Origin: Polytrichum commune
Taxonomy: Eukaryota; Streptophyta; Polytrichopsida; Polytrichales; Polytrichaceae
Assembly: GCA_950295325.1 (NCBI GenBank)
Contig: OX485808.1
Coordinates: 10,482,501 to 10,546,500 of the forward strand
Reading direction: 5' to 3'
Length of the DNA: 64,000 bases
A program made the translations under genes and the position numbers. The notes beneath the pieces were generated by a model. The model did not search any database. It was not told the origin of the DNA and saw nothing but the letters and a program-made list of their open reading frames with translations. The stretch's first letter is position 1. The number at the start of each line of letters is the position of its first letter. Shown here in pieces: positions 1 through 64,000 of the stretch.

Positions 1-652
1 TCTGCCGGCTTTGTGATGGCGTCGGTGTTTCACTATCAGCAGGAGTTGCCGTAGGTGTTGTTCTCCTCGAGTCAGCTGGAACCGGTCGGGGCTTCCTCAT
101 TGTTTGAGGTCTTGACGACCCTGCGCCCTCTTCAGCAGTCGCCTTGCGCCTCACAGCTTGTTGAGATTTTGACTTGCTTTGCTGGGTCTTGTTTATTGCG
201 TTGATTGTCTGCTTAAGTTTAGTGAACCTGGTTGCAACCTTCGTGTTTGAAATGATCGCATCTATGAAGATTGTATCCGGTTTAACAATGTCTGGCTCAG
301 CGCAGGATTCCTTCACGTATACTGGATCGAATGGCTCGGCTTGCTCATGCATGAACATGTGCACATTTTCCAGAGAAGAGTTTTCCAGGATGACGTCAAC
401 GTGCTCTCCTAGAGCATGAACTGATGCCACCTCCCATCCCGTCAAAGCATCCCATGTGTGTTGCTCCTCCGTGCCAACCTTCAAAACAAGGAGGATTTTG
501 AATTGAGCTGCCTTTACTACAAGAAAGGACCATGCAATTACAAGGTCTTCTTTTGCTACGTAGGATTGGTTTTTAGGAGTTTCGTGCTCCTGCCAGATCG
601 CGTCTGGTGCCAGCTTGAACCATCGTTCTCCAGGTCTTTTCTTGGGGGGCAT
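1..652 (-). CDS. Unrecognised protein, partial (runs off the left edge)
   Basis: An uninterrupted minus-strand frame starts at the ATG at 652-650 and stays open to base 1, giving at least 217 codons with no stop. The ATG directly follows a good 3' splice site (CTACTTGCAG), so coding may begin in this exon or an earlier exon may exist. The visible protein starts MPPKKRPGERWFKLAPDA. It has a mixed, globular-looking first 150 residues, then a basic Ser/Thr/Pro/Gln-rich tail (KSKSQQ, RRKAT, TPTATPADSETPTPSQS). I do not recognise the family. The long open frame and the splice site at its start argue for a real gene. The upstream 1.4 kb is palindrome-rich and looks like an intron. It could be a host gene or a transposon-encoded accessory protein. 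Confidence 0.6.
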   Translation of the reverse strand, partial: MPPKKRPGERWFKLAPDAIWQEHETPKNQSYVAKEDLVIAWSFLVVKAAQFKILLVLKVGTEEQHTWDALTGWEVASVHALGEHVDVILENSSLENVHMFMHEQAEPFDPVYVKESCAEPDIVKPDTIFIDAIISNTKVATRFTKLKQTINAINKTQQSKSKSQQAVRRKATAEEGAGSSRPQTMRKPRPVPADSRRTTPTATPADSETPTPSQSRQ

Positions 653-660
653 CTGCAAGT

Positions 661-1492
661 AGAAATACATATGTTAGTTTCGGTCGGGCGACCCAAACTC
701 TTTCAAATCATATAGGCTTATGTCTGGGTTTAGTAACATTTATATATGGGGTTACTTTTCACAGGTTTGGGTCGAACGACCCAAACCTGTGCCTACAATG
801 GCTAATGAATAATATATTATTTGGCTACGAAAACCAATCTTTAAGTTCATGGATACAACAATCATCACGAGCTACTGTTCTAGTTGTGGGTCATTTCATT
901 ATTGCTTGGGTGTTTGAGTTGTTGTTTATAAGTGTAAGTATTGTTCGTAAGCAGTAAAAATTTACGCAAAGTTTGGGTCGTTCGACCCAAACTTTGTAGC
1001 GGTATGGAATGATCGGCTATGGCCTTAGATCATACCCAAGATGATGATTACCTAAATTATGAATTACCATTTCATGCGCTGTTTGGGTCGAACGACCCAA
1101 ACTCTGCAGATGGATTGGGTCGAGCGACCCAAAGCATGTGCTAGTTTGGGTCGAGCGACCCAAACTCTGCAGATGGATTGGGTCGATAGGGTTAGATATT
1201 CACCCAAGATGATGATTAAATTAATTATAAATGAACATTTGATGCGGAGTTTGGCTAAACCCTAGACCCAAACAGTGCTTATGGTTTGGGTCGAGCGACC
1301 CAAACTCTGCAGATGGATTGGCGCCCACGACCCAGAGCATCTGCTAGTTTGGGTCGAACGACCCAAACCATCTTTAGAGTTTGGGTCGAACGATCCAAAC
1401 CAGCTGGAGAGTTTGGGTCGCTCTACCCAAACCAACTGCAGAGTTTAGTGTTTTAGGGTTTCAAACTGAAGTTTGGGTCGTCTCTCGAAACA
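661..1492. repeat. Cluster of about nine TTTGGGTCG/CGACCCAAA palindromes
   Basis: About nine near-perfect 22-bp palindromes lie here (around 765, 971, 1081, 1113, 1144, 1284, 1347, 1379 and 1411), plus half-sites near 681, 1181 and 1471. Each has arms TTTGGGTCG and CGACCCAAA around a variable 2-bp centre (AA, TT, AG, CT). Two have longer arms: 762-789 and 967-996. Spacing is irregular, unlike the ordered array at 5890-6689. The cluster lies upstream of the minus-strand exon at 1-652, probably in its intron. Confidence 0.85.
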
Positions 1493-1716
1493 CTTTTGAT
1501 TCCAGAGACCTTTATAATGTGTTTACGCAGCATATACAATGCTTATGCATTGTAGATGCTGCGAAACTCTAAAGAAATTGACACACATAAAGAAGTTGAA
1601 GAAATCACCTTGCTTTGCAAACTACACAACAAGCTGCTGTTGGAAGCAGTTCTAACAAGCTAGTCTTGGAAGCTGATTCTAGAAAGGATTGGATATCAGA
1701 AAACTAAGAACGCCTC

Positions 1717-1880
1717 ACAAACATTCACTCTGAATTGAAGAAGCTTTCACAAACATTCACTCAGAATTAAACAATCCCTCACAAACATTCACTCAGAATT
1801 AAACAATCCCTCACAAACATTCACTCAGAATTAAACAATCCCTCACAAACATTCACTCTGAATGTAACAAGTGTTTACAA
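1717..1880. repeat. Tandem repeat, about 32-bp unit, about 5 copies
   Basis: A unit containing CACAAACATTCACTCAGAA recurs at about 1717, 1748, 1780, 1812 and 1844. The middle three copies are almost identical and the outer ones have diverged. It is non-coding. Confidence 0.85.
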
Positions 1881-2099
1881 ACATGAACAAAGAAGCTATC
1901 TGAAGGCCACACATGCATCCTGATTTTCAAACAATCATTCTAATTCCGAAATCACTCTACACTCACACATGAATGTTTCTAAGACCAGGAGGAACTGACA
2001 CAACCACTTTGAAACAACACTCACACTCCAAAACAACAAAGACGTTCTGAAATGGCTAAAATGTATAGACTTTAATACAAAAACAAACCCTAAACTCAT

Positions 2100-2520
2100 A
2101 CTACACTCAGAACTCGGTCAATGCGCACTCAATGAACAACAAAATAGATCAAAAGAAGAGGAGGAGTGAAAGAGAGAATGAGATAATGATGAAGAGGGAA
2201 GGAGAGAGGGAATGCGAGTTCGACAAGGAGAGAGAGAATGCAAGGGAGGAGGCGGCGCTTTCAAGAGCGGCGGCGCCTCCAGAAAGTATGAGGAACGTAC
2301 AAAGGAGGAGGAGCTTGGAGCGGAGGAGAGAGAAGGAGAAAGTGCGGAGGGGAGAGTGAAAGGGGGAAGGTCACTCAAGGGCGGGACCCATTCGGGCCGG
2401 CGCCTTTCGTGTCCGTTCGGCTCATGGCCGCCACGTGTCACGGGGCGCTCCATGGCCCAAACGAATACACAATCTGAGCCATTGGAGAGCCCCAGGCCCA
2501 TCGACGGTCGATAGGCCTCG
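2100..2520 (-). promoter_or_regulatory. Possible promoter and pyrimidine-rich leader of the leftward gene
   Basis: Read on the minus strand, 2350-2118 is a long CT-rich tract like a plant 5' UTR. Upstream of it, at about 2390-2515, is a GC-rich stretch holding a G-box (CACGTG, near 2433) and a CAAT-like motif. Open frames here are low-complexity products of the GA/CT tract. The link to the gene at 1-652 is inference from orientation only. Confidence 0.35.
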
Positions 2521-2529
2521 CAGGTGGGT

Positions 2530-3400
2530 ATCCTTTAGCCACCTATCCCATACCATCCTTGAGGATACTAAAAAACCTTTATAGCCTAAGGTTTTTAATT
2601 TAATGGTCCCCCGATGGATTTGCTAATATCAAATAATGAAACTGTATTGGTTTTGTAATTTTAGTAATCTACACATATGCATGAATCGAGAATGATAGAT
2701 ACTAGACTAAGAGGAGTATTTAATAATTATATTGCAATCCTCATAGGCAATTACATAATGGAATAATATAACTATGGTAACCATTTACACAATGAATGGT
2801 TTCGAGTTATATATTGTAATTATCTATGAAGGTTGTTGGTAAAGGACAATGCTATAGCCTACGATGGATCCGTTAACACATACCATTGAACTAAATCTAA
2901 TTATACAAGTTTATGTAGTGTCATTCATTATAATATGGAATTATGCAATATTAAGTGTTGACAACTTAATATCATTGTTGTTTGCGAAAAGCAACAAAGA
3001 TGTTGTTTGATTTATAGCATGATGGAACATTAACATACTTATTTACAAGTTTACATATTTATGAGATACAAATATATTGAAGCGGGTGTTTTTGCTGAAG
3101 AACCCAATTAAGAACTCATATGAAGATGGTTTAGGTAGGACGACCCAAACATTAGACAATGTTGTTGTTGTTCATATATTTAGTTGAGACAAGATAAAGT
3201 CTACAAATATTGAATATAGTGATAGTAAATGAGAGAAGCACCATGTATACAAATATGAAGCTATCAAATACTAATATGTGGAGTTCAACATTATATGAAG
3301 CCATTTAAGCAATCACTTTGTTGTTGGATGATCCCTCCACATATATTAAACAACATATCTTATTAGGAAATGAGGCACAAATTATAGTAGATGGTGTTCT
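2530..3400. other. AT-rich intergenic sequence with one dispersed-repeat copy
   Basis: No coding region is supported. Bases about 3095-3230 are a diverged copy of a repeat also seen at about 14523-14690 and partly at 10440-10510. Shared parts are AACCCAATTAAGAACTC, TTTAGGTRGGAC and a TTGAGACAAGA segment. Confidence 0.5.
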
Positions 3401-3412
3401 ATATGGAAGCCA

Positions 3413-3961
3413 CACGGGTAGGTCACTCTAAGGCATTTTTGTGCACCACGTGCGGCTCAGGGTTTTTTGTTTTGGGGCTATTTACCTTCAAGGGTTGAAT
3501 TAAAGCCTCCCTATAATTACTTGAATTTCAAAAATGGCCCATTTGTTTGCACCCTTCCATTACTTATATTGTCCAAGTCACTGCAATTTTTTGTACTCTA
3601 TATTCCTTTTAAGTAATAAAAGCTAATCTACTTCCTGTTAAGGGAAACCATGGAAACAAAGAAGGGTGCAAACAATAATATCATTGCAAACAAAGTTATG
3701 AAGAAAACACATAGGAGACCATAGCAAACATTATACTAAACATACCTTCTAGGAACCTTATCTTCAGCCCCTATATTAATTTTACAAAAAAATAATGGCC
3801 CACATTTTATGTCCATCTAACTTACTTATAATGGGATTGTCTACATTTAATGGCCCCTTCATTATTTGGAATTCCTTTATAATTTTTATTTCAAATGATT
3901 TCAATCCTCTCTATATTATGCCGCACGTCGTTTTTAAAATGCACTAAGTGACCTACCCGTG
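3413..3961. mobile_element. 549-bp non-autonomous TIR element with 8-bp target duplication
   Basis: The left end starts CACGGGTAGGTCACT and the right end is its inverted counterpart (AGTGACCTACCCGTG). Similarity extends about 40 bp inward to a GTGCGGC block at each end. Flanks are GGAAGCCA (3405-3412) and GGAAGCAA (3962-3969), an 8-bp duplication with one mismatch. An 8-bp duplication and CA-starting termini suggest hAT, with a MULE as the alternative. No coding capacity. Confidence 0.75.
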
Positions 3962-3985
3962 GGAAGCAACCCTGAACAACTACGA

Positions 3986-4017
3986 GGGTGTAGGGTGTAG
4001 GGTTTAGGGTTTAGGGT
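3986..4017 (+). repeat. Interstitial telomere-like repeat (TTTAGGG type)
   Basis: Five imperfect GGGTGTA/GGGTTTA units lie about 25 bp downstream of the TIR element ending at 3961. Too short to be a telomere relic. Confidence 0.6.
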
Positions 4018-5126
4018 ATATAAATGTGTCTTGTTGCACTCGAAGCCATAAATGAATGGCGCATAGGTCAAATGAGGGGGCCAAGTCGCTTGTGGTTCTA
4101 AAAACAAATGTATATAGATATCACAATAGTCTAATTCATGAACATGAACGTTGGTTACATTTCATGTTATGTTTGTTATGTATGTTATGTTACGTCGTAG
4201 ATGCGTTCATATTTAGTATATAAATCTCTAAATATCTTATTTAGTGTAGTGACACTAGAACACACCAACATGTATTTAAGGACATGTTCTGCTCAACTTG
4301 CATTGAATAGATACAACTATATATGTTTAGATTTTTCATCAAACATTTGTTAAAACAAATAAAGTTGATTACATTTTTTTTGGCAAGCCAAATCAATAAA
4401 AACTATAGGTACAAAACACAACTACAATAAGTATGATATTTAGTGTTTGATACACTAAATACAAGTGAATACACAATATATCAATAACCATATGAAAGTA
4501 ATAAACATTAAATATAAGCTATAGTAATATGTGGCATTGACATGTTTGAATTTAGTGTTAGTAAGGATGTGAAAAGAAGAAATATACGTGAGAGTAGAAG
4601 GTAGCAACACATTTACTTCTAACACTAACTGTCATAGGATTGAAAATTAATGTTGAGCATGTAAGGGTGGTAACCATAGTCCGCCAAGAGCCTAAGGCTA
4701 GTGTAAATGCAGCCTACAAAATTTGTGACTTAGCCTATAAAATTTTGACAGTGTAGGACAAAGAGCCTATGGACAATTTTAAAACATAGGATATCAACCT
4801 ATGTGGTAAAAAACATGTAGGAAATTTTGCCTACAAAGTTTTTAAAAGAGCGGATTTTAGCCATTCATCCTTCTTCAAATTGGGAAATTAGTTGGCCTAA
4901 GTACATATCTTTAGGCTAATACTCGGGGCTCTTGAGTGGCACATAGGCGGATATCAATAATAGCCCTGACTCCCTCCCCGTCGATCTTTACAAATACCAC
5001 AGCCCAAGCCCCATCACCGCATAGAGGTTGAATCAGAAGATGGTGAGGACTTTCACCCTTAAACTCATTTGAATTTTAGCAACCTTTCATAACTTATAAT
5101 CAACTCTTTAAAAAGGAGTTGGTTAA

Positions 5127-5181
5127 TCCTTGGCCTTCAAACGTGGTGAAGGGCTTAGCCAGGTTCAATTCCTGCCAAGGA
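5127..5181 (+). other. tRNA-like fold lacking a D-arm, possible SINE-type fragment
   Basis: A 7-bp acceptor-like stem (TCCTTGG/CCAAGGA) encloses a CCTTCA/TGAAGG hairpin with a 7-nt loop and a CAGG/CCTG T-arm with loop TTCAATT. The T-arm carries a perfect RNA polymerase III B-box, GGTTCAATTCC. There is no D-arm and no uridine at the usual anticodon-loop position, so this is not a normal tRNA. It lies in a repeat-like stretch (about 4670-5430) with several GCCTACAA-type motifs and no gene. Confidence 0.4.
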
Positions 5182-5889
5182 TACCACTTAGTACTCAAAT
5201 TTTGAATTTAAAGCCTACAACATTAAAAGATATGAAGGATTTTAACCTACTAAAAATTAGTTTTAAAGGCAATTGGCAGGTAACTTAAAAACTCAAAAGG
5301 TTTTCAACTTACAAAAATTTGATATTGTAGGATGCAACCTATGCCATGAGGGAAATAGCCTATGCCCTTTTAAAGAGGTAGGCAATTAACCTCAATAACT
5401 TCAAAAACTTTTCGGACACTGGTGGTAACAACACTACATATAATCAAATCCACACATCATATTTTGTGTAGTTATTTAATAGCGGAATTAGGAGGTTAGT
5501 TGTCCAAGGTCATTTGATGGTTGGCGCCACGAAGAGGCAAGCTAAATATGGATGCTCTATTACCAACAAGAAGCGGGAAATTCTGTCAGAAGGTTTGAAC
5601 TTAGGTTTAGGGTTTACGTTCGGGCGGGAAAGGGATCCAAAGAGGAAGGCCAAGGCGGAGGCGGGTAGTATAAAGTACCAAACCCCCCAAACTTTGCTCC
5701 TTTTTTCTCATCTCTCCATTCTGAAATGGTTGCAAGCTCTCTCAAGTAGTGGTGGAGTGCAAGGTTCGTGTATGCATCCGTTGATGAGTAGCTAATTACA
5801 ACAGCCATGCACGGCCTGAATTCTTCCAATTAGTATCCACGTAGCTGAATATGGAAGATTACCGCAATTTAAGGCGGAATTTGCGGAAT

Positions 5890-6689
5890 GTTTGGGTCGC
5901 TCGACCCAAACCCACCCCCATAGTGAGGTTTGGGTCAAGCGACCCAAACCCACCCCTATCACGGGCTGGGCCTGGATTAGCAAGCCCATCCTGTCACGAG
6001 GTTTGGGTCGCTCAACCCAAACCCACCCCCTCTCACGGGTTGGGCCTGGATTAGCAGGCCCATCCTGTAACGAGGTTTGGGTCGCTCGACCCAAACACAC
6101 CTCCATTGTGAGGTTTGGGTCGCTCGACCCAAACACACCTCCATTGTGAGGTTTGGGTCGAGCGACCCAAACCCACCCCTGTCACGGGTTGGGCCTGGAT
6201 TAGCAGGCCCATCCTGTCACGAGGTTTGGGTCGCTCGACCCAAACCCACCTCCATTATGAGGTTTGGGTCGAGCGACCCAAACCCACCGCTATCACGCGC
6301 TGGGCCTGGATTGCCAGGCCCATCCTGTCATGAGGTTTGGGTCGCATGACCCAAACACACCTCCATTGTGAGGTTTGGGGCGAGCGACCCAAACCCACCC
6401 CTGTCAGGGGTTGGGCCTGGATTAGCAGGCCCATCCTGTCACGAGGTTTGGGTCGAGCGACCCAAACCCACCCCTATCAAGGGCTGGGTCTGGATTACCA
6501 GGCCCATCCTGTCACGAGGTTTGGGTCGCTCGACCCAAACACACCTCCATTGTGAGGTTTGGGTCGAGCGACCCAAACCCACCTCCATTGTGAGGTTTGG
6601 GTCAAGCGACCCAAACCCACCCCTGTCACGGGTTGGGCCTGGATTAGCAGGCCCATCCTATCACGAGGTTTGGGTTGCTCGACCCAAAC
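5890..6689. repeat. Ordered array of 15 palindromes with two alternative spacings
   Basis: Fifteen 22-bp palindromes start at 5890, 5928, 6001, 6075, 6113, 6151, 6224, 6262, 6335, 6373, 6446, 6519, 6557, 6595 and 6668. Arms are TTTGGGTCG/CGACCCAAA with 2-bp centres CT, AG or AA and a few point changes. Start-to-start distances are only 38 or 73-74 bp, in the order S L L S S L S L S L L S S L. Short units carry a CACCTCCATTGTGAG-type spacer. Long units carry a spacer that itself contains an inverted repeat (GGGCCTGGA / AGCAGGCCC). Open frames across the array only reflect the repeat and are not genes. The array ends about 195 bp before the first ATG of the DUF7869 gene. Confidence 0.95.
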
Positions 6690-6883
6690 CCACCCTCATG
6701 CACACAATGGGGATGTGCATAGACGGATCCTGAATAAACTGTTGTGCGCTCCATCTTTTTGGAACCCATCGATATAATATTCATACAACAAATTGTTGAG
6801 TATTTTCTGGATATCGAAATTGATAAGGTTTCTGTGTTTTTCTATTGGACCCTATAGCTTTTGTCAATTCTTTACAAGGTTCC

Positions 6884-9800
6884 ATGTTCATGTGTGTAGG
6901 CAAAATGGATGGGTATACTGGAAGAGGGTATTCGTTTGGAGAAGACATGGCCACTTGGCCATCTGCATCTGAGGAAGAGCTAGACATTGTCGGGGAGGCT
7001 ACTATGGATGAGAGTTCAGATGAAGAGCATTTCGATATACCTTCGCGTTCCGTACCGGACTGTCCCATTCCAGAGTGTGCCGTGCTTTCAAGAGCTTCAT
7101 GGGTGAATTTGGATGTGTTACTTCTTAATGACAATGGGGTTGTTGTGGCGGAGGGTATCTGTCGTAACACCCATCCACAAGATTGCATTGATCAAAATCC
7201 GCTTGGCACCGAGGACGTTGGGATTGTCATATTGGAGTCACTCGTTCCTTCTGAGGTGGATCCCACTCATAGGTTCTCCCTCCGCAGGTGGCCATTGAGG
7301 AATGTCACGACTGATGGAGTTAGCTTGCGTGAACATGAGCAACGACACATGCAACTCGAAAAGGAAATGCAATCAAACATGCGGCCACGCAAGGGTCAAA
7401 GAAAGTACGATACTGTGGCACGTCCTTCTCCATCTGCAACTGATTGTAAACGTCAAAGGCTGCTTGGGGAGGAGTCCATAAGAGAAGTTGCCACAAAGGA
7501 TTGTTGTGTGCATTGTTGTTGCCAATTGTTTCCAAGGGATAAATTGAAGGCCATCCGTGAAGAAATGTGGCTTGGAGATTTTCGTCTAAGATCCACAAAA
7601 AAACTTGATGTCCATAGGGCAATACATGTGAATGGGACGGGTCGCAAGGTAATCACCATTGAAAGCATAGACGTGTGTTGTAAGGCATGGTACACCATTT
7701 ACGGTGTGTCGAAGGCGGACTTCTATAGACAAGCTGCTTATGCCAAGGAAGGCCGCCGGTCCCGTCACCATGGGAACGTGGGTTTAAAGAAACCTAGGGA
7801 AGCAACAAGGCAAGCAACGGCAACTCTAGCAACCATCATTGTCCCCCTTGCTGATGCAATGCCGCACAAAACACGCACACTCACAACCGGTGAAAAGGTT
7901 GTGGAGAAAGTTCTTCCCACAGGCACAAAATGGAAAGACATATTGTTGGACGTTAATGCAGTTGGCGAGAAGATTGGGTTGGAGCCAATTTCATTGTCAA
8001 AATTAAGTGCAATCAAGAAACAAAACTTTAGCGAATACATTACAAAAAGACGAGGGGACAAATTTGCCAGGTGCTCTAATTGCGAGAAGTTGAAGCGCCT
8101 CCGGGATGCACACACGATGGGTACCGAGTCATATGCAACGCATCAATTGAACTATTTCAAGCACGTAAACATGCAAGAGGCACACCGTAATGATTACTAC
8201 ACAAATAGAGCTTTGTCCATCTCCAGGCCCTTGGAGGTTCTTACGGTCATCCATGACAAAATGGACCATGCCAAAACAGCCTCCCCATGTTTTGCAAATC
8301 GAATCAAGGCCACGGATGGGTTTTTTAAGTTGCCTGTATCGGTTACAGGTGAACTTCGAAACAATGTCATGACATACCCTAAATGTTGTGGTTTTTTATT
8401 CCGTGATGTACTGGAGAACATGGATTCCTTCATAATGGTTTATTCATACATAGATGCTAATCACGTTGGGTTGGCATTGCAGGAATGATTGCACATGGAC
8501 ACGGTGATGTCAAGTTTGCTCATTATGCTCTTGATTTGTATCCAGCGGATTCAAACCATACGATAGGATCATTTGCAAGGCTTTTACGTGATTTAGAGAA
8601 ACCACCAGCCTATTCTTCAGGATTGTTATTTGAGAACACGGGTTCAACACCTTTATATGAAGCGGTGTTGGATGGAAAAGATGTATGCTTGCATTCGTTG
8701 CCCGAGCCACCCAATGAACCCGTGATTGCCAAGAAGTTGCCTCCAACTTTGCGTGTCCAATTGGACAATTGTGCCAAGGACAATAAAAGCAGATATGTAT
8801 TTGCATATTGGTCGTTGTTGGTTGCGAAAGGCATTTTCAAGGAGGTTTTTGTGTCCTTCCTATTGGTAGGCCACACGCACGATGATATTGATTCATCTTT
8901 TGGGCGGTGGAGCATGAAGTTGCGGGAGGAGGATTTTCCTACAATCCCATTATTGATGAAGTCGTACATGGATTTGGAGAACGTTCCCGTCATCCCCCAT
9001 ATGATTGAGGAGGTGCCAGACTTCAAGGCATTTATAGAACCTTATATTCGAAGTGGAGCTCACCGATTGATCGGGCATACGAAGGCACAACAATTCCGGT
9101 TCTACATGCGTGACGATGGTGTCCCGGCCATGCAATACAAGTTGTTGTGCACGACACAAGACTGGAGCCCGCCGGAGGGTCTTCTTGTGTGGCGCGTGGA
9201 TGCGGATGGGAAGACCATGTTACCGGATGGGGAGCCTAGCCCTTGTAAGCCAATAGCCATGAAGAATTTGGAGGATATTTTGAAAGGTATATCAGGCTTC
9301 ATACAATATTGGGAGAGTTTGAAGATAGCGGATGTTGGCGGATCATGTTGGCATCGTTATGGGAGTTGGATACATTATTGGACACGTGTTCGTGCCGCCT
9401 TGGTAGACCTCCACCAAGATAGCCCTCATACTTTGAGGCATGGATTTTGGCCACAAATACGAGTCGATGTACAAGCTTCAGAGACTAGTCTTTTGGGAAA
9501 TGGAGAGGTTCGAGAGGAGTTTGATGTGGACGACCATTACGTGGGGCCTGCTAGTAGTCGTCCGCCACCATCTTTCCGCATTGCAGTGGATTGTCATGAA
9601 GGATATATGCTCATTTTGCGTCCTGGAGACGAGACATATGTGAAGCCAGGGTGGGTGGCAAGAGCTTTGTCCAAACCCAATTTTGTAACTTCCAGCCCTC
9701 ATTTTCGACAAATACAAGTGGAGTACTACCGACCGACGGCAAGGAATGAAGATGTGATTCGGCATTATACAGGCTGGGATACAAACCCTAACTTTCGGTG

Positions 9801-9969
9801 GAAGGTGGATTCTGAGCACGGTCCATCTTGGGTAGATACAGATTCCATATTCATAGCATGGAAACCACGGAAAAATCATAGTGGATCAGTGTCCATCCCT
9901 CAAAAGTACATAACTTTTGCAAAAGACAACCTTGCTCGGATCGCAGAAGAAGCAACCCACGTTGAATGA
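6884..9969 (+). CDS. DUF7869-type putative transposase, two exons
   Basis: Exon 1 is 6884-8348, a GT-AG intron is 8349-8482, and exon 2 is 8483-9969. Splicing joins phase 1 to phase 1, rebuilds VTG-MIAHGHG and yields about 983 aa. A frame open from 6845 lacks an earlier ATG; 6905 is an alternative start. The protein has an acidic N-terminus, Cys-rich motifs near residues 208 (CCVHCCCQLFP) and 397 (CSNC), and a C-terminal half with the DUF7869 signature: HDKMDHAKTASP (about 455), a second Asp in QLDNCAKDNKSRY (about 582) and VGHTHDDID (about 617). Three ordered acidic positions fit an RNase H-fold DDE/D nuclease, which is inference. No stop interrupts the spliced frame, so the gene may be active. 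Family membership rests on motif memory, not a search. I did not find the ends of the presumed element. Confidence 0.75.
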
Positions 9970-10950
9970 GAAGTTGGTAGGATTGTGTTAGCATGATTAT
10001 AGTGTAAACAGTAATTCTACGAACATATATTACTCATATGTGTGCTCTTCAAAATTGGGGCAGAGTTTGGGTAGAACTTACGAATACTATATTGTTTTGG
10101 AGTTGGATGAATATCCATTTACTATATTTCAATACAAATGTGAAGTTCATTTTTTTATTAAGTTTGGGACTAAATTGTCCATTGAAAAAATATGCATTTA
10201 TTACATGCACTTTGTATGTTGCAATGTCTATATTCTATGGAGCATGCTAATAATAGAAATCATTATATATATATTTTTGGGTGAAACTTGTTTGGAGTGC
10301 TCTACCCAATGTGTTTTTGTTGATGAAATTGGTGTTGAGTGCTCTACCATATGTGCTTATGTCCGCACATCATAGGTGTGGGATATTAGAACATTTAATA
10401 TATTTGAGATTGTTGACAATATAGTTTCAGGCATCTTCATGTTGTTTGATCCATATATTAATTTGAGACTAGAGAAAGTCTCAATTTAACGAATATAGTG
10501 TTCAAGGTTAGACTGTATATAGTATGTTGGAGTCGTGTAGAAGGTTTAATTTCCTTATTTGTACATGGACACTATACATTACTGGTTAATTTGCATACCG
10601 ATCACTTCTCTGCACACAACATTGTGGGTAACGATAATATTTCAATTCAAACCAGTCGCTAGCCACCCCTTAGTAACCACAAAGTTTTGACAACTTAGCC
10701 AGAATTTTCAGTAATTTGTGAGTACTTAAAATCCTACAAAGACTATGCGTGCAGATCACCGGGAGGTCACCTTTGTGCACTACAAAAATTACAAAAGATC
10801 TCCAGTACAGGGCTTGGAGAGGACTACCCTATGCTTACAAAATAAGCTTCCTGCAGCTCACAAACCGAAAGCTTGCAATTGTCGCCGAATTAGTTATTTC
10901 TTTAACTGATAAGAATTTGATGGTGAGGTCTAGACTCTACAAGTTTGTCT
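9970..10950. other. Gene-free AT-rich stretch downstream of the DUF7869 gene
   Basis: No gene is supported. Degenerate half-palindromes (GCAGAGTTTGGGTAGAAC near 10060; GTGCTCTACCCAA near 10297) relate to the palindrome family. Around 10440-10510 is a partial copy of the dispersed repeat also seen near 3095 and 14523. Confidence 0.4.
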
Positions 10951-10955
10951 AATAT

Positions 10956-11252
10956 TGTATAATAGAACCTGACAAGCTCACATACTCAACACCATAACAC
11001 ACCGTAACAGCTAACCTTGTATACTTTATTGATAACAGAAACTGAGTTACATGAGAAATATCAAACAAACAGACTAACAAGCTCAGAGGAGCACTATGAA
11101 TGGTGTCACCGAGAGAGACGACTCACTGAGTTCGTTCATCCTCATCTGTATACATTCATCCTAGCAAACTATCCTTCCAGAAAGTTCTACACCTAGAGAG
11201 TTCTATAACTAGTAACTACGTTCTTCTACAATGTAATCTATCTAAACTAACA
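10956..11252 (-). repeat. Copia 3' LTR (left copy)
   Basis: 297 bp, TG...CA bounded. Identical to the copy at 29471-29767 except for two substitutions near the middle. Confidence 0.95.
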
Positions 11253-11285
11253 ATACTCCCACTCATTGTCCAAGAACGTACAGAA

Positions 11286-13871
11286 TCACCTCAATGAAGA
11301 ATCTCCCACTTGATGAAGAACTTTCTTGGAGATGTTGAGTGCAAGCTGAAGCTTGTGAAAGGTGTCAGGAGTTAACGCTTTTGTAAGTATATCAGCAAGT
11401 TGTAACTTGGTAGGAACATAAAAAACAGAGATATGCCCTTGCTCCTGTAACTCCCGAATGAGATGAAAAACCACATCGAATTCCCATAACAATGTATCAA
11501 ATAACAATGTATCAAATAATAACGCAAGATGAGTGATCATCTTAGCTAACAATTGCTTGTCCTGGCACATGGCTAATCCATCATCGACCCATAACGCAAG
11601 AATGAGTCGAGGATGAGATGTCGAATAAAATATGCAAGAATCGGCAGTGCTCTGAATCAGGTCATATGCTTTGAGAAAATCGGAGAAGGTTTTGTTCCAA
11701 CTCCTGGCTGACTGCTTGAGACCATATAGACCTTTCCTTATTCTGCAAACTTTGCCCCGGCTGCCAGGAAATTTTGCGAGAAACCATTCTTCGAAACCTT
11801 GTGGGAGAGCCATAAATATTACTTCCTGAATCGTCGAGTTCAGATATGCTGTTTTAATGTCGAATTGCACTATATGTAGGTCATCTGCTCCTGCAATCGA
11901 TAGGATGATCCGAATGCTCTCAGCACGAGCAGTAGGGGCAAAAGTCTCTTGATAATCCATTCCATAGGTCTGTGTAAACCCTTTGGCCACTAAACGGGCT
12001 TTGAACCGTTTGATTGTTCCATCGGATTTCACCTTGATTCGAAATGCCCATTTATTCTTGACAAGATTGTGACCAGGTGGTAGGGTTTCTAGAGTCCACG
12101 TCTCATTTTTGAGAAGGGATTCAATCTCTTCCATCATTGCGAATTCCCACTCTGCTTTGTGTTCAGATTTAAGAGCTTGAGCGAAGGTTTGAGGTTCTGG
12201 AGGAAGAACTGAAACTTGTGAAGGAGTTTGGACCTTAGAAGCAGCAACACAAGAATGTGACTGAACAGGTGGTGCAGATTTATAAATATCCTCTAGAGAT
12301 TTAGTCTTCAAAATGGGATTAAGATGATCAGGTGAGGTAGACGGTTCATGTGAACCGGAGCTTCGGTCTCGACTGGAAACAGGATGTGACGACATAACAG
12401 AATCGAAAGAATCAGGTAAGGGGGATGTGTCAGAAGACCCTGATGAAGAAACATGCACCTGAAAAGGTTGAGAGAGTGAAGAAGATAATGAAGCATCCCT
12501 CGATGGAACGTCTCTGGATGATGAAACGTCGAATCCATTGGACGTCGAATCCATTGGTGCAGGGGAATTGGAAGACGAAACTCCCACTGCTTCGTGATGG
12601 TGTGGAGAAGAAACTCCCACTGCTTCCTCGATGTGTGCCTGAGATGTGCCCATTGAGAGAGAGGGTGATGGCAGAGAGGGTAGTGTGTTTGTCGAGGAGG
12701 AAACACTAACGGAGACAGGTTCGTCAGAGGGAAAGAGATGAAAATAATTTGGTGTGCCGTGCGAGTGGATTGTCTGTAATTGGTGTTGCGTTGGTGTGGC
12801 CTCATCGAAAATAACATCGCGGGTGATGATGATCTTGCGCTTGTTCAAACACCATAGTCGATACGCTTTGGCTGTCGTGCAATAACCCACAAAGAGGCAT
12901 TCCCTGGCTTTACTATCCAGTTTCTGGCGAAGCTGTTTCGGTACATGACCATAACAGAGAGAGCCAAATTCTCTGAAATGACTCACATCGGGAAGTTCAC
13001 CATACCATTTGGTGAATGGTGTTGCACCATGAAGGGTGCGACTGGAGACTCGATTGAGAATATAGACCGCAGTATTAACTGCTTCTCCCCACAGTTCAAG
13101 TGGTAGTGATCTGTGATGAAGCATACTCCGTGCACATTCAACCACTGTGCGATTGTCTCTCTCAATAACCGAATTCTGTTCCGGACTATAAGGTGATGTT
13201 AATTCGTGCCGTATGCCCATATGCTGAACATAGTCTTGAAATTCATGTGAGAGAAACTCTCGGCCATTGTCTGTACGCAGCTTGATCATCGACCTACCGG
13301 TTTCTTTCTTGGCCTGTTTATACAACGTTTGAAAGGTAGACAGAATATGCTTCCTGTCTTTCAGAAAAAACACGAATCGATAGCTACTGTGATCATCTTT
13401 ATATGTAACGAAGTAGTAGTGGCCACCGTATGACTGCACTTGGAAAGGACCTGAGATATCTGCATGGAAGAATAGCCCAGATTTGTGCATTCGTTTTCTC
13501 TCTGTATTAACAGGGAAAGAAGTACGATGACTTTTCCCGTAAGCACAGCCTGAACAAACAGATGAAGTGGTACTTGTAAAAGAAGGTAACCCTAGAACTA
13601 AGTCTTGCGAACTCATCTTCTTGAGAGTACTAACACTGATATGACCAAGGCGAGCATGCCAGCGTTGTAAAGTGAGATTAGGCTTAGATAAACCTTGGGG
13701 GCTGGTAGAAGTAGTTGCTATCAGATTAGCAGTATTAGCAGTGCTGGGCTGATTTACAGTAGAGATATGGAGACGCCAAAGTCCTCCGCATTTCTGGCCT
13801 GTCATGATGATGTGGCCTTCGCCGTCGTGACTGATCATCTTGCACATGTCTCGTACATGAATAATAGCAAC
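11286..13871 (-). pseudogene. Copia pol: integrase, RT and RNase H end, internally deleted
   Basis: Open frame continuing from the gag/protease part on the other side of the CACTA insert. Order: GAG-pre-integrase with HHCC zinc finger (WHARLGHIS ... CSGCAYGKSH); integrase core with ADISGP, RTDNGREF and the E of SVIERDNRT; a Ser/Pro-rich linker; then RT from KNKWAFRIK through the catalytic LWVDDGLAM. After residues AKMITHLALLF the protein jumps to HLIRELQEQGHIS and LADILTKAL, the extreme end of a Copia RNase H. The end of RT and almost all of RNase H are therefore missing. The junction contains a duplicated ACAATGTATCAAAT motif (11489-11518) that looks like break-repair filler. The rest of the frame has no stops. 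Confidence 0.92.
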
Positions 13872-13884
13872 GTCTAGTACCTAG

Positions 13885-13975
13885 AGCCCCAGTTAGCAAC
13901 GCTTTTATACTTGGACGTTTTCGGCTTGCAAACTAGTTTACAGTTTTGCAACGGTTTTGCAACACTCATATATGA
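13885..13975. repeat. Left subterminal repeats of the CACTA element
   Basis: TTAGCAACGCTTTT, TTTTGCAACGGTTTTGCAAC and related GCAAC motifs. In CACTA elements such clustered subterminal motifs bind the TNPA-type protein; that role is inferred here. Confidence 0.6.
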
Positions 13976-15421
13976 TGTGTTTTGAATGTGACAAGACACT
14001 TGAATTTGGGTGTATATAAGGTTTAACAACTTCATATTCTATGATAAACCACATATGGCTCTCTATTTTGATAGAAAAAAAATTTACAATGTCCTTGAAT
14101 TCCGATACTTGGCCACCCTTCACTACTTAAGACTATGTGAATCCCTTGTGGATACCACATTTTGGGGTTAGTATAGATGCTAACTTCATCAAATTTAAAG
14201 ATATTAAAATGTTTTATATTGAATGATTTAATCTCATTGTATGCCCCTGAATATTAAATATTACAACGTATTACAGTAATGTAATGTAGACTCATGATAG
14301 ATTAGACATATAGTACATGCATATTTTATTGTATAACTTGTAGTTTATAGATTGTAAACAATATTGGTGAAAACTTAGAAAACTAAATGAGTTTAGGGTT
14401 GTCTTTATGTAATGAGGATATACTTACTTGCCTTTTACTTTTAGCACTATGTTTGTTAATTTGGGACTTTTTTGTCATTTTGAGATAGTTCTAAAATTAA
14501 ATACATGGATAAACAACACAAATATTGGTGTTCATATCAGGAACCCAATTAAGAACTCTTATCAAAATGGTTTAGGTGGGACAACCCCAACATTAGGCGA
14601 TGTTGTTGGGGTCCATATATTAATTTGAGACAAGACAATGTCTTAAATTATCGAATATTCGTTGTCTTTGGTTAACTATTGTTGTACTTTATCTTTAGTA
14701 TAAATATTTATCTTTTTTTACTCATTTTAGAATAACTCTATCTAGTATATTATAACCAAACTAAACTAGATTGATACCTCAAATTATAGAATGATATGTG
14801 TGCAGGAACGTATACTATTGGTTTCTATACATTGATATTTCAAATAAAACAAACAAACTTCGGGATTTGGTAAATTATCACTTTATGTATTGTATTTTTT
14901 GATTCTTTATTTATGAGGTATCTAGTCATGTTTTAATACACTGAACATGTAATACACGTCAATCAATTCTTTGATGGTCTTTAACAATCAATTTAATCAT
15001 ACCCATGTTTTAAAACCGGTATGTAGATTTATATTTACGACTTTCTCTCTTGTAAGTAGTGTTTCAACATGTACTCGTTGTCTTGGTTTGTAATTTGGTT
15101 AAAAAGTAAGTTATCAAAAACAAGATTTTTATTAATTATTAATATTCTTTTTGCTAATTGGAAATCTAATTGAATTCCTTCCCCATAATTGTATCACACA
15201 TGTGTTATCAATACCTATGCCTTCAAGAATGAAAATGTATACCTTATAGATAAATGTGCTTAAATAACAATACAATTTTCAACTAAAGACTTTAAAATTG
15301 TTTATATTCTTATAACATAAAAAATGAATCTCATAATGGAAAATTTTAAGCATTACTTATAAAATTGTTGATAATATATTTTTCGTTTCCTCATTTTTTT
15401 TTAAATGCAGGTTAAACTCTT

Positions 15422-18400
15422 ATGACGCCAAATGCAATGGAAAGGGGTGAAGGATCAAGAACACGTAAAAGACGCATGTGTTATTGTAAACGGTGCAGGG
15501 GACAACATTTTCGGCTGTGCCATGTTTGTGATAAACATGAAATGCGATACGGCCTTCATATTGAGGCATCTAGCTCCTCAGATTCGCGAGATGCTTCATC
15601 CTCATCTCCAACACATTCATCACAAGTACGAGAATTGTTTTGATATATTTGGTCTGTTAAAATTTTTAAATAAATAATATTTAATATCTAAACTATGATA
15701 CTTAATAAATTAAATAGAATGTGTAATATATACTTATATATAATATAAAACATTAATATGTAAATGTATTTGTTTACATGATATTTGTTTCAGGGATTTT
15801 CACAAGGCTTTGCATATGAGCATACAGTTGAAGACCATGTTGCCTTGCAATCACAAGAAGAAAATCTATCAATGTCTTTGGAAAATGAGGTGTTGGAGAC
15901 TGAGTTTGTTCGATCTACTCCAACATCTGCACCGACTACTATGGAGTCTTTATTGCAGCGCCCTCTATACAAAGATTGTCAATTGTCAGCATTACAGTCT
16001 AATGTATTGCTGTTAAATTTGCAAACATTGCACCAATGGTCCAACGAGAGTATGGATGATTTATTCAGGTAATTATTGTATTTGTTTATTTATTTATTAT
16101 GATTGATATATATATATATATACATATTTATGATATTATTTGTGGCCATCATTTGTGATAGGTTGTTGCATCAAAAAATTCTTCCATCTGACAACCATTG
16201 TCCCTCAACACATAGAGAGGCCATCAATGCACTGCATCATACCAAACTTCCTGTGCATGTTATTCATGCATGTAAAAAAGATTGCATTCTTTACTGGAAA
16301 GAATTTGCAAATTTGGAAGTGTGTCCGAAATGTGGCATCTCTCGATATCGTCGCAGTCAAAGCAAAACTCGTGTACCACACAAGGTATAATTTTAATATT
16401 TTGATTGGTATTTAGATTGCATTGTGATTCTCATAAACGTTATCATTGTTAAAGCATAATTTTTTTCTTTTTTTAAAAGTTATGAAAGGTATTTATTTTT
16501 ATCAAAATAATATTTTTAATTTTAATATGTGCAATATCATATTCATAATAAACATAAACATCGTTTTTTTAGGATACTAATTAGGTGTATAAACATTGTA
16601 TATGCAGGTATTACGATATATGCCTATTGCTCCAAGAATCAAACAAATGTTCTTGGTTTCATCTAAAGCAAAACTTTTGGATGCCCACGTTCAATGCCGA
16701 AGTAATGGTGAAATCCTAAATGGAATTTTTGATGGTGAGGCAATTAAACAATTTGAGTCTCTGCCGTATCATGATTTTGCAACTGAACCTCGAAATATGA
16801 AGTTCATGCTAGCTAGTGATGGTATTCAACCTTTTTCTCAAAGATCCACAAACAATAGTGTTTGGCCTGTGACTTTGATAAATTGTAATCTTCCTCCACA
16901 TTTGGCCATCAAGAGTGCATTCATGATCACTTGTTTGATTATTCCTGGTAAAAAACAAGTGAAAAATTTTGATGTATATTTGAGGCCATTGTTGGATGAA
17001 TTCAAATTATTATGGTCGGAAGGTATCATGGTGAATGATGCTTCTAGACCAAATGAAGGTGAATTTCGATTGCGAGCTATGCTGTTCTCCACGTTGCACG
17101 ATTATCCCGGACTTTCAGTTGTTTCAGGTATATGTTTTAGATTCAAGATTATGTTTATATATATATTATATGTTTATAGTGAGTATGATATTGGATTTTA
17201 TACATTTGGATTTTTTTAATTTCAATAAATATTTAATACATTTATTTATTTAGACTTCATTTTAAATTTAGTTGACTCATTGACAATATAAGATATAATA
17301 TTCACATACACATGTTTCAATATATGACAGGTTTAAAAACAAAAGGAAAGAGCGGATGTATCTTGTGTCGAGAGTTGGTGAAATGGAGGTACTCTAATCC
17401 TTTGAAAAAATCTGTTTATGATGAATTTCGTCAGTTTCTACCCATCGACCATCCTTTTCGTATGGAGCTTGCACATTATTTTAATGGTGTGCATGAAACG
17501 AGTCCTCCTCCACCTCGTGCAACTGCCAAAGACTGGTTGAATACTTGGAATGCTGCAAGAGGGCCCGAAATACCAACAACGTCTCGGGGCCGATCACTAC
17601 CTCCAGGCATGAATCGATTGTCTGCTTTTCATGAGCTTCAATATTGGTCAGATTTACTTGTCCCTCATTGCCTTGATCCAATGCACATTTTCAAGAATGT
17701 GTCAAAATCTCTTCTTTCTCATCTTCTTGGAGAAAAAGACAATGTCGCTACAAGATTTGATTTGCAGCTTTCCAATACAAAACAAGATTTATGGGTGCAA
17801 GATCAGGCTACTTCCATAGAGTCTTCTTTAGCGCCGTATAAGTTGGAAAATAAAGACCAAGTAAAAGAATTTTTTCGTCGGGTCAAAAAAATTAAAACTC
17901 CCACTGGTTTTGGAGCGCATCTTGACAATGCATTCACAGAGAAAGACACCTATAAGGGATTGAAGTCACATGATTTCTACAATATTCTCCGATTCCACAT
18001 ACCTGTTGCTATTCAAGGTATGTTTGATTCAAATTTCTCGGAGACTATTTGTAGACTATCTAGACTTATTAGGTGGTTGTCCCAAAAATGCATTCACAAA
18101 AAAGAAATTGAGAGCATGAAACAAGAGTCATTCGTGGTTATGGCTTTGTTACAAATGCAAATGCCCACATCATTTTTTGATGGCCAAGTGCACCTTTTGG
18201 TTCATTTGGTTGAAGACCTATCTCTCTTGGGTCCCGTTCCATATCGGTGGATGTTTTTTGTTGAAAGATATATGAAAACTCTTAAAGGTTTTGTGCGTCA
18301 ACGAGCAAAACCAGAAGGAAGTATGTCGGAGGGATATCTCTTACAAGAAGCCATGGGAATGCTCCACGACAAAATTGCTCAATTTGACGATTTTGCACCA

Positions 18401-19530
18401 AGAGTTTGGAAGGAAGAAGAAGACGAACGTGTCACAGGCATGTGTTTTTATTAAAATATGATATATTTTTATTTATATCTTTTATTCAAAAAAATCTGCA
18501 TTTTATCATATTCAATGTATTCTTTTTTGATAAAATGTGTTTTGAAATAGGTGTAGTCCTTGAAGGGAAAGGACGCCCAAAAAAATTCTTGGGACATGAA
18601 GATATGATTCGCCGTCAATTAAATATATTTATTTTTCAAAGGTTATCATTGGTTCACGATTATTACTTGATTTATATGCATGAAGATGATATTGCTAAGG
18701 CAGCTTTGAACTCATGGAGAAACCTACCACGAAGAACTCGTGGTGCACGTCCTCAACAAATTCAACCATTAGATTTATGGATGAGGGCTTACATCCAAGG
18801 TGCTAAAGACAATGGAGATGACATTGCAGAAGAATTGTTTGATATATCTTTTGGAGTTCAAGAGGAATATATCAGCTATCGATCCATGTATGCCTATGGA
18901 CGTCATTTTCGCAGGGAGGATGTTGATATCAATTGTTTGACCAACGATTGTACGATTGGTGTACGATTTGAGGTTGGAGATGGAGTTACCAAGGATTTTA
19001 TTGGCATAATTGAAGACATCATGGAAGTGCACCTTGGAAGTATGAAACAAAATGTTTTGAAGATTCGATGGTTTGACAATAATACCAAACTAAATCCCAA
19101 TTATTTTTATTCCATAGATACTTCTAAGGTTACCGATTGTAACCTTATTACTAGCCAACCGTTTATTTACGTGGATGATGTGGAGCAAATTTTCTTTGCT
19201 GATGTTGAATCAGACACAAATTGGAAATATGTCCTTCAAAGTCATGCTAGAAAGTATATGATATTTGATAATATGGATGTGCCAATATTGGATGATGGAC
19301 GACATATTACTGGTTTGATTGCTGGTGAAAACACACCACATGAGAGTGTTGAAGAAGAAGATATCGATGAGGACAATGATGATGCTCAAGACACCTCCGA
19401 TTCTTCAGATGGTGAAGCTGATTATGCAGACACAACAATACTTGCAACGGCAAATAATGAATTGGAATCCGAGTCTGATTCTGAACGTAGTAATCAAAGG
19501 ATGAGGTACATATTATATTCATTTGCCTAA
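15422..19530 (+). CDS. TNP2-type CACTA transposase, six exons
   Basis: Exons: 15422-15625, 15794-16068, 16162-16384, 16608-17127, 17331-18437 and 18551-19530. The phases match and give 1,102 aa without a stop. Intron 5 uses a GC donor; the nearby GT would cause an immediate stop. The transposase family tnp2 domain (PF02992 type) begins around residue 236 (LRYMPIAPRIKQMF). Candidate catalytic acids are D305 in LASDGIQPF, D523 in CLDPMHIFKNV and E719 in FFVERYMKTLKG. A conserved GKSGCILCRE motif and the RAKPEGSMSEGYLLQEA block are present. An N-terminal Cys-rich motif (MCYCKRCRGQH) precedes the core. A DUF4216-like region (about residues 870-1000) and an acidic tail follow. It should cut at the TIRs. 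A final GT site at 19506 could add another exon. Confidence 0.93.
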
Positions 19531-19539
19531 TGTGTGATT

Positions 19540-20245
19540 TTTGGTTCATAGAATATATACTTAAAAATAAGAATAGCTATTTCTAAGCCATGTTGCCTTC
19601 TTCCCATTAATTATGTTTCTAACAAATTTATTTTGTCACTCATAAGTTAAATGTATGTGCAGACATTTAACAACTTTTTATTAAAAAGTTGCAGTGTCGC
19701 TAATGTGACCTAGCTCAATGTATGGGGACAACCGGTGTTTAGTGTAATGGCGGCCGGTTTATTTTGTGAAAAGTTCAAATGAATTGGGAAAGTGGAGGAT
19801 GTGAAACAGTGCTTGAAAAAATAAAACGGATTTAAACCTGCAACCATTTTCAGGAGGAGACTTTTTACCCGGTTGAATTACCCCAGATGGTTGGGTTTGG
19901 GTTAGGGCCTATAGGCCTTGCTTTGGCTCTCACGGCTCCTTTTGCACTCGGCCTGACCTAATTCCCAAAGACGCTTCTTGTCTGCACGCTCAAGGTAAGC
20001 ATCACGCTTGAAGAGTTGGCATCAGGGTTTCGCGAGGGTTTTGGGTTAATGAACACTTAACATCTTGTAGGTTCCTCTGGATGAGGTCTTGGGCGATTTG
20101 TAACTCTGGAGCACAGGGATACTGATTCTGGACCTCAGTCTGTGTTTTTTAGAGAAATCCAGTGCGTTGGCGTTCACCCTGTGTCACATTGACTACTTTG
20201 TGTATCACTTGATTGGATTGACAATGAAGTCCCTGTGACTGGACA
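19540..20245. other. Non-coding interior of the CACTA element
   Basis: I see no gene. The last 300 bp before the BET1-like exon resemble host gene sequence with splice-like sites and may belong to the same captured fragment. Confidence 0.4.
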
Positions 20246-20246
20246 G

Positions 20247-20400
20247 GGATTACAGAGCGACCCGAGGACAGTTGTTCGATTCTTTAGAAGAGGGAGGCCT
20301 CCGTTCGTCAGCTGCATACGTCTCCAGTACTGAGATTGCTGAGCAGGAGTATGAGCGAGGCTTGGATGGGCTCCACGATCGCGTCAGTGCTCTCAAAAGG
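20247..20400 (+). pseudogene. Captured BET1-like SNARE exon inside the CACTA element
   Basis: An exon-like segment starts after CTGGACAG and ends at AAAAGG|GTATGG, a consensus donor. It encodes DYRATRGQLFDSLEEGG followed by LRSSAAYVSST and EIAEQEYERGLDG, then LHDRVSALKR. This matches the N-terminal half of plant BET1-like Qc-SNAREs (AtBET11/BS14a type: SLFD-IEEGG, then E-N-E-LEGLQDRV-LLKR), which act in ER-Golgi fusion. The rest of the SNARE motif and the membrane anchor were not found, so this is a gene fragment carried by the transposon, not a functional SNARE. Recognition rests on motif memory. Confidence 0.75.
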
Positions 20401-20781
20401 GTATGGAGTTCACATATTTGATCAAATTTTAGGGTTGTGGTTTTGTCTTGTACTTGATGATGTTGAGGAACATTACATATCATATTAGACAAAATCTACA
20501 CAATTTATGACTATCAAGTTCGGTTTGGTGAATTTAAGCTCCTGTGTGTCATTTGCAGAGTGCTTGTTAATTCTTAAGAGTAGCTTGTTACCTATATACT
20601 AACCATAGCATATTGTCATACTTAGTATGAGCAGCTGCAAAATAAGAATTTTTGGGTAGGAATTGTGCTCAGAAGTGTGCTTGGATGTTAAACTGTAGTC
20701 AGAGTAAGAGTTTGTGTCATAGTTGGCTGGTTTAAGTTCTTCAAAGTAAGGTTTAAAGGTTTAAAGGTGATATGAACACCC

Positions 20782-22277
20782 ACTGTCTCAAAATCTAGCG
20801 CTACAGACACAATTAGGTGTGTGAATTATTGTGAGGAAAATTATGGCTAGGTGGATGGATCCTTGATGAACGCCAAAAATCCGAGGTACGTGCTTTTACA
20901 GAGAGATTTGTGAGTTTTAAGTGTAAGAAGTATGCAACAGGATTAAACGCAGGTTCAGAGAATTTCATCGAAACTAATCGCTTTGGTCATGGGATATGAA
21001 TGATGGCCAAGGCTCCGAAATGCCTAGAGTTTGTGCTTTGGAAACTCAAATTTGTTGTGCTTCATTCATAACTCTGTCAAGTCGAAAAACCCTAATTCCT
21101 TATAAAGCCTTAAGGAGCACTCATGGTCAAGGAAATTGGTGATGATTTCTCATACAGGTAGCTGATGAAGTGTTCAGGGGAAGCAGTTCTCGAGTGTTGA
21201 ACTTCAAACAATTTGTGGTTGGGTTCTTCATGAACGCAAAGATTTGAGGTAAGAGACGCCGTGCACACCGATGAGCAGTGATTTACAGAGATTCTTTTGG
21301 GTAGAGACAAGAATCTCGAAGCAAGAATGAAGAGTCATACAAATTTAGTTAATTTATTTTTGTTAAGTTATGATGGGACATGCCCAAGGCTCTGTTCAAT
21401 TAAAGTCCTAGAGTTTGTGCTTTGGAAACTCGAATTCTGGTTTTCAGTAGATAAAAACCCTAATCCTTGACAAGCCTAAAGGGACACTCATGCTCATGCT
21501 CAAGCAAATCGGTGATGATTTTCTCTTCTGAATGGGATTGCTGTTTGGGGCTCGAAAAGTTAAACATATTGAATTTTTTATGTATCTTTGTAATTTAGTG
21601 TTGTCATTGTTGGAAACAATTTGTTGGGATTGAGATGTTGCTGAACTCACAATCATGACCTATTTTCACAGTGAACTGGAACCTTAGTGATGGAAGTTTC
21701 ACACAGGCTCTACTTCTAGAGACTTTGTGCTTTTGGAAAGTCAAATTCTGGGCTTCAGTCAAAAACCTCAAGTCCAAAACCCCTAATTCTTGAAATGCCT
21801 GAAGGAACACCACTCATGCTCAAGCAAATTGGTAATAATTTTCTCTTATCAGTGGGATTGTTGTTTGGAGCTCGAAATTTGAACACATCAAAGTTTATGT
21901 ATCCTTGCAATTCAGTGTTGTCATGGTTGGTAACAACTGATTGGGATTGACTTGTTGAACTCACAATCACGATCTATTGTCGTAGTGAATTGAAACCCTA
22001 GTCATGGGATTTTCACAAAGGCTCAAACTCTAGAGACTATCTGTAAGCATATGTAGGTCGATTTTTATTGAATTGTTAGAATTGATGCTATCCTACAGCA
22101 TAGAACATCAGGATGATGTGTTTTACAGAGTCCCTCATATTCTCTTTTTGGTGCTTGGAATAACATAGGGGTTGTGTTTGGAAACTTCCAAGATTTCTGT
22201 GGCATAACAATCACTACTTTAGTACGTCATTACTGTCTCAAAATCTAGCGCTACAGACACAAGTAGGTGTGTGAATG
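20782..22277. repeat. Direct repeats inside the CACTA element
   Basis: A block starting CTGTCTCAAAATCTAGCG and about 45 bp long occurs near 20782 and again near 22231. Between them are about three tandem units of roughly 310-380 bp, beginning at the motif TTTGGAAACTC near 21038, 21420 and 21732. The last two are the best conserved (AACTCACAATCA, CATGCTCAAGCAAAT shared). No real open frame. Confidence 0.75.
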
Positions 22278-22279
22278 TC

Positions 22280-23670
22280 GTTGATTAACATTTGTGTTCC
22301 CTATCTGTTACCATTCTCCTTTGGTAAGAAACTTGGAATGAGAAAGGCTAATATCTGCTCATATTTACAAACAATCCCTGATGAAGTAGATCAAATAGCA
22401 TTTCAAGTCGAATGCCCCAGAGCCATGGAATTGTAATCTGTACTTGTTGGAAGGAGATTGAGGTCTTAAACCCCCCCCCCCTTTTCAATAGTGAATGTGG
22501 AATTCTGAACAAGTTCCGTTGGTTTTATTGCAAAGTTGTTGGGGAAGGTCAAAAAAATAGCGATTGTTCCCTTCACCTTGAGGTTTTGTTAATCAGCGAC
22601 AAATTCTTCAGGAAATGAGCAGGATGAGGTGGAGTCATAACCACTTGCAAGGCAGCTATTAGTTCATATGGCTTGAGTATATGTCGGTACTCTTTGTTGG
22701 ATGGAAAATGAAATCTATAAATTACTCTTTCTCAATACTGAATGTGTAAACGGGCCAATCCTCAAATTAGACGCCCCTGCTCATGCTTGGGAAACAGTGC
22801 AGGAGGTTATTTTGGAGAGGCACAATTGAAATTGTTCGTGCTCATGTGGATGTAGCGGCTTCACAGGTTAGGTTTTCACACCGTCTATCTTTCAATGCCT
22901 TCAAGCCTCATGTGCTCAAAGTCCTGGTTTTGTCTTGAAATCTAGAGGGTGATGGTGATACTGGATGCAAATTCGAAATGTTGACTGACTTCTCTGTACA
23001 CCATTGCAGGAGGAACTCGATGCTATCTTCGTTAATGTGACCTTATCCGGTATTCAACAACATACCCTTGAGGTAAGGACGTAAGGCCCATGGTTTAGAG
23101 TGAAATAATTAATTGATACGCACTAGTTCAACAAATTTCGATTGTTTTTACATGGATTTATTTTGATGGTAAGAATATTATAGAAGCTTTCAGTGCTCTA
23201 CGTCTCACTCACTTCACTTAACCTTGACCTATGAGTGTCCTATGTGACTAGATTTGATTGTAGAAATGACTTTCAGACATTAGGGACGGATTTTAGAGTA
23301 CAGAGTAGACAACATCTAGACCATGTCTTTAATTTTGTTGCTGATAATAGGCACAACGGTGCGGCTTAGGATAAAATAGACCCTTTTGGGTTACAGTTGT
23401 TTGTGATAAAAAAAGTGGACGTGTAGTGCTGAAGTTGTTGATGATTATGATTTGCAAGATCAACCAGGTTAGGAAATGTAGGTTGTTATTGCACAGTACC
23501 ATTATTGCTTTATAGTTCTGTTGTTTCTGACAAAAAATTCCAGGGTTAGTATACGATCTGAGTAGCTTGTAGATAGATGCAACCACAATTGTCATAACCT
23601 AGCTATAATATTTTGGGATGTTGTTTATTTTTATTGGATAGCATACCGTTTTCTGATTACTTCGTTTACA
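22280..23670. other. CACTA interior with one more exon-like fragment
   Basis: At about 23010-23072, between CCATTGCAG and GTAAGG, is a 63-bp exon-like segment encoding EELDAIFVNVTLSGIQ followed by QHTLE. I do not recognise it; it may be another captured host exon. Otherwise nothing is supported. Confidence 0.35.
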
Positions 23671-23672
23671 GT

Positions 23673-24833
23673 ATGGCAGGTCATAAGAGAACACGCGGAA
23701 GTCAGGATATCAGTGGCAGGGGTGTACCACTATCTATTCCGGTAATAGGTACACCTATACGACCTCCGTTGAGTAATTTGAATCCCAACACACCAGTTCT
23801 AAGACAAACCTCAAATCATTTGCCCTCAGGGGTACCTACTCGGGTTAGCAGCGATGCTACTACCCGAGTAGATACTTCGGAACAGTCTGAAGAGGAAAAT
23901 AATGATTATGTGCAGAGCGGGCCTAGCGCTCCGCCAAATACGATGTATACAGAGATGTCTCCTGAGTATTTCCGTAGTAGAGAGGACGAGACACTTAACA
24001 AAGGCATTTCACAACCAAGATCGAATTCGAAACCGTATAGAAGAAACAAACAAAACATAGATAGTTTTGGATTTCCGGCCGGCGAAAGCAGTAAAGCGTT
24101 TTGTTCACGAGTGAAGACTTTAGTACATCATTACTTGAGAGATGTACATGTCAAATGGATTATTATAAAAAAAAGTTCAGCTTGTTCTAACATTATGGGA
24201 AAAATGAGGAAGCAATTTCCTGGACAATGGAACGACGCTTGTGTATATGCTATGATAAGCAGCCTACTTCGTCAAAAAGTGTGCAAGTTGAGAAAGCTCG
24301 CCATCAGTGGAGGTAAGTTTTTGACATATCATTATGATATTTGCTCTTTTTATTTTTTTATTATTGCTTAAGCAATGTTTATATTCTAATGATATGGTTT
24401 TTTATATAGGTGAAAGGCCACCTAATTGTACCGCAGGAAGTTGGACTTTTTTTGTTCGAGAGGCTAGAGAACACGTTCGAAATCCATCTTGGAATCAACA
24501 GCAACGGAAAGCCTCTCAAACTCATCTAGGTTGTCGGTCCAAATTCGGAAGCGGCGGTGCAAGATCATTTGCTCAAAAATTTGTAAGTTTATGAAATCCT
24601 ACAATTATTTTTTACAGTTTTTGAAAAATATGCTAATTATCATAACTAATTTGAATATCTTTGTTTCTTATCAGGAAGAGACGTTTGGGGTACAACCGAC
24701 TACTGGGCAAATTAACAAAGCCAAATCGGTTGGCTTGAAGGAGTTTTTTAATACATTTGATATTAGTGAATTAGTGTATGAAGAAGCAAATGAAACTCGT
24801 GAAAATGTAAATTCCGATTCAGGAAGTTGGTAA
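23673..24833 (+). CDS. Second CACTA gene, Ptta/En/Spm (TNPA-like) protein
   Basis: Exons 23673-24312, 24410-24582 and 24675-24833 splice in phase to 323 aa. The first ~130 residues are low-complexity (Pro/Ser/Thr/Asn-rich). The middle has a KMRKQFPGQWND-type region. The C-terminal third has HLGCRSKFGSGGARSFAQKF followed directly by EETFGVQPTTGQ. The G-SFA-K-EE arrangement resembles the plant transposase Ptta/En/Spm domain (PF03004 type). In En/Spm-like elements such proteins bind subterminal repeats and cooperate with the TNP2 transposase; that role is inferred here. No stop or frameshift was seen, so with the TNP2 gene the element looks self-sufficient. Confidence 0.75.
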
Positions 24834-24899
24834 TGAGTATTTGTTTTGGGGGTGTTCTTGCAAGAGTGCGATACATGGAGGATTCAGGCAGACTCAATG

Positions 24900-25510
24900 T
24901 TTTGAGCACTTAGTATGAATGATAATGATATCAAAATTTGAAGGTTTTGGTTTGCTGGTGCAAGTTTGTGTACAAGTTCTGTCATGTTGAAACTGCTGCA
25001 AGTCTTGTTCGTGTGGAATGGAGGTCTCGAGATATTATCACCCCCGAGAGAGGAAGGTATTGTGCCTGTGAGTGCTAGAATCAAGTTGCCAGCATTGAAG
25101 AACTTGCACACAGTAACTGGAAGACCATGGTATCTAAACAGCTACTACTGTCTCTCTAGATATGTTGTCTTTGATTAGCTTGGTCCGACGACAATGCATC
25201 CGGGAACACACATTCCATGGTGGTGGACCTATAAATGTCGGTTTAAAGGCTCTGAACGCTCTGCAGGGCTTAAGGGTTCTTTTTGACCTTGATTTTCTTT
25301 ATTGTTTGATGTAGGCTACTCCAATGCAGGTGGGTATTGCAGCGCAGTCAAACCCTGTAATGCGGAGCAAGAGGTTGTTGCCAACAAGAGATGTCCGCCG
25401 CAAACTGTTCAGCCTGCTTCTACTGCTACACCTGGTATTCCTCTGTTTCTGTACGACCTAACAACTTTTGAATTTGGCGATTTATCACTGAATCCAGACA
25501 ACTAAATATC
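24900..25510 (+). pseudogene. Possible captured exons of unknown origin
   Basis: Two segments look exon-like. One at about 25010-25130 encodes LSPPREEGIVPVSARIKLPA. Another at about 25315-25434, between GATGTAG and GGTATTCC, encodes AEQEVVANKRCPPQTVQ in one frame. They lie just upstream of the GNAT-like fragment and could belong to the same captured gene. Weak support. Confidence 0.3.
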
Positions 25511-25968
25511 TGGTTTAGTGTGGCATTACAATTGGTGTGTTATTTTGATAGAGTGCTTTTCACGACTAGCACCAATTGTCATATGACACAGTTTCTACTT
25601 GCCACCTAATCATTGCAAGACAATTAATGTGGGTTGATGACGAGTAGTTTGGATTCCTATCTGAAGAAGCTAGTTAGTGCACTTTTCCATCTTTTTAGTC
25701 ATGCTTAAATCTTCACGCCCAATTTTTTGTGAGAATTATCCTCTTTGTATCGAAAGATATGGGAAGCTAGAGAGGTCTTTTCTTCACGGGGGGGTAGAGT
25801 GTATCCTTTGTCACTGGTAGCTACATTATTCTATGTACAGGGATAACCAGGTCATGTCAATAAGAGTGATTCCGTAAAGCACTGAGCCATCGTTTAAGGC
25901 GAAGGCTGATGCAAAACTTAGCTGTGATGGCGTTTTGATCACTTTCATAATGTTGTGTTATTCTGCAG

Positions 25969-26985
25969 GAAAGGGTTTACCGATGGCCTTCATATTTGAG
26001 CTTGTCAATCCTAAACATCTAGATGAGGCTGAAAAACAGCTCCTTGAGGTACGGCCTCTGCAGTCTTCTAAATGCATTTACTTTCTCTATAGGTCAACTT
26101 TGAATAATGGTTCTCATCCTTGATTCATTTCACGTTAATAATCTGTAGATGCGTATTTTCTACCAACTATAACTCAAAGCTGGATAATTTGCAACAACCA
26201 CTTCTAGACTGTCACCAATGCAGTGCATCTCGCACCTATCTCATGTGATAGATGCAAGAGTGGGTAGTAATTTCATGCTTCTGATGTTTTTGGCAATGAT
26301 TTGATGTGAGCATGTCTATGTGTGTGATGCAGTGTACAGTACAACTTTATCACCAGGAATTACCAGCAATGAGCTTTGCAGCCAATACTGGGAAAGAGTC
26401 TAACTTTGTTCAAAATTGTACTACCAGCGGGTGAGTATAAATTTGTAACTAGATTGATGATGCTTGTCCTCGATGTATTTGGGTGCACATGTTTGGTGCT
26501 ATGGCTGTTTTTAATGTAGGACTGAATAGCCATGTGAACCATGGTGCAGGCAATATTGTACCTTGATGATGACAAAGTCGGGAGCCACTCCCACTGACAA
26601 CCAGGTGTGTCAGCCATGCTTTTGAATGGTTTGCCCTTTTTGCACACGGATATTTGTGAGATTTGCTCAAATTTTTGCACATCTTCATGATATTTAAACC
26701 ACGTAAATCATTTTGATTACTGGCTTCTTGGACACGGGGAGCTGACTTAATATGATTTCTTCCAACTGCAGACAGTTGTGGGCGCCATCACGTATCAGAT
26801 ACTGCTTCCAGACACTCAATTTGCTGAAATTCCACTTGCTGCTGTTAATCGAGCTTGGCAGTGGAAGGCAACTTTACTTGATTCTTCATGTTGTCACAAA
26901 CATGGGAGGTCACGTTCAAAATTAGTTACCAATCAGTTTTCTTACACTAGTTTTACAAATTTAATCCAGTGTAACCTAGTGTAAT
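25969..26985 (+). pseudogene. Captured four-exon fragment of a plant GNAT-like acetyltransferase gene
   Basis: Exon-like blocks 25969-26048, 26333-26430, 26550-26604 and 26772-26985 each have consensus acceptors and donors and splice in one phase. They encode FELVNPKHLDEAEKQLLE, then CTVQLYHQELPAMSFAANTG, then QYCTLMMTKSGATP, then TVVGAITYQILLPDTQFAEI and PLAAVNRAWQWK. The VVGAITY...AEIPLAAV stretch resembles the GNAT fold before the acetyl-CoA loop. After it the sequence becomes unrelated and the frame soon ends, so the catalytic half is missing. Phase conservation over three introns shows that a host gene segment was copied with its introns. Confidence 0.6.
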
Positions 26986-27255
26986 TAGTGATGCAAAATT
27001 AGTTGTATGATCTCCTATGTGTATGATACTCCATGATTTAATTGTATACAAGGTTATCCAATTTACATGTATTACAAGAAAGGAAGTAAATAAATGTCAT
27101 TTTTACCTATCAAGTATTTCACAATCTTTACCATGCATTTGCGGATTATATGATTTACATGCTAGAAAAAAGACACTTTATTTATGGCAGGCTTTTTGTT
27201 GGCACCTTCCTACAAAACAACACCAAAATCATATGATAAAAGTTTCAATACTAAT

Positions 27256-27716
27256 GAAATAATCATGCACATGCATTTTTAATGTGATTGCATAATGATA
27301 GCATATTGTTACAAGAATGTTAATGAAGAGTGTGGATTGTAGACATATAATGTTGTCATTATGGATGTGATATTGTGGAAATATGAGAATGAAACATGTC
27401 CAATCGGTGAATAACCCGATACTAAACAAATCACAATTAGTATATAATGTGTTGAATTTCTGTCACAGGTATGAGTTTGATTTATTGAAATAATCATGCA
27501 CATACATTTTTATATTGATTGCATAATGATAGCATATTGTTACAAGAATGTTGATGAGCAGTGTGGATTGTAGACATATAATGTTGTCATTATGGATGTG
27601 ATATTGTGGAAATATGAGAATAACACATGTCCAATTAGTGAATAATCCAATACTAAAAAAATCACAATTAGTATATAATGTATTGAATTTCTGTCACAGG
27701 TGTGAGTTTGATTTAT
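27256..27716. repeat. Tandem duplication, about 231-bp unit, two copies
   Basis: The segment from GAAATAATCATGCACAT (27256) to 27486 is repeated at 27487-27716 with scattered differences. It lies near the right end of the CACTA element and is non-coding. Confidence 0.9.
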
Positions 27717-27799
27717 AGACATAACGCACAAAATATGTGGACGATTTATGCTTACTTTGATGTAGATGTATGTTTTCAACATTCGTAGAGCGCTACAAA

Positions 27800-28080
27800 T
27801 TCATTTCAAAAAAGTTGGTAATCCGTTGCAAAACCAATGTAAAAGAGGGTAAATTAAGATAATTCCTTTCTCCATTAGCAACGCTTTTTCAACAAAGGCA
27901 CAACACATTTTCAACGCCACTTTTGCCAACGGTACATAAACAAACTAATATCATATTGGCAACATACTTATAACAGTTTTGCAACGCTTTGGAATACTTC
28001 ACACAAACTTTGGGATTTCCAACACACAATAAACCGTTGCAAAAATGTTGCAAAAATGTTACAAGTGTGTTATAATGTAT
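27800..28080. repeat. Right subterminal repeats of the CACTA element
   Basis: Many GTTGCAAAA / TTTTGCAACGCTTT / TTAGCAACGCTTTTT motifs occur in both orientations over the last ~280 bp. They match those just inside the left end at 13885-13975. Confidence 0.65.
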
Positions 28081-28097
28081 GCCCCTGGGCACTAGTT

Positions 28098-29330
28098 AAC
28101 ACTGCGTTCGGTGAGGCGACCGGTTGAAATAAGATTTCGCCGAAGTTTCGGAACATAGAGCACATTCTTGAGCTTAATAGTGGAGACTTCTCCATTGACA
28201 AGAGTATGAACGTATATATCTCCAATGCCGCGTACATATAGGAGGTGATTATCAGCAATAGTGACACTCCAGGAGTGGTCATCAATTGCTTGAAATTTTT
28301 TGAACCACCGAAGTTTATCGGTCATATGTTCCGTTGCTCCAGAGTCTGCGAACCATGCAGCATCGTCTGCAGTAGTATTGAGTTGAACACAATAGGCCTC
28401 ACTTGACGCCGATGAGTATGAAGCAGATGAATCTTGAGCAGGTGCGCTGGCAGTAAGATTGGCATGACTGCGTTTACCCTTGTGGTGATGATGTTTACGG
28501 GATCCCGAACTCTTGTGCGGAGCGACCATTCGTTTAGGAGAAACAGGTGAGGAGCTGTCAGAATCTTCAGGGCAATCTTTCCCGAAATGGCCACGATGAC
28601 CACACCGGTAGCACCTCGCATGTTTCTTATACTTCGCGTGTCGATCTGCTCTCTCCTTCTTCTGTTCGACAGAGGGAGAAGGTTTCGTATGAGCCGGATT
28701 TGTCTTTGTAAAATACGCCTTGTCGTTAGGTGTATCAAGAAATGTGCCTCGCTCACGGAGTTTACTCTGAAATTTGATGAGTCTTGTCTGGAACCCGAGT
28801 AGGGTTTGTTTGGCGAGAGGGACACTCTCCCACGCAAGAAGAAGAGGATCAAAGGAAGAAGGTAGTCCACATTTGATCTTACTGATAAGTTGTTGTTCGG
28901 TGATGGTTTGCTTCAATTCGGTAAGCTGTTTGGCCAATCGCTGAAGAGTGCTGATGAAGGTAGCGATAGATTCACCATCTCCGAGCTTACAGCTGTAGTA
29001 CTTTTCCTGTAACGCAATAATGCATTCATCAGAATGCTGGTCGTGGTAAGCTTGAAGCTGGCTCCATATTTCATGGGATGTTGAGCAATTGATAACTTCT
29101 TCCTTGTGGAAGGAATCAATTGTCGCGAGAATAGCAACAATGGCCTGCTTGTCATGTTTCTCCCAGAGTAACTGTTCGGCAGGATCTGTGATATCAGACT
29201 TCTTAAGAGAACCATTGACGATAGAGAATAATTCTCGGGACTGAAAAATAAATCTCATGTGCATCTTCCATAGTTGGAAGTTGGTACCATTGTAAATGTC
29301 TACAGCGTTAGCTTCCCGGATTTCTGACAT
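28098..29330 (-). pseudogene. Copia gag and protease, cut by the CACTA insertion
   Basis: Starts at the ATG at 29330 (a frame open from 29360 has no earlier ATG). It has the Copia gag region (NGTNFQLWKMHMRFIF; DSFHKEEVINCSTSHEIW), a basic segment, a CCHC zinc knuckle (CYRCGHRGHFGKDC) and an aspartic protease active site (WFADSGATEHMTD). The frame runs into the CACTA element right after LTERSV and meets a stop inside it. Downstream coding resumes at 13871. No other lesion was seen, so this part was intact when the CACTA element inserted. Confidence 0.93.
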
Positions 29331-29456
29331 GGTGCTTGATGGTTCCTCTTGGATAGACACACTGATCCTCAGAACCCAATCAATTCTATGCTATTGCTTT
29401 CGGGACTTACTTTACCTCTAAAACATTCCCTAGTTTCCGCATCTTGAGCGTGAAAT

Positions 29457-29467
29457 GGCCCATAACC
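29457..29467 (-). promoter_or_regulatory. Copia primer-binding site matching the tRNA-iMet anticodon region
   Basis: Three bases inside the 5' LTR the minus strand reads GGTTATGGGCC. This is complementary to GGCCCATAACC, the anticodon stem-loop of plant initiator tRNA-Met, not to the tRNA 3' end. It fits half-tRNA priming as known for Drosophila copia. Confidence 0.6.
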
Positions 29468-29470
29468 TAT

Positions 29471-29767
29471 TGTATAATAGAACCTGACAAGCTCACATAC
29501 TCAACACCATAACACACCGTAACAGCTAACCTTGTATACTTTATTGATAACAGAAACTGAGTTACATGAGAAATACCAAACAGACAGACTAACAAGCTCA
29601 GAGGAGCACTATGAATGGTGTCACCGAGAGAGACGACTCACTGAGTTCGTTCATCCTCATCTGTATACATTCATCCTAGCAAACTATCCTTCCAGAAAGT
29701 TCTACACCTAGAGAGTTCTATAACTAGTAACTACGTTCTTCTACAATGTAATCTATCTAAACTAACA
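29471..29767 (-). repeat. Copia 5' LTR (right copy)
   Basis: Partner of 10956-11252, with two substitutions between the copies. Confidence 0.95.
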
Positions 29768-29771
29768 ATAT

Positions 29772-30760
29772 CTTATAATGGGGGTCAGTGTGTGACTGGC
29801 ACATATAGACGTAGATGGCTAATTTGCACAATATTCCTTCAGCACAATTCTAGTTGGCCTCTTGTCACAGTACTCATTGTATTGCCGCTCCGGAGACTGC
29901 AGAATATCATCCTACAGACCTACAGACTCCAGAGTCCGCATGGACTTCTGATTTTCTCTGGAATCTGAGCATACTGGGGTCTAGACTACCTATTGTTCAC
30001 TACTATTCAAGAAAAATGAAGGTTTAGAAACCGACACAGAACATGTCGGTTGAAACACTAGGTTGAGTGCATCATGGTGCCAAGAGAATAAAAAAAATTC
30101 TGTCAATTAGGGATTCCATATAGGAAATGTCAATTAAAATAGGTGAAATCAACAAGATTTTGGTCGAAGTTAGTTGTTATGCAAATGACCAAATGTGAAT
30201 CTAGGAGGGTGCTCTGCACCTACAGAGAAGACTTGCTACCAGAGAAGTGTTGCTCCAGAGGAGTGATCCTAGTTTTTCAAATTTACCCAGGAAAATGAAA
30301 AGGGGTAGTTAGACACCTCCATTTAGACGTCTAATTTATGATGGAAATCTATGAACGCAAACATCTGATCATATATTAAATTCACATAGATTGAATGTTG
30401 TCCATCACAACCCTTAAAGCTACAGTTCTTCTAACATGATGTTCCTGCAACGCCATGGATATTACAGTCCTGCCTTCATAATATGACATATGGGAACATC
30501 TTCAGAAATGTGATCTTATCTAATGGCCGCAATTTCAATAATATCATGACATCTGGACCTAATTGTCGTAATTATATCACGGTCTCCCTTAAAAATCTAA
30601 GAACTTACAACAAACTTTCAACTCGAGGCTTTAAACAAATATATTCAAGTATAATGCACAATGCCATAGAGAGTTAGAAAATGTATTCCTTGCTATCTGC
30701 AGATTTGACTAGCGAACCAATTCGACTTACAGATGATGCAGATAAAATTTCTAACTTTTC
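29772..30760. other. Intergenic, no gene seen
   Basis: The open frames are short, with no recognisable motifs or consistent splice signals. Confidence 0.4.
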
Positions 30761-30765
30761 CTCTA

Positions 30766-31202
30766 CAGTCTACCCTCTATAAATGTTAACCCTCGGGAGT
30801 GGATCAAAGTTAACATTTATAGAGGTGTTAACAGTTAACAATTATAAAATTATTTTTTTGAGCAATATACAAATCTTAACATTTATAAATATAAGCAATT
30901 GTGAAGAGTCCTTGTGAGAGAATACCATTTATAAAATTGCAAACCCAATTAAAACTTTATTCAATATCAAGTTTACAAATCACGGGTGAAGTATGAATCA
31001 ATGGTTCTTTGGTGAGATTCATCTGCATGCACAACTTCATTCGTTAACATTTATAGAGTCAAATTTACAAAGAAGGGAGTACCATTTTGTTAACAGTTAA
31101 CAAGTTTAACATTTATAGTGTGCAATATGTGGGGAGTAGAAGAAAGTAAACATTTAGAGAGGGTTAACACTTATAGGTGTAACATTTATAGAGGGTGGAC
31201 TG
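30766..31202. mobile_element. 437-bp Emigrant/Lemi-like (pogo-type) MITE
   Basis: Termini are CAGTCTACCCTCTATAAATG on the left and its inverted counterpart, with one change, on the right. A TA dinucleotide flanks each side (30764-30765, 31203-31204). TIRs of CAGT...ACCTCTATAAAT form with TA duplications are typical of plant pogo-like Lemi/Emigrant elements. Internal ACATTTATAGAG motifs repeat. No coding capacity. Confidence 0.75.
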
Positions 31203-31697
31203 TATCAAGTACCGAACTTACAAATTTCAACTCCGCTAAACCAGAGGCAAAGGGAGCTGAAGACGAGTATGCTCAAAACATCAGTAGGAAGGACTCACTG
31301 ATGATGGTCTGTTTTAACTTGTACTAAACCTAACTATTCCTTGTGCGCAATACGACGTAACTTGTCAATGCAGCAGAAAGATTCACGCGTTGAGCAACTG
31401 AATCCTAAAAAATCATGTCGTAATATCTCTCAAAACGTTAACAGGTCTCATCTCTCTGCAGAACTTAGAGAATTCTCCTCTTATGTAACGACTACCCACT
31501 CGCCCTACGCTGTTCTAGTCATCACAAATGAATCGGCACATAATCTAGGTTGTTATTCAAGTGGACTCCCAGAAGTCGAATAAAAACAAGTTCGGATATA
31601 ATAGGTTACTTGTGTGCACTCAACTGCCTCGGCCTACGTATAATTGAGTCTCTTATCTTTGTTGTGACTATCTTTCTTAGCTGGGATGAAGAAAAAT

Positions 31698-34600
31698 CTA
31701 CACTACTTCGGCAGCCAGAACAGAAAGAGGGATCCTCACAACGTGGCCCCTGTCTCCTGTCCAAGCCATAGACCCAAATGTGAACTCCCCATTGCTCTGC
31801 GTCGCCTTCAGAGTGACGGTAATGCAGATAGATTCCCCTGGCTTAACCTTGAATGACTCAGGATGCACTCGAACAAAGACTCCAGAAGGCGAGGTCACCG
31901 AAACAACGTATTTCTCACGAGCTAAACCCACACTCGTCACCGTCCTCTTCACCGTCCTAGTCCCTACCAGATTCGCCACTGTGATGGAGGGCATGTTGAG
32001 GTCGGATGACCGGGCTCCCATAATGGGATTGCATGTTGCACCTGTGGAGTCCTGCACTGTGTTTGCATCCACGCCTGGAAGAGTGCACAGAAAGTTGACA
32101 TAGTCTTGGAATTCTGCCAACCCACCAGAACATGAATGAGCATTGTGGGTTTGGTCGTGACTGTGTTGCAAGAGAAGGATAATTAATGGCAATCCTTTTC
32201 ATTCCTTTGATGCTATCACATTCATTAACTAAGTAGGACTCAACTGATGTCACCATTCATATGCACCAAGCTGGAATAATGAACTAAGACACTACATGCT
32301 CAACCAAGGTAAAGCTGTTTGAATTTGATAGGATCTAAGGAATAAATCATCGAGGGTTAATACCTGATAACTCCAGGAACTCATAAACTGATTCAAATTC
32401 AACGGTCAGCTAGCTGATAACTCTGAGTCCCTTCTCACTATCATCTCCTTGCCCTGGTTTGCTTTACCAAAGTGGTGTTACAACTTCCCTACACTTGGCT
32501 ATTGGTAGTAGGTCTACAATAGTCAAGTGGTTCGCATTGGCTTTGGTCTTTAGGTATGTCTGTAATGGCTTCCACAAACTCTTAGTTGATGCTCACCTAT
32601 CCGTGGCAATTTCAGAAGCTTTCTGTGAGACAAGAAGTATGTGTTCACCTCTTTCAAAGACGAGCCCTGGATCTAAGGCGGCGGTGGCATTGACTGCTCC
32701 ACAGCCGACGTCAAATGGTGATGCCGACCCCGACGGCGACGACGATGGATTCGCCGACGGCTGCTCGGCGAGAATTGGATTGTTCCAAAAGTCGATGTTG
32801 CTTGCAGTGGTGAGAAGTGCCGAGTGGATGGCGGAAGGGCTCCAAGTTGGGTTCCTCTGTTTGATGAGGGCGACGATGCCGGCGATGTGCGGTGTCGCCA
32901 TGCTCGTCCCGGATATCAGTGCAAATTTCTCCCCTGCGAAGTCAGTCAGTCACAAAAAATATCAAATTTTGCAAAATCAAATTCAAGGTGCGTGTGCAAA
33001 TTACACACAAACCATAGTTGTAGTTTACTTTCTTTGGTTCTTTTTCTGAGGGACAAGGAGGGAAAAGGTGCATTGATGACACCCACAACCTCAACTACTC
33101 TTTCTTGCCCGACTAAGGTATGTGGGTGTTATTCGGGTTTTTTTCATGGTGTCCAACTTCTACCGGATAGATTTACACAACGAAACTTGTGTTGCATTAG
33201 CAAATTTATAATGAAGCATCAGCAAAAAATTGAATTGAAAATCAATACTCCCATGGTTTAGTTATCATCATCAGAAGTGCATGTTTGTTGATTCCTTAAC
33301 TGAATACATAAGTCCTCCCAACTATGTTCACTATTGAGTGTGAAGTAGTCAATTTTGAAAATGTAGTCAATAAAATATGAAGACGTAGTCCAATCTCTTT
33401 CAAACAAGAGTGTTTATGGTGTTTTTTCTTTGATCCTCACCGAGGCACACACCAATCAAATATAGGTCTCCATATCAAAAGAGTAACCGAATAACACCCG
33501 CATACCTTACGAAACGAGGTGTATGGTTACGATGGTTGTAGTTACTTTCTCTGGTTCTATTTTGCTTGTAGTTACTATTGGAAGAGAACTTCTAAGCCAA
33601 AGCATGAGAGAGGATCTGTAGGAGGCAGTTACTCTTAGAGAAACTTTCACTAGAATCAATAAAATGCTTGTCTCCACTCCACAGATTGCACCAATAAGAA
33701 GGACAATCATTGAGGTCAAATCCATTATTGAACTACAAGAGTAATTTGTGTGGAAACGAACAAAATCGTAGTTGTGGTTGAAGATGGGCCTAAACCACTA
33801 TATACGTACCAGTGAAGCCTGCGACGTCAATTGCAGAGGGCGACCAAGCGCCCCACACCTCGTTCCCGGGCGCCATCAAGTCGGGTTTCAACAGATCCGC
33901 CACCACGGACGTGATGGTGTTGGCAAATACAGGGCCTCTCGAAGAGAACGCGGCGACTTGCGGGGCTTCGACCTTGAGCAATGCCTGTCGGGAGTCAGTT
34001 AGCCTGACACGCGCTTTCGATTGGAGGATGGTCCCATCACTGTCTCTCTTCAACCTCGAATTGTAGTAATCAAGCAGCTCCTGCAATTATCATCAGAGAA
34101 TAGATCATACTTGTAAACATTGGTGGCGGCAATTTAATATTTCTCACCCAATTCAGATACTTCAGAAATTAGCTGAGATACAGTAGACAACTAATTCTTC
34201 TTGTTTGAGTATCCAGAACAACAATTTCCAGATCGTAACAAGTGACACGTCCTACTAGTCCTACATGCCTCAGTTTTTGTGTTTTTTGTTCGTTTCTATA
34301 CATCCAAGGTCAAGATTAAGCAAAATTATGGAACTTATGGGAAAGAGGCAACGGTACGATCACTGGACACTGGCGGAGTCAGAGTCAGGGATGGAGAAAT
34401 TAGATGCAGTAGACAACAAAAGCTTCTTACTTGGGTACTCAGAACAACAATTTCCAGATTCACAAGTGACACGCCATAGAAACATGCCTTTGTTATGTTT
34501 TCTGTTTGGCATTTCTATACATCCAAAGACAAGATAATGCAAAAGAATGGAACTTATATGGAAAGAGGCAAGGTTGTGATCACTGTACAGTGGCGGAGTC

Positions 34601-37600
34601 AGAATCAGGGATGAAGACGGTGGGAAGAAAGTATGGAACAGGGTCCATGGTGACCCGCTGCAGCTTCAAGCTCAACAAAGAAGCCTTGTTCAGCACGATG
34701 AGCCCCGAGGCATTCAAGCTGGAAGCGACCTCGACTGCTTTCTGGAATTCGGAGGCTGCTCCACCACCAGAGTACTCCACAAAGTTGCACACGAGGATCT
34801 TATTGCGGACCAGAGTGACATTAAAGGGTGCCGCATTCTGGCAGTAAGAGAAGAATTCGGCATCCAAGCCCAAGGTGTCATTGCTGAAAGCGTCTTCCGC
34901 GTAAATAAGATGATGCCAAGTTGAGGGGCTGGTCCCGGCTGCAAGGGAAAATTTAGAGGATTTTGCTTTAATGGCTGGAGGTGGTCGTGGAAGAAGGATG
35001 AAGAAGACCCTCCCTTTCTTTGTGTACGTACGTACTTTTGATGATTTGATATGAGGAATTTTGTGGTAATAATCAATAGCTTTTTCCAGAAGGACGTACC
35101 TGAAAATCCAGTTCCGATGTACTGATCACCGTTCCTTGCTACAACAACATCCTCATAAGCCCGGTCGCTCAAACCAGCAGCCACGGAGATCAACCAAGGG
35201 CCATAAGAATTCATTGTTGATGGGTAAGGTCCTGAATTTCCAGCTGCATGGACCACCACAACACCAGCCGAGACAGCAAACAGGAGAGCCACATCGAAGG
35301 CGTTGAGGCACGGCACCCCAGTGGCACTGTTGATGGAGCCAAGGGAGATACTGAGAACATCCACATTGTCGTGGACTGCCTGCAAGCAATTTTTAGCTGC
35401 CAATTAGTGCTTTACGAGGAATAATTCACAAGTCTTATACAAATCGGTACCATGTGAGTAGGGAGAATTGGGAGGCCCGCAATGCCAGCCCGAAATGATA
35501 AGAGATGGTGTACCCTCATCAAATGACATTGCATGCTATCCAGCGAGTATTGCACAATTCTTATCCGACCTGGGTTCAGGGCAATTTCACTACAAAGAAA
35601 CTGTACTACAGAGTCATTTTGTTCTGAAGGCAATTTAAAAGTGGGCTAGCTGCTGTATCATTTTTAATCAGGTAGAAATACCTTTCTGTTTGGGCATTTG
35701 TAGAATTGGTGCATTCTGAATCCAGAATCACATATCGATTTTCAATGTTAGATGCTCTGAGCATATCTAGTGCAGATTGTGACGACTGCGATCATCGCCT
35801 TGTGAATCAATGATCCAAATGTGATATTATAGTAAGATGTTTATCCCACTCCTCAAAATACTGCAATCGTTAGCTTCTACTGCTACAAGAATCTGGGAAA
35901 TGGAAAGTAGAGTTTCTCATTGAATTGAGAGGCAAGTTGTTATGTACCTGATCCAGACCAGCCAGCACGTCAGAGAGGAAGCCGCCATCCCGGAAGATAA
36001 CTTTGTATACCGCTATCCTGACACATATTGACAGGTCATGGTGAGTTGAGTTCAACATGCCCATTCGAAATACTACAATGTCATGAATCTTTGCTGTTAG
36101 ATGCAACATATCTTGAAATTTTGGAAGTGCCGCTAATCACATAGGACACGTTTCAAAGGCCCATATGACTTAGTGCAGCAACTCCAATCGCCTGGACCAA
36201 AATTTGTCACCAAGGAAAAACAGAATACAAATATTTGAAACAACAAGTAAACTCGTGGCTTTGTTGTGAATGAAAACCTACCGAGCACGAGGAGCAACGC
36301 CACTGGCTGTGCCATAATTGTAGCCTTTCACCATCACAGGCACTCCCTTGCTCCCAGCTGCTATTGAGCTTGTGTGTCTGTAAGGCACCCATGGTAATAA
36401 ACATGCACACCCACAGGTCTCTGAGTCAGGTATGGCGTATGTAACTTACCTGAAATGCACACAACATCAATAGTTTAAGTCAATTGATGCATAGAGAGCT
36501 CAGCTTGCTTCATCGCTGTCAAGACTTTGGAAGTTGCATAGTGTACGTGAAAACCTGTATATAACAGAGTTATCCTCAAAGTCTCTCAAAACTCATGTTT
36601 TGGTAGGGAGTTTCGCCCCACTTTTGAAATTCTATAATGTTTGAGGAGCATTCAAGTGATGTGAGAACCCCCAATTTTGGAGGAATAAGCAGAGGCATTT
36701 GACTCTGACCAAGAGACGCTTGTATAAAAATGAAACTCCTTGTCAAACTTTCGAGAGCACCAATTTAGGGGCCTTGAAAAGTTTAGAATGAAATCCATGA
36801 AATCCATTTTGATATTGCTGTCTTTTGGACAAAGTCAAACCCCTCCCGTTCATTTCACCAGAATTGGAGGTTCCAACACCACTTGAACACTTCTTAAACA
36901 TTTGAAATTGTCAAGAGTGGGGTGAAACTCCCTACCAAAACATGAGATTTTGAGAGACTTTAAGGACAACTCTAATAACCTAAACACTTTCTTCGAGTAC
37001 TAAGTGGCTCTGCTATTCACTCTCCTCAATTCTTTCAGTTCTTAATGGGTTTGCATTCCCGTGAACCAAATCCCCGGTGTAGATTTGTGCAGTGCATAGG
37101 TTTTTGCACTTCAATCCCGGCATGAATTACAGAAATGAAAGACCTAAAATTGGTTTTGAGTCCTGATGAACCAAGTTCCATTGGCTGAAAGAAATGGGAA
37201 CTGACGTGCCGTGTCCGTCTCCGTCCATGGGTGAGGCGAAATCGTAAGTCTCATTGAAGAGCTCTGCAGCGATGATTCCTCTTGCAAAATGCTTGGCTCC
37301 GACCACTTTCCCATTACATGAGCCATTGGGGAATGTCTCCTCGTCGACCTCGCAGCTCCCTTTCCACTTGCTCAAGGGACCGTAGGGTTTGCTCCACAAC
37401 CCTTTGTCGCTGAAGCTCTCATGTGTGGGGTCGATCCCAGTGTCCAGCATGCCAATCACCATCCCCTCTCCCGCATTCGCTGGACCTCCCAGAACCGGCC
37501 AGGCTCCATTTGGCAGGTTCAAAAAGTCCGGTGTATGTGTTGTTGTTTTCTGGAGCAATTTGTCAAGCTCGACAGAGACAACTTGCGGATGCTCTTGGAG

Positions 37601-38891
37601 GAGCTTTGCCTGCAGGAAGGAGAGAATACAATAACAATTTTCGCAGGAGACTAATCAAGAACCTCACAGGAACTGCGGAACAAAATATTGCAACTTGATG
37701 ATCTTGACAGGAATCGTTCTAGTGGTGTCCAGGCTCGAAGTCGTCCCGAGCAAAGTGCTTTCTGACCAATTTTAAGGCCAATTTTTTTCCAATGCACAAT
37801 TAAAAGTGTTGGAAACAAAGGACATGAGGACAGAAGGGCAACACCTGGTCTATAGCGGAAGTTAGCTTCACAGAGAAAGCGTTGAGGACCATGGTGTAGC
37901 TGTAAAGCTTCTCAAAAGTGCCCCTCTCCAACACGTCTTCCAGGACAGTATCGTGTCCACCCTTCAAGAACTCCGCATATTGTTTGGCCGCTTGGCTATG
38001 ATCACATCATGCACCACAACCAAAGATCAACTTGGGTCATACACACAGAGGGTTAAGCAGACCCATTTACCCTATAATACATTATATGCAGGAAATTCTT
38101 CTCGACCCTTCTCGACTCTGTTATAATGCCCTCGCCGAACCATAGATCTTCTGGAACTTGTGTTGCAATATTTGATGCTTCACGAATAAATGCAATGAAG
38201 GGAGCAATGTGGGCTTAACATTCTAGGAGGCGAGGGATTTCAAGAAGGCAGGGCATAAGGGAGGGCCTTTAAAAATCAGGTTTGGCTATCCCATCATGTA
38301 CCACAACAAAATATCAACTTTGGCCGTATATAAACAGGGTTAAGCAGAAAAATCAACCCTACAATGCATTCTATGCAGGAAATATTTCTCGATTCTGATA
38401 TTACAACACCCTCGCCGAGCCACAGCACTCCTGGAACTTGTAGTGCAACATATGATGTTTAACAAGTGAGTACAAATAGGGCAGCCATGTGGGCTAACAT
38501 TCTAGGAAGCGAGGGATTTATAAAAGGCAGAGCATAGGGGAAGACCTTGAGAAATCAGGCAACATATAATGCTTCATAAATGAATGCAAATTGGGCAATG
38601 TGGCTCAACATTCAAGGATTTCAAAAAGCAGAGCAAGGGGCCAGACCTTGAGAAATCAGGTTTCTCGGTGCGTGACGCTGCAGCGATGGCAGCAAATGGC
38701 AAGTCCAGGGAGCCTTTGAAGGCAGATACAGGGGGGCCCTTCACACGCACCACATACACTGCTGATCGCGGCCCGGCCATCGCCATAGCCAGTGTGAAAT
38801 GGGTCATCAGCATGAGCAAGCACATGGGGAGCAAAGTATATGACCCTAATTTCAGCCTCTTTGCAGGGAAGGTCCCCATCAGAATTGACAT
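31698..38891 (-). CDS. Subtilisin-like serine protease (SBT2-type subtilase), ten exons
   Basis: Exons (minus strand): 38891-38647, 37995-37845, 37609-37206, 36377-36282, 36017-35948, 35379-35100, 34938-34589, 34080-33810, 32933-32649 and 32113-31698. All phases match, giving 855 aa. It has a signal peptide (hydrophobic about 18-38), an inhibitor I9 propeptide (YTMVLNAFSVKLT), catalytic D188 (MLDTGID), H265 (DGHGTHTSS), oxyanion N370 (HAAGNSG) and S633 (SGTSMATPH), a PA-like insertion at about 416-533, and a C-terminal Fn3-like domain (TRTVKRTVTSVG). The RIAVYKVIFRDGGF and DVLAGLDQAVHDNVDVLSIS blocks resemble plant SBT2 subtilases. A secreted wall or apoplastic protease is expected. Met5 (38879) is an alternative start. 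Introns carry several small inverted-repeat elements. Confidence 0.93.
33115..33508. mobile_element. Small inverted-repeat element in a subtilase intron
   Basis: AAGGTATGTGGGTGTTATTC at 33115 is inverted at 33485-33508 with one change. Size about 394 bp, with no coding capacity. It lies in the intron between the exons at 34080-33810 and 32933-32649. Target duplication not resolved. Confidence 0.5.
34180..34610. repeat. Tandem duplication including a copy of an exon end (subtilase)
   Basis: About 220 bp around 34180-34400 repeats at about 34400-34610. Both contain the segment reading PDSDSA-VQ on the minus strand, the 3' end of the exon at 34938-34589, plus its donor region. The gene therefore has a decoy exon end in its intron. 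Confidence 0.7.
36567..36972. mobile_element. Approximately 406-bp TIR element in a subtilase intron
   Basis: Ends GAGTTATCCTCAAAGTCTCT and its inverted counterpart are about 50 bp long with few changes. Interior non-coding. Family not assigned. Confidence 0.65.
38030..38650. repeat. Imperfect tandem copies of an exon-intron junction (subtilase)
   Basis: Three imperfect copies of a segment with ACATTCTAGGA..GCGAGGGATTT and GACCTTGAGAAATCAGG lie in intron 1. The last overlaps the true 3' end of exon 1 at 38647. Confidence 0.6.
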
Positions 38892-41025
38892 CTCTAATGC
38901 TTTATTCCTGTTTTTGGGTGCTGTTGTTTCTGTTCAAATTTTGGGTTGTTGGTGTTGAATCAGCTCGCTCTGCAAGTTTAGTTGCAGCCTCGTCCTGCAG
39001 GCTGTCGCAAAAGCATGGAAATACGATACATTAAGAACTGCACGACACGGCAAAGAATGATCGCGCCCAGTAAATTGCCACACAAGGAGAAACTATTCAA
39101 AACATACCCTCTCCGCGTCATCCAACATTGAAAATTCTCAGCTCAACAGTAGGTGCAAACTTGGAATTTGACATCACATATATGCACGAAGGTTTGCAAA
39201 TTAAAGAAACCTCTTTCCCCTTCAAACACTTCGGCTCCACTACTTCGACGGTCTCTGTCACTTCTTTATCTTGATCTTGCAGGATGTGAACTATCAAAGA
39301 ATCTTCGATCAGACACAAGTCTATGTCGTCGGCCACATTCAAACACTACCACCAAGAAAATAGAGATCACTGAGATTCTGTTCTCACCCACACCTGCAGA
39401 TAAAAAAATGATATACCTAACATGACTTTCTTGAACCCTGAATCTGTTTCGCAAACAAATCTCACGTCTACTAATTTCAAACTCCCTGCAGGCCTTTTTA
39501 ACTTCTTGACGTGCTGATCATTTCCCGGCCCAGATCTGTGCCCAATCTGCTCTCCTGTGCAGATTACCTACAGGTATAAGCCTTTCGGTTGATTTCAGCA
39601 TGATTGTGGCGGAGATTGATGCAAGCGGGTGAGATTGGGCTCATGGGAATCAGGCCATGAGTGGTTTGGCTTCCCACCATTGATGGCGGTGGATACCTAA
39701 CTGCAGCCAAGAAGGTGGCACACCAACTGAAACAATGTCCCAGGACTGGGAAGACGTTCATCGATTGTGGATGAGACAAATAGTTTTCTGTTGAGCAAAG
39801 CATCCAGAGAGGCTGTGGCCCACCATCCGTCACGGCCGCGGCAGCTTGGCCGCGGCTAGACGCGGCCACAGCTCTCACTCTCTCTTCTCTCTTGTTTTGG
39901 GTTTTTCCCAAAACCCCACTTGCCTTTGGAGCAACCCATGGCGAAGGATGCCTCAAAACGTCAACCCTATTCGGGTCATACTTTTGTGGGTAACCCTATT
40001 TTCTTCTCTGTTTCTCTATTTTCTAAGATTATTCGCTCTTTTGTCGACAATACTGTATTGATACCGATGAGTTACTGGCACTTGTGATTGATTGGGGAAT
40101 TTGCAGTATGCTATATTGACACTGAGAGAAGAGGTGGCAGGTGCTCTCTCTAAATCTTGCACAGTCAACAGTGCAACGAAATGCATAAATCATATCTCAG
40201 AGATATCCCAAGGTATTAATTTATTTCTGCAATGGGATTGGTCATAATAGCAAAATGTTTACAATCAAGTTTGAAGAAGTGGATGGAAATTTGAAGGTGT
40301 AAAGTGAATCTGTTCAAGTTCTCCAAGTTGGAACTTCACCAGATAATTTGTGAACAACTTTCTGTTGAATTCATCGACAAGAATTTCTTATGTGGTGTGG
40401 TTTTAAACGATAACTGGCTTATACATTCTGAATGCCTAGGAGATACTCTAGAAGTACTTGTGTGCTTACTCCCAACATAGAGACCTTTGGCCCCTTACAG
40501 GAGTCTTGCATTTCTGTCCATTCTTCTGGATGATTTTGTCAGATCTCTGGAGATACTTGAGCAATTCATTTTTTGTACTCTGATTTGTCTCCTTTTGGAC
40601 AAACAGGGCTTTGTATCAAACCTCTCGATTGTGGGTCAAAACCTCTCAATTCTGTAGTCACAGTTATTAAAGAACAATATGACTAGATTGCGAAGAATTA
40701 CTAAGATATTGTTCACCTTATCTTTCGCCAGGTGAATTTTTGCAATGGGTAAAGATCGTTTACTTCTTTCAAAATATCACCCGTCCCAGCTATTGGGTGT
40801 GCCCATTAGAGAACAGTCTTGATTAATTACAAGTTTTATTTCTCTGCGCCTAGTCCACTCCTATTGACATGCACTTGTATCGGCAAACTTGCATGCCAGG
40901 CTGATGATCCATATTATGGTATATTGCAGGATATTTGAGAACTGAGGGGGAGGAGCTTAAATTTAACATGTAATCTACAAATGTAAGGAGGGTTGTTTCT
41001 CCTCATCTTCAAGGGCAGGGATTTT
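38892..41025. other. Intergenic region between divergent genes
   Basis: This should hold the promoters of the subtilase (leftward) and the methyltransferase (rightward). A GC-rich inverted motif (CGGCCGCGGC / GCCGCGG) lies near 39834-39865, and a CT-rich leader-like tract near 39868-39900. A short frame starting ATGGCGAAGGATGCC near 39939 is not recognised. No further gene is supported. Confidence 0.4.
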
Positions 41026-41042
41026 GGGTTTAGGGTTTAGGG
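41026..41042 (+). promoter_or_regulatory. Telo-box in the leader of the methyltransferase gene
   Basis: GGGTTTAGGGTTTAGGG, the complement of tandem AAACCCTA telo-boxes, lies 26 bp before the ATG. Telo-boxes are common in promoters and leaders of plant translation-related genes, which fits an eEF1A-modifying enzyme. Function inferred. Confidence 0.5.
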
Positions 41043-41067
41043 ATTGAAGTAAAATCTCACTGCCGCT

Positions 41068-44000
41068 ATGGCAGGCAACGTCAATGCCAATGGCACTCAA
41101 GTGCCCCACCAACGCCAAGACCCACCTCCCAACAAATTGCTCTACCTCTCTCCCTCTTACTGGTGAGCACCTGTAATGTCATGGCATTTGGAACAACTTG
41201 ATCTGGGGTAAATAATTGTGAGATGGTTTACTTATGTCTGCAACCACTGTACCGAGGTTGGCCGTGTCGTCTTGCTGGATCTTATGGAGGCAGTATGGTT
41301 TACGCTTCAAACACAAAATAAAGTAAAGTAAGTGTAGATGTAATTAAAGTAAAACGTTTTGTATTTTATTTTATTTTTGTATTGTACCAGCTGATTACAA
41401 AGATGAGAAACATTCTCCTAAGCTTGTTATGTTTGACGGCAAACCCTTGACCTATACATGTCTTATCTCAAATGAGAATTTTGAACTTTCTATAAATTAC
41501 TAATTCGATGGCCAATCACATTTTAAATTGAGGAAACTCGATTTCTAAGTTACAAAAGTGATTCTACATGTGAATTGGAATTCTGGTGGTTGAAAGTGAT
41601 CCGGATGTGTGTGAGTGAATATGTTGATTTGCAAAGGAGTTGTGCTTGCACCACTTCTTCTGACATTGTCTTGACATGGGAAATACAAGAGAATTTTTGT
41701 TTAGGGTTGGTATTGTGTGTATGTCAGGGATGAACGATTTGTAGAGGAGGAACAGTATGAGTGGTTCAAAGACTATTCACATTTTCAACACCTTATTCTG
41801 GAGAACATCAAGCCAACTGATAAGGTGTGTAACTTAATCGGAATCACATTGCAATTTGACCTGTATTGTAACAGCCATAAAAATTAGTTTATGTTTGATA
41901 ATTTCCTTTTGGAGTTCAGAAGTCTGTGATATAGCTGCGTGTTGTTGTGGTGTAAGCCCATATCAAGGGCAATCTTAAATACGTAGATAGAAATTCTACT
42001 TGAGAAATGCATCAGAATTTGACCATAAAAGTACATATAAAACAGTTTTTGACTCAAGAAATTTATTACTGATTTCAAACCTCAACTTTAATTCTGATTA
42101 GAGTTGGTTGACTAATAGTAGTAGTAGAAGGTGAGTGCATTTTCTTGCATGATGGCAAAGACTGATATGTAGAAACTAGTAACCTCAATGGGTGTGTTTC
42201 TTCATGGTCATTTTCCTCCTTGATGTCAGGTGTTGGAAGTTGGAGCAGGCTCCTCGAGGTTGAGTGAAGACATGTACAAAGACGGGATCAAACACATCAC
42301 ATGCACAGATCTGTCAACTATTGCTGTGAATCACATGAAAGAGCGATTTGCAAATATGATAGGTCCCCTCTATTTGCTTCCATTCGTCTGATTCCCTGTG
42401 GCTCCAGTGATGCAATATATGTAGGGTTGGTATTGAATGCTTCTGCCCTCTTGTTGGCCATGTCAATCACTATGAATCCTGCAAATAGATGGATGACTTC
42501 ATGGATGAACAGTTTTTAAGAGACCCCTTGAGCTATGAACTATTCACAAAATCTTCCATCTATTTTGGTCCCTTCTTTGACTCCTCGTCATAGATTTTGA
42601 TGCACCACAATCGGAATCAAGCCAAACCATAACCATATCTTATGCCTTTTGTGGGATCAATGTAAATTGCATTGTAGGTATGGTAGCTGCTGAGGCAGAC
42701 ATGTTAAATTTGCCATTTCAAGATCAGAGCTTTGATGTGGTTATTGAGAAAGGCGCAATGGTATGTACTTCCAGGGCTTTTCTTTAAAGTCTTATTTGAA
42801 AATGTTTGGTCGGTGCTAATGTTTGATATGAGCTCATACAACACTTGTATTGCACTTCATTGAGATCTGGGTGTCCACATTTAACATCCAAGACATAAGT
42901 TCAATGAACCCAGTCATGCATCTTTCAAGTTATAGCTAGTTCAGAAGGATATTGCATGGAATCATTTGCATTGGGGTTTTGATTCTTCATCTGAATCAAA
43001 CTGTCTTTGGACCTCCGTATAAATAAGTTCAATATTTAACCTTCATGGGTCAGCAGTTTAGTTGACTTCCTGATAGACATTCTTGTACAAATAAATTTGT
43101 TTTATATTATTGAAAATGTGGCTGCTGCCAGGTTGAAACGCAAAACCTTTATAGACATTGTTCTGTTCAAGAAATAGACATGGAGACATACCTACATACA
43201 TGTATGGACGTTGGATTTGTTGAGACTGTAGTTGCTTTATATCTTTTTGGTGTTTGCTGGTTGTTTATGTTGGGTACCGCTGGTGTCTTTTTAGGATGTC
43301 CTTTTTGTCGACAATGGTGATCCATGGAATCCTCTGCCTGAGGTTGCAGATCGAGTGCGCGCCATGCTTGCTGAAGTCCATCGCGTCTTGACACCTACCG
43401 GCCTCTTCATCACCATTGCTTTTGGTCAGGTGCATACTTTCACATGTGAAATCATGTCAGTTGAATTCTTATAATGCTGTAATTTTTGCACTTGATTCCT
43501 CACTGGATTGGCATTCTTTTGATATAAGATCTTCTGTCAATCATTCTTCATTATCGGTTGGTTTATCTGAAGCCAGTAATTTCATTTAAACACAGCTATT
43601 TTGAATACTTTTATGATAACCAGTGAGAATTTGTAGCAAGTTTCGTGCGTCTTGTCAAATCAGGAGCTCTGTATATGCCATCAACTTCCTGCTTCTTATT
43701 TCAAATCTCAACTCAAGTCTGGGATGTGTTAACAGCCACACTTCAGGCGTCCATTTTTTGAAGCTGAAGGCTTGACATGGACAATGAAATACAAAACTTT
43801 TGGAGACAGCTTCCACTACTTCTTTTACACATTGCGCAAGGTATGAGGCTCACCTTGGACTTTTGACTCTTTGTTTATTCATCAGCATCTACTAGTCAAT
43901 GCATGTGTCCAGATGTTGCTGCAATTTTTAAGTATATCACAGAATCAGTCTCACACATCCAAGTTGTTGTACTCTTTTGAAGAGAATGAGATATTGGTGC

Positions 44001-44477
44001 TTAAACATGAGATCTCCAAGTATATATATGCTTAAAGCATATTTGTATGCATGTATAGGTTTAAGAAATATGCATGCTTGAACATTAGTTACATGCTTTG
44101 TTAAGAACATCAAGCGGTGATTTTTGCAAATATCAATTTTCAGCAACACTTTGCTTAAAATCCTTATCCTTGACACATCTATATTTGAAAGACAAGTCAT
44201 TTGTGTCAATAAAAAGGGTGCACTCTTGACAACAGAATCTCAATTTGTTTTCAGAATAGAGTGAAGTTTTGTACATAAATGTTCATAGCAAGTCCTGATT
44301 TTCTTACAGCTGATTGAACGCGTGTGATTACAGGGAACTAAGGATGTTTCTACATCTTCTTCCGTGCCAACTGAATTTATTGCACTCGAGAACATAAACA
44401 TGGAGCATGAGAACATGGACAACGAGGACTATCTGATGCACTCTGGATTGTTGGATGATGATGATATAGCAGAATGA
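41068..44477 (+). CDS. eEF1A lysine methyltransferase 4-like (class I SAM methyltransferase), seven exons
   Basis: Exons 41068-41162, 41728-41824, 42230-42362, 42678-42760, 43295-43429, 43736-43840 and 44334-44477 join in phase to 263 aa. The start ATG sits in GCTATGGCA context. Motifs: YWDERFVEEEQYEWFKDYSH (about 31-50), the SAM-binding VLEVGAGSSRLSE (65-77), DLS (motif II), ADMLNLPFQDQSFDVVIEKG, the family block DVLFVDNGDPWNPLPE, and GQPHFRRPFFEA with GDSFHYFFYTLRKG. This arrangement is typical of EEF1AKMT4 (METTL-type) enzymes, which methylate a lysine of elongation factor eEF1A in the cytosol. The last exon is a Ser/Glu/Asp-rich acidic tail. The gene looks intact. Large introns hold no evident genes. 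Confidence 0.9.
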
Positions 44478-44479
44478 AG

Positions 44480-45605
44480 TGAAAGATATTAGATCACCCA
44501 TATGATTAGTTAAAAAGTGGTCCTGTTTATGAACCCCTTACACAAAACATTGGGAAGAATGACATCAACTCGAGAACGCTGTTGAGTTTATGCCATTATG
44601 CCGAAGCAAACCATCAATGGCATTCATCAGAAGATACATTTGACAGGTACCTGGAAACAGCATAAGGAAATTGAGGTGGCCTTTATCTTCATGGGAATTG
44701 GAATGTCAGGAAGTGTGAGATTCTGTGAAGGTTATTCATGCACTTGTTGTGGTCCAATCAGGTTGCAATTATATTTGTGTACTGTAACATGAGTGTTGAT
44801 CATTGCAGATGAAGCAATGCCTCTTTCATGTCATTTGAATCTCACGTAGGATAAACCCGATGTCGTTTTTCTTTTGTCTAATAGGAAAAGGAGGTGAGAG
44901 TTGAAGGTGTGGAATGGTTAAACAGTCTGTTGATTGATTTTATTATTGATATGTAACTAGGTTACATCTAGGTCGACCTCGCAAATAGGTTGACTCATGC
45001 AAATTACCTTGCAATAAAACCAGATCACAAAAAATTATAACGTAATCTATTCATCCATATAGCAACCACATTAAAAACATGTTATAGTACCATGGTAATA
45101 GTTATTCAACTTAGTGTGCAATGTCAATAAATTAGTGTGGGTTAACCTGATTGCACATATTAGTGAAGGTACACTCATCCCCTTTTAACACCTAGTGTGA
45201 GGCTTGACAATGTCCCAAGAGATTTTTGGGCATAACCGGTCAAGATCCTAGTGTCCCCAAACCCACCTGGTTCCAAGTTGACATCTTTCGGTTTTTCTTT
45301 ATTATGTGAGGTATATTCCATATATTCCTCTAAAAAAATGGGTAATTTTCTTGAAGTTTTGAACTTCAACCAGTTTATTCTCAAATTCAATCAGTTCATC
45401 TATAACTACACCTTTTTGCCTAATTAGTGTGGGTTACCATTTGGAGCTACACATTGCTATAACATTCTACCAAGAGTATCATTTTAAACCCAAATAACAT
45501 AAGCAATTAGTATGCACACTAGAGAATATGATACAACTAAGTTGGTAAAAAACAATAATGTCTATAAATAGTTATGGCAACACATAACCTCTGAATCGTA
45601 ACCCA
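44480..45605. other. AT-rich intergenic sequence
   Basis: No gene seen. The motif TTAGTGTGGGTTA occurs near 45132 and 45423 and inverted near 45600, perhaps from a decayed inverted-repeat element. Confidence 0.35.
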
Positions 45606-45611
45606 CACTAA

Positions 45612-46511
45612 GGGCCGGTTTACACTATGGACCAGGAAGTCATCCTAGGGTGTTGTAAGAGCATTGATTGGTTGTTAAACTCATCCCGGGACCACTTCGG
45701 TTTACACCAAGGAAAAAATGGGAGAGTGACCATGAAGGTCGAAGTCCCTAAAATACATATTTTAAGGCCTAATTAAGACACTAACATGGTCCAACGGGTT
45801 TTGCGGTGAGAGAGGCAAGAGAGGTGGTATGGTAGGAAAAGGCAAGGGCCCATGCAAAGAAATGTTGTTATACTACTTTATTTAATGAAACAAAGAACAT
45901 CTTTTAGCATCTATATGATGTCATTAATTTTGAGAAGCAAGTCTACCCTCTATGTGCCTAGATCATATCATAGCCCATGAGACATACCATTTCTTCCATG
46001 CCCTACCCCTTAAACTTGCTCCCACATGTTTCATCAAACAATGTGGGACATCTAGAACTCAAGAATTTGAGTACACATGGTGAAGCGGGTAGCAAATAAT
46101 GCTCAATGTACAACACAAGGTACATGTCACATGTAAATTACATGTCACATGTACAAATTAAATTGCTTATTTTTTTGTTGTAAAAATTGTTGTGAGAAGA
46201 TTTGCAAGACACATCTTCGACACATTCAACAAGAAGTGAAGACAAGTAAAGCCCAAGAGGAGACAAGAGAATGAGCAAACTTGAATTTTTTATTCGAAAC
46301 TGCCCTTTTTGACCATGTTTTGAAAAAAATCGGCACATTCATTTTTTGGTGCATGGTCATTCTTCTTGGTCCACATTCAGTTCACACCCAGTGAGGGGCC
46401 CAAGACTTTCAAAACTGATTTTTTAAGAAGTCGGACCATGGAAGTTGGACCATGGAAAAAGGCCCTCCTCGTCCATGGTCCGACTTCATGGTCCATAGTG
46501 TTTAACCGGCC
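45612..46511. mobile_element. 900-bp non-autonomous TIR element
   Basis: Left end GGGCCGGTTTACACTATGG; right end is the inverted counterpart (CCATAGTGTTTAACCGGC). Similarity continues to GACCATGAAGTC. It contains repeated TGGACCATGG-type motifs and no open frame of note. The target duplication is unclear. A PIF/Harbinger-type MITE is possible. Confidence 0.65.
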
Positions 46512-47141
46512 ATATATAGTAGGGCACGATTTGGTGTAGTGGTCGGTTCTCCCCGTTAACTTAATTGAGGCTTGAGCCGGGTGAAAGCCTATGCATTACC
46601 AAATGTGTAGCCCGTATTTAAAGATGTAAGGTGAACAAGGGTAAGTGTGATTTGGTGACATTTTAACTTAGTCAGCACCGGGACTTCTTTTGTCAGTAAA
46701 CTTATCATACGACAGAGACGGTGGCCACAATGTGCATGGTACTACAATCTAACATCAACATGTGTTATGATCTAACATTTCAACGGTTCTCTTGACAAAT
46801 GTCATAAACTAATGTAACCCTTAACTTCTTCATAGGCCCGTTCTGGGTTTAGGAATGACTCTTGAAGGCAAATTTATCTGGAAGGAAGGTTCTAGGAAGG
46901 TTATAATGGGTACCATTGTGTTTCTCAATTGTCAGCGGCGATGATCCCATTCTAGTACGAAAAGATGGTTGTTCACAAGGAAATTTTAAAGTCAAGAATG
47001 CACTAACGTTTCAATTTGTTGATATATTACTATAGATAGTAATTTTATGTTATTTTTATTGAATTCTTTTAAAGATCGTCTAGTAACATGAGATCTCCTC
47101 ATGCAATTACTCTATGCAATGCAGCATACTTAAGCATTAAC

Positions 47142-47248
47142 CCTAAAAGAATTGCATCGGGAGTCCTCCCGATGCAAGAAACTCAAGCACAATGCAGCAA
47201 CACAAAGTAGTCTTACATCAAGAGGGCTCCCGATGCAATTCTTTTAGG
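47142..47248. repeat. 107-bp inverted repeat with GCATCGGGAG palindrome
   Basis: CCTAAAAGAATTGCATCGGG at 47142 is exactly inverted at 47227-47248. A second CTCCCGATGC lies just inside the left arm. Could be a tiny MITE or a hairpin locus. Confidence 0.75.
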
Positions 47249-48858
47249 ATAAGAAACAATTTAAAAATAAAAATAAATAAAAGTGCAATATTTAAGCTTA
47301 CTTGGCTAGAAACATGCATCAACTCAAGATTGTGCAACTCCTATTTGTTTAGACAGCTTGTCGATTCACACTACGAAATGTTCTACATGAGTATGGATTG
47401 AAAAGGGCAAAAAAACGATTAAAATGGATGAAAATTTGGATGAAAGATGGATGGGGATAGCAGAGAGGACAGTAAACTAAATCCTTATGCAAGCCATGAG
47501 GGACTTATGTTCCCTCCGCAATGCAACAAGGCTTCTCTATGGAAGCAAATATGAACATGGCCTCTGGGAGAGCTCCCCATATATACGACTCTCAACATGA
47601 TCGCACCACGCTAACAAATCACAATTCTATGCAAATAACATGTAGACTTTACTATGCCATGAGTGGTCGCCGTCGAAGTTGTTTGTCTGTCATCACCAAC
47701 ATAGGAGATTAGATTGCTAATTTGGTGTGGGCATTTCATTACAATCACGTCGTGGATGTTATGACAACACAACATTCCACCTCCATAATTCATTCCAGAA
47801 AGACATCTCGAAATGTGTACACTGTCAATATCACATATGTAGCGTGAAATCAAATTGTCATTTCCTCCATAACTTTTTCCAACACATATCAATATGTCAT
47901 GTCTTGTACCTCAAAATGTCATTCACATGTCCAAAAAACGTTGCATAAATGCGATTATCATAAGTGACCTAAATATTGTCATATGCTATCACCTACACCA
48001 ATGTTACACGCTATCATTATATGTGTGAATCACTATTACAATGAAGTAGCTACCCTTGTATTGATGCCTCTGACAATATTGCGAGGCCTCCAGATGCTTA
48101 CACATTTCAAGTTTTTAAGTGTGTTGCAAGAAAGCTCAAAAAAAATATTAATTTGTGCAAAATCTAAATTAGAATTCTAGAAATTTGAGGTATACCACTC
48201 CATAAATTGCGATAACATCTTACAAATACTGAAAAATAATTTTGAATAATTTGAAGAGATGGAGAACTTACCTTTGATTTTGATTTGTCACTTTCTTTTG
48301 TTGCTTTCGGAGAGACAAGAATGGCAGAGGCTCGGTAACATTTTGAATGAAAGACATTTATGATGACAAATCATTTGCTTAACATGAGTTGATGACAAAA
48401 TAGGTATTGCTATCAAGAATTCACAATAGAGATAAGAATCCTAGGATAACGATTCTATTTAAGAGATTGGAAGATATCCTATGAAGCCACTGGAGGAGCA
48501 CTGAAGGCTTGAATAGGATGAGGTCAATATGAGAACAACCTCCACATAAGTCCATACAAAGCACTAATTTTGAAGTTGTGACATATGGAATCTCACAATC
48601 CTCGGTGCGTTTGTGTCGTTTCACATTACTACATAGTTTGTATGTCCTTCTGTAGTCGTAGTGTGTATGTCACTCTTTAGTCTTCATCCTCACAAACTGA
48701 TACATTTGTAGTTATTTCAACATAGATCATCCATATGTTCATCCGTCCTTTCAACAAATTTTCATCCATTTGTCATCCAAAGTGGCATCATTATCTATAT
48801 AGCTAACATATGATTGTAATACATTGTAGTATCAAAAGTCATGATGTCAAATATTGCT

Positions 48859-48961
48859 TAGCATTGGGAGATCCCAATCCACATGATATTTTTAGTGTAG
48901 TGTACAATTTAAATCCTCTTCGTCATAAATTCAAACATTGGACCGGGAGGTCTCCCAATGC
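48859..48961. repeat. Related inverted repeat with GCATTGGGAG arms
   Basis: GCATTGGGAGATCCCAA at 48859 and CTCCCAATGC at 48951-48961 form an inverted pair. The arms differ from those at 47142 by one base, suggesting one family. Confidence 0.55.
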
Positions 48962-49129
48962 ATATATCAAACACAAGAGTCCTAGAAGTTTGTAGGAGCG
49001 AAATTCACATCAGGAGGTCTCACGATCATTGCACCTAATTTGCCAAATTTGATATGGTATACATGGCCTTTGATGATGGTCAAAAGTCGTACTAAAAATC
49101 AATGACGTTCAAGTAGAAATTGGGAAGGT

Positions 49130-49640
49130 TGTTTTGGGGAATACAAACCGTGTACCTCCATGTAATGGTCAGGTATTTGTTAGAGCTTTGAGGGTGGATA
49201 ATGGTCTCGACTAGCTTGTCATCGACTATCCACACATTAGAGATTGTATTGGCGATAATGTAGGGTCGCCAATTCCATGGGCTATAGAGAACATGATGAT
49301 ATGTAGCAATGAGGTTTTTGAGACATTTATTGACTCATTAGGTGAGAGGACATATTTTGCATGCGATGACGAAGAAATGACCGAGATGCTAAATTTAGAA
49401 GTTAAAATGCCATGATCATCGGATGCCATTGGATTGCATCTTGGATCCGTAATTATGAAGAAATTACACATAGAGTCCAATCGTTGTAGATCAAAATGGT
49501 GTCATAGAATATGCAACTTAGAGGATAATTTAGGTAATATGTTGACAACGGGTTGCATCTACGCTTACTTACCAGATGAGGTTTTTTTAATGGATAAGAT
49601 AGGTCCAATCACAATGGCATGATGGCTATTAACACAATGG
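49130..49640 (+). other. Unrecognised decayed open-frame region
   Basis: Several open stretches on the plus strand, such as PIPWAIENMMICSNEVFETF and CIYAYLPDEVFLMDKIGP, are separated by single stops. The composition is protein-like, but I cannot name a family. Probably a transposon-derived remnant. Confidence 0.3.
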
Positions 49641-49859
49641 TTGGACAAGGTGACCATATTATGTTCATGAGATTGTGGCCTCTTCCAGAAACGCATTTTG
49701 ATAATGGTCTTCTATTCTCTGAGATTGAGGAATTTCTATGTGAAAATCCTTCCAATGAGAGCTAAGAATAACTCATAAGTGGGGTGAAGAAAACTCCCTA
49801 TTGTAACTCCATTAGGAATAAAATGATAACATCTAAGGTCCCCAAAATCAAGTGTCTCC

Positions 49860-50150
49860 TTGATGTACAATCCATTCGTGTTATTAGTGTTCATGAATGT
49901 TGTTTGGAGACTTGTTGTCAATTGTTTCCATGAGCATCCACCCAACTTGTTAGAGTAAATTATTGATGCAAGGCCTTTGATGAAAGGAAGGAATGGGGTA
50001 CCAAGATTTTTAGTAGGATACAGAGTATGGGATCTAGCCAAGGAATAATACAAGAAGATAAAATCATTTGTCTTTGTGTGTGGTGAGAAATTCATGGAAT
50101 CTCTTGAGCCACTTTCATGGCCTATAAACAAAGATTCATCGACTCACTGC
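49860..50150 (+). pseudogene. Possible remnant of a DUF7869-type transposase
   Basis: Plus-strand translation gives HECCLETCCQLFP, similar to CVHCCCQLFP of the intact gene (about 7513-7535). The underlying DNA differs by one base over roughly 20 bp. Stops follow immediately. A weak match. Confidence 0.3.
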
Positions 50151-50863
50151 AATAAGGGAATGTGGAAACCCATCATTCACTATCATAAATATATCTAAAA
50201 ATATATATAGTGGATGAGATTACCAATTTTTAGATGAGAGTGTATCAATTTGGATGAGATTTTGTATAATAATCCATATGTGGCTTCGTCGCTCCAATAG
50301 TAGTAGCCAATACTCATATCTTCAAAACTTGAAATGAAACCCATTGAGAAGACGAGCTCATATTCACATTGGTATCAATCATGCCAATGTTTCTTATTCT
50401 ATTCTTTGTCTTCCACCTTCAACAAGGTGCTACACACGTAACGCTCTACCCATTGTAAGCATTGGTGATTGGTTGAAAGTTGTTATGCCTTAACTCAAGA
50501 GTGAGACTAAACTTAAGTTCTAGATAACTCTATCTAGTTTCTTGCATTAATTTTTAGTTAACTAAAGTTAACGTAGTTTCACCCACATTAGTAATCTAAT
50601 TTCCACATTCATTCAAGGACAAGAGGGAAGAAAAAAACAAAACAAAGAGACTTCATCCAACTATATTTTTCTCATCCACCCACTACACTCATCCTTAAGC
50701 ACCATTGGCCATGGCCATAATTGATCACATAGTCTTTGCCTCTAACAGGAGAGAGCCAATAGACTTGACTCAGACCTTTCCACTTTCACAATTTTAAATG
50801 GTGTCCCATTTCAACAGACCTCATTTTGCAAACAAATGCTTTGTTCCAAAACATTGTAAATTT

Positions 50864-50865
<2 letters not shown>

Positions 50866-50906
<41 letters not shown>
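50866..50906. repeat. (GA)n microsatellite
   Basis: About 20 uninterrupted GA units. Confidence 0.97.
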
Positions 50907-50908
<2 letters not shown>

Positions 50909-50909
50909 C

Positions 50910-52270
50910 TCATCCATCTAATATAAAAACTTGACCCCCTATAGGTTTCTGGTTGGTTCATCTCAAGTGACTTAGACTAGGTTGATATGGGGTCTTAAAA
51001 ACTGATTTTGGTGTCAAAACAACTTTAAAAGTAAACTTCGGATTGCACATGAGTTCCAAAATTATGAAGTAATTGGCTATGGACATGATTTGGAATTGGC
51101 AATCATCTCGGACTAATAATTGTGTGTTTTGTATCTTATGAGAAGTGGTTGAAAGGCTAAATTTGTCTATTTAAGACTTGCTTACCTTATGGTAGAATAC
51201 ACGGGTATTCAAGCCAATGTGTAATCTAGTTCTCCCAATCATCACCTAGATACTTTAAAGTAATACTTTAACTGGGTAAATCATAGTATAAATAAATTTG
51301 GTGAAATGACAATGTTTGTGACAATATACAATGAATTGCTAACTTGAGTGGTAATATATAGGTGTTAAACGAAGAAGGGTGACCACATATAAAACCCACA
51401 TACCTAACATAACACTCATATACCTTTATGAAGGTATGCGAGCATTATGTGGTCACTCCAATTACTTGCGAGATTTGTGTGATATATAAAACTAACAAGG
51501 CTTGTGCTTATGAATGGACATCTAATTAGGGGAGTCCATAGAAACAACATGCGAGTAAAGGTAGGGTGAAATATGTTCACAAGACATAAATGTTATATTT
51601 TGTTTAGATCTACATTAGGTTGCATTATATATCCATAAGTATTTTATACATAACATACGGTATAATTATAAGTTTTGCTAATTTACTTCTTTTAACAAAA
51701 ATAGCCTAATATAAATTGGAATGAATTTAAATTTTTTGTAAGATGTGTACGTTTAAGGGTAAGTTAAGGTACGTTAAGAGAAAAATGGGGGTTCATTGAA
51801 AGCATGAATCCAATTTCGATCATTGTAGATGAGATTCAATTCACTAAAGGTGAACTTCGATTCGTTGTGGATGAACTTTGGTTTATTGTGAATGAAACAA
51901 GAAAAAGGAGGCAACGTTTTAGAGGGCTAGAATCATGTTGGGCTAGTTTTCCCATTTCGTTGTTATTATGCATAGCTCCCTCAACCATACGGCCATACCA
52001 TCTTCAGATGGTACAGAGGTAGACTTGTCAATTTGTTGTGTTTCTTTTACGTGACCAACATTAGCAAACAAAGAACCCCACTCCATACCATGATGAAAAC
52101 AAAAGGCGAATCCCTACTTTTCATAAATAAAATAAGGTGCAATTTATTGCACAAACCTAGAATTTCTACTTAATACCTATCATATGGTGGAGGAAGTTGG
52201 TGAATATTAGAATTTTATTATAATTAGAGGGTCCATAGAAATAGCTCCTAAGCAAATACTTGGTTCTTAC
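50910..52270. other. AT-rich sequence, no gene seen
   Basis: Only short open frames without motifs. Near 51830-51900 three related GATGAACTT/GATGAGATT-like units give a repetitive small frame that I do not count as a gene. Confidence 0.4.
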
Positions 52271-52274
52271 ACAT

Positions 52275-52705
52275 TGTCACGTGAGGTGACATCGGGGGCT
52301 AAGTTACGTCAATTTAGGAGTAAATGGACTCCATTAGGAGTCCATGTGTGTTGGGATGAGTAACGGACTCCATTGGGAGTCCTAGTTAGTTGTTCATCCA
52401 CTCCATGGATGAACTCCACATAGGATTGGGGTTGTATGGAGAGGAAGGCCACTTGACTTGCCATTGTTGTCAAGTCAAGTCTTGTGAGTGTGTTTTGAGA
52501 GAGAGAGAGCTTGTTGTTGCTTTCTCATGGCTATGGTGTAGTAGATTATGAGTAAAGCCTTTGCATTCTTTCTCCACCACTTGCACTCTTGGATTCTCCC
52601 TTCGTGGAGTGAGAGATAGCTTGACTCTTGTGTGTGAATTTCAGAGTTTCTTAAGCTTTGTAAGAAGACATTTTAGTTTCTTAAGCTTGGAGAGAGAAAC
52701 CCTCA
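52275..52705 (+). repeat. 5' LTR of the gypsy element
   Basis: Starts TGTCACGTGAGGTGACA (itself an inverted repeat) and matches 62179-62613 to ...ACCCTCA. It contains hairpin-prone motifs (GGACTCCATTAGGAGTCC, GGACTCCATTGGGAGTCC) and a short GA run that differs in length between copies. The true LTR could extend further, because the 3' copy is truncated. Confidence 0.85.
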
Positions 52706-53154
52706 TACTTGACAACAATGGCTCAAATTTTTCATTTTTGGTTGTATTTCTGAGCTAGAATGGCCCAGTAATGAGAGCAAATGAGTGATACAAGTGTTTG
52801 AAAGCTTAGTTTGTCATTTCTTGCAACCCTCAAGAAGATTTTGAGAGAAATCTTCCCATTTTTCTTTTGTTGTCTCTTTGTATTTTCTTCAATTGTTGAT
52901 GGTTGAATGTTGAGATTCCATTTAGTCTCAAGATTCTCAAGTCACATTTTCTTGCTTGCAAATTGTGAAAGCAAAGTTTAATTCAAACACAAACACAAAC
53001 CAAAATTAAAATCCAATTTGTTTTTAATTTTGGTTGAGCTCCGGACGGATCCGGAGCTCACCGGACCCTCTTGGAGCTCCAATTCTGGGAGGACCGGGGG
53101 CGGGCGGGCGCCAGCCAGGCCCTGGCAGGCAGGTAAGGTAAGCCCTTACCCTTT

Positions 53155-53586
53155 TATTTTATTTTATTTTGTTTTTGTTTATTTTTGTTTTTGTTTTTGT
53201 TTTGTTTTTTGTTTTGTTTAATTAAAACAAATTTTTTTCACATTTTTACTTTCACCTTTCAAACTTGGCATCCAATTCTCACAAACTTTGAGGTTCAAAT
53301 TTGGGGGCATACTAGCTCCGATTGGAGTGAAATTTGAGCCTATCTTGTGTGAAATTTGCCAAGGAATCCAATGGTGTAATTGGATTGTTGATTGGAATTC
53401 AAAATCATTGCTGAAATTATTAATTTCAACGCTGATTTTTGTTTTTGGGAGCAAATTAACTCCGAACGGAGTGAAATTTGAGCCTAATTTGTGTGAAATA
53501 TTCCTAGGAGTCCATTGGTGCACTTAGTTTGTTGATTGGAGTCCATAATCACCTTGGAAATGAGCCTTTTCAACGCTGATTTTTCA
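53155..53586. repeat. Leader of the gypsy element: T-rich tract and tandem duplication
   Basis: A TTTTG/TTTTA-rich low-complexity tract (53155-53222) is followed by two tandem ~140-bp units (53303-53438 and 53444-53586). These share GGAGTGAAATTTGAGCCTA and TTTCAACGCTGATTTTT. Confidence 0.8.
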
Positions 53587-53739
53587 TTTTAATTACCAAT
53601 CTCAAACCTTTGCACAATTTTGGAATTTTGGGGGCATAAACACTTGGCATTTGGCAAGGGATTGCCATTTAGATAGCCCGCAACAGGTGCAGGTTGCCAT
53701 TACCTTGTAGATAGTTGCAGGTACTCAAGTGATTATTTT

Positions 53740-54870
53740 ATGGTGCAAACTAGGAGCCGATATTATCGATCTCCATCACCAGATTACTTGGAGGACGTGC
53801 ATACCACAAATCTTGAGCCAGAGGTAGATACCAACGAGGCTTTTGAGCCTATTTCGGCATTGGACACTACTAGTAGGCTTCGGATTTGGAGTGTCGGCAC
53901 GTTCGACGAAATGGAGGACGATCGCCACAATTCAGTGCGTGATCGGTTTTCAGGTCGAGGTGGGGGCATTTCCTTGCCCGATTGGAAACTCCGGTTTCGT
54001 ACCTGGATTAAGGAGAAACGCCAAAGGTCTTCCAATTTCAATGATTGGTATGCCTTTGAACTTCTGCCTCAACATTTGGAGTATGAGGCACTCCAAACTT
54101 ATGAACGCTGGACAGAGGGTCATCAGCGACAACTTCGGGAGGTGGAGCAGTATTGGGAGGCTCGGGTTGAGCTCATTTCAGCCCTTAAGGATGGGGCGGT
54201 TGCTACCTTAGCTCCACCCACCTTAAAGGAGGAGGAATCGCCGGCGGAGTCTAAAGACACGGAACTGGCACTTGGGCCAATGGTGGCTAGCAGTAGCACG
54301 GAAACCCTTTCACGGGTGGCACATGCTACACAGGCAGCATTGACGGCTGTTGGTCCACCACCTCCGTTTAATCCCCTTACTGAATTTGTCGCACATTTGG
54401 AAGTGGAGTATGGTGGGTTTCGGCGAGACCAGATGCAGCGCATCCAGGATTTCCGCCGAAAGAAGGATGATACTCCACGGATCATGTATACGCAACTCGC
54501 GCGATTTGCTGTGGAGTCGGGAGGTGTTTTTGCTGAGAGTCAGCTTGTTAAAATCTTTTTGTCTAAGATTGACAAGCGGCTACTTGAGTTGGCATCACCT
54601 CGGATTATCCTCGACTACGAGGGCCGAGCTACACTTGCACAAGCGTTTGCCGTGGTTGAGAGATGTGATCGGGCTCTTTGCCAACATGATGCCACGGATA
54701 TGGTATCTTGGATGACAGAGAGTCCGAAACCAAGAAGAATTGTCACAACTACTAGTAGTTTAGCTAAGACTCAACCCGTCAAGGAGCAAAAGATTTTGCA
54801 TTGTTGGGGTTGTGGAGAAGCTGGTCATTCTAAGAATGATCCCAATTGTCCTAAGAAGAAGAAAACTTAG
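53740..54870 (+). CDS. Gypsy gag polyprotein with CCHC zinc knuckle
   Basis: 376 aa from the ATG at 53740 to a TAG at 54868-54870. It contains a retrotransposon gag-like region (WKLRFRTWIKEKRQRS ... RDQMQRIQDFRRKKDDTP ... VKIFLSKIDKRLLELA), then a C-terminal CCHC knuckle (CWGCGEAGHSKNDPNC) and a Lys-rich end. It should form the nucleocapsid and bind element RNA. The TAG is followed in frame by the protease-methyltransferase block, beginning with codons for PLGKLK. Whether this stop is read through or is a mutation cannot be told; its context (CCT) is not the classic leaky hexamer. Confidence 0.88.
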   Translation: MVQTRSRYYRSPSPDYLEDVHTTNLEPEVDTNEAFEPISALDTTSRLRIWSVGTFDEMEDDRHNSVRDRFSGRGGGISLPDWKLRFRTWIKEKRQRSSNFNDWYAFELLPQHLEYEALQTYERWTEGHQRQLREVEQYWEARVELISALKDGAVATLAPPTLKEEESPAESKDTELALGPMVASSSTETLSRVAHATQAALTAVGPPPPFNPLTEFVAHLEVEYGGFRRDQMQRIQDFRRKKDDTPRIMYTQLARFAVESGGVFAESQLVKIFLSKIDKRLLELASPRIILDYEGRATLAQAFAVVERCDRALCQHDATDMVSWMTESPKPRRIVTTTSSLAKTQPVKEQKILHCWGCGEAGHSKNDPNCPKKKKT

Positions 54871-57837
54871 CCTTTGGGAAAATTAAAACAAAAGATGGAA
54901 CCAGTAAAGGTAGGGGACAATTCTAAGAAGAGACAATTGAAATGTAACCATTGTAGTGGCACTAATCACGATGTGGATCATTGTTTCCAACTTCATCTTG
55001 AGATGCGGCCTGCCAGTTATGTCACTGGAAAGTCTCCAAGGGAGCAGAGTCTTGAGGCTAAGGTGGCAGAGCTTGAGCAAAAACTCAAATCTTCTGCATC
55101 TTTTGCTCAAATTTCTGAGCCGCATGTAGGTGGTGGCACCTCGGGTTCGGACATGTATATGTTTGGAGCAGCTGGAGAGGTGGTGGCGGCGGCTTCTACT
55201 CGCTCACAAACATTGGCAGATACGGTGGCTTCCACGAGTGGTGGTAGCAACGAGGTGCTACATCCTCGCCATGCCGGACCAGCTGATCAAATTGGTCAAG
55301 CACGTTTACCTCTTTCATTTGGATTGGTAGACACCACTGTTGTTGGGGCTAAAAACCCTGTACCTTTGAGAGATGGGGATTCCATCTCGAAGGATGTTAC
55401 GCAGACATTGGCATATAAAATTCTCCATATGCCAATTTTCTCGGGTTCGGAGTTTATGGCTTCGGATTTCAAGCCTGCTGCAGTTTTTCATTTAGTTGGG
55501 AGAATGTTAGAAGGTAAGGCGGATTTGCCATCCCTTCAAGTATCCCAAGCTGTGGTTGACGTACCTATGGCTGAGGAGGTAGAGGACTTAGCCAATTTGC
55601 GAGCGAGTCTTGCGGATGCGGCGATCATTGCTTTTGGTAAGCAAACTGATATTCCTCCAGCATCAATTTCAGCAGTGGATACGTTGTTTGCGAATTATGC
55701 GTCCGGAGCGGCATATCTTGCAGACATTTCTGCAAGGCCTGCTCGCGAACGGCATAATTTGCAACCTGGAGTTGTACGGCTGATGAACGACAAATCTTTG
55801 TTTGTCGTTTCACGCACGGATATGCCCACTATCCGTGTTACACCACTGAGAGTTATGATGGATTCCGGTGCTCAACCGGTTATGATTGGCAAAGGATTTG
55901 CTGACAGTCTTGGATTGACGCCAGCAAGCTTGGATCCTTGTCCATTCACTATTGTGACTTCAGTAAGGGGCATTGAACGTGCAACAGGTTACACCAAGGC
56001 ACCTCTACGTTTGATTTTTCATGTGGGGGCAGGGCCTACTTACACTCATTTGTCAATGAAGTGTGTTGTTACTAATGCTACCAACTATGATATACTTGTT
56101 GGTCAGCAAGCTCTTTACCCACTTGGCTTTGGTTTGGATAATTGGACGGAAGAGGCATGGATTAGACCGGGATGGTCCACTGGAGATGGCAGGAAGGTAT
56201 TTATTCCCGTCACATTTGCAGCCACTGCTATGACTATGGTTGCGGAGGCAATGTTTGGTTGCAGCGGTTTAGTTGCAGATTTGCCTTGTGCTCCAGTTTT
56301 ATTGGAGGAAACAATGGACTACACTTGTAATGCGGCAGAACAACAATTTTTACCATCTTTTCAAATTCCTGCTCGACATTTCAAGGATCCACCTCCACCA
56401 TGGCGAACTCCTAAGGAGTTATCCGACCATTGTCGACACATTGTAGCGGATTTGGAGCTTGGAGAGGCACCTCCAACTTTATCCTCATTTTCTTTTGCTC
56501 AACCCATTCGTTGGCAACCATCACCTGAAGGTATTGTCCTTGTGGAGATCTTTGGAGGCATTGGCACAGGTTTGGCGGCAGTGTTGGAAGCTGGAATTAC
56601 AGTTTGGCGATATATTCATGTGGACAATGGGTATGCAGCCAACAGAGCCGTCCGACACCACATCCAACAATTGTTGTTGAGATACCCCGCACAATTGTCA
56701 GCCTTTGTCATTCATGGATGTTGTGGTCAACTTCCTCAAGATGTCACTATGATTAGTGATGAGGATTTGAGAAGGTTGGGCCACGTGGATTTGATTCTTG
56801 CAGGATGGCCTTGTCAAAGCCATTCGCGGGCAGGAACTGGCCAGGGATTGGATGATCCTAGGTCTAGTTTGTTTGCGGATTTGACGCGATTGACGCAATG
56901 GTGGTTTACCCACCAATCAATTCCGCCAGGGTACATTTTTGAAAATGTACCATTATTGGGTGATACCCGGCACAAAGTGGTGAAGGATGGTGAGTACATT
57001 AACCAAATTCTGGGTACTCCAACATTTCTGGATGCTGCATCTTTGGGATCCTTTGCTCATCGGCCTCGTTGGTTTTGGACCAACTTGGTATCACCTCGGG
57101 TGCTTTCAGCGGCGATTGCCCGCATTCCCCGCCTTATGGATCGCAAGGTGGATGACATTTTAGATGATCATCGTGTTTCCTTGGCAGTTACCAAGGGCGA
57201 CACCTTGCCATTTGCATTCATTAACAAGGTGGGAATTCTGAGAGGTGCACTACCTACTTTTGTGACATATCCACAGTCTTTTGCATTTCGATCTCGTGGA
57301 CCTGACATAGTTTGGGATTCAAAATCCCAAACTTATGAGGAGCCTACGGCAGATGAGCGGGAACGCGCCATGGGTTTTCTTACAGGTACCACGGCTGTTC
57401 ACGGGCTTCAGGAAGGTCAGAGACGTTTCCTATTGGGGCAAGCTATGGATCTTAATAGCATTGTGTGGATAATTGGAATTTGTCTTGCTGCTCAACAACG
57501 TATGGATGACCAATTGCTTACTCTGAGGGCAGAGAACAATGGTCAGGGGGCAATGGAGCCGCAATCCAAGGATCACATTGAGGTCAATGACACCGAGGGA
57601 TTATTTCCTTTGAAACTTCATGTTGCGGAAGAGCTTCGAGCCCAACGTGTTTTTTCGGCTTTGGCCCAAGAGTTTGGGAAGTTGGAGGCCCATAAAATGT
57701 TTCCACTTCTATTTCTTGGTGATACTTCATATGTGGGTAGCTATTTAGCTACACAAACTGATTGTAGTGGAGATGATACGCATTTGGATTCAAGTGCAGA
57801 TGATGGGGGCAAAGGTGGTGCCCTCTCCACGGACTAG
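54871..57837 (+). CDS. Gypsy protease plus DNMT3-like cytosine-5 methyltransferase
   Basis: In frame with gag; no ATG at its start, so probably translated as a continuation. It opens with a second zinc knuckle (CNHCSGTNHDVDHC) and a coiled-coil-like EAKVAELEQKLK, then an aspartic protease with MMDSGAQPVMIG (DSG at 55861). Residues encoded at about 56531-57490 form a complete C5 methyltransferase: motif I FGGIGTG (56551), motif IV GWPCQSHSRAG with catalytic Cys (56812), motif VI FENV (56938), motif VIII AHRPRWFW, motif IX ADERERAMGF and motif X FLLGQAMDLNS. The AAxLGSFAHRPRWFWTNL and FENVPLLGDTRHKVV blocks resemble DNMT3/DRM rather than DNMT1 enzymes. It could methylate element or host DNA. 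All core catalytic motifs look intact. Confidence 0.9.
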   Translation, partial: PLGKLKQKMEPVKVGDNSKKRQLKCNHCSGTNHDVDHCFQLHLEMRPASYVTGKSPREQSLEAKVAELEQKLKSSASFAQISEPHVGGGTSGSDMYMFGAAGEVVAAASTRSQTLADTVASTSGGSNEVLHPRHAGPADQIGQARLPLSFGLVDTTVVGAKNPVPLRDGDSISKDVTQTLAYKILHMPIFSGSEFMASDFKPAAVFHLVGRMLEGKADLPSLQVSQAVVDVPMAEEVEDLANLRASLADAAIIAFGKQTDIPPASISAVDTLFANYASGAAYLADISARPARERHNLQPGVVRLMNDKSLFVVSRTDMPTIRVTPLRVMMDSGAQPVMIGKGFADSLGLTPASLDPCPFTIVTSVRGIERATGYTKAPLRLIFHVGAGPTYTHLSMKCVVTNATNYDILVGQQALYPLGFGLDNWTEEAWIRPGWSTGDGRKVFIPVTFAATAMTMVAEAMFGCSGLVADLPCAPVLLEETMDYTCNAAEQQFLPSFQIPARHFKDPPPPWRTPKELSDHCRHIVADLELGEAPPTLSSFSFAQPIRWQPSPEGIVLVEIFGGIGTGLAAVLEAGITVWRYIHVDNGYAANRAVRHHIQQLLLRYPAQLSAFVIHGCCGQLPQDVTMISDEDLRRLGHVDLILAGWPCQSHSRAGTGQGLDDPRSSLFADLTRLTQWWFTHQSIPPGYIFENVPLLGDTRHKVVKDGEYINQILGTPTFLDAASLGSFAHRPRWFWTNLVSPRVLSAAIARIPRLMDRKVDDILDDHRVSLAVTKGDTLPFAFINKVGILRGALPTFVTYPQSFAFRSRGPDIVWDSKSQTYEEPTADERERAMGFLTGTTAVHGLQEGQRRFLLGQAMDLNSIVWIIGICLAAQQRMDDQLLTLRAENNGQGAMEPQSKDHIEVNDTEGLFPLKLHVAEELRAQRVFSALAQEFGKLEAHKMFPLLFLGDTSYVGSYLATQTDCSGDDTHLDSSADDGGKGGALSTD

Positions 57838-57843
57838 CAATTA
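57835..57843 (+). promoter_or_regulatory. Candidate programmed stop-codon readthrough site (TAG CAA TTA)
   Basis: The methyltransferase frame ends in TAG followed by CAATTA and stays in frame with the RT block. Stop-CAR-YYA is the known type I leaky context, first described for the tobamovirus replicase stop. Here it would set the ratio of the upstream product to the full polyprotein. Function is inferred from the hexamer and the frame. Confidence 0.6.
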
Positions 57844-59298
57844 CAGGCTGTGCTGGCACCAAGTGGCAATCCTTCTATGAAGAAGGAAACTACGGAGTTT
57901 GACGATTGGCCAATTGAAGTGGGGCCAAAGCTTACTGGTGCCGAAACACGAAAGGTACGGGCATTTATTCGCTCTTACCGTAATTGTTTTGCCTTTAGTC
58001 TTCATGATCTTGAAGGATATGAAGGTAAACCTGTTCGTATTCAACTCGAGGACGACCACCCTATTTTCAGACGGCCGTACAGACTTAGTACCTCTGAAAG
58101 GTTAGGTGTTCAAACTCGATGTCAAGAGTTATTGGCAGCGGAATTGATTGAACTCTCCAATGGAGAGTATGCTTGTGCCACGGTTATGCCGTTAAAGAAT
58201 GATATCTTTGGCAACTGGACGGAAAAACGGATGTGTGGTGATTATCGTCCAGTCAACCGCAAGACCAAGTCGGATCGATATCCAATGCCGATGCCGGAGG
58301 AGTTGTTTGATGCACTGGGATTTTCTAGAATCTTCAACACTCTGGATTTGAGGTCTGGTTATTACCAATTACCTTTGTTGTTGGGTGATCGGGTGAAGAC
58401 CGCATTTTGGGGAATTGATAAAGATGGTAAGGATCAACTTTATCATTGGGAATTTCTGCCATTTGGTCCCAAGAATGCACCAGTTGAATTTCAACGGGTG
58501 ATGGACCAATTATTGGCTGGTTTGCCGTTTGCTAGATGTTACATTAATGATGTTATCATCTTTAGTAATAGTCCACAGGATCATGTGAGACATTTGCAAG
58601 CGGTATTTGAACGACTTCAACGGTGGGGACTCCGTTTACATCATGGAAAATGTAAGTTTTTCCATGATCAATTGGCCTATTTAGGCCACATGATTGTTCC
58701 TAGCGGTCTTGGTGTGCAACATGCGAAGGTGGATGCTTTGCACAAAATTCCCGCACCTAGTGATGTACCACGGCTTCGTGCATTTCTAGGATTGGCAAAT
58801 TATTATAGGACGTTTGTCAAAAACTTTAGTTTGATTGCCAAACCTCTTACCATTTTCACGGGAAAAGACCAACCATGGATTTGGAGTCGGGAACAACAAC
58901 AGGCATTTGATACATTGAAGCAGAGGCTCGGTTCAGCGCCAGTGCTTCGACGCCCGGATGTGTCTAGAGCTTTTCAATTGCACACGGATTGGAGTGCAGT
59001 GGGATTGGGAGCGGTATTGACACAGAAAGATGAAGAGGGAAATGAATATGTGGTGGCTTATGCATCTAGAAGCAATAATAGTACTGAATCTAATTATTCT
59101 TCTTATGAAGGCGAGGCCTTGGCGGCCGTTTGGGCCATTGCACATTTTCGACCTTATTTGTATGGGCAAAAGTTTACTTTGGTGACTGATCATCAGCCTT
59201 TAAAATGGCTTATGGAATCAGATAAGCTCACCGGGAAACTTGCTAGGTGGGCATTGTTACTTCAGGAATATGATTTTGAAGTTGTTCACCGAGCATGA
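57838..59298 (+). pseudogene. Gypsy reverse transcriptase and RNase H, inactivated
   Basis: Same frame as the upstream blocks. RT motifs: KRMCGDYRPVNRKTK, FNTLDLRSGYYQLPL, FLPFGPKNAPVEFQRVMD and the catalytic box reading YINDVIIFS. Ty3/gypsy RTs have YIDD; here the first Asp codon is AAT (58546-58548), which should abolish polymerase activity. RNase H follows (LHTDWSAVGLGAVL; YSSYEGEALAAVWAI; TDHQPLKWLM). The block ends at TGA (59296-59298), where the family normally reads H-RA-G-ANLDADGLSR; the frame continues with IANLDADGLSRNP, so this is a nonsense mutation. Confidence 0.9.
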
Positions 59299-61745
59299 AT
59301 TGCCAACTTGGATGCAGACGGATTGTCTCGCAATCCAAGTCCTTCAGATGAGGATTTAACTAGAGCCAGGTGACATGGAGATTGTGATCGTGAGGCAGTG
59401 CCGGGTTGGCATGCTGTCACATATCTCACAATGATTTCGGGATTGGCTGTTGAGATCTTTGTAGAAGAACAAGATGAGGAGGTTGATAAATCTCTCGTTG
59501 TTAGTGATGTGTGGGAAGACCAGGCGGTCTTGCACAAACTTCAACAAGGGATATTTCCTCTTGGACTATCTGCTATGGAGCGAGATAGAGTTAGTCACCG
59601 GATAACAAGGTTTCGTTGGGCAAACAACTTGTTATTTCGTGTGTGGCCGAACGGAACGAGGCGCATCGTTCCAAGGCCAGATCAAAGAGCTTCTTTGGTG
59701 CGGCAAGTGCACGAGGAGCTTGGACATTTTGGAGTGCGAAGGACGCACTCTATGTTGCGTAACCAATATTGGTGGACTGGTATGTATCAACAGGTTGCCA
59801 CTTATGTTTCTCGGTGTGAAGTATGTGACCGGGTCAGGTCAAGTTTTAATACTTTGTCACCTCAACTTCAGCCTTTACCTATTATGGGCTTGGGATATCG
59901 TTGGTCTTTGGATTTTGCCGGACCGCTTACTATCACTCCACGTGGTTCCAAGTATGTGCTTGTGATGGTGGAGCATTTTAGTAAGTGGATTGAACTCGTG
60001 GCTCTTCCCCAAAATTCCTCAGAATTGGCGGCTATGGCATTTCTTGATCGAGTTTTGGCACGATTTGGAGCACCTGCAGAGGTGTTGACGGATCAAGGAA
60101 GAGAATTCCTTGGATCTTTCGAGGCTTTGTGTACCAAGGCTTTTATTGATCATCGGACAACTTCCAGAGATCACCCTGAGGCAGATGGCTTAGCTGAACG
60201 AGTTGTTCAGACGGTTAAGCGCGGTTTGCGGAAGTATGGATTGCTTCATGGCAACCATCGCGATTGGGACTTGATGTTACCATGGATATCAATGGGTTAT
60301 CGTTTCAGCAGGCAAGCATCTTTGGCATCCTATAGTCCTTGGGGCCATTCACGATCAGGGTACTACTTTCAGGACAAAGGACTTAAGGACTTTGTCGCAT
60401 TGATCTTGGTTTTTATCATGATTTACTATTATTTGATCAATAAATTTTACATAAATAAGTAGATAGTTCATAACATTTATCAAGAAAGATTTTTATTATT
60501 ATTTAATAATCACCCTACACCCTAAACCCTAAACCCTAGGCCACATCAATGGCATTTTTTTGCTATTTAGGTGTGCATTGGTGGTCAATTATTTCCTGTT
60601 ATGTATCTTGGTACCTTGGTAAAAGTGTCATGTGTCCATTCATATAAATTTTTTTGTCCAATTCTAATACTAGGCGTTCCTTTTACGTGTGGCCGTGAGT
60701 ATATGTATGTTTGGACATGTTTGGTGCCACATGTAAAGTTGGGCAATTGCTATTCAACACATATTTGGTTCTATTGGTATACACTTGAACGATGAGTGTG
60801 AGGAAAAAATTTGGGATCATTTCGATTGATTCTTGTTGTCCTTTTCATTCCTTGATCCTAAGGTGAACAATTAAGACAACACTCCTGAATGTCCTTTAAG
60901 GAATCAAAAGGATATCTTAGATGACCCTATTCCTTCTAAATTAACTTTGTCAGTGTACTCGATATGGAGTATGAAATGTAAGTATGATCCAAAATATTCT
61001 TCACAATACAAATCTAAGCATACCAAGCATGTGAAGTTATCCAAAAAAGTCCGTTTTCCGTTAGACGGCCAAAAGTAGTATCCTAACCGTGAATGGCCCC
61101 CCTTACCAACTCTTGTATGGACGGGAACCAATTTTACCTAGCTCGGTGCGAGAGAAATTGGCTCCCGTGGTAAACTTGGATGATCCAGATGTTTGGGCTC
61201 AATGTCTTCATGACCGAGCAACGTTCTTCCAAAAGGCCATGCCTATGGCTATGGAGAACTTAAATATTGCTCAACATCGTGATACATTACGGTATGTCCG
61301 GATCCGCAGTGGAGCTTATCGACCTCAGGTTCGTAGATTTTCCAAGGGGGATTATGTTTACTTGCAACAGGAGGCGCCTACGACATTGGATATCAAGGTT
61401 GGGCGCACGATTTTGCGAGTAAAAGATGTCTTGCCAAGTGGTATATTATTGCTTGAAGGCAAGGATGGACGGGAATGTCGTGAGCATTCAAAGAATTGTG
61501 CTCCATGTCACCTTCCCATCGACGGCTCTGTGCATCCCGAGTTGGCGGTTGTACCACAGGGTCTGCCTTGTTATGTTTGTGGAGAGAAGAAAGGAGCTGC
61601 AACAATGTTATTGTGCGACTAATGTCAACGTGGATGGCACATGGTATGTTTGACACCTTCATTTTTTACTCTTCCTTCTGGCAATTGGGTTTGTCCTCGT
61701 TGTCGGAAAGCCTCTCATTCCGTGGCCGTTAATGGTCATGATTGA
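59299..61745 (+). pseudogene. Gypsy integrase with C-terminal PHD finger, interrupted
   Basis: Continues in frame after the TGA and a second TGA (59371-59373, at a usual Trp). Integrase parts: zinc domain (HEELGHFGVRRTHSML ... CEVCDRV), core with LDFAGPL, TDQGREFLGSF and an Asp/Glu region (HPEADGLAERVVQTVKRGL). A TIR element (60341-61100) plus duplication splits ASYSP from YQLLYGREPILPSSV; the frame is otherwise kept. After 61105 the protein goes on to a basic domain (RRFSKGDYVYLQQ) and a PHD finger: CYVCGEKKGA, LLCD, a TAA (61620-61622) at a variable PHD position, CQRGWHMVC, then WVCPRC, with a final stop at 61743. PHD fingers read histone H3 tails, so this could guide integration. Confidence 0.88.
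60341..61100. mobile_element. 760-bp TIR element inserted in the gypsy integrase
   Basis: Termini GGGGCCATTCACG are inverted at 61088-61100, with similarity continuing inward to GTACTAC/ATACTAC. The target duplication is CCTT (60337-60340 and 61101-61104), or CTT if the right end is one base longer. Removing the element and one duplication restores the integrase frame exactly. It contains a short ACCCTAAACCCTAAACCC run (60511-60538). The small frames inside are not credible genes. Superfamily not assigned; a 3-bp duplication would suggest PIF/Harbinger or CACTA. Confidence 0.88.
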
Positions 61746-62070
61746 GAATTTTGTGGATGTTTACCACATGTTTTAGTGGTGAAGTTGTTATTTAGTTGGT
61801 TGGAAATTTTATGGAATTAAGACCACATTGAAAGAGTTATCCAAGAATTCAACATTAATTGTTGAAGGCGATTAAGGATGGGGCTCACATTGCACCCAGC
61901 CTACAGTTCTTGGATTACTTTGTCAATCACGAGTTTAATTCCTTCGATTACTACTACCCAATTAAATATGTATAGATGTAGCAACAACTTCATCATGTTC
62001 AACAACTCTACCGATGAGTGTATTTGTTCCTAGTCGATTGGAGGGGCTCCTTATCTGCTAATGGGGGCAT

Positions 62071-62720
62071 TTGAAGAGGTGGTTGTTTAGCATTTTAGTT
62101 TGCTATTTTATTTTGCTAATTGATGTTGACAACGACACTCAATCTGTTGTGTTTAACGATCTTAGTTTACACGACAGCTGTCACGTGAGGTGACATCGGG
62201 GGCTAAGTTACGTCAATTTAGGAGTAAATGGACTCCATTAGGAGTCCATGTGTGTTGGGATGAGTAACGGACTCCATTGGGAGTCCTAGTTAGTTGTTCA
62301 TCCACTCCATGGATGAACTCCACATAGGATTGGGGTTGTATGGAGAGGAAGGCCACTTGACTTGCCATTGTTGTCAAGTCAAGTCTTGTGAGTGTGTTTT
62401 GAGAGAGAGAGAGAGAGCTTGTTGTTGTTTTCTCATGGCTATGGTGTAGTAGATTATGAGTAAAGCCTTTGCATTCTTTCTCCACCACTTGCACTCTTGG
62501 ATTCTCCCTTCGTGGAGTGAGAGATAGCTTGACTCTTGTGTGTGAATTTCAGAGTTTCTTAAGCTTTGTAAGAAGACATTTTAGTTTCTTAAGCTTGGAG
62601 AGAGAAACCCTCATCTTGAAGAGGTGGTTGTTTAGCATTTTAGTTTGCTATTTTATTTTGCTAATTGATGTTGACAACGACACTCGATCTGTTGTGTTTA
62701 ACGATCTTAGTTTACACAAC
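62071..62720. repeat. Rearranged 3' end of the gypsy element (internal segment on both sides of the LTR)
   Basis: A ~105-bp segment beginning TTGAAGAGGTGGTTG occurs at 62071-62174, directly before the 3' LTR, and again at 62616-62720, directly after the truncated LTR, with two or three changes. It is absent near the 5' LTR. Confidence 0.85.
62179..62613 (+). repeat. 3' LTR of the gypsy element (truncated)
   Basis: Nearly identical to 52275-52705. It differs mainly by a longer GA run and a T/C change, and ends abruptly at the second copy of the internal segment. Confidence 0.88.
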
Positions 62721-64000
62721 AACATGTATGTTACTTTTCTATAGAGGTGCCTTCCCTAGGACATGAAAAAAATGGCATCATGTCTTACAATGAGAGTAGA
62801 TTATGATATGCTCCTACTATATTAGACAACGATTCTAAATTTGACGATTAACCCAATTGGAAGTATGGTCTATGTGATCAACTAAACAAATTCTGGTGCA
62901 TGTTTTCAGGCATTTCCGTGCAACACTCACCACTCGCACGACACAATCTAACCCTAACCCTAAAACAAATTGGTGACGTGGCCGCCTGAGAGGGCAACAT
63001 TTCGGGAAGAGGCTATAAGCCTCCTCCTGGAAGAGAAAAAATAAATCTTTATTTTGATCTTTGACTTATAACTTATGCATCTCACCTCATATTGTGAATC
63101 ATGCAATCTTTGTGATTCATTGCAATTGGTAACACTCGAATAAGACAATTCCGGATCCATTCCGTGAGCCAAGACTCCATGTGCACTTGGAATTGTCCAC
63201 AATAGTGCCACATACTATAACTTACTCCGCATTCTTACATTTTGTTTTCTTTACAAATACATAAAAGAAAGCTGTTTATCACCGGCTACCGGTGGCTGTC
63301 CAAACGAAGACTGGACGTGCCGGTAACCGGCCGCAGCCGACCTCAGTCATTAAGATGCGCTCTCGTCCTGTCTCTTGTTCGACGGCTGGAGAATCGTGGC
63401 CGAAACTCTGTTATATTTGCATCTTTAAGTCTCCTCGTAGCCTCCTTCGATCCGCTCAATCACTCCACTGATGCGACAGTATAACAATCTATTCTACAAG
63501 TCAGCCTGGGTTCAAGGCTGCTAAGTTACCTTGAAGCCTTCGTAAGTTACGTAGCATGTGCTTATGTTGATACTTGATCTGCAGAGTCGACTGAGTTAGA
63601 ACGTAAACTTCATTAGTTGAGCCTGTTGCAAGAATAGCCGAAAGATTGGGAGCTAGGGAGCGGTTTATGAGTTTGAAGGAAGTGCAGAGCTTCTCTTAGG
63701 TTATCTGAACACTGCTGTGAAGTCCTCTACACAATCGGGTGGCATTATAGGGCTTCATCATCCTGCAGCTCAAGGTTTGAGAAAATATATCTGTCACTCT
63801 ATTCCCCCCTTCGGAGTTTCTTTACATTGTGTACCCATTTTTGTAGGATGTCTTGTAATATACTTTTCAACTTCATTGGAGGTGTCTGTAGCTGAAATGG
63901 GGATTCAAATGTACCTCCAAATTTACCAGCTTTCGACCTCGGTCAGCATTTCATCCTTAAAGATTTGAGAGAATCTGTCTAAACTCCGTTCCTTCTTCGG
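62721..64000. other. No supported gene; telomere-like motif at 62949
   Basis: TAACCCTAACCCTAAA lies at about 62949-62965. A GC-rich stretch at 63275-63345 contains inverted CCGGTAACCGG-type motifs. Open frames are short and unrecognised. The window may end inside a promoter or a further transposon. Confidence 0.4.

Follow-up and report, generated by a model that had tools for sequence, protein, structure and literature searches.

Cytosine methylation is the mark by which plants silence transposons, and a mobile element that itself encodes and retains the methylation writer reverses the usual silencing picture. A locus of Polytrichum commune raises the question of how a DNMT3-like cytosine methyltransferase (MT) came to lie within a retroelement, and of what use it is there. 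In the window, the whole 64,000-nucleotide stretch of DNA that we analysed, positions 52275-62721 are a Ty3/gypsy-type retroelement with the MT between protease (PR) and reverse transcriptase (RT) (Table 1). The explanation that we lean towards, as slightly on the probable side, is that of a broken young copy from an old MT-bearing family, in which MT would be made at the level of Gag and would methylate the element's own cDNA, with a PHD finger targeting insertion.

The ORF at 54871-57837 runs for 988 codons, stop to stop. Pfam identified in it a C-5 cytosine methylase (PF00145, E 4.6e-11, 43 bits against a cut-off of 22) and a weak retroviral-type protease match below the cut-off (E 0.005); the subsequent ORFs matched RVT_1, RNase H, integrase H2C2 and rve. 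RT and RNase H precede the integrase and the RT is nearest to Ty3, as in Ty3/gypsy elements (Metaviridae). ORF2 of an intact relative, contig L012, has Ty3 as its best PDB match (E 4e-100). An earlier note on this DNA had placed PR, MT and RT in the same frame, and they are, because 53740-60340 is a single reading frame broken by four stops. Its central claim, a DNMT3-like MT of the Klebsormidium kind inside a gypsy element of a land-plant-type genome, is borne out by PF00145, the gypsy domains and a DNMT3A match (see below); the MT domain that it delimited at 56531-57490 is real, with its extent now corrected to 56515-57510. The note was also right that the RT is not intact, the catalytic YxDD box containing Asn (YIND), but the damage is greater than it stated: stops lie at 54868, 59296, 59371 and 61620, and the integrase holds a 760-bp insert that by its look is a small DNA transposon. 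Since stop 54868 is upstream of MT and parts Gag from PR-MT, translation of Gag-Pro-MT is truncated before MT, contrary to the suggestion that this copy could still express the enzyme. That nonsense TAG is missing from relatives seen across the site, such as P0001 and L012, and the window copy is a broken but young member of its family.

Table 1. Features of the retroelement, in window coordinates.
Feature	Position	Strand	Basis or remark
Target-site duplication, left copy, probable	52271..52274		ACAT; pairs with 62722-62725; 4 bases, modest evidence
Repeat A1, left element end, starts TGTCACG	52275..52714	+	Comparison with A2
gag with CCHC knuckle	53740..54867	+	Terminated by nonsense TAG 54868-54870
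Aspartic protease region, DSGAQP	55726..56220	+	Pfam match and alignment
DNMT3-like C5-cytosine methyltransferase domain	56515..57510	+	Pfam, profile, alignment, tree, AlphaFold2 model
Gag-Pro-MT ORF end, TAG CAA TTA	57835..57843	+	Fits type I readthrough UAG-CAR-YYA
Ty3/gypsy reverse transcriptase and RNase H	57838..59298	+	Catalytic box YIND
Integrase, H2C2 zinc domain and DDE core	59374..60340	+	Pfam; comparison with L012
760-bp insert within integrase, inverted ends GGGGCCATTCACG	60341..61100		Foreign to the element
Integrase C-terminus and PHD finger	61101..61745	+	Interrupted by TAA 61620-61622
Repeat B1, directly 3' of purine-rich tract GGGGGCATT	62071..62176	+	B1 vs B2: 104/106 identical
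Repeat A2	62179..62619	+	Comparison with A1
Repeat B2, right element end	62616..62721	+	Comparison with B1
Target-site duplication, right copy, probable	62722..62725		ACAT

The repeats do not form the matching flanking LTRs that had been reported for this element. Repeats A1 and A2 agree in 436 of 442 alignment columns, gap columns making up five of the six differences, and in the single integrated copy read the layout is split, A1...B1-A2-B2. A plain-LTR reading was ranked behind split repeats, as B flanks A2 on both sides with no copy at A1, where only short chance-level matches to B were found. This one integrated copy lacks the plain two-LTR arrangement of Ty3/gypsy elements (Metaviridae), and because its repeats are split we term the element gypsy-type, not a plain gypsy member. 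For the repeats only, a possible though doubtful alternative is a classical element with LTR = B+A with ends that were shuffled during integration or later, for instance via a two-LTR circle. A purine-rich tract precedes B1, just one integrated copy can be read, and in L012 B and A adjoin once, an arrangement compatible with split repeats too; the exact borders, the 4-base duplication and the TG...CA ends at A1 and B2 argue against shuffling, as does the description of KnitGypsy-Dnmt3 with DIRS-structure repeats and gypsy domains (PMC5890265, accessible text). Over the whole element the observed/expected ratio of CpG is 0.65, similar to the values in the DNA upstream (0.58) and downstream (0.73) of it. 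Taken by itself, repeat A1 has low ratios (0.25 for CpG and 0.07 for CHG in 440 bases), a deficit that may be a methylation trace or small-number noise.

What kind of methyltransferase is it? Motifs that we take to be I (FGG), IV (PCQ), VI (EN), VIII (RxR) and X are all present, in the order already noted. This order is unrearranged and speaks against a DRM, which requires a rearranged one; MT is nearest to DNMT3, of which the tree holds one. The best solved match in a profile search was DNMT3A (E 2e-21), with a much weaker match to DNMT2 (E 3e-9). In a tree with outgroups, DNMT3A, the sole DNMT3 included, groups with 32 MTs against 15 MTs from prokaryote genomes or viral contigs (support 100/99). 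An AlphaFold2 model of MT reached a pLDDT of 78.6 and a pTM of 0.83, with model residues 231-272 poor.

Three homologue searches returned 32, 60 and 152 matches (the best 120 of the 152 were taken) and together at least 170 distinct homologous proteins. All 32 matches of the first search had E 7.4e-69 or better, excluding chance similarity. Named hosts of these relatives include Marchantia, Riccia, Calypogeia, Sphagnum and the alga Closterium. These named relatives, together with a subtilase with fn3_6, a domain typical of plants, that is also encoded in the window, point to an embryophyte host. Of 172 annotated rows, 50 have PR immediately ahead of MT, and 84 are MT-only pieces. Other carriers with the same domain order, sought here outside the window's own genome, do exist, as the earlier note had proposed to check; P0010, a protein piece of one of them, is 96% identical. 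With profile A2, viral_contigs yielded 11 loci and genome_contigs 8. The only family member found among these 19 was L012 (9285 bp); from the others MT alone was taken, and 15 of the remaining 18 served as outgroups (L007, L008 and L010 omitted). Querying viral_contigs with the window MT found no relative. The first and last 127 bases of L012 are identical, as would be the case if copies of a multicopy element had been collapsed or if the molecule is truly circular, and this contig, filed in a cyanobacterial MAG, is probably mis-binned plant or algal DNA.

Trees of MT and of RT for the same 25 elements both separate those with MT before RT (8) from those with MT after RNase H (17), with support of 97/95 and 88/86, indicating that the two domains have a common main history. 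Between the window and L012, MT has a pN of 0.200 and a pS of 0.743; because of saturation at synonymous sites, dN/dS can only be bounded. Amino-acid identity is 68% in MT and 44% and 42% in the flanking stretches, and by these comparisons MT is under purifying selection. It evolves faster than RT and integrase (68% vs 82-91% identity). That a host DNMT gene was recently inserted here, or that MT is a useless passenger, is very improbable: nothing favours it except the ruined state of the window copy, and against it stand the matching main split of the MT and RT trees, the PR found before MT in 50 rows and the purifying selection. Together with the outgroup tree, this recurrent PR-MT order, shared split and selection led us to reject host-gene insertion, the outcome that would have undone the original reading of the locus. 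The best explanation is that a Ty3/gypsy-type streptophyte family acquired a DNMT3-type MT long ago and retained it as its own enzyme. Because the same MT arrangement is found in an alga as well as in liverworts and peat mosses, such elements must have retained MT over a long time.

MT is part of the Gag-Pro ORF, which ends at UAG. The type I stop-codon readthrough context of tobamovirus is UAG-CAR-YYA (PMC3542737, accessible text), and the ORF1 stop has it in both DNAs in which it was read, TAG CAA TTA in the window and TAG CAA TCA at the matching site of L012. CARYYA follows only 6 of 1763 TAGs in all frames and strands of the window and L012, and the ORF1 stops are two of the six. Moreover, among the 40 proteins that have PR and MT without RT, RNase H or integrase, 27 terminate 54 to 141 residues past MT, so that an ORF1 end after MT is recurrent. 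Readthrough at this UAG is thus a prediction from the stop and its context in two DNAs, and because MT lies in the Gag-Pro ORF before that stop, MT is predicted to be produced at the level of Gag.

Neither this context, with its consequence for MT dosage at the Gag level, nor the PHD finger had been remarked in the earlier note. Over 209 aa, the integrase C-terminus/PHD region of the window matches L012 at 87% identity. PF00628 matched the second half of the window region just below the cut-off (E 1.4e-4, 22.3 bits against 24) and gave no match in the first half, and in L012 the finger is complete (E 4.3e-10); by sequence, then, the C-terminal domain of this integrase is a PHD finger. Chromoviruses are Ty3/gypsy elements with an integrase chromodomain. 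They likewise have a chromatin-reader domain at the integrase C-terminus, but the reader here is a PHD finger.

Starting from the demonstrated element anatomy, conservation and selection on MT, we propose the following mechanism. Gag, protease and MT would be made as a single polyprotein, and a minority of ribosomes would pass the UAG to make RT-RNase H-integrase-PHD. Protease would release MT, at Gag level, within the particle, where MT may methylate de novo the element's double-stranded cDNA, in linear or circular form, no later than integration. A new copy would then arrive pre-marked like the host's silent repeats, evading attack on foreign, unmethylated DNA, and the PHD finger may steer insertion toward matching chromatin. 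We consider the chance about even that the role of MT is to methylate the element's own cDNA. Against it count the inability of the window copy to make MT as part of Gag-Pro, the faster change of MT than of RT and integrase, the 15 of 89 rows short of at least one core residue, and a whole-element CpG ratio near that of the surroundings. KnitGypsy-Dnmt3, the single relative of this kind whose activity has been assayed, gave no methylation in yeast, a result its authors call inconclusive as DNMT3B failed too; methylation is not required for retrotransposition, because non-DNMT retrotransposons are mobile in the same genomes; and KnitGypsy copies are methylated at CHH and CHG sites as silenced transposons are, a pattern that host silencing alone would explain equally well (PMC5890265, accessible text). 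More ambitious, and only tentatively entertained, is an old streptophyte writer-reader lineage that would combine a Gag-level DNMT3 before a readthrough stop, partly circular cDNA methylated in the particle, a DDE integrase with a chromatin-reading PHD finger, split repeats in place of LTRs, a single move of MT (before RT or in the RNase H-integrase gap) and codescent of MT with RT.

MT could instead act in trans on the host genome or damp the element, spreading or restoring CG methylation at related copies with less harm to the host while the element is spared. The discoverers of KnitGypsy-Dnmt3 named, as one option, slower retrotransposition to the benefit of the host (PMC5890265, accessible text), and purifying selection on MT accords with it; we think it unlikely, as selection on a selfish element more directly favours action on its own cDNA and the encoding of MT within the Gag-Pro ORF suggests that MT works in the particle. 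Modification of RNA, such as genomic RNA or the tRNA primer, is less likely still. An enzyme produced with Gag would encounter RNA in the particle, and an RNA target was suggested for the dinoflagellate LINE enzyme (PMC5890265, accessible text), but the sequence is of DNMT3 type, with a far weaker DNMT2 match. Similarly improbable is retention of the fold for binding nucleic acid or for structure, without catalysis: the losses of core residues and the quicker evolution than RT would suit it, but all seven core residues are retained in 74 of the 89 rows having letters there, and every one of the 13 rows of alignment A1 has the catalytic Cys.

Ngaro/PAT/DIRS elements are defined by split direct repeats, with a tyrosine recombinase. 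The layout A1...B1-A2-B2 resembles theirs, but the integrase here is of DDE type; L012's two ORFs gave no tyrosine recombinase match at E 0.1 or better, and its integrase is rve-type. The closest known system is KnitGypsy-Dnmt3 of Klebsormidium nitens (de Mendoza et al. 2018; PMC5890265, accessible text for this and the following comparisons), which likewise has a Dnmt3-type MT in a gypsy-type coding region, no introns, purifying selection, and DIRS-like repeats with gypsy domains, the repeats here being known from one copy. It differs in that our host is land-plant-type, that MT here lies in a Gag-Pro ORF before a UAG whereas the paper speaks of a Pol polyprotein ORF, and that the integrase here has a PHD finger, KnitGypsy being compared by description, not sequence. 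No Klebsormidium names occurred among the homologue matches listed (120 of 152 in the third search). SymbioDIRS-Dnmt3 of dinoflagellates is also a retroelement-carried Dnmt3, and methylates CG de novo in yeast, but belongs to the DIRS class; the charophyte capture is treated as independent of the dinoflagellate one (PMC5890265). In the literature found, no retroelement DNMT3 was reported from bryophytes, the topic appearing only in the accessible text of PMC5890265, limited to an alga and dinoflagellates, and in one sentence of PMC12344493. The kind was thus already known, and what is new is a variant in a land-plant-type genome with a Gag-Pro MT and a PHD integrase.

Placement of MT at the Gag level together with a PHD integrase offers a concrete, testable mechanism, and relatives in Marchantia, with genetics and methylomes at hand, make a retroelement's gain from a DNMT testable. 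Some gene models of Marchantia and Sphagnum, including several that bear the name DNA (cytosine-5)-methyltransferase, in fact belong to transposons.

Within its single reading frame, the Ty3/gypsy-type retroelement of the window carries a DNMT3-like C5-cytosine methyltransferase domain (MT), lying between the protease and the reverse transcriptase (RT). The MT matches Pfam PF00145 (4.6e-11), and its best match among solved structures is DNMT3A (2.9e-6 from the single sequence). An eight-sequence profile of the MT matched the structures of DNMT3A at 2e-21, DNMT2 at 3e-9 and HaeIII at 1e-8, with DRM2 at 2e-8 covering only part of the profile. The motifs stand in normal order, which rules out a rearranged DRM. 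An AlphaFold2 model from 24 sequences (pLDDT 78.6, pTM 0.83) was poor at model residues 231-272, taken for part of the target-recognition region. Of 169 family rows, 89 have letters at the seven core positions, and 74 of these keep all seven residues.

Features of the retroelement and their coordinates in the window
Feature	Position	Remarks
Retroelement	52275-62721	
Repeat A, ~440 bases	A1 52275-52714; A2 62179-62619	436/442 columns identical
Repeat B, 106 bases	B1 62071-62176; B2 62616-62721	104/106 identical
Single reading frame with four stops	53740-60340	holds gag through integrase
Gag with zinc knuckles	inside 53740-60340	
Aspartic protease region	inside 53740-60340	DSGAQP
MT	56515-57510	inside 53740-60340
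Ty3/gypsy RT and RNase H	inside 53740-60340	
Integrase	starts in 53740-60340	resumes past 760-bp insert; PHD finger at end
Stop	54868	between gag and protease
Stops	59296 and 59371	between RNase H and integrase
Stop	61620	within PHD finger
Insert in integrase, 760 bp	60341-61100	inverted ends GGGGCCATTCACG; CCTT on both sides

Matches numbered 32, 60 and 152 in three protein searches (120 of the last 152 listed), together at least 170 distinct homologous proteins. Because all three queries contained the MT (and that of the 32-match search the protease as well), MT presence among the matches is largely by construction; the MT neighbours in the 60- and 152-match searches are not. Across 172 annotated rows (170 proteins, the window element and its intact relative L012, with 15 outgroups counted separately), the protease lay immediately upstream of the MT in 50 and the order RNase H, MT, integrase occurred in 17; 84 were MT-only pieces, 3 were protease only and 18 were other fragments or orders. 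Judged by these proteins, MT-bearing elements form a family and are not an accident. Among the matches listed, names included the liverworts Marchantia polymorpha, Marchantia paleacea, Riccia sorocarpa and Calypogeia fissa, the mosses Sphagnum fallax, S. troendelagicum and S. tenellum, and the algae Closterium sp. NIES-53 and NIES-54. One match is labelled Spirochaetia, probably through mis-binning, and another, P0010, showed 96% identity across 64% of the query region. Marchantia models Mp_4g09160, Mp_8g17980, Mp_2g26090 and Mp_7g09570 and S. troendelagicum models P0086 and P0103 resemble pieces of such elements; Mp_8g17980, P0086 and P0103 carry the database name DNA (cytosine-5)-methyltransferase.

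The relative L012 (CADCWO010000201.1), a public contig of 9285 bp, has an open Gag-Pro-MT frame in the two pieces into which the record divides it (3-3491 and 8582-9283) and an open RT-RNase H-integrase-PHD frame of 1047 codons; its first 127 bases equal its last 127. The record is filed under a Synechococcales (cyanobacterial) MAG and is a retroelement of this family, a probable contamination of a reference genome set. Between window and L012, Nei-Gojobori counts for the MT gave pN 0.200 and pS 0.743, so saturated at synonymous sites that ratios are bounds. Amino-acid identity was 68% in the MT and 70% in the protease, with 44% in the stretch before the MT and 42% in the tail after it; in pol it was 82% (RT), 90% (RNase H), 86% (integrase) and 91% (integrase end with PHD finger). 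Despite the saturation, these comparisons argue that the MT is held by selection.

Past the MT, the window element has TAG CAA TTA and L012 has TAG CAA TCA, a stop in frame with RT in each. UAG-CAR-YYA is the type I readthrough motif of tobamoviruses (PMC3542737), and the ORF1-end stops of both elements fit it. CARYYA follows 6 of 1763 TAGs (window plus L012, all frames and strands), two of the six being these post-MT stops. Forty proteins have protease and MT and lack RT, RNase H and integrase: 27 terminate 54 to 141 residues beyond the MT, many with similar last residues, while nine stop no more than one residue from the MT match, three at 12 to 24 residues beyond it and one at 475. Contig borders or gene-model limits may account for part of these termini. 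With the MT ahead of a readthrough-type UAG, RT and integrase would be made by readthrough; given the stop context and the recurrent protein ends, the MT should be made together with Gag, exceeding RT and integrase.

The window copy itself is broken by four stops, an Asn in the RT YxDD box and the insert, by its look a small DNA transposon of the non-autonomous type, with telomere-like CCCTAAA repeats inside. Its gag/protease stop has no readthrough-type context and is missing from the relatives seen across that site, and is thus a defect. Despite the coding damage, a single substitution and five gap columns are all that separate A1 from A2; part of the damage may predate insertion, and the copy was possibly mobilised by enzymes of others.

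A2 is flanked by B on both sides and a B copy sought at A1 was not found, giving the layout A1...B1-A2-B2, as in Ngaro and PAT elements, whose direct repeats are split. The B1-A2 joint, GACAGC-TGTCAC, is identical in the window element and L012. The outer ends are TG...CA with ACAT at both flanks, four bases being a modest sign. As a single integrated copy was readable, a classical LTR element whose ends were shuffled is possible. The Klebsormidium element, according to the 2018 paper PMC5890265, has the repeat structure of DIRS retrotransposons yet gypsy-typical domains.

Separate MT and RT trees of the 25 elements with enough of both domains each part eight MT-before-RT elements from 17 MT-after-RNase H elements (support 97/95 for MT, 88/86 for RT). 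The pairs window and L012, P0035 and P0039, P0055 and P0056, P0057 and P0058, and P0060 and P0067 recur in both, as does one five-member group; remaining inner branches differ or are unresolved: for example, only the MT tree pairs P0052 with P0068, and only the RT tree pairs P0045 with P0047. The shared split, pairs and group therefore suggest that MT and RT descended together in the main. In an outgroup tree of 32 family MTs, DNMT3A and 15 MTs from prokaryote genomes and viral contigs, the family joins DNMT3A (100/99), the sole DNMT3 compared. The family MTs form one group (82/95), inside which the 17 MT-after-RNase H members form another (83/80) and the MT-before-RT members are several unresolved branches at the base. 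Either a single relocation of the MT, from a place ahead of RT to one between RNase H and integrase, or two captures from closely related sources would fit this. Past the PHD finger, P0045, P0067 and P0072 have an extra C-terminal domain common to a number of relatives; that of P0045 and P0067 has no Pfam match, and that of P0072, with stretches like DPWCGSGSTR and VASPWFALLDLA, recalls a second, adenine-type methyltransferase.

The PHD finger of L012 comes closest to the PHD fingers of CHD4, PHF12, UHRF1 and KDM5, several of which recognise H3 tails that lack K4 methylation, a state of silent chromatin. Gag-level production would put many MT molecules into the particle, the site of cDNA synthesis, which would strengthen the idea of cDNA methylation, proposed for DIRS elements in PMC5890265. 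A writer on cDNA and a reader on integrase would both point to silent chromatin. De novo CG methylation in yeast was shown in that study for the Dnmt3 of a dinoflagellate DIRS element; for the KnitGypsy enzyme the same paper reports no methylation and calls the result inconclusive. CpG ratios (0.65 in the element, 0.58 before, 0.73 after, 0.25 in A1 alone) do not decide the matter. A Dnmt3-bearing gypsy-type retroelement is, from that paper's description, an already known kind. As far as searched in the open-licence literature, with few subscription papers covered, the new points are the bryophyte spread, the MT ahead of a readthrough-type stop, the PHD integrase within one element with it, and the alternative placement of the MT, after RNase H and ahead of integrase, for which the MT and RT trees match.

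Elsewhere in the window, long tandem arrays on the palindrome TTTGGGTCGAGCGACCCAAA occupy 5890-6695 and 1073-1446. A subtilisin-like protease gene lies in pieces at 31698-37654 (minus strand), split by introns or insertions, with peptidase S8 below and fn3_6 above cut-off. Other transposon remains, judged by eye from ORFs, lie at 6827-9969, 11286-13880, 16593-19530 and 28092-29390; those at 11286-13880 and 28092-29390 appear to be copia-type polyproteins, with DNA-transposon-like ORFs among the rest.
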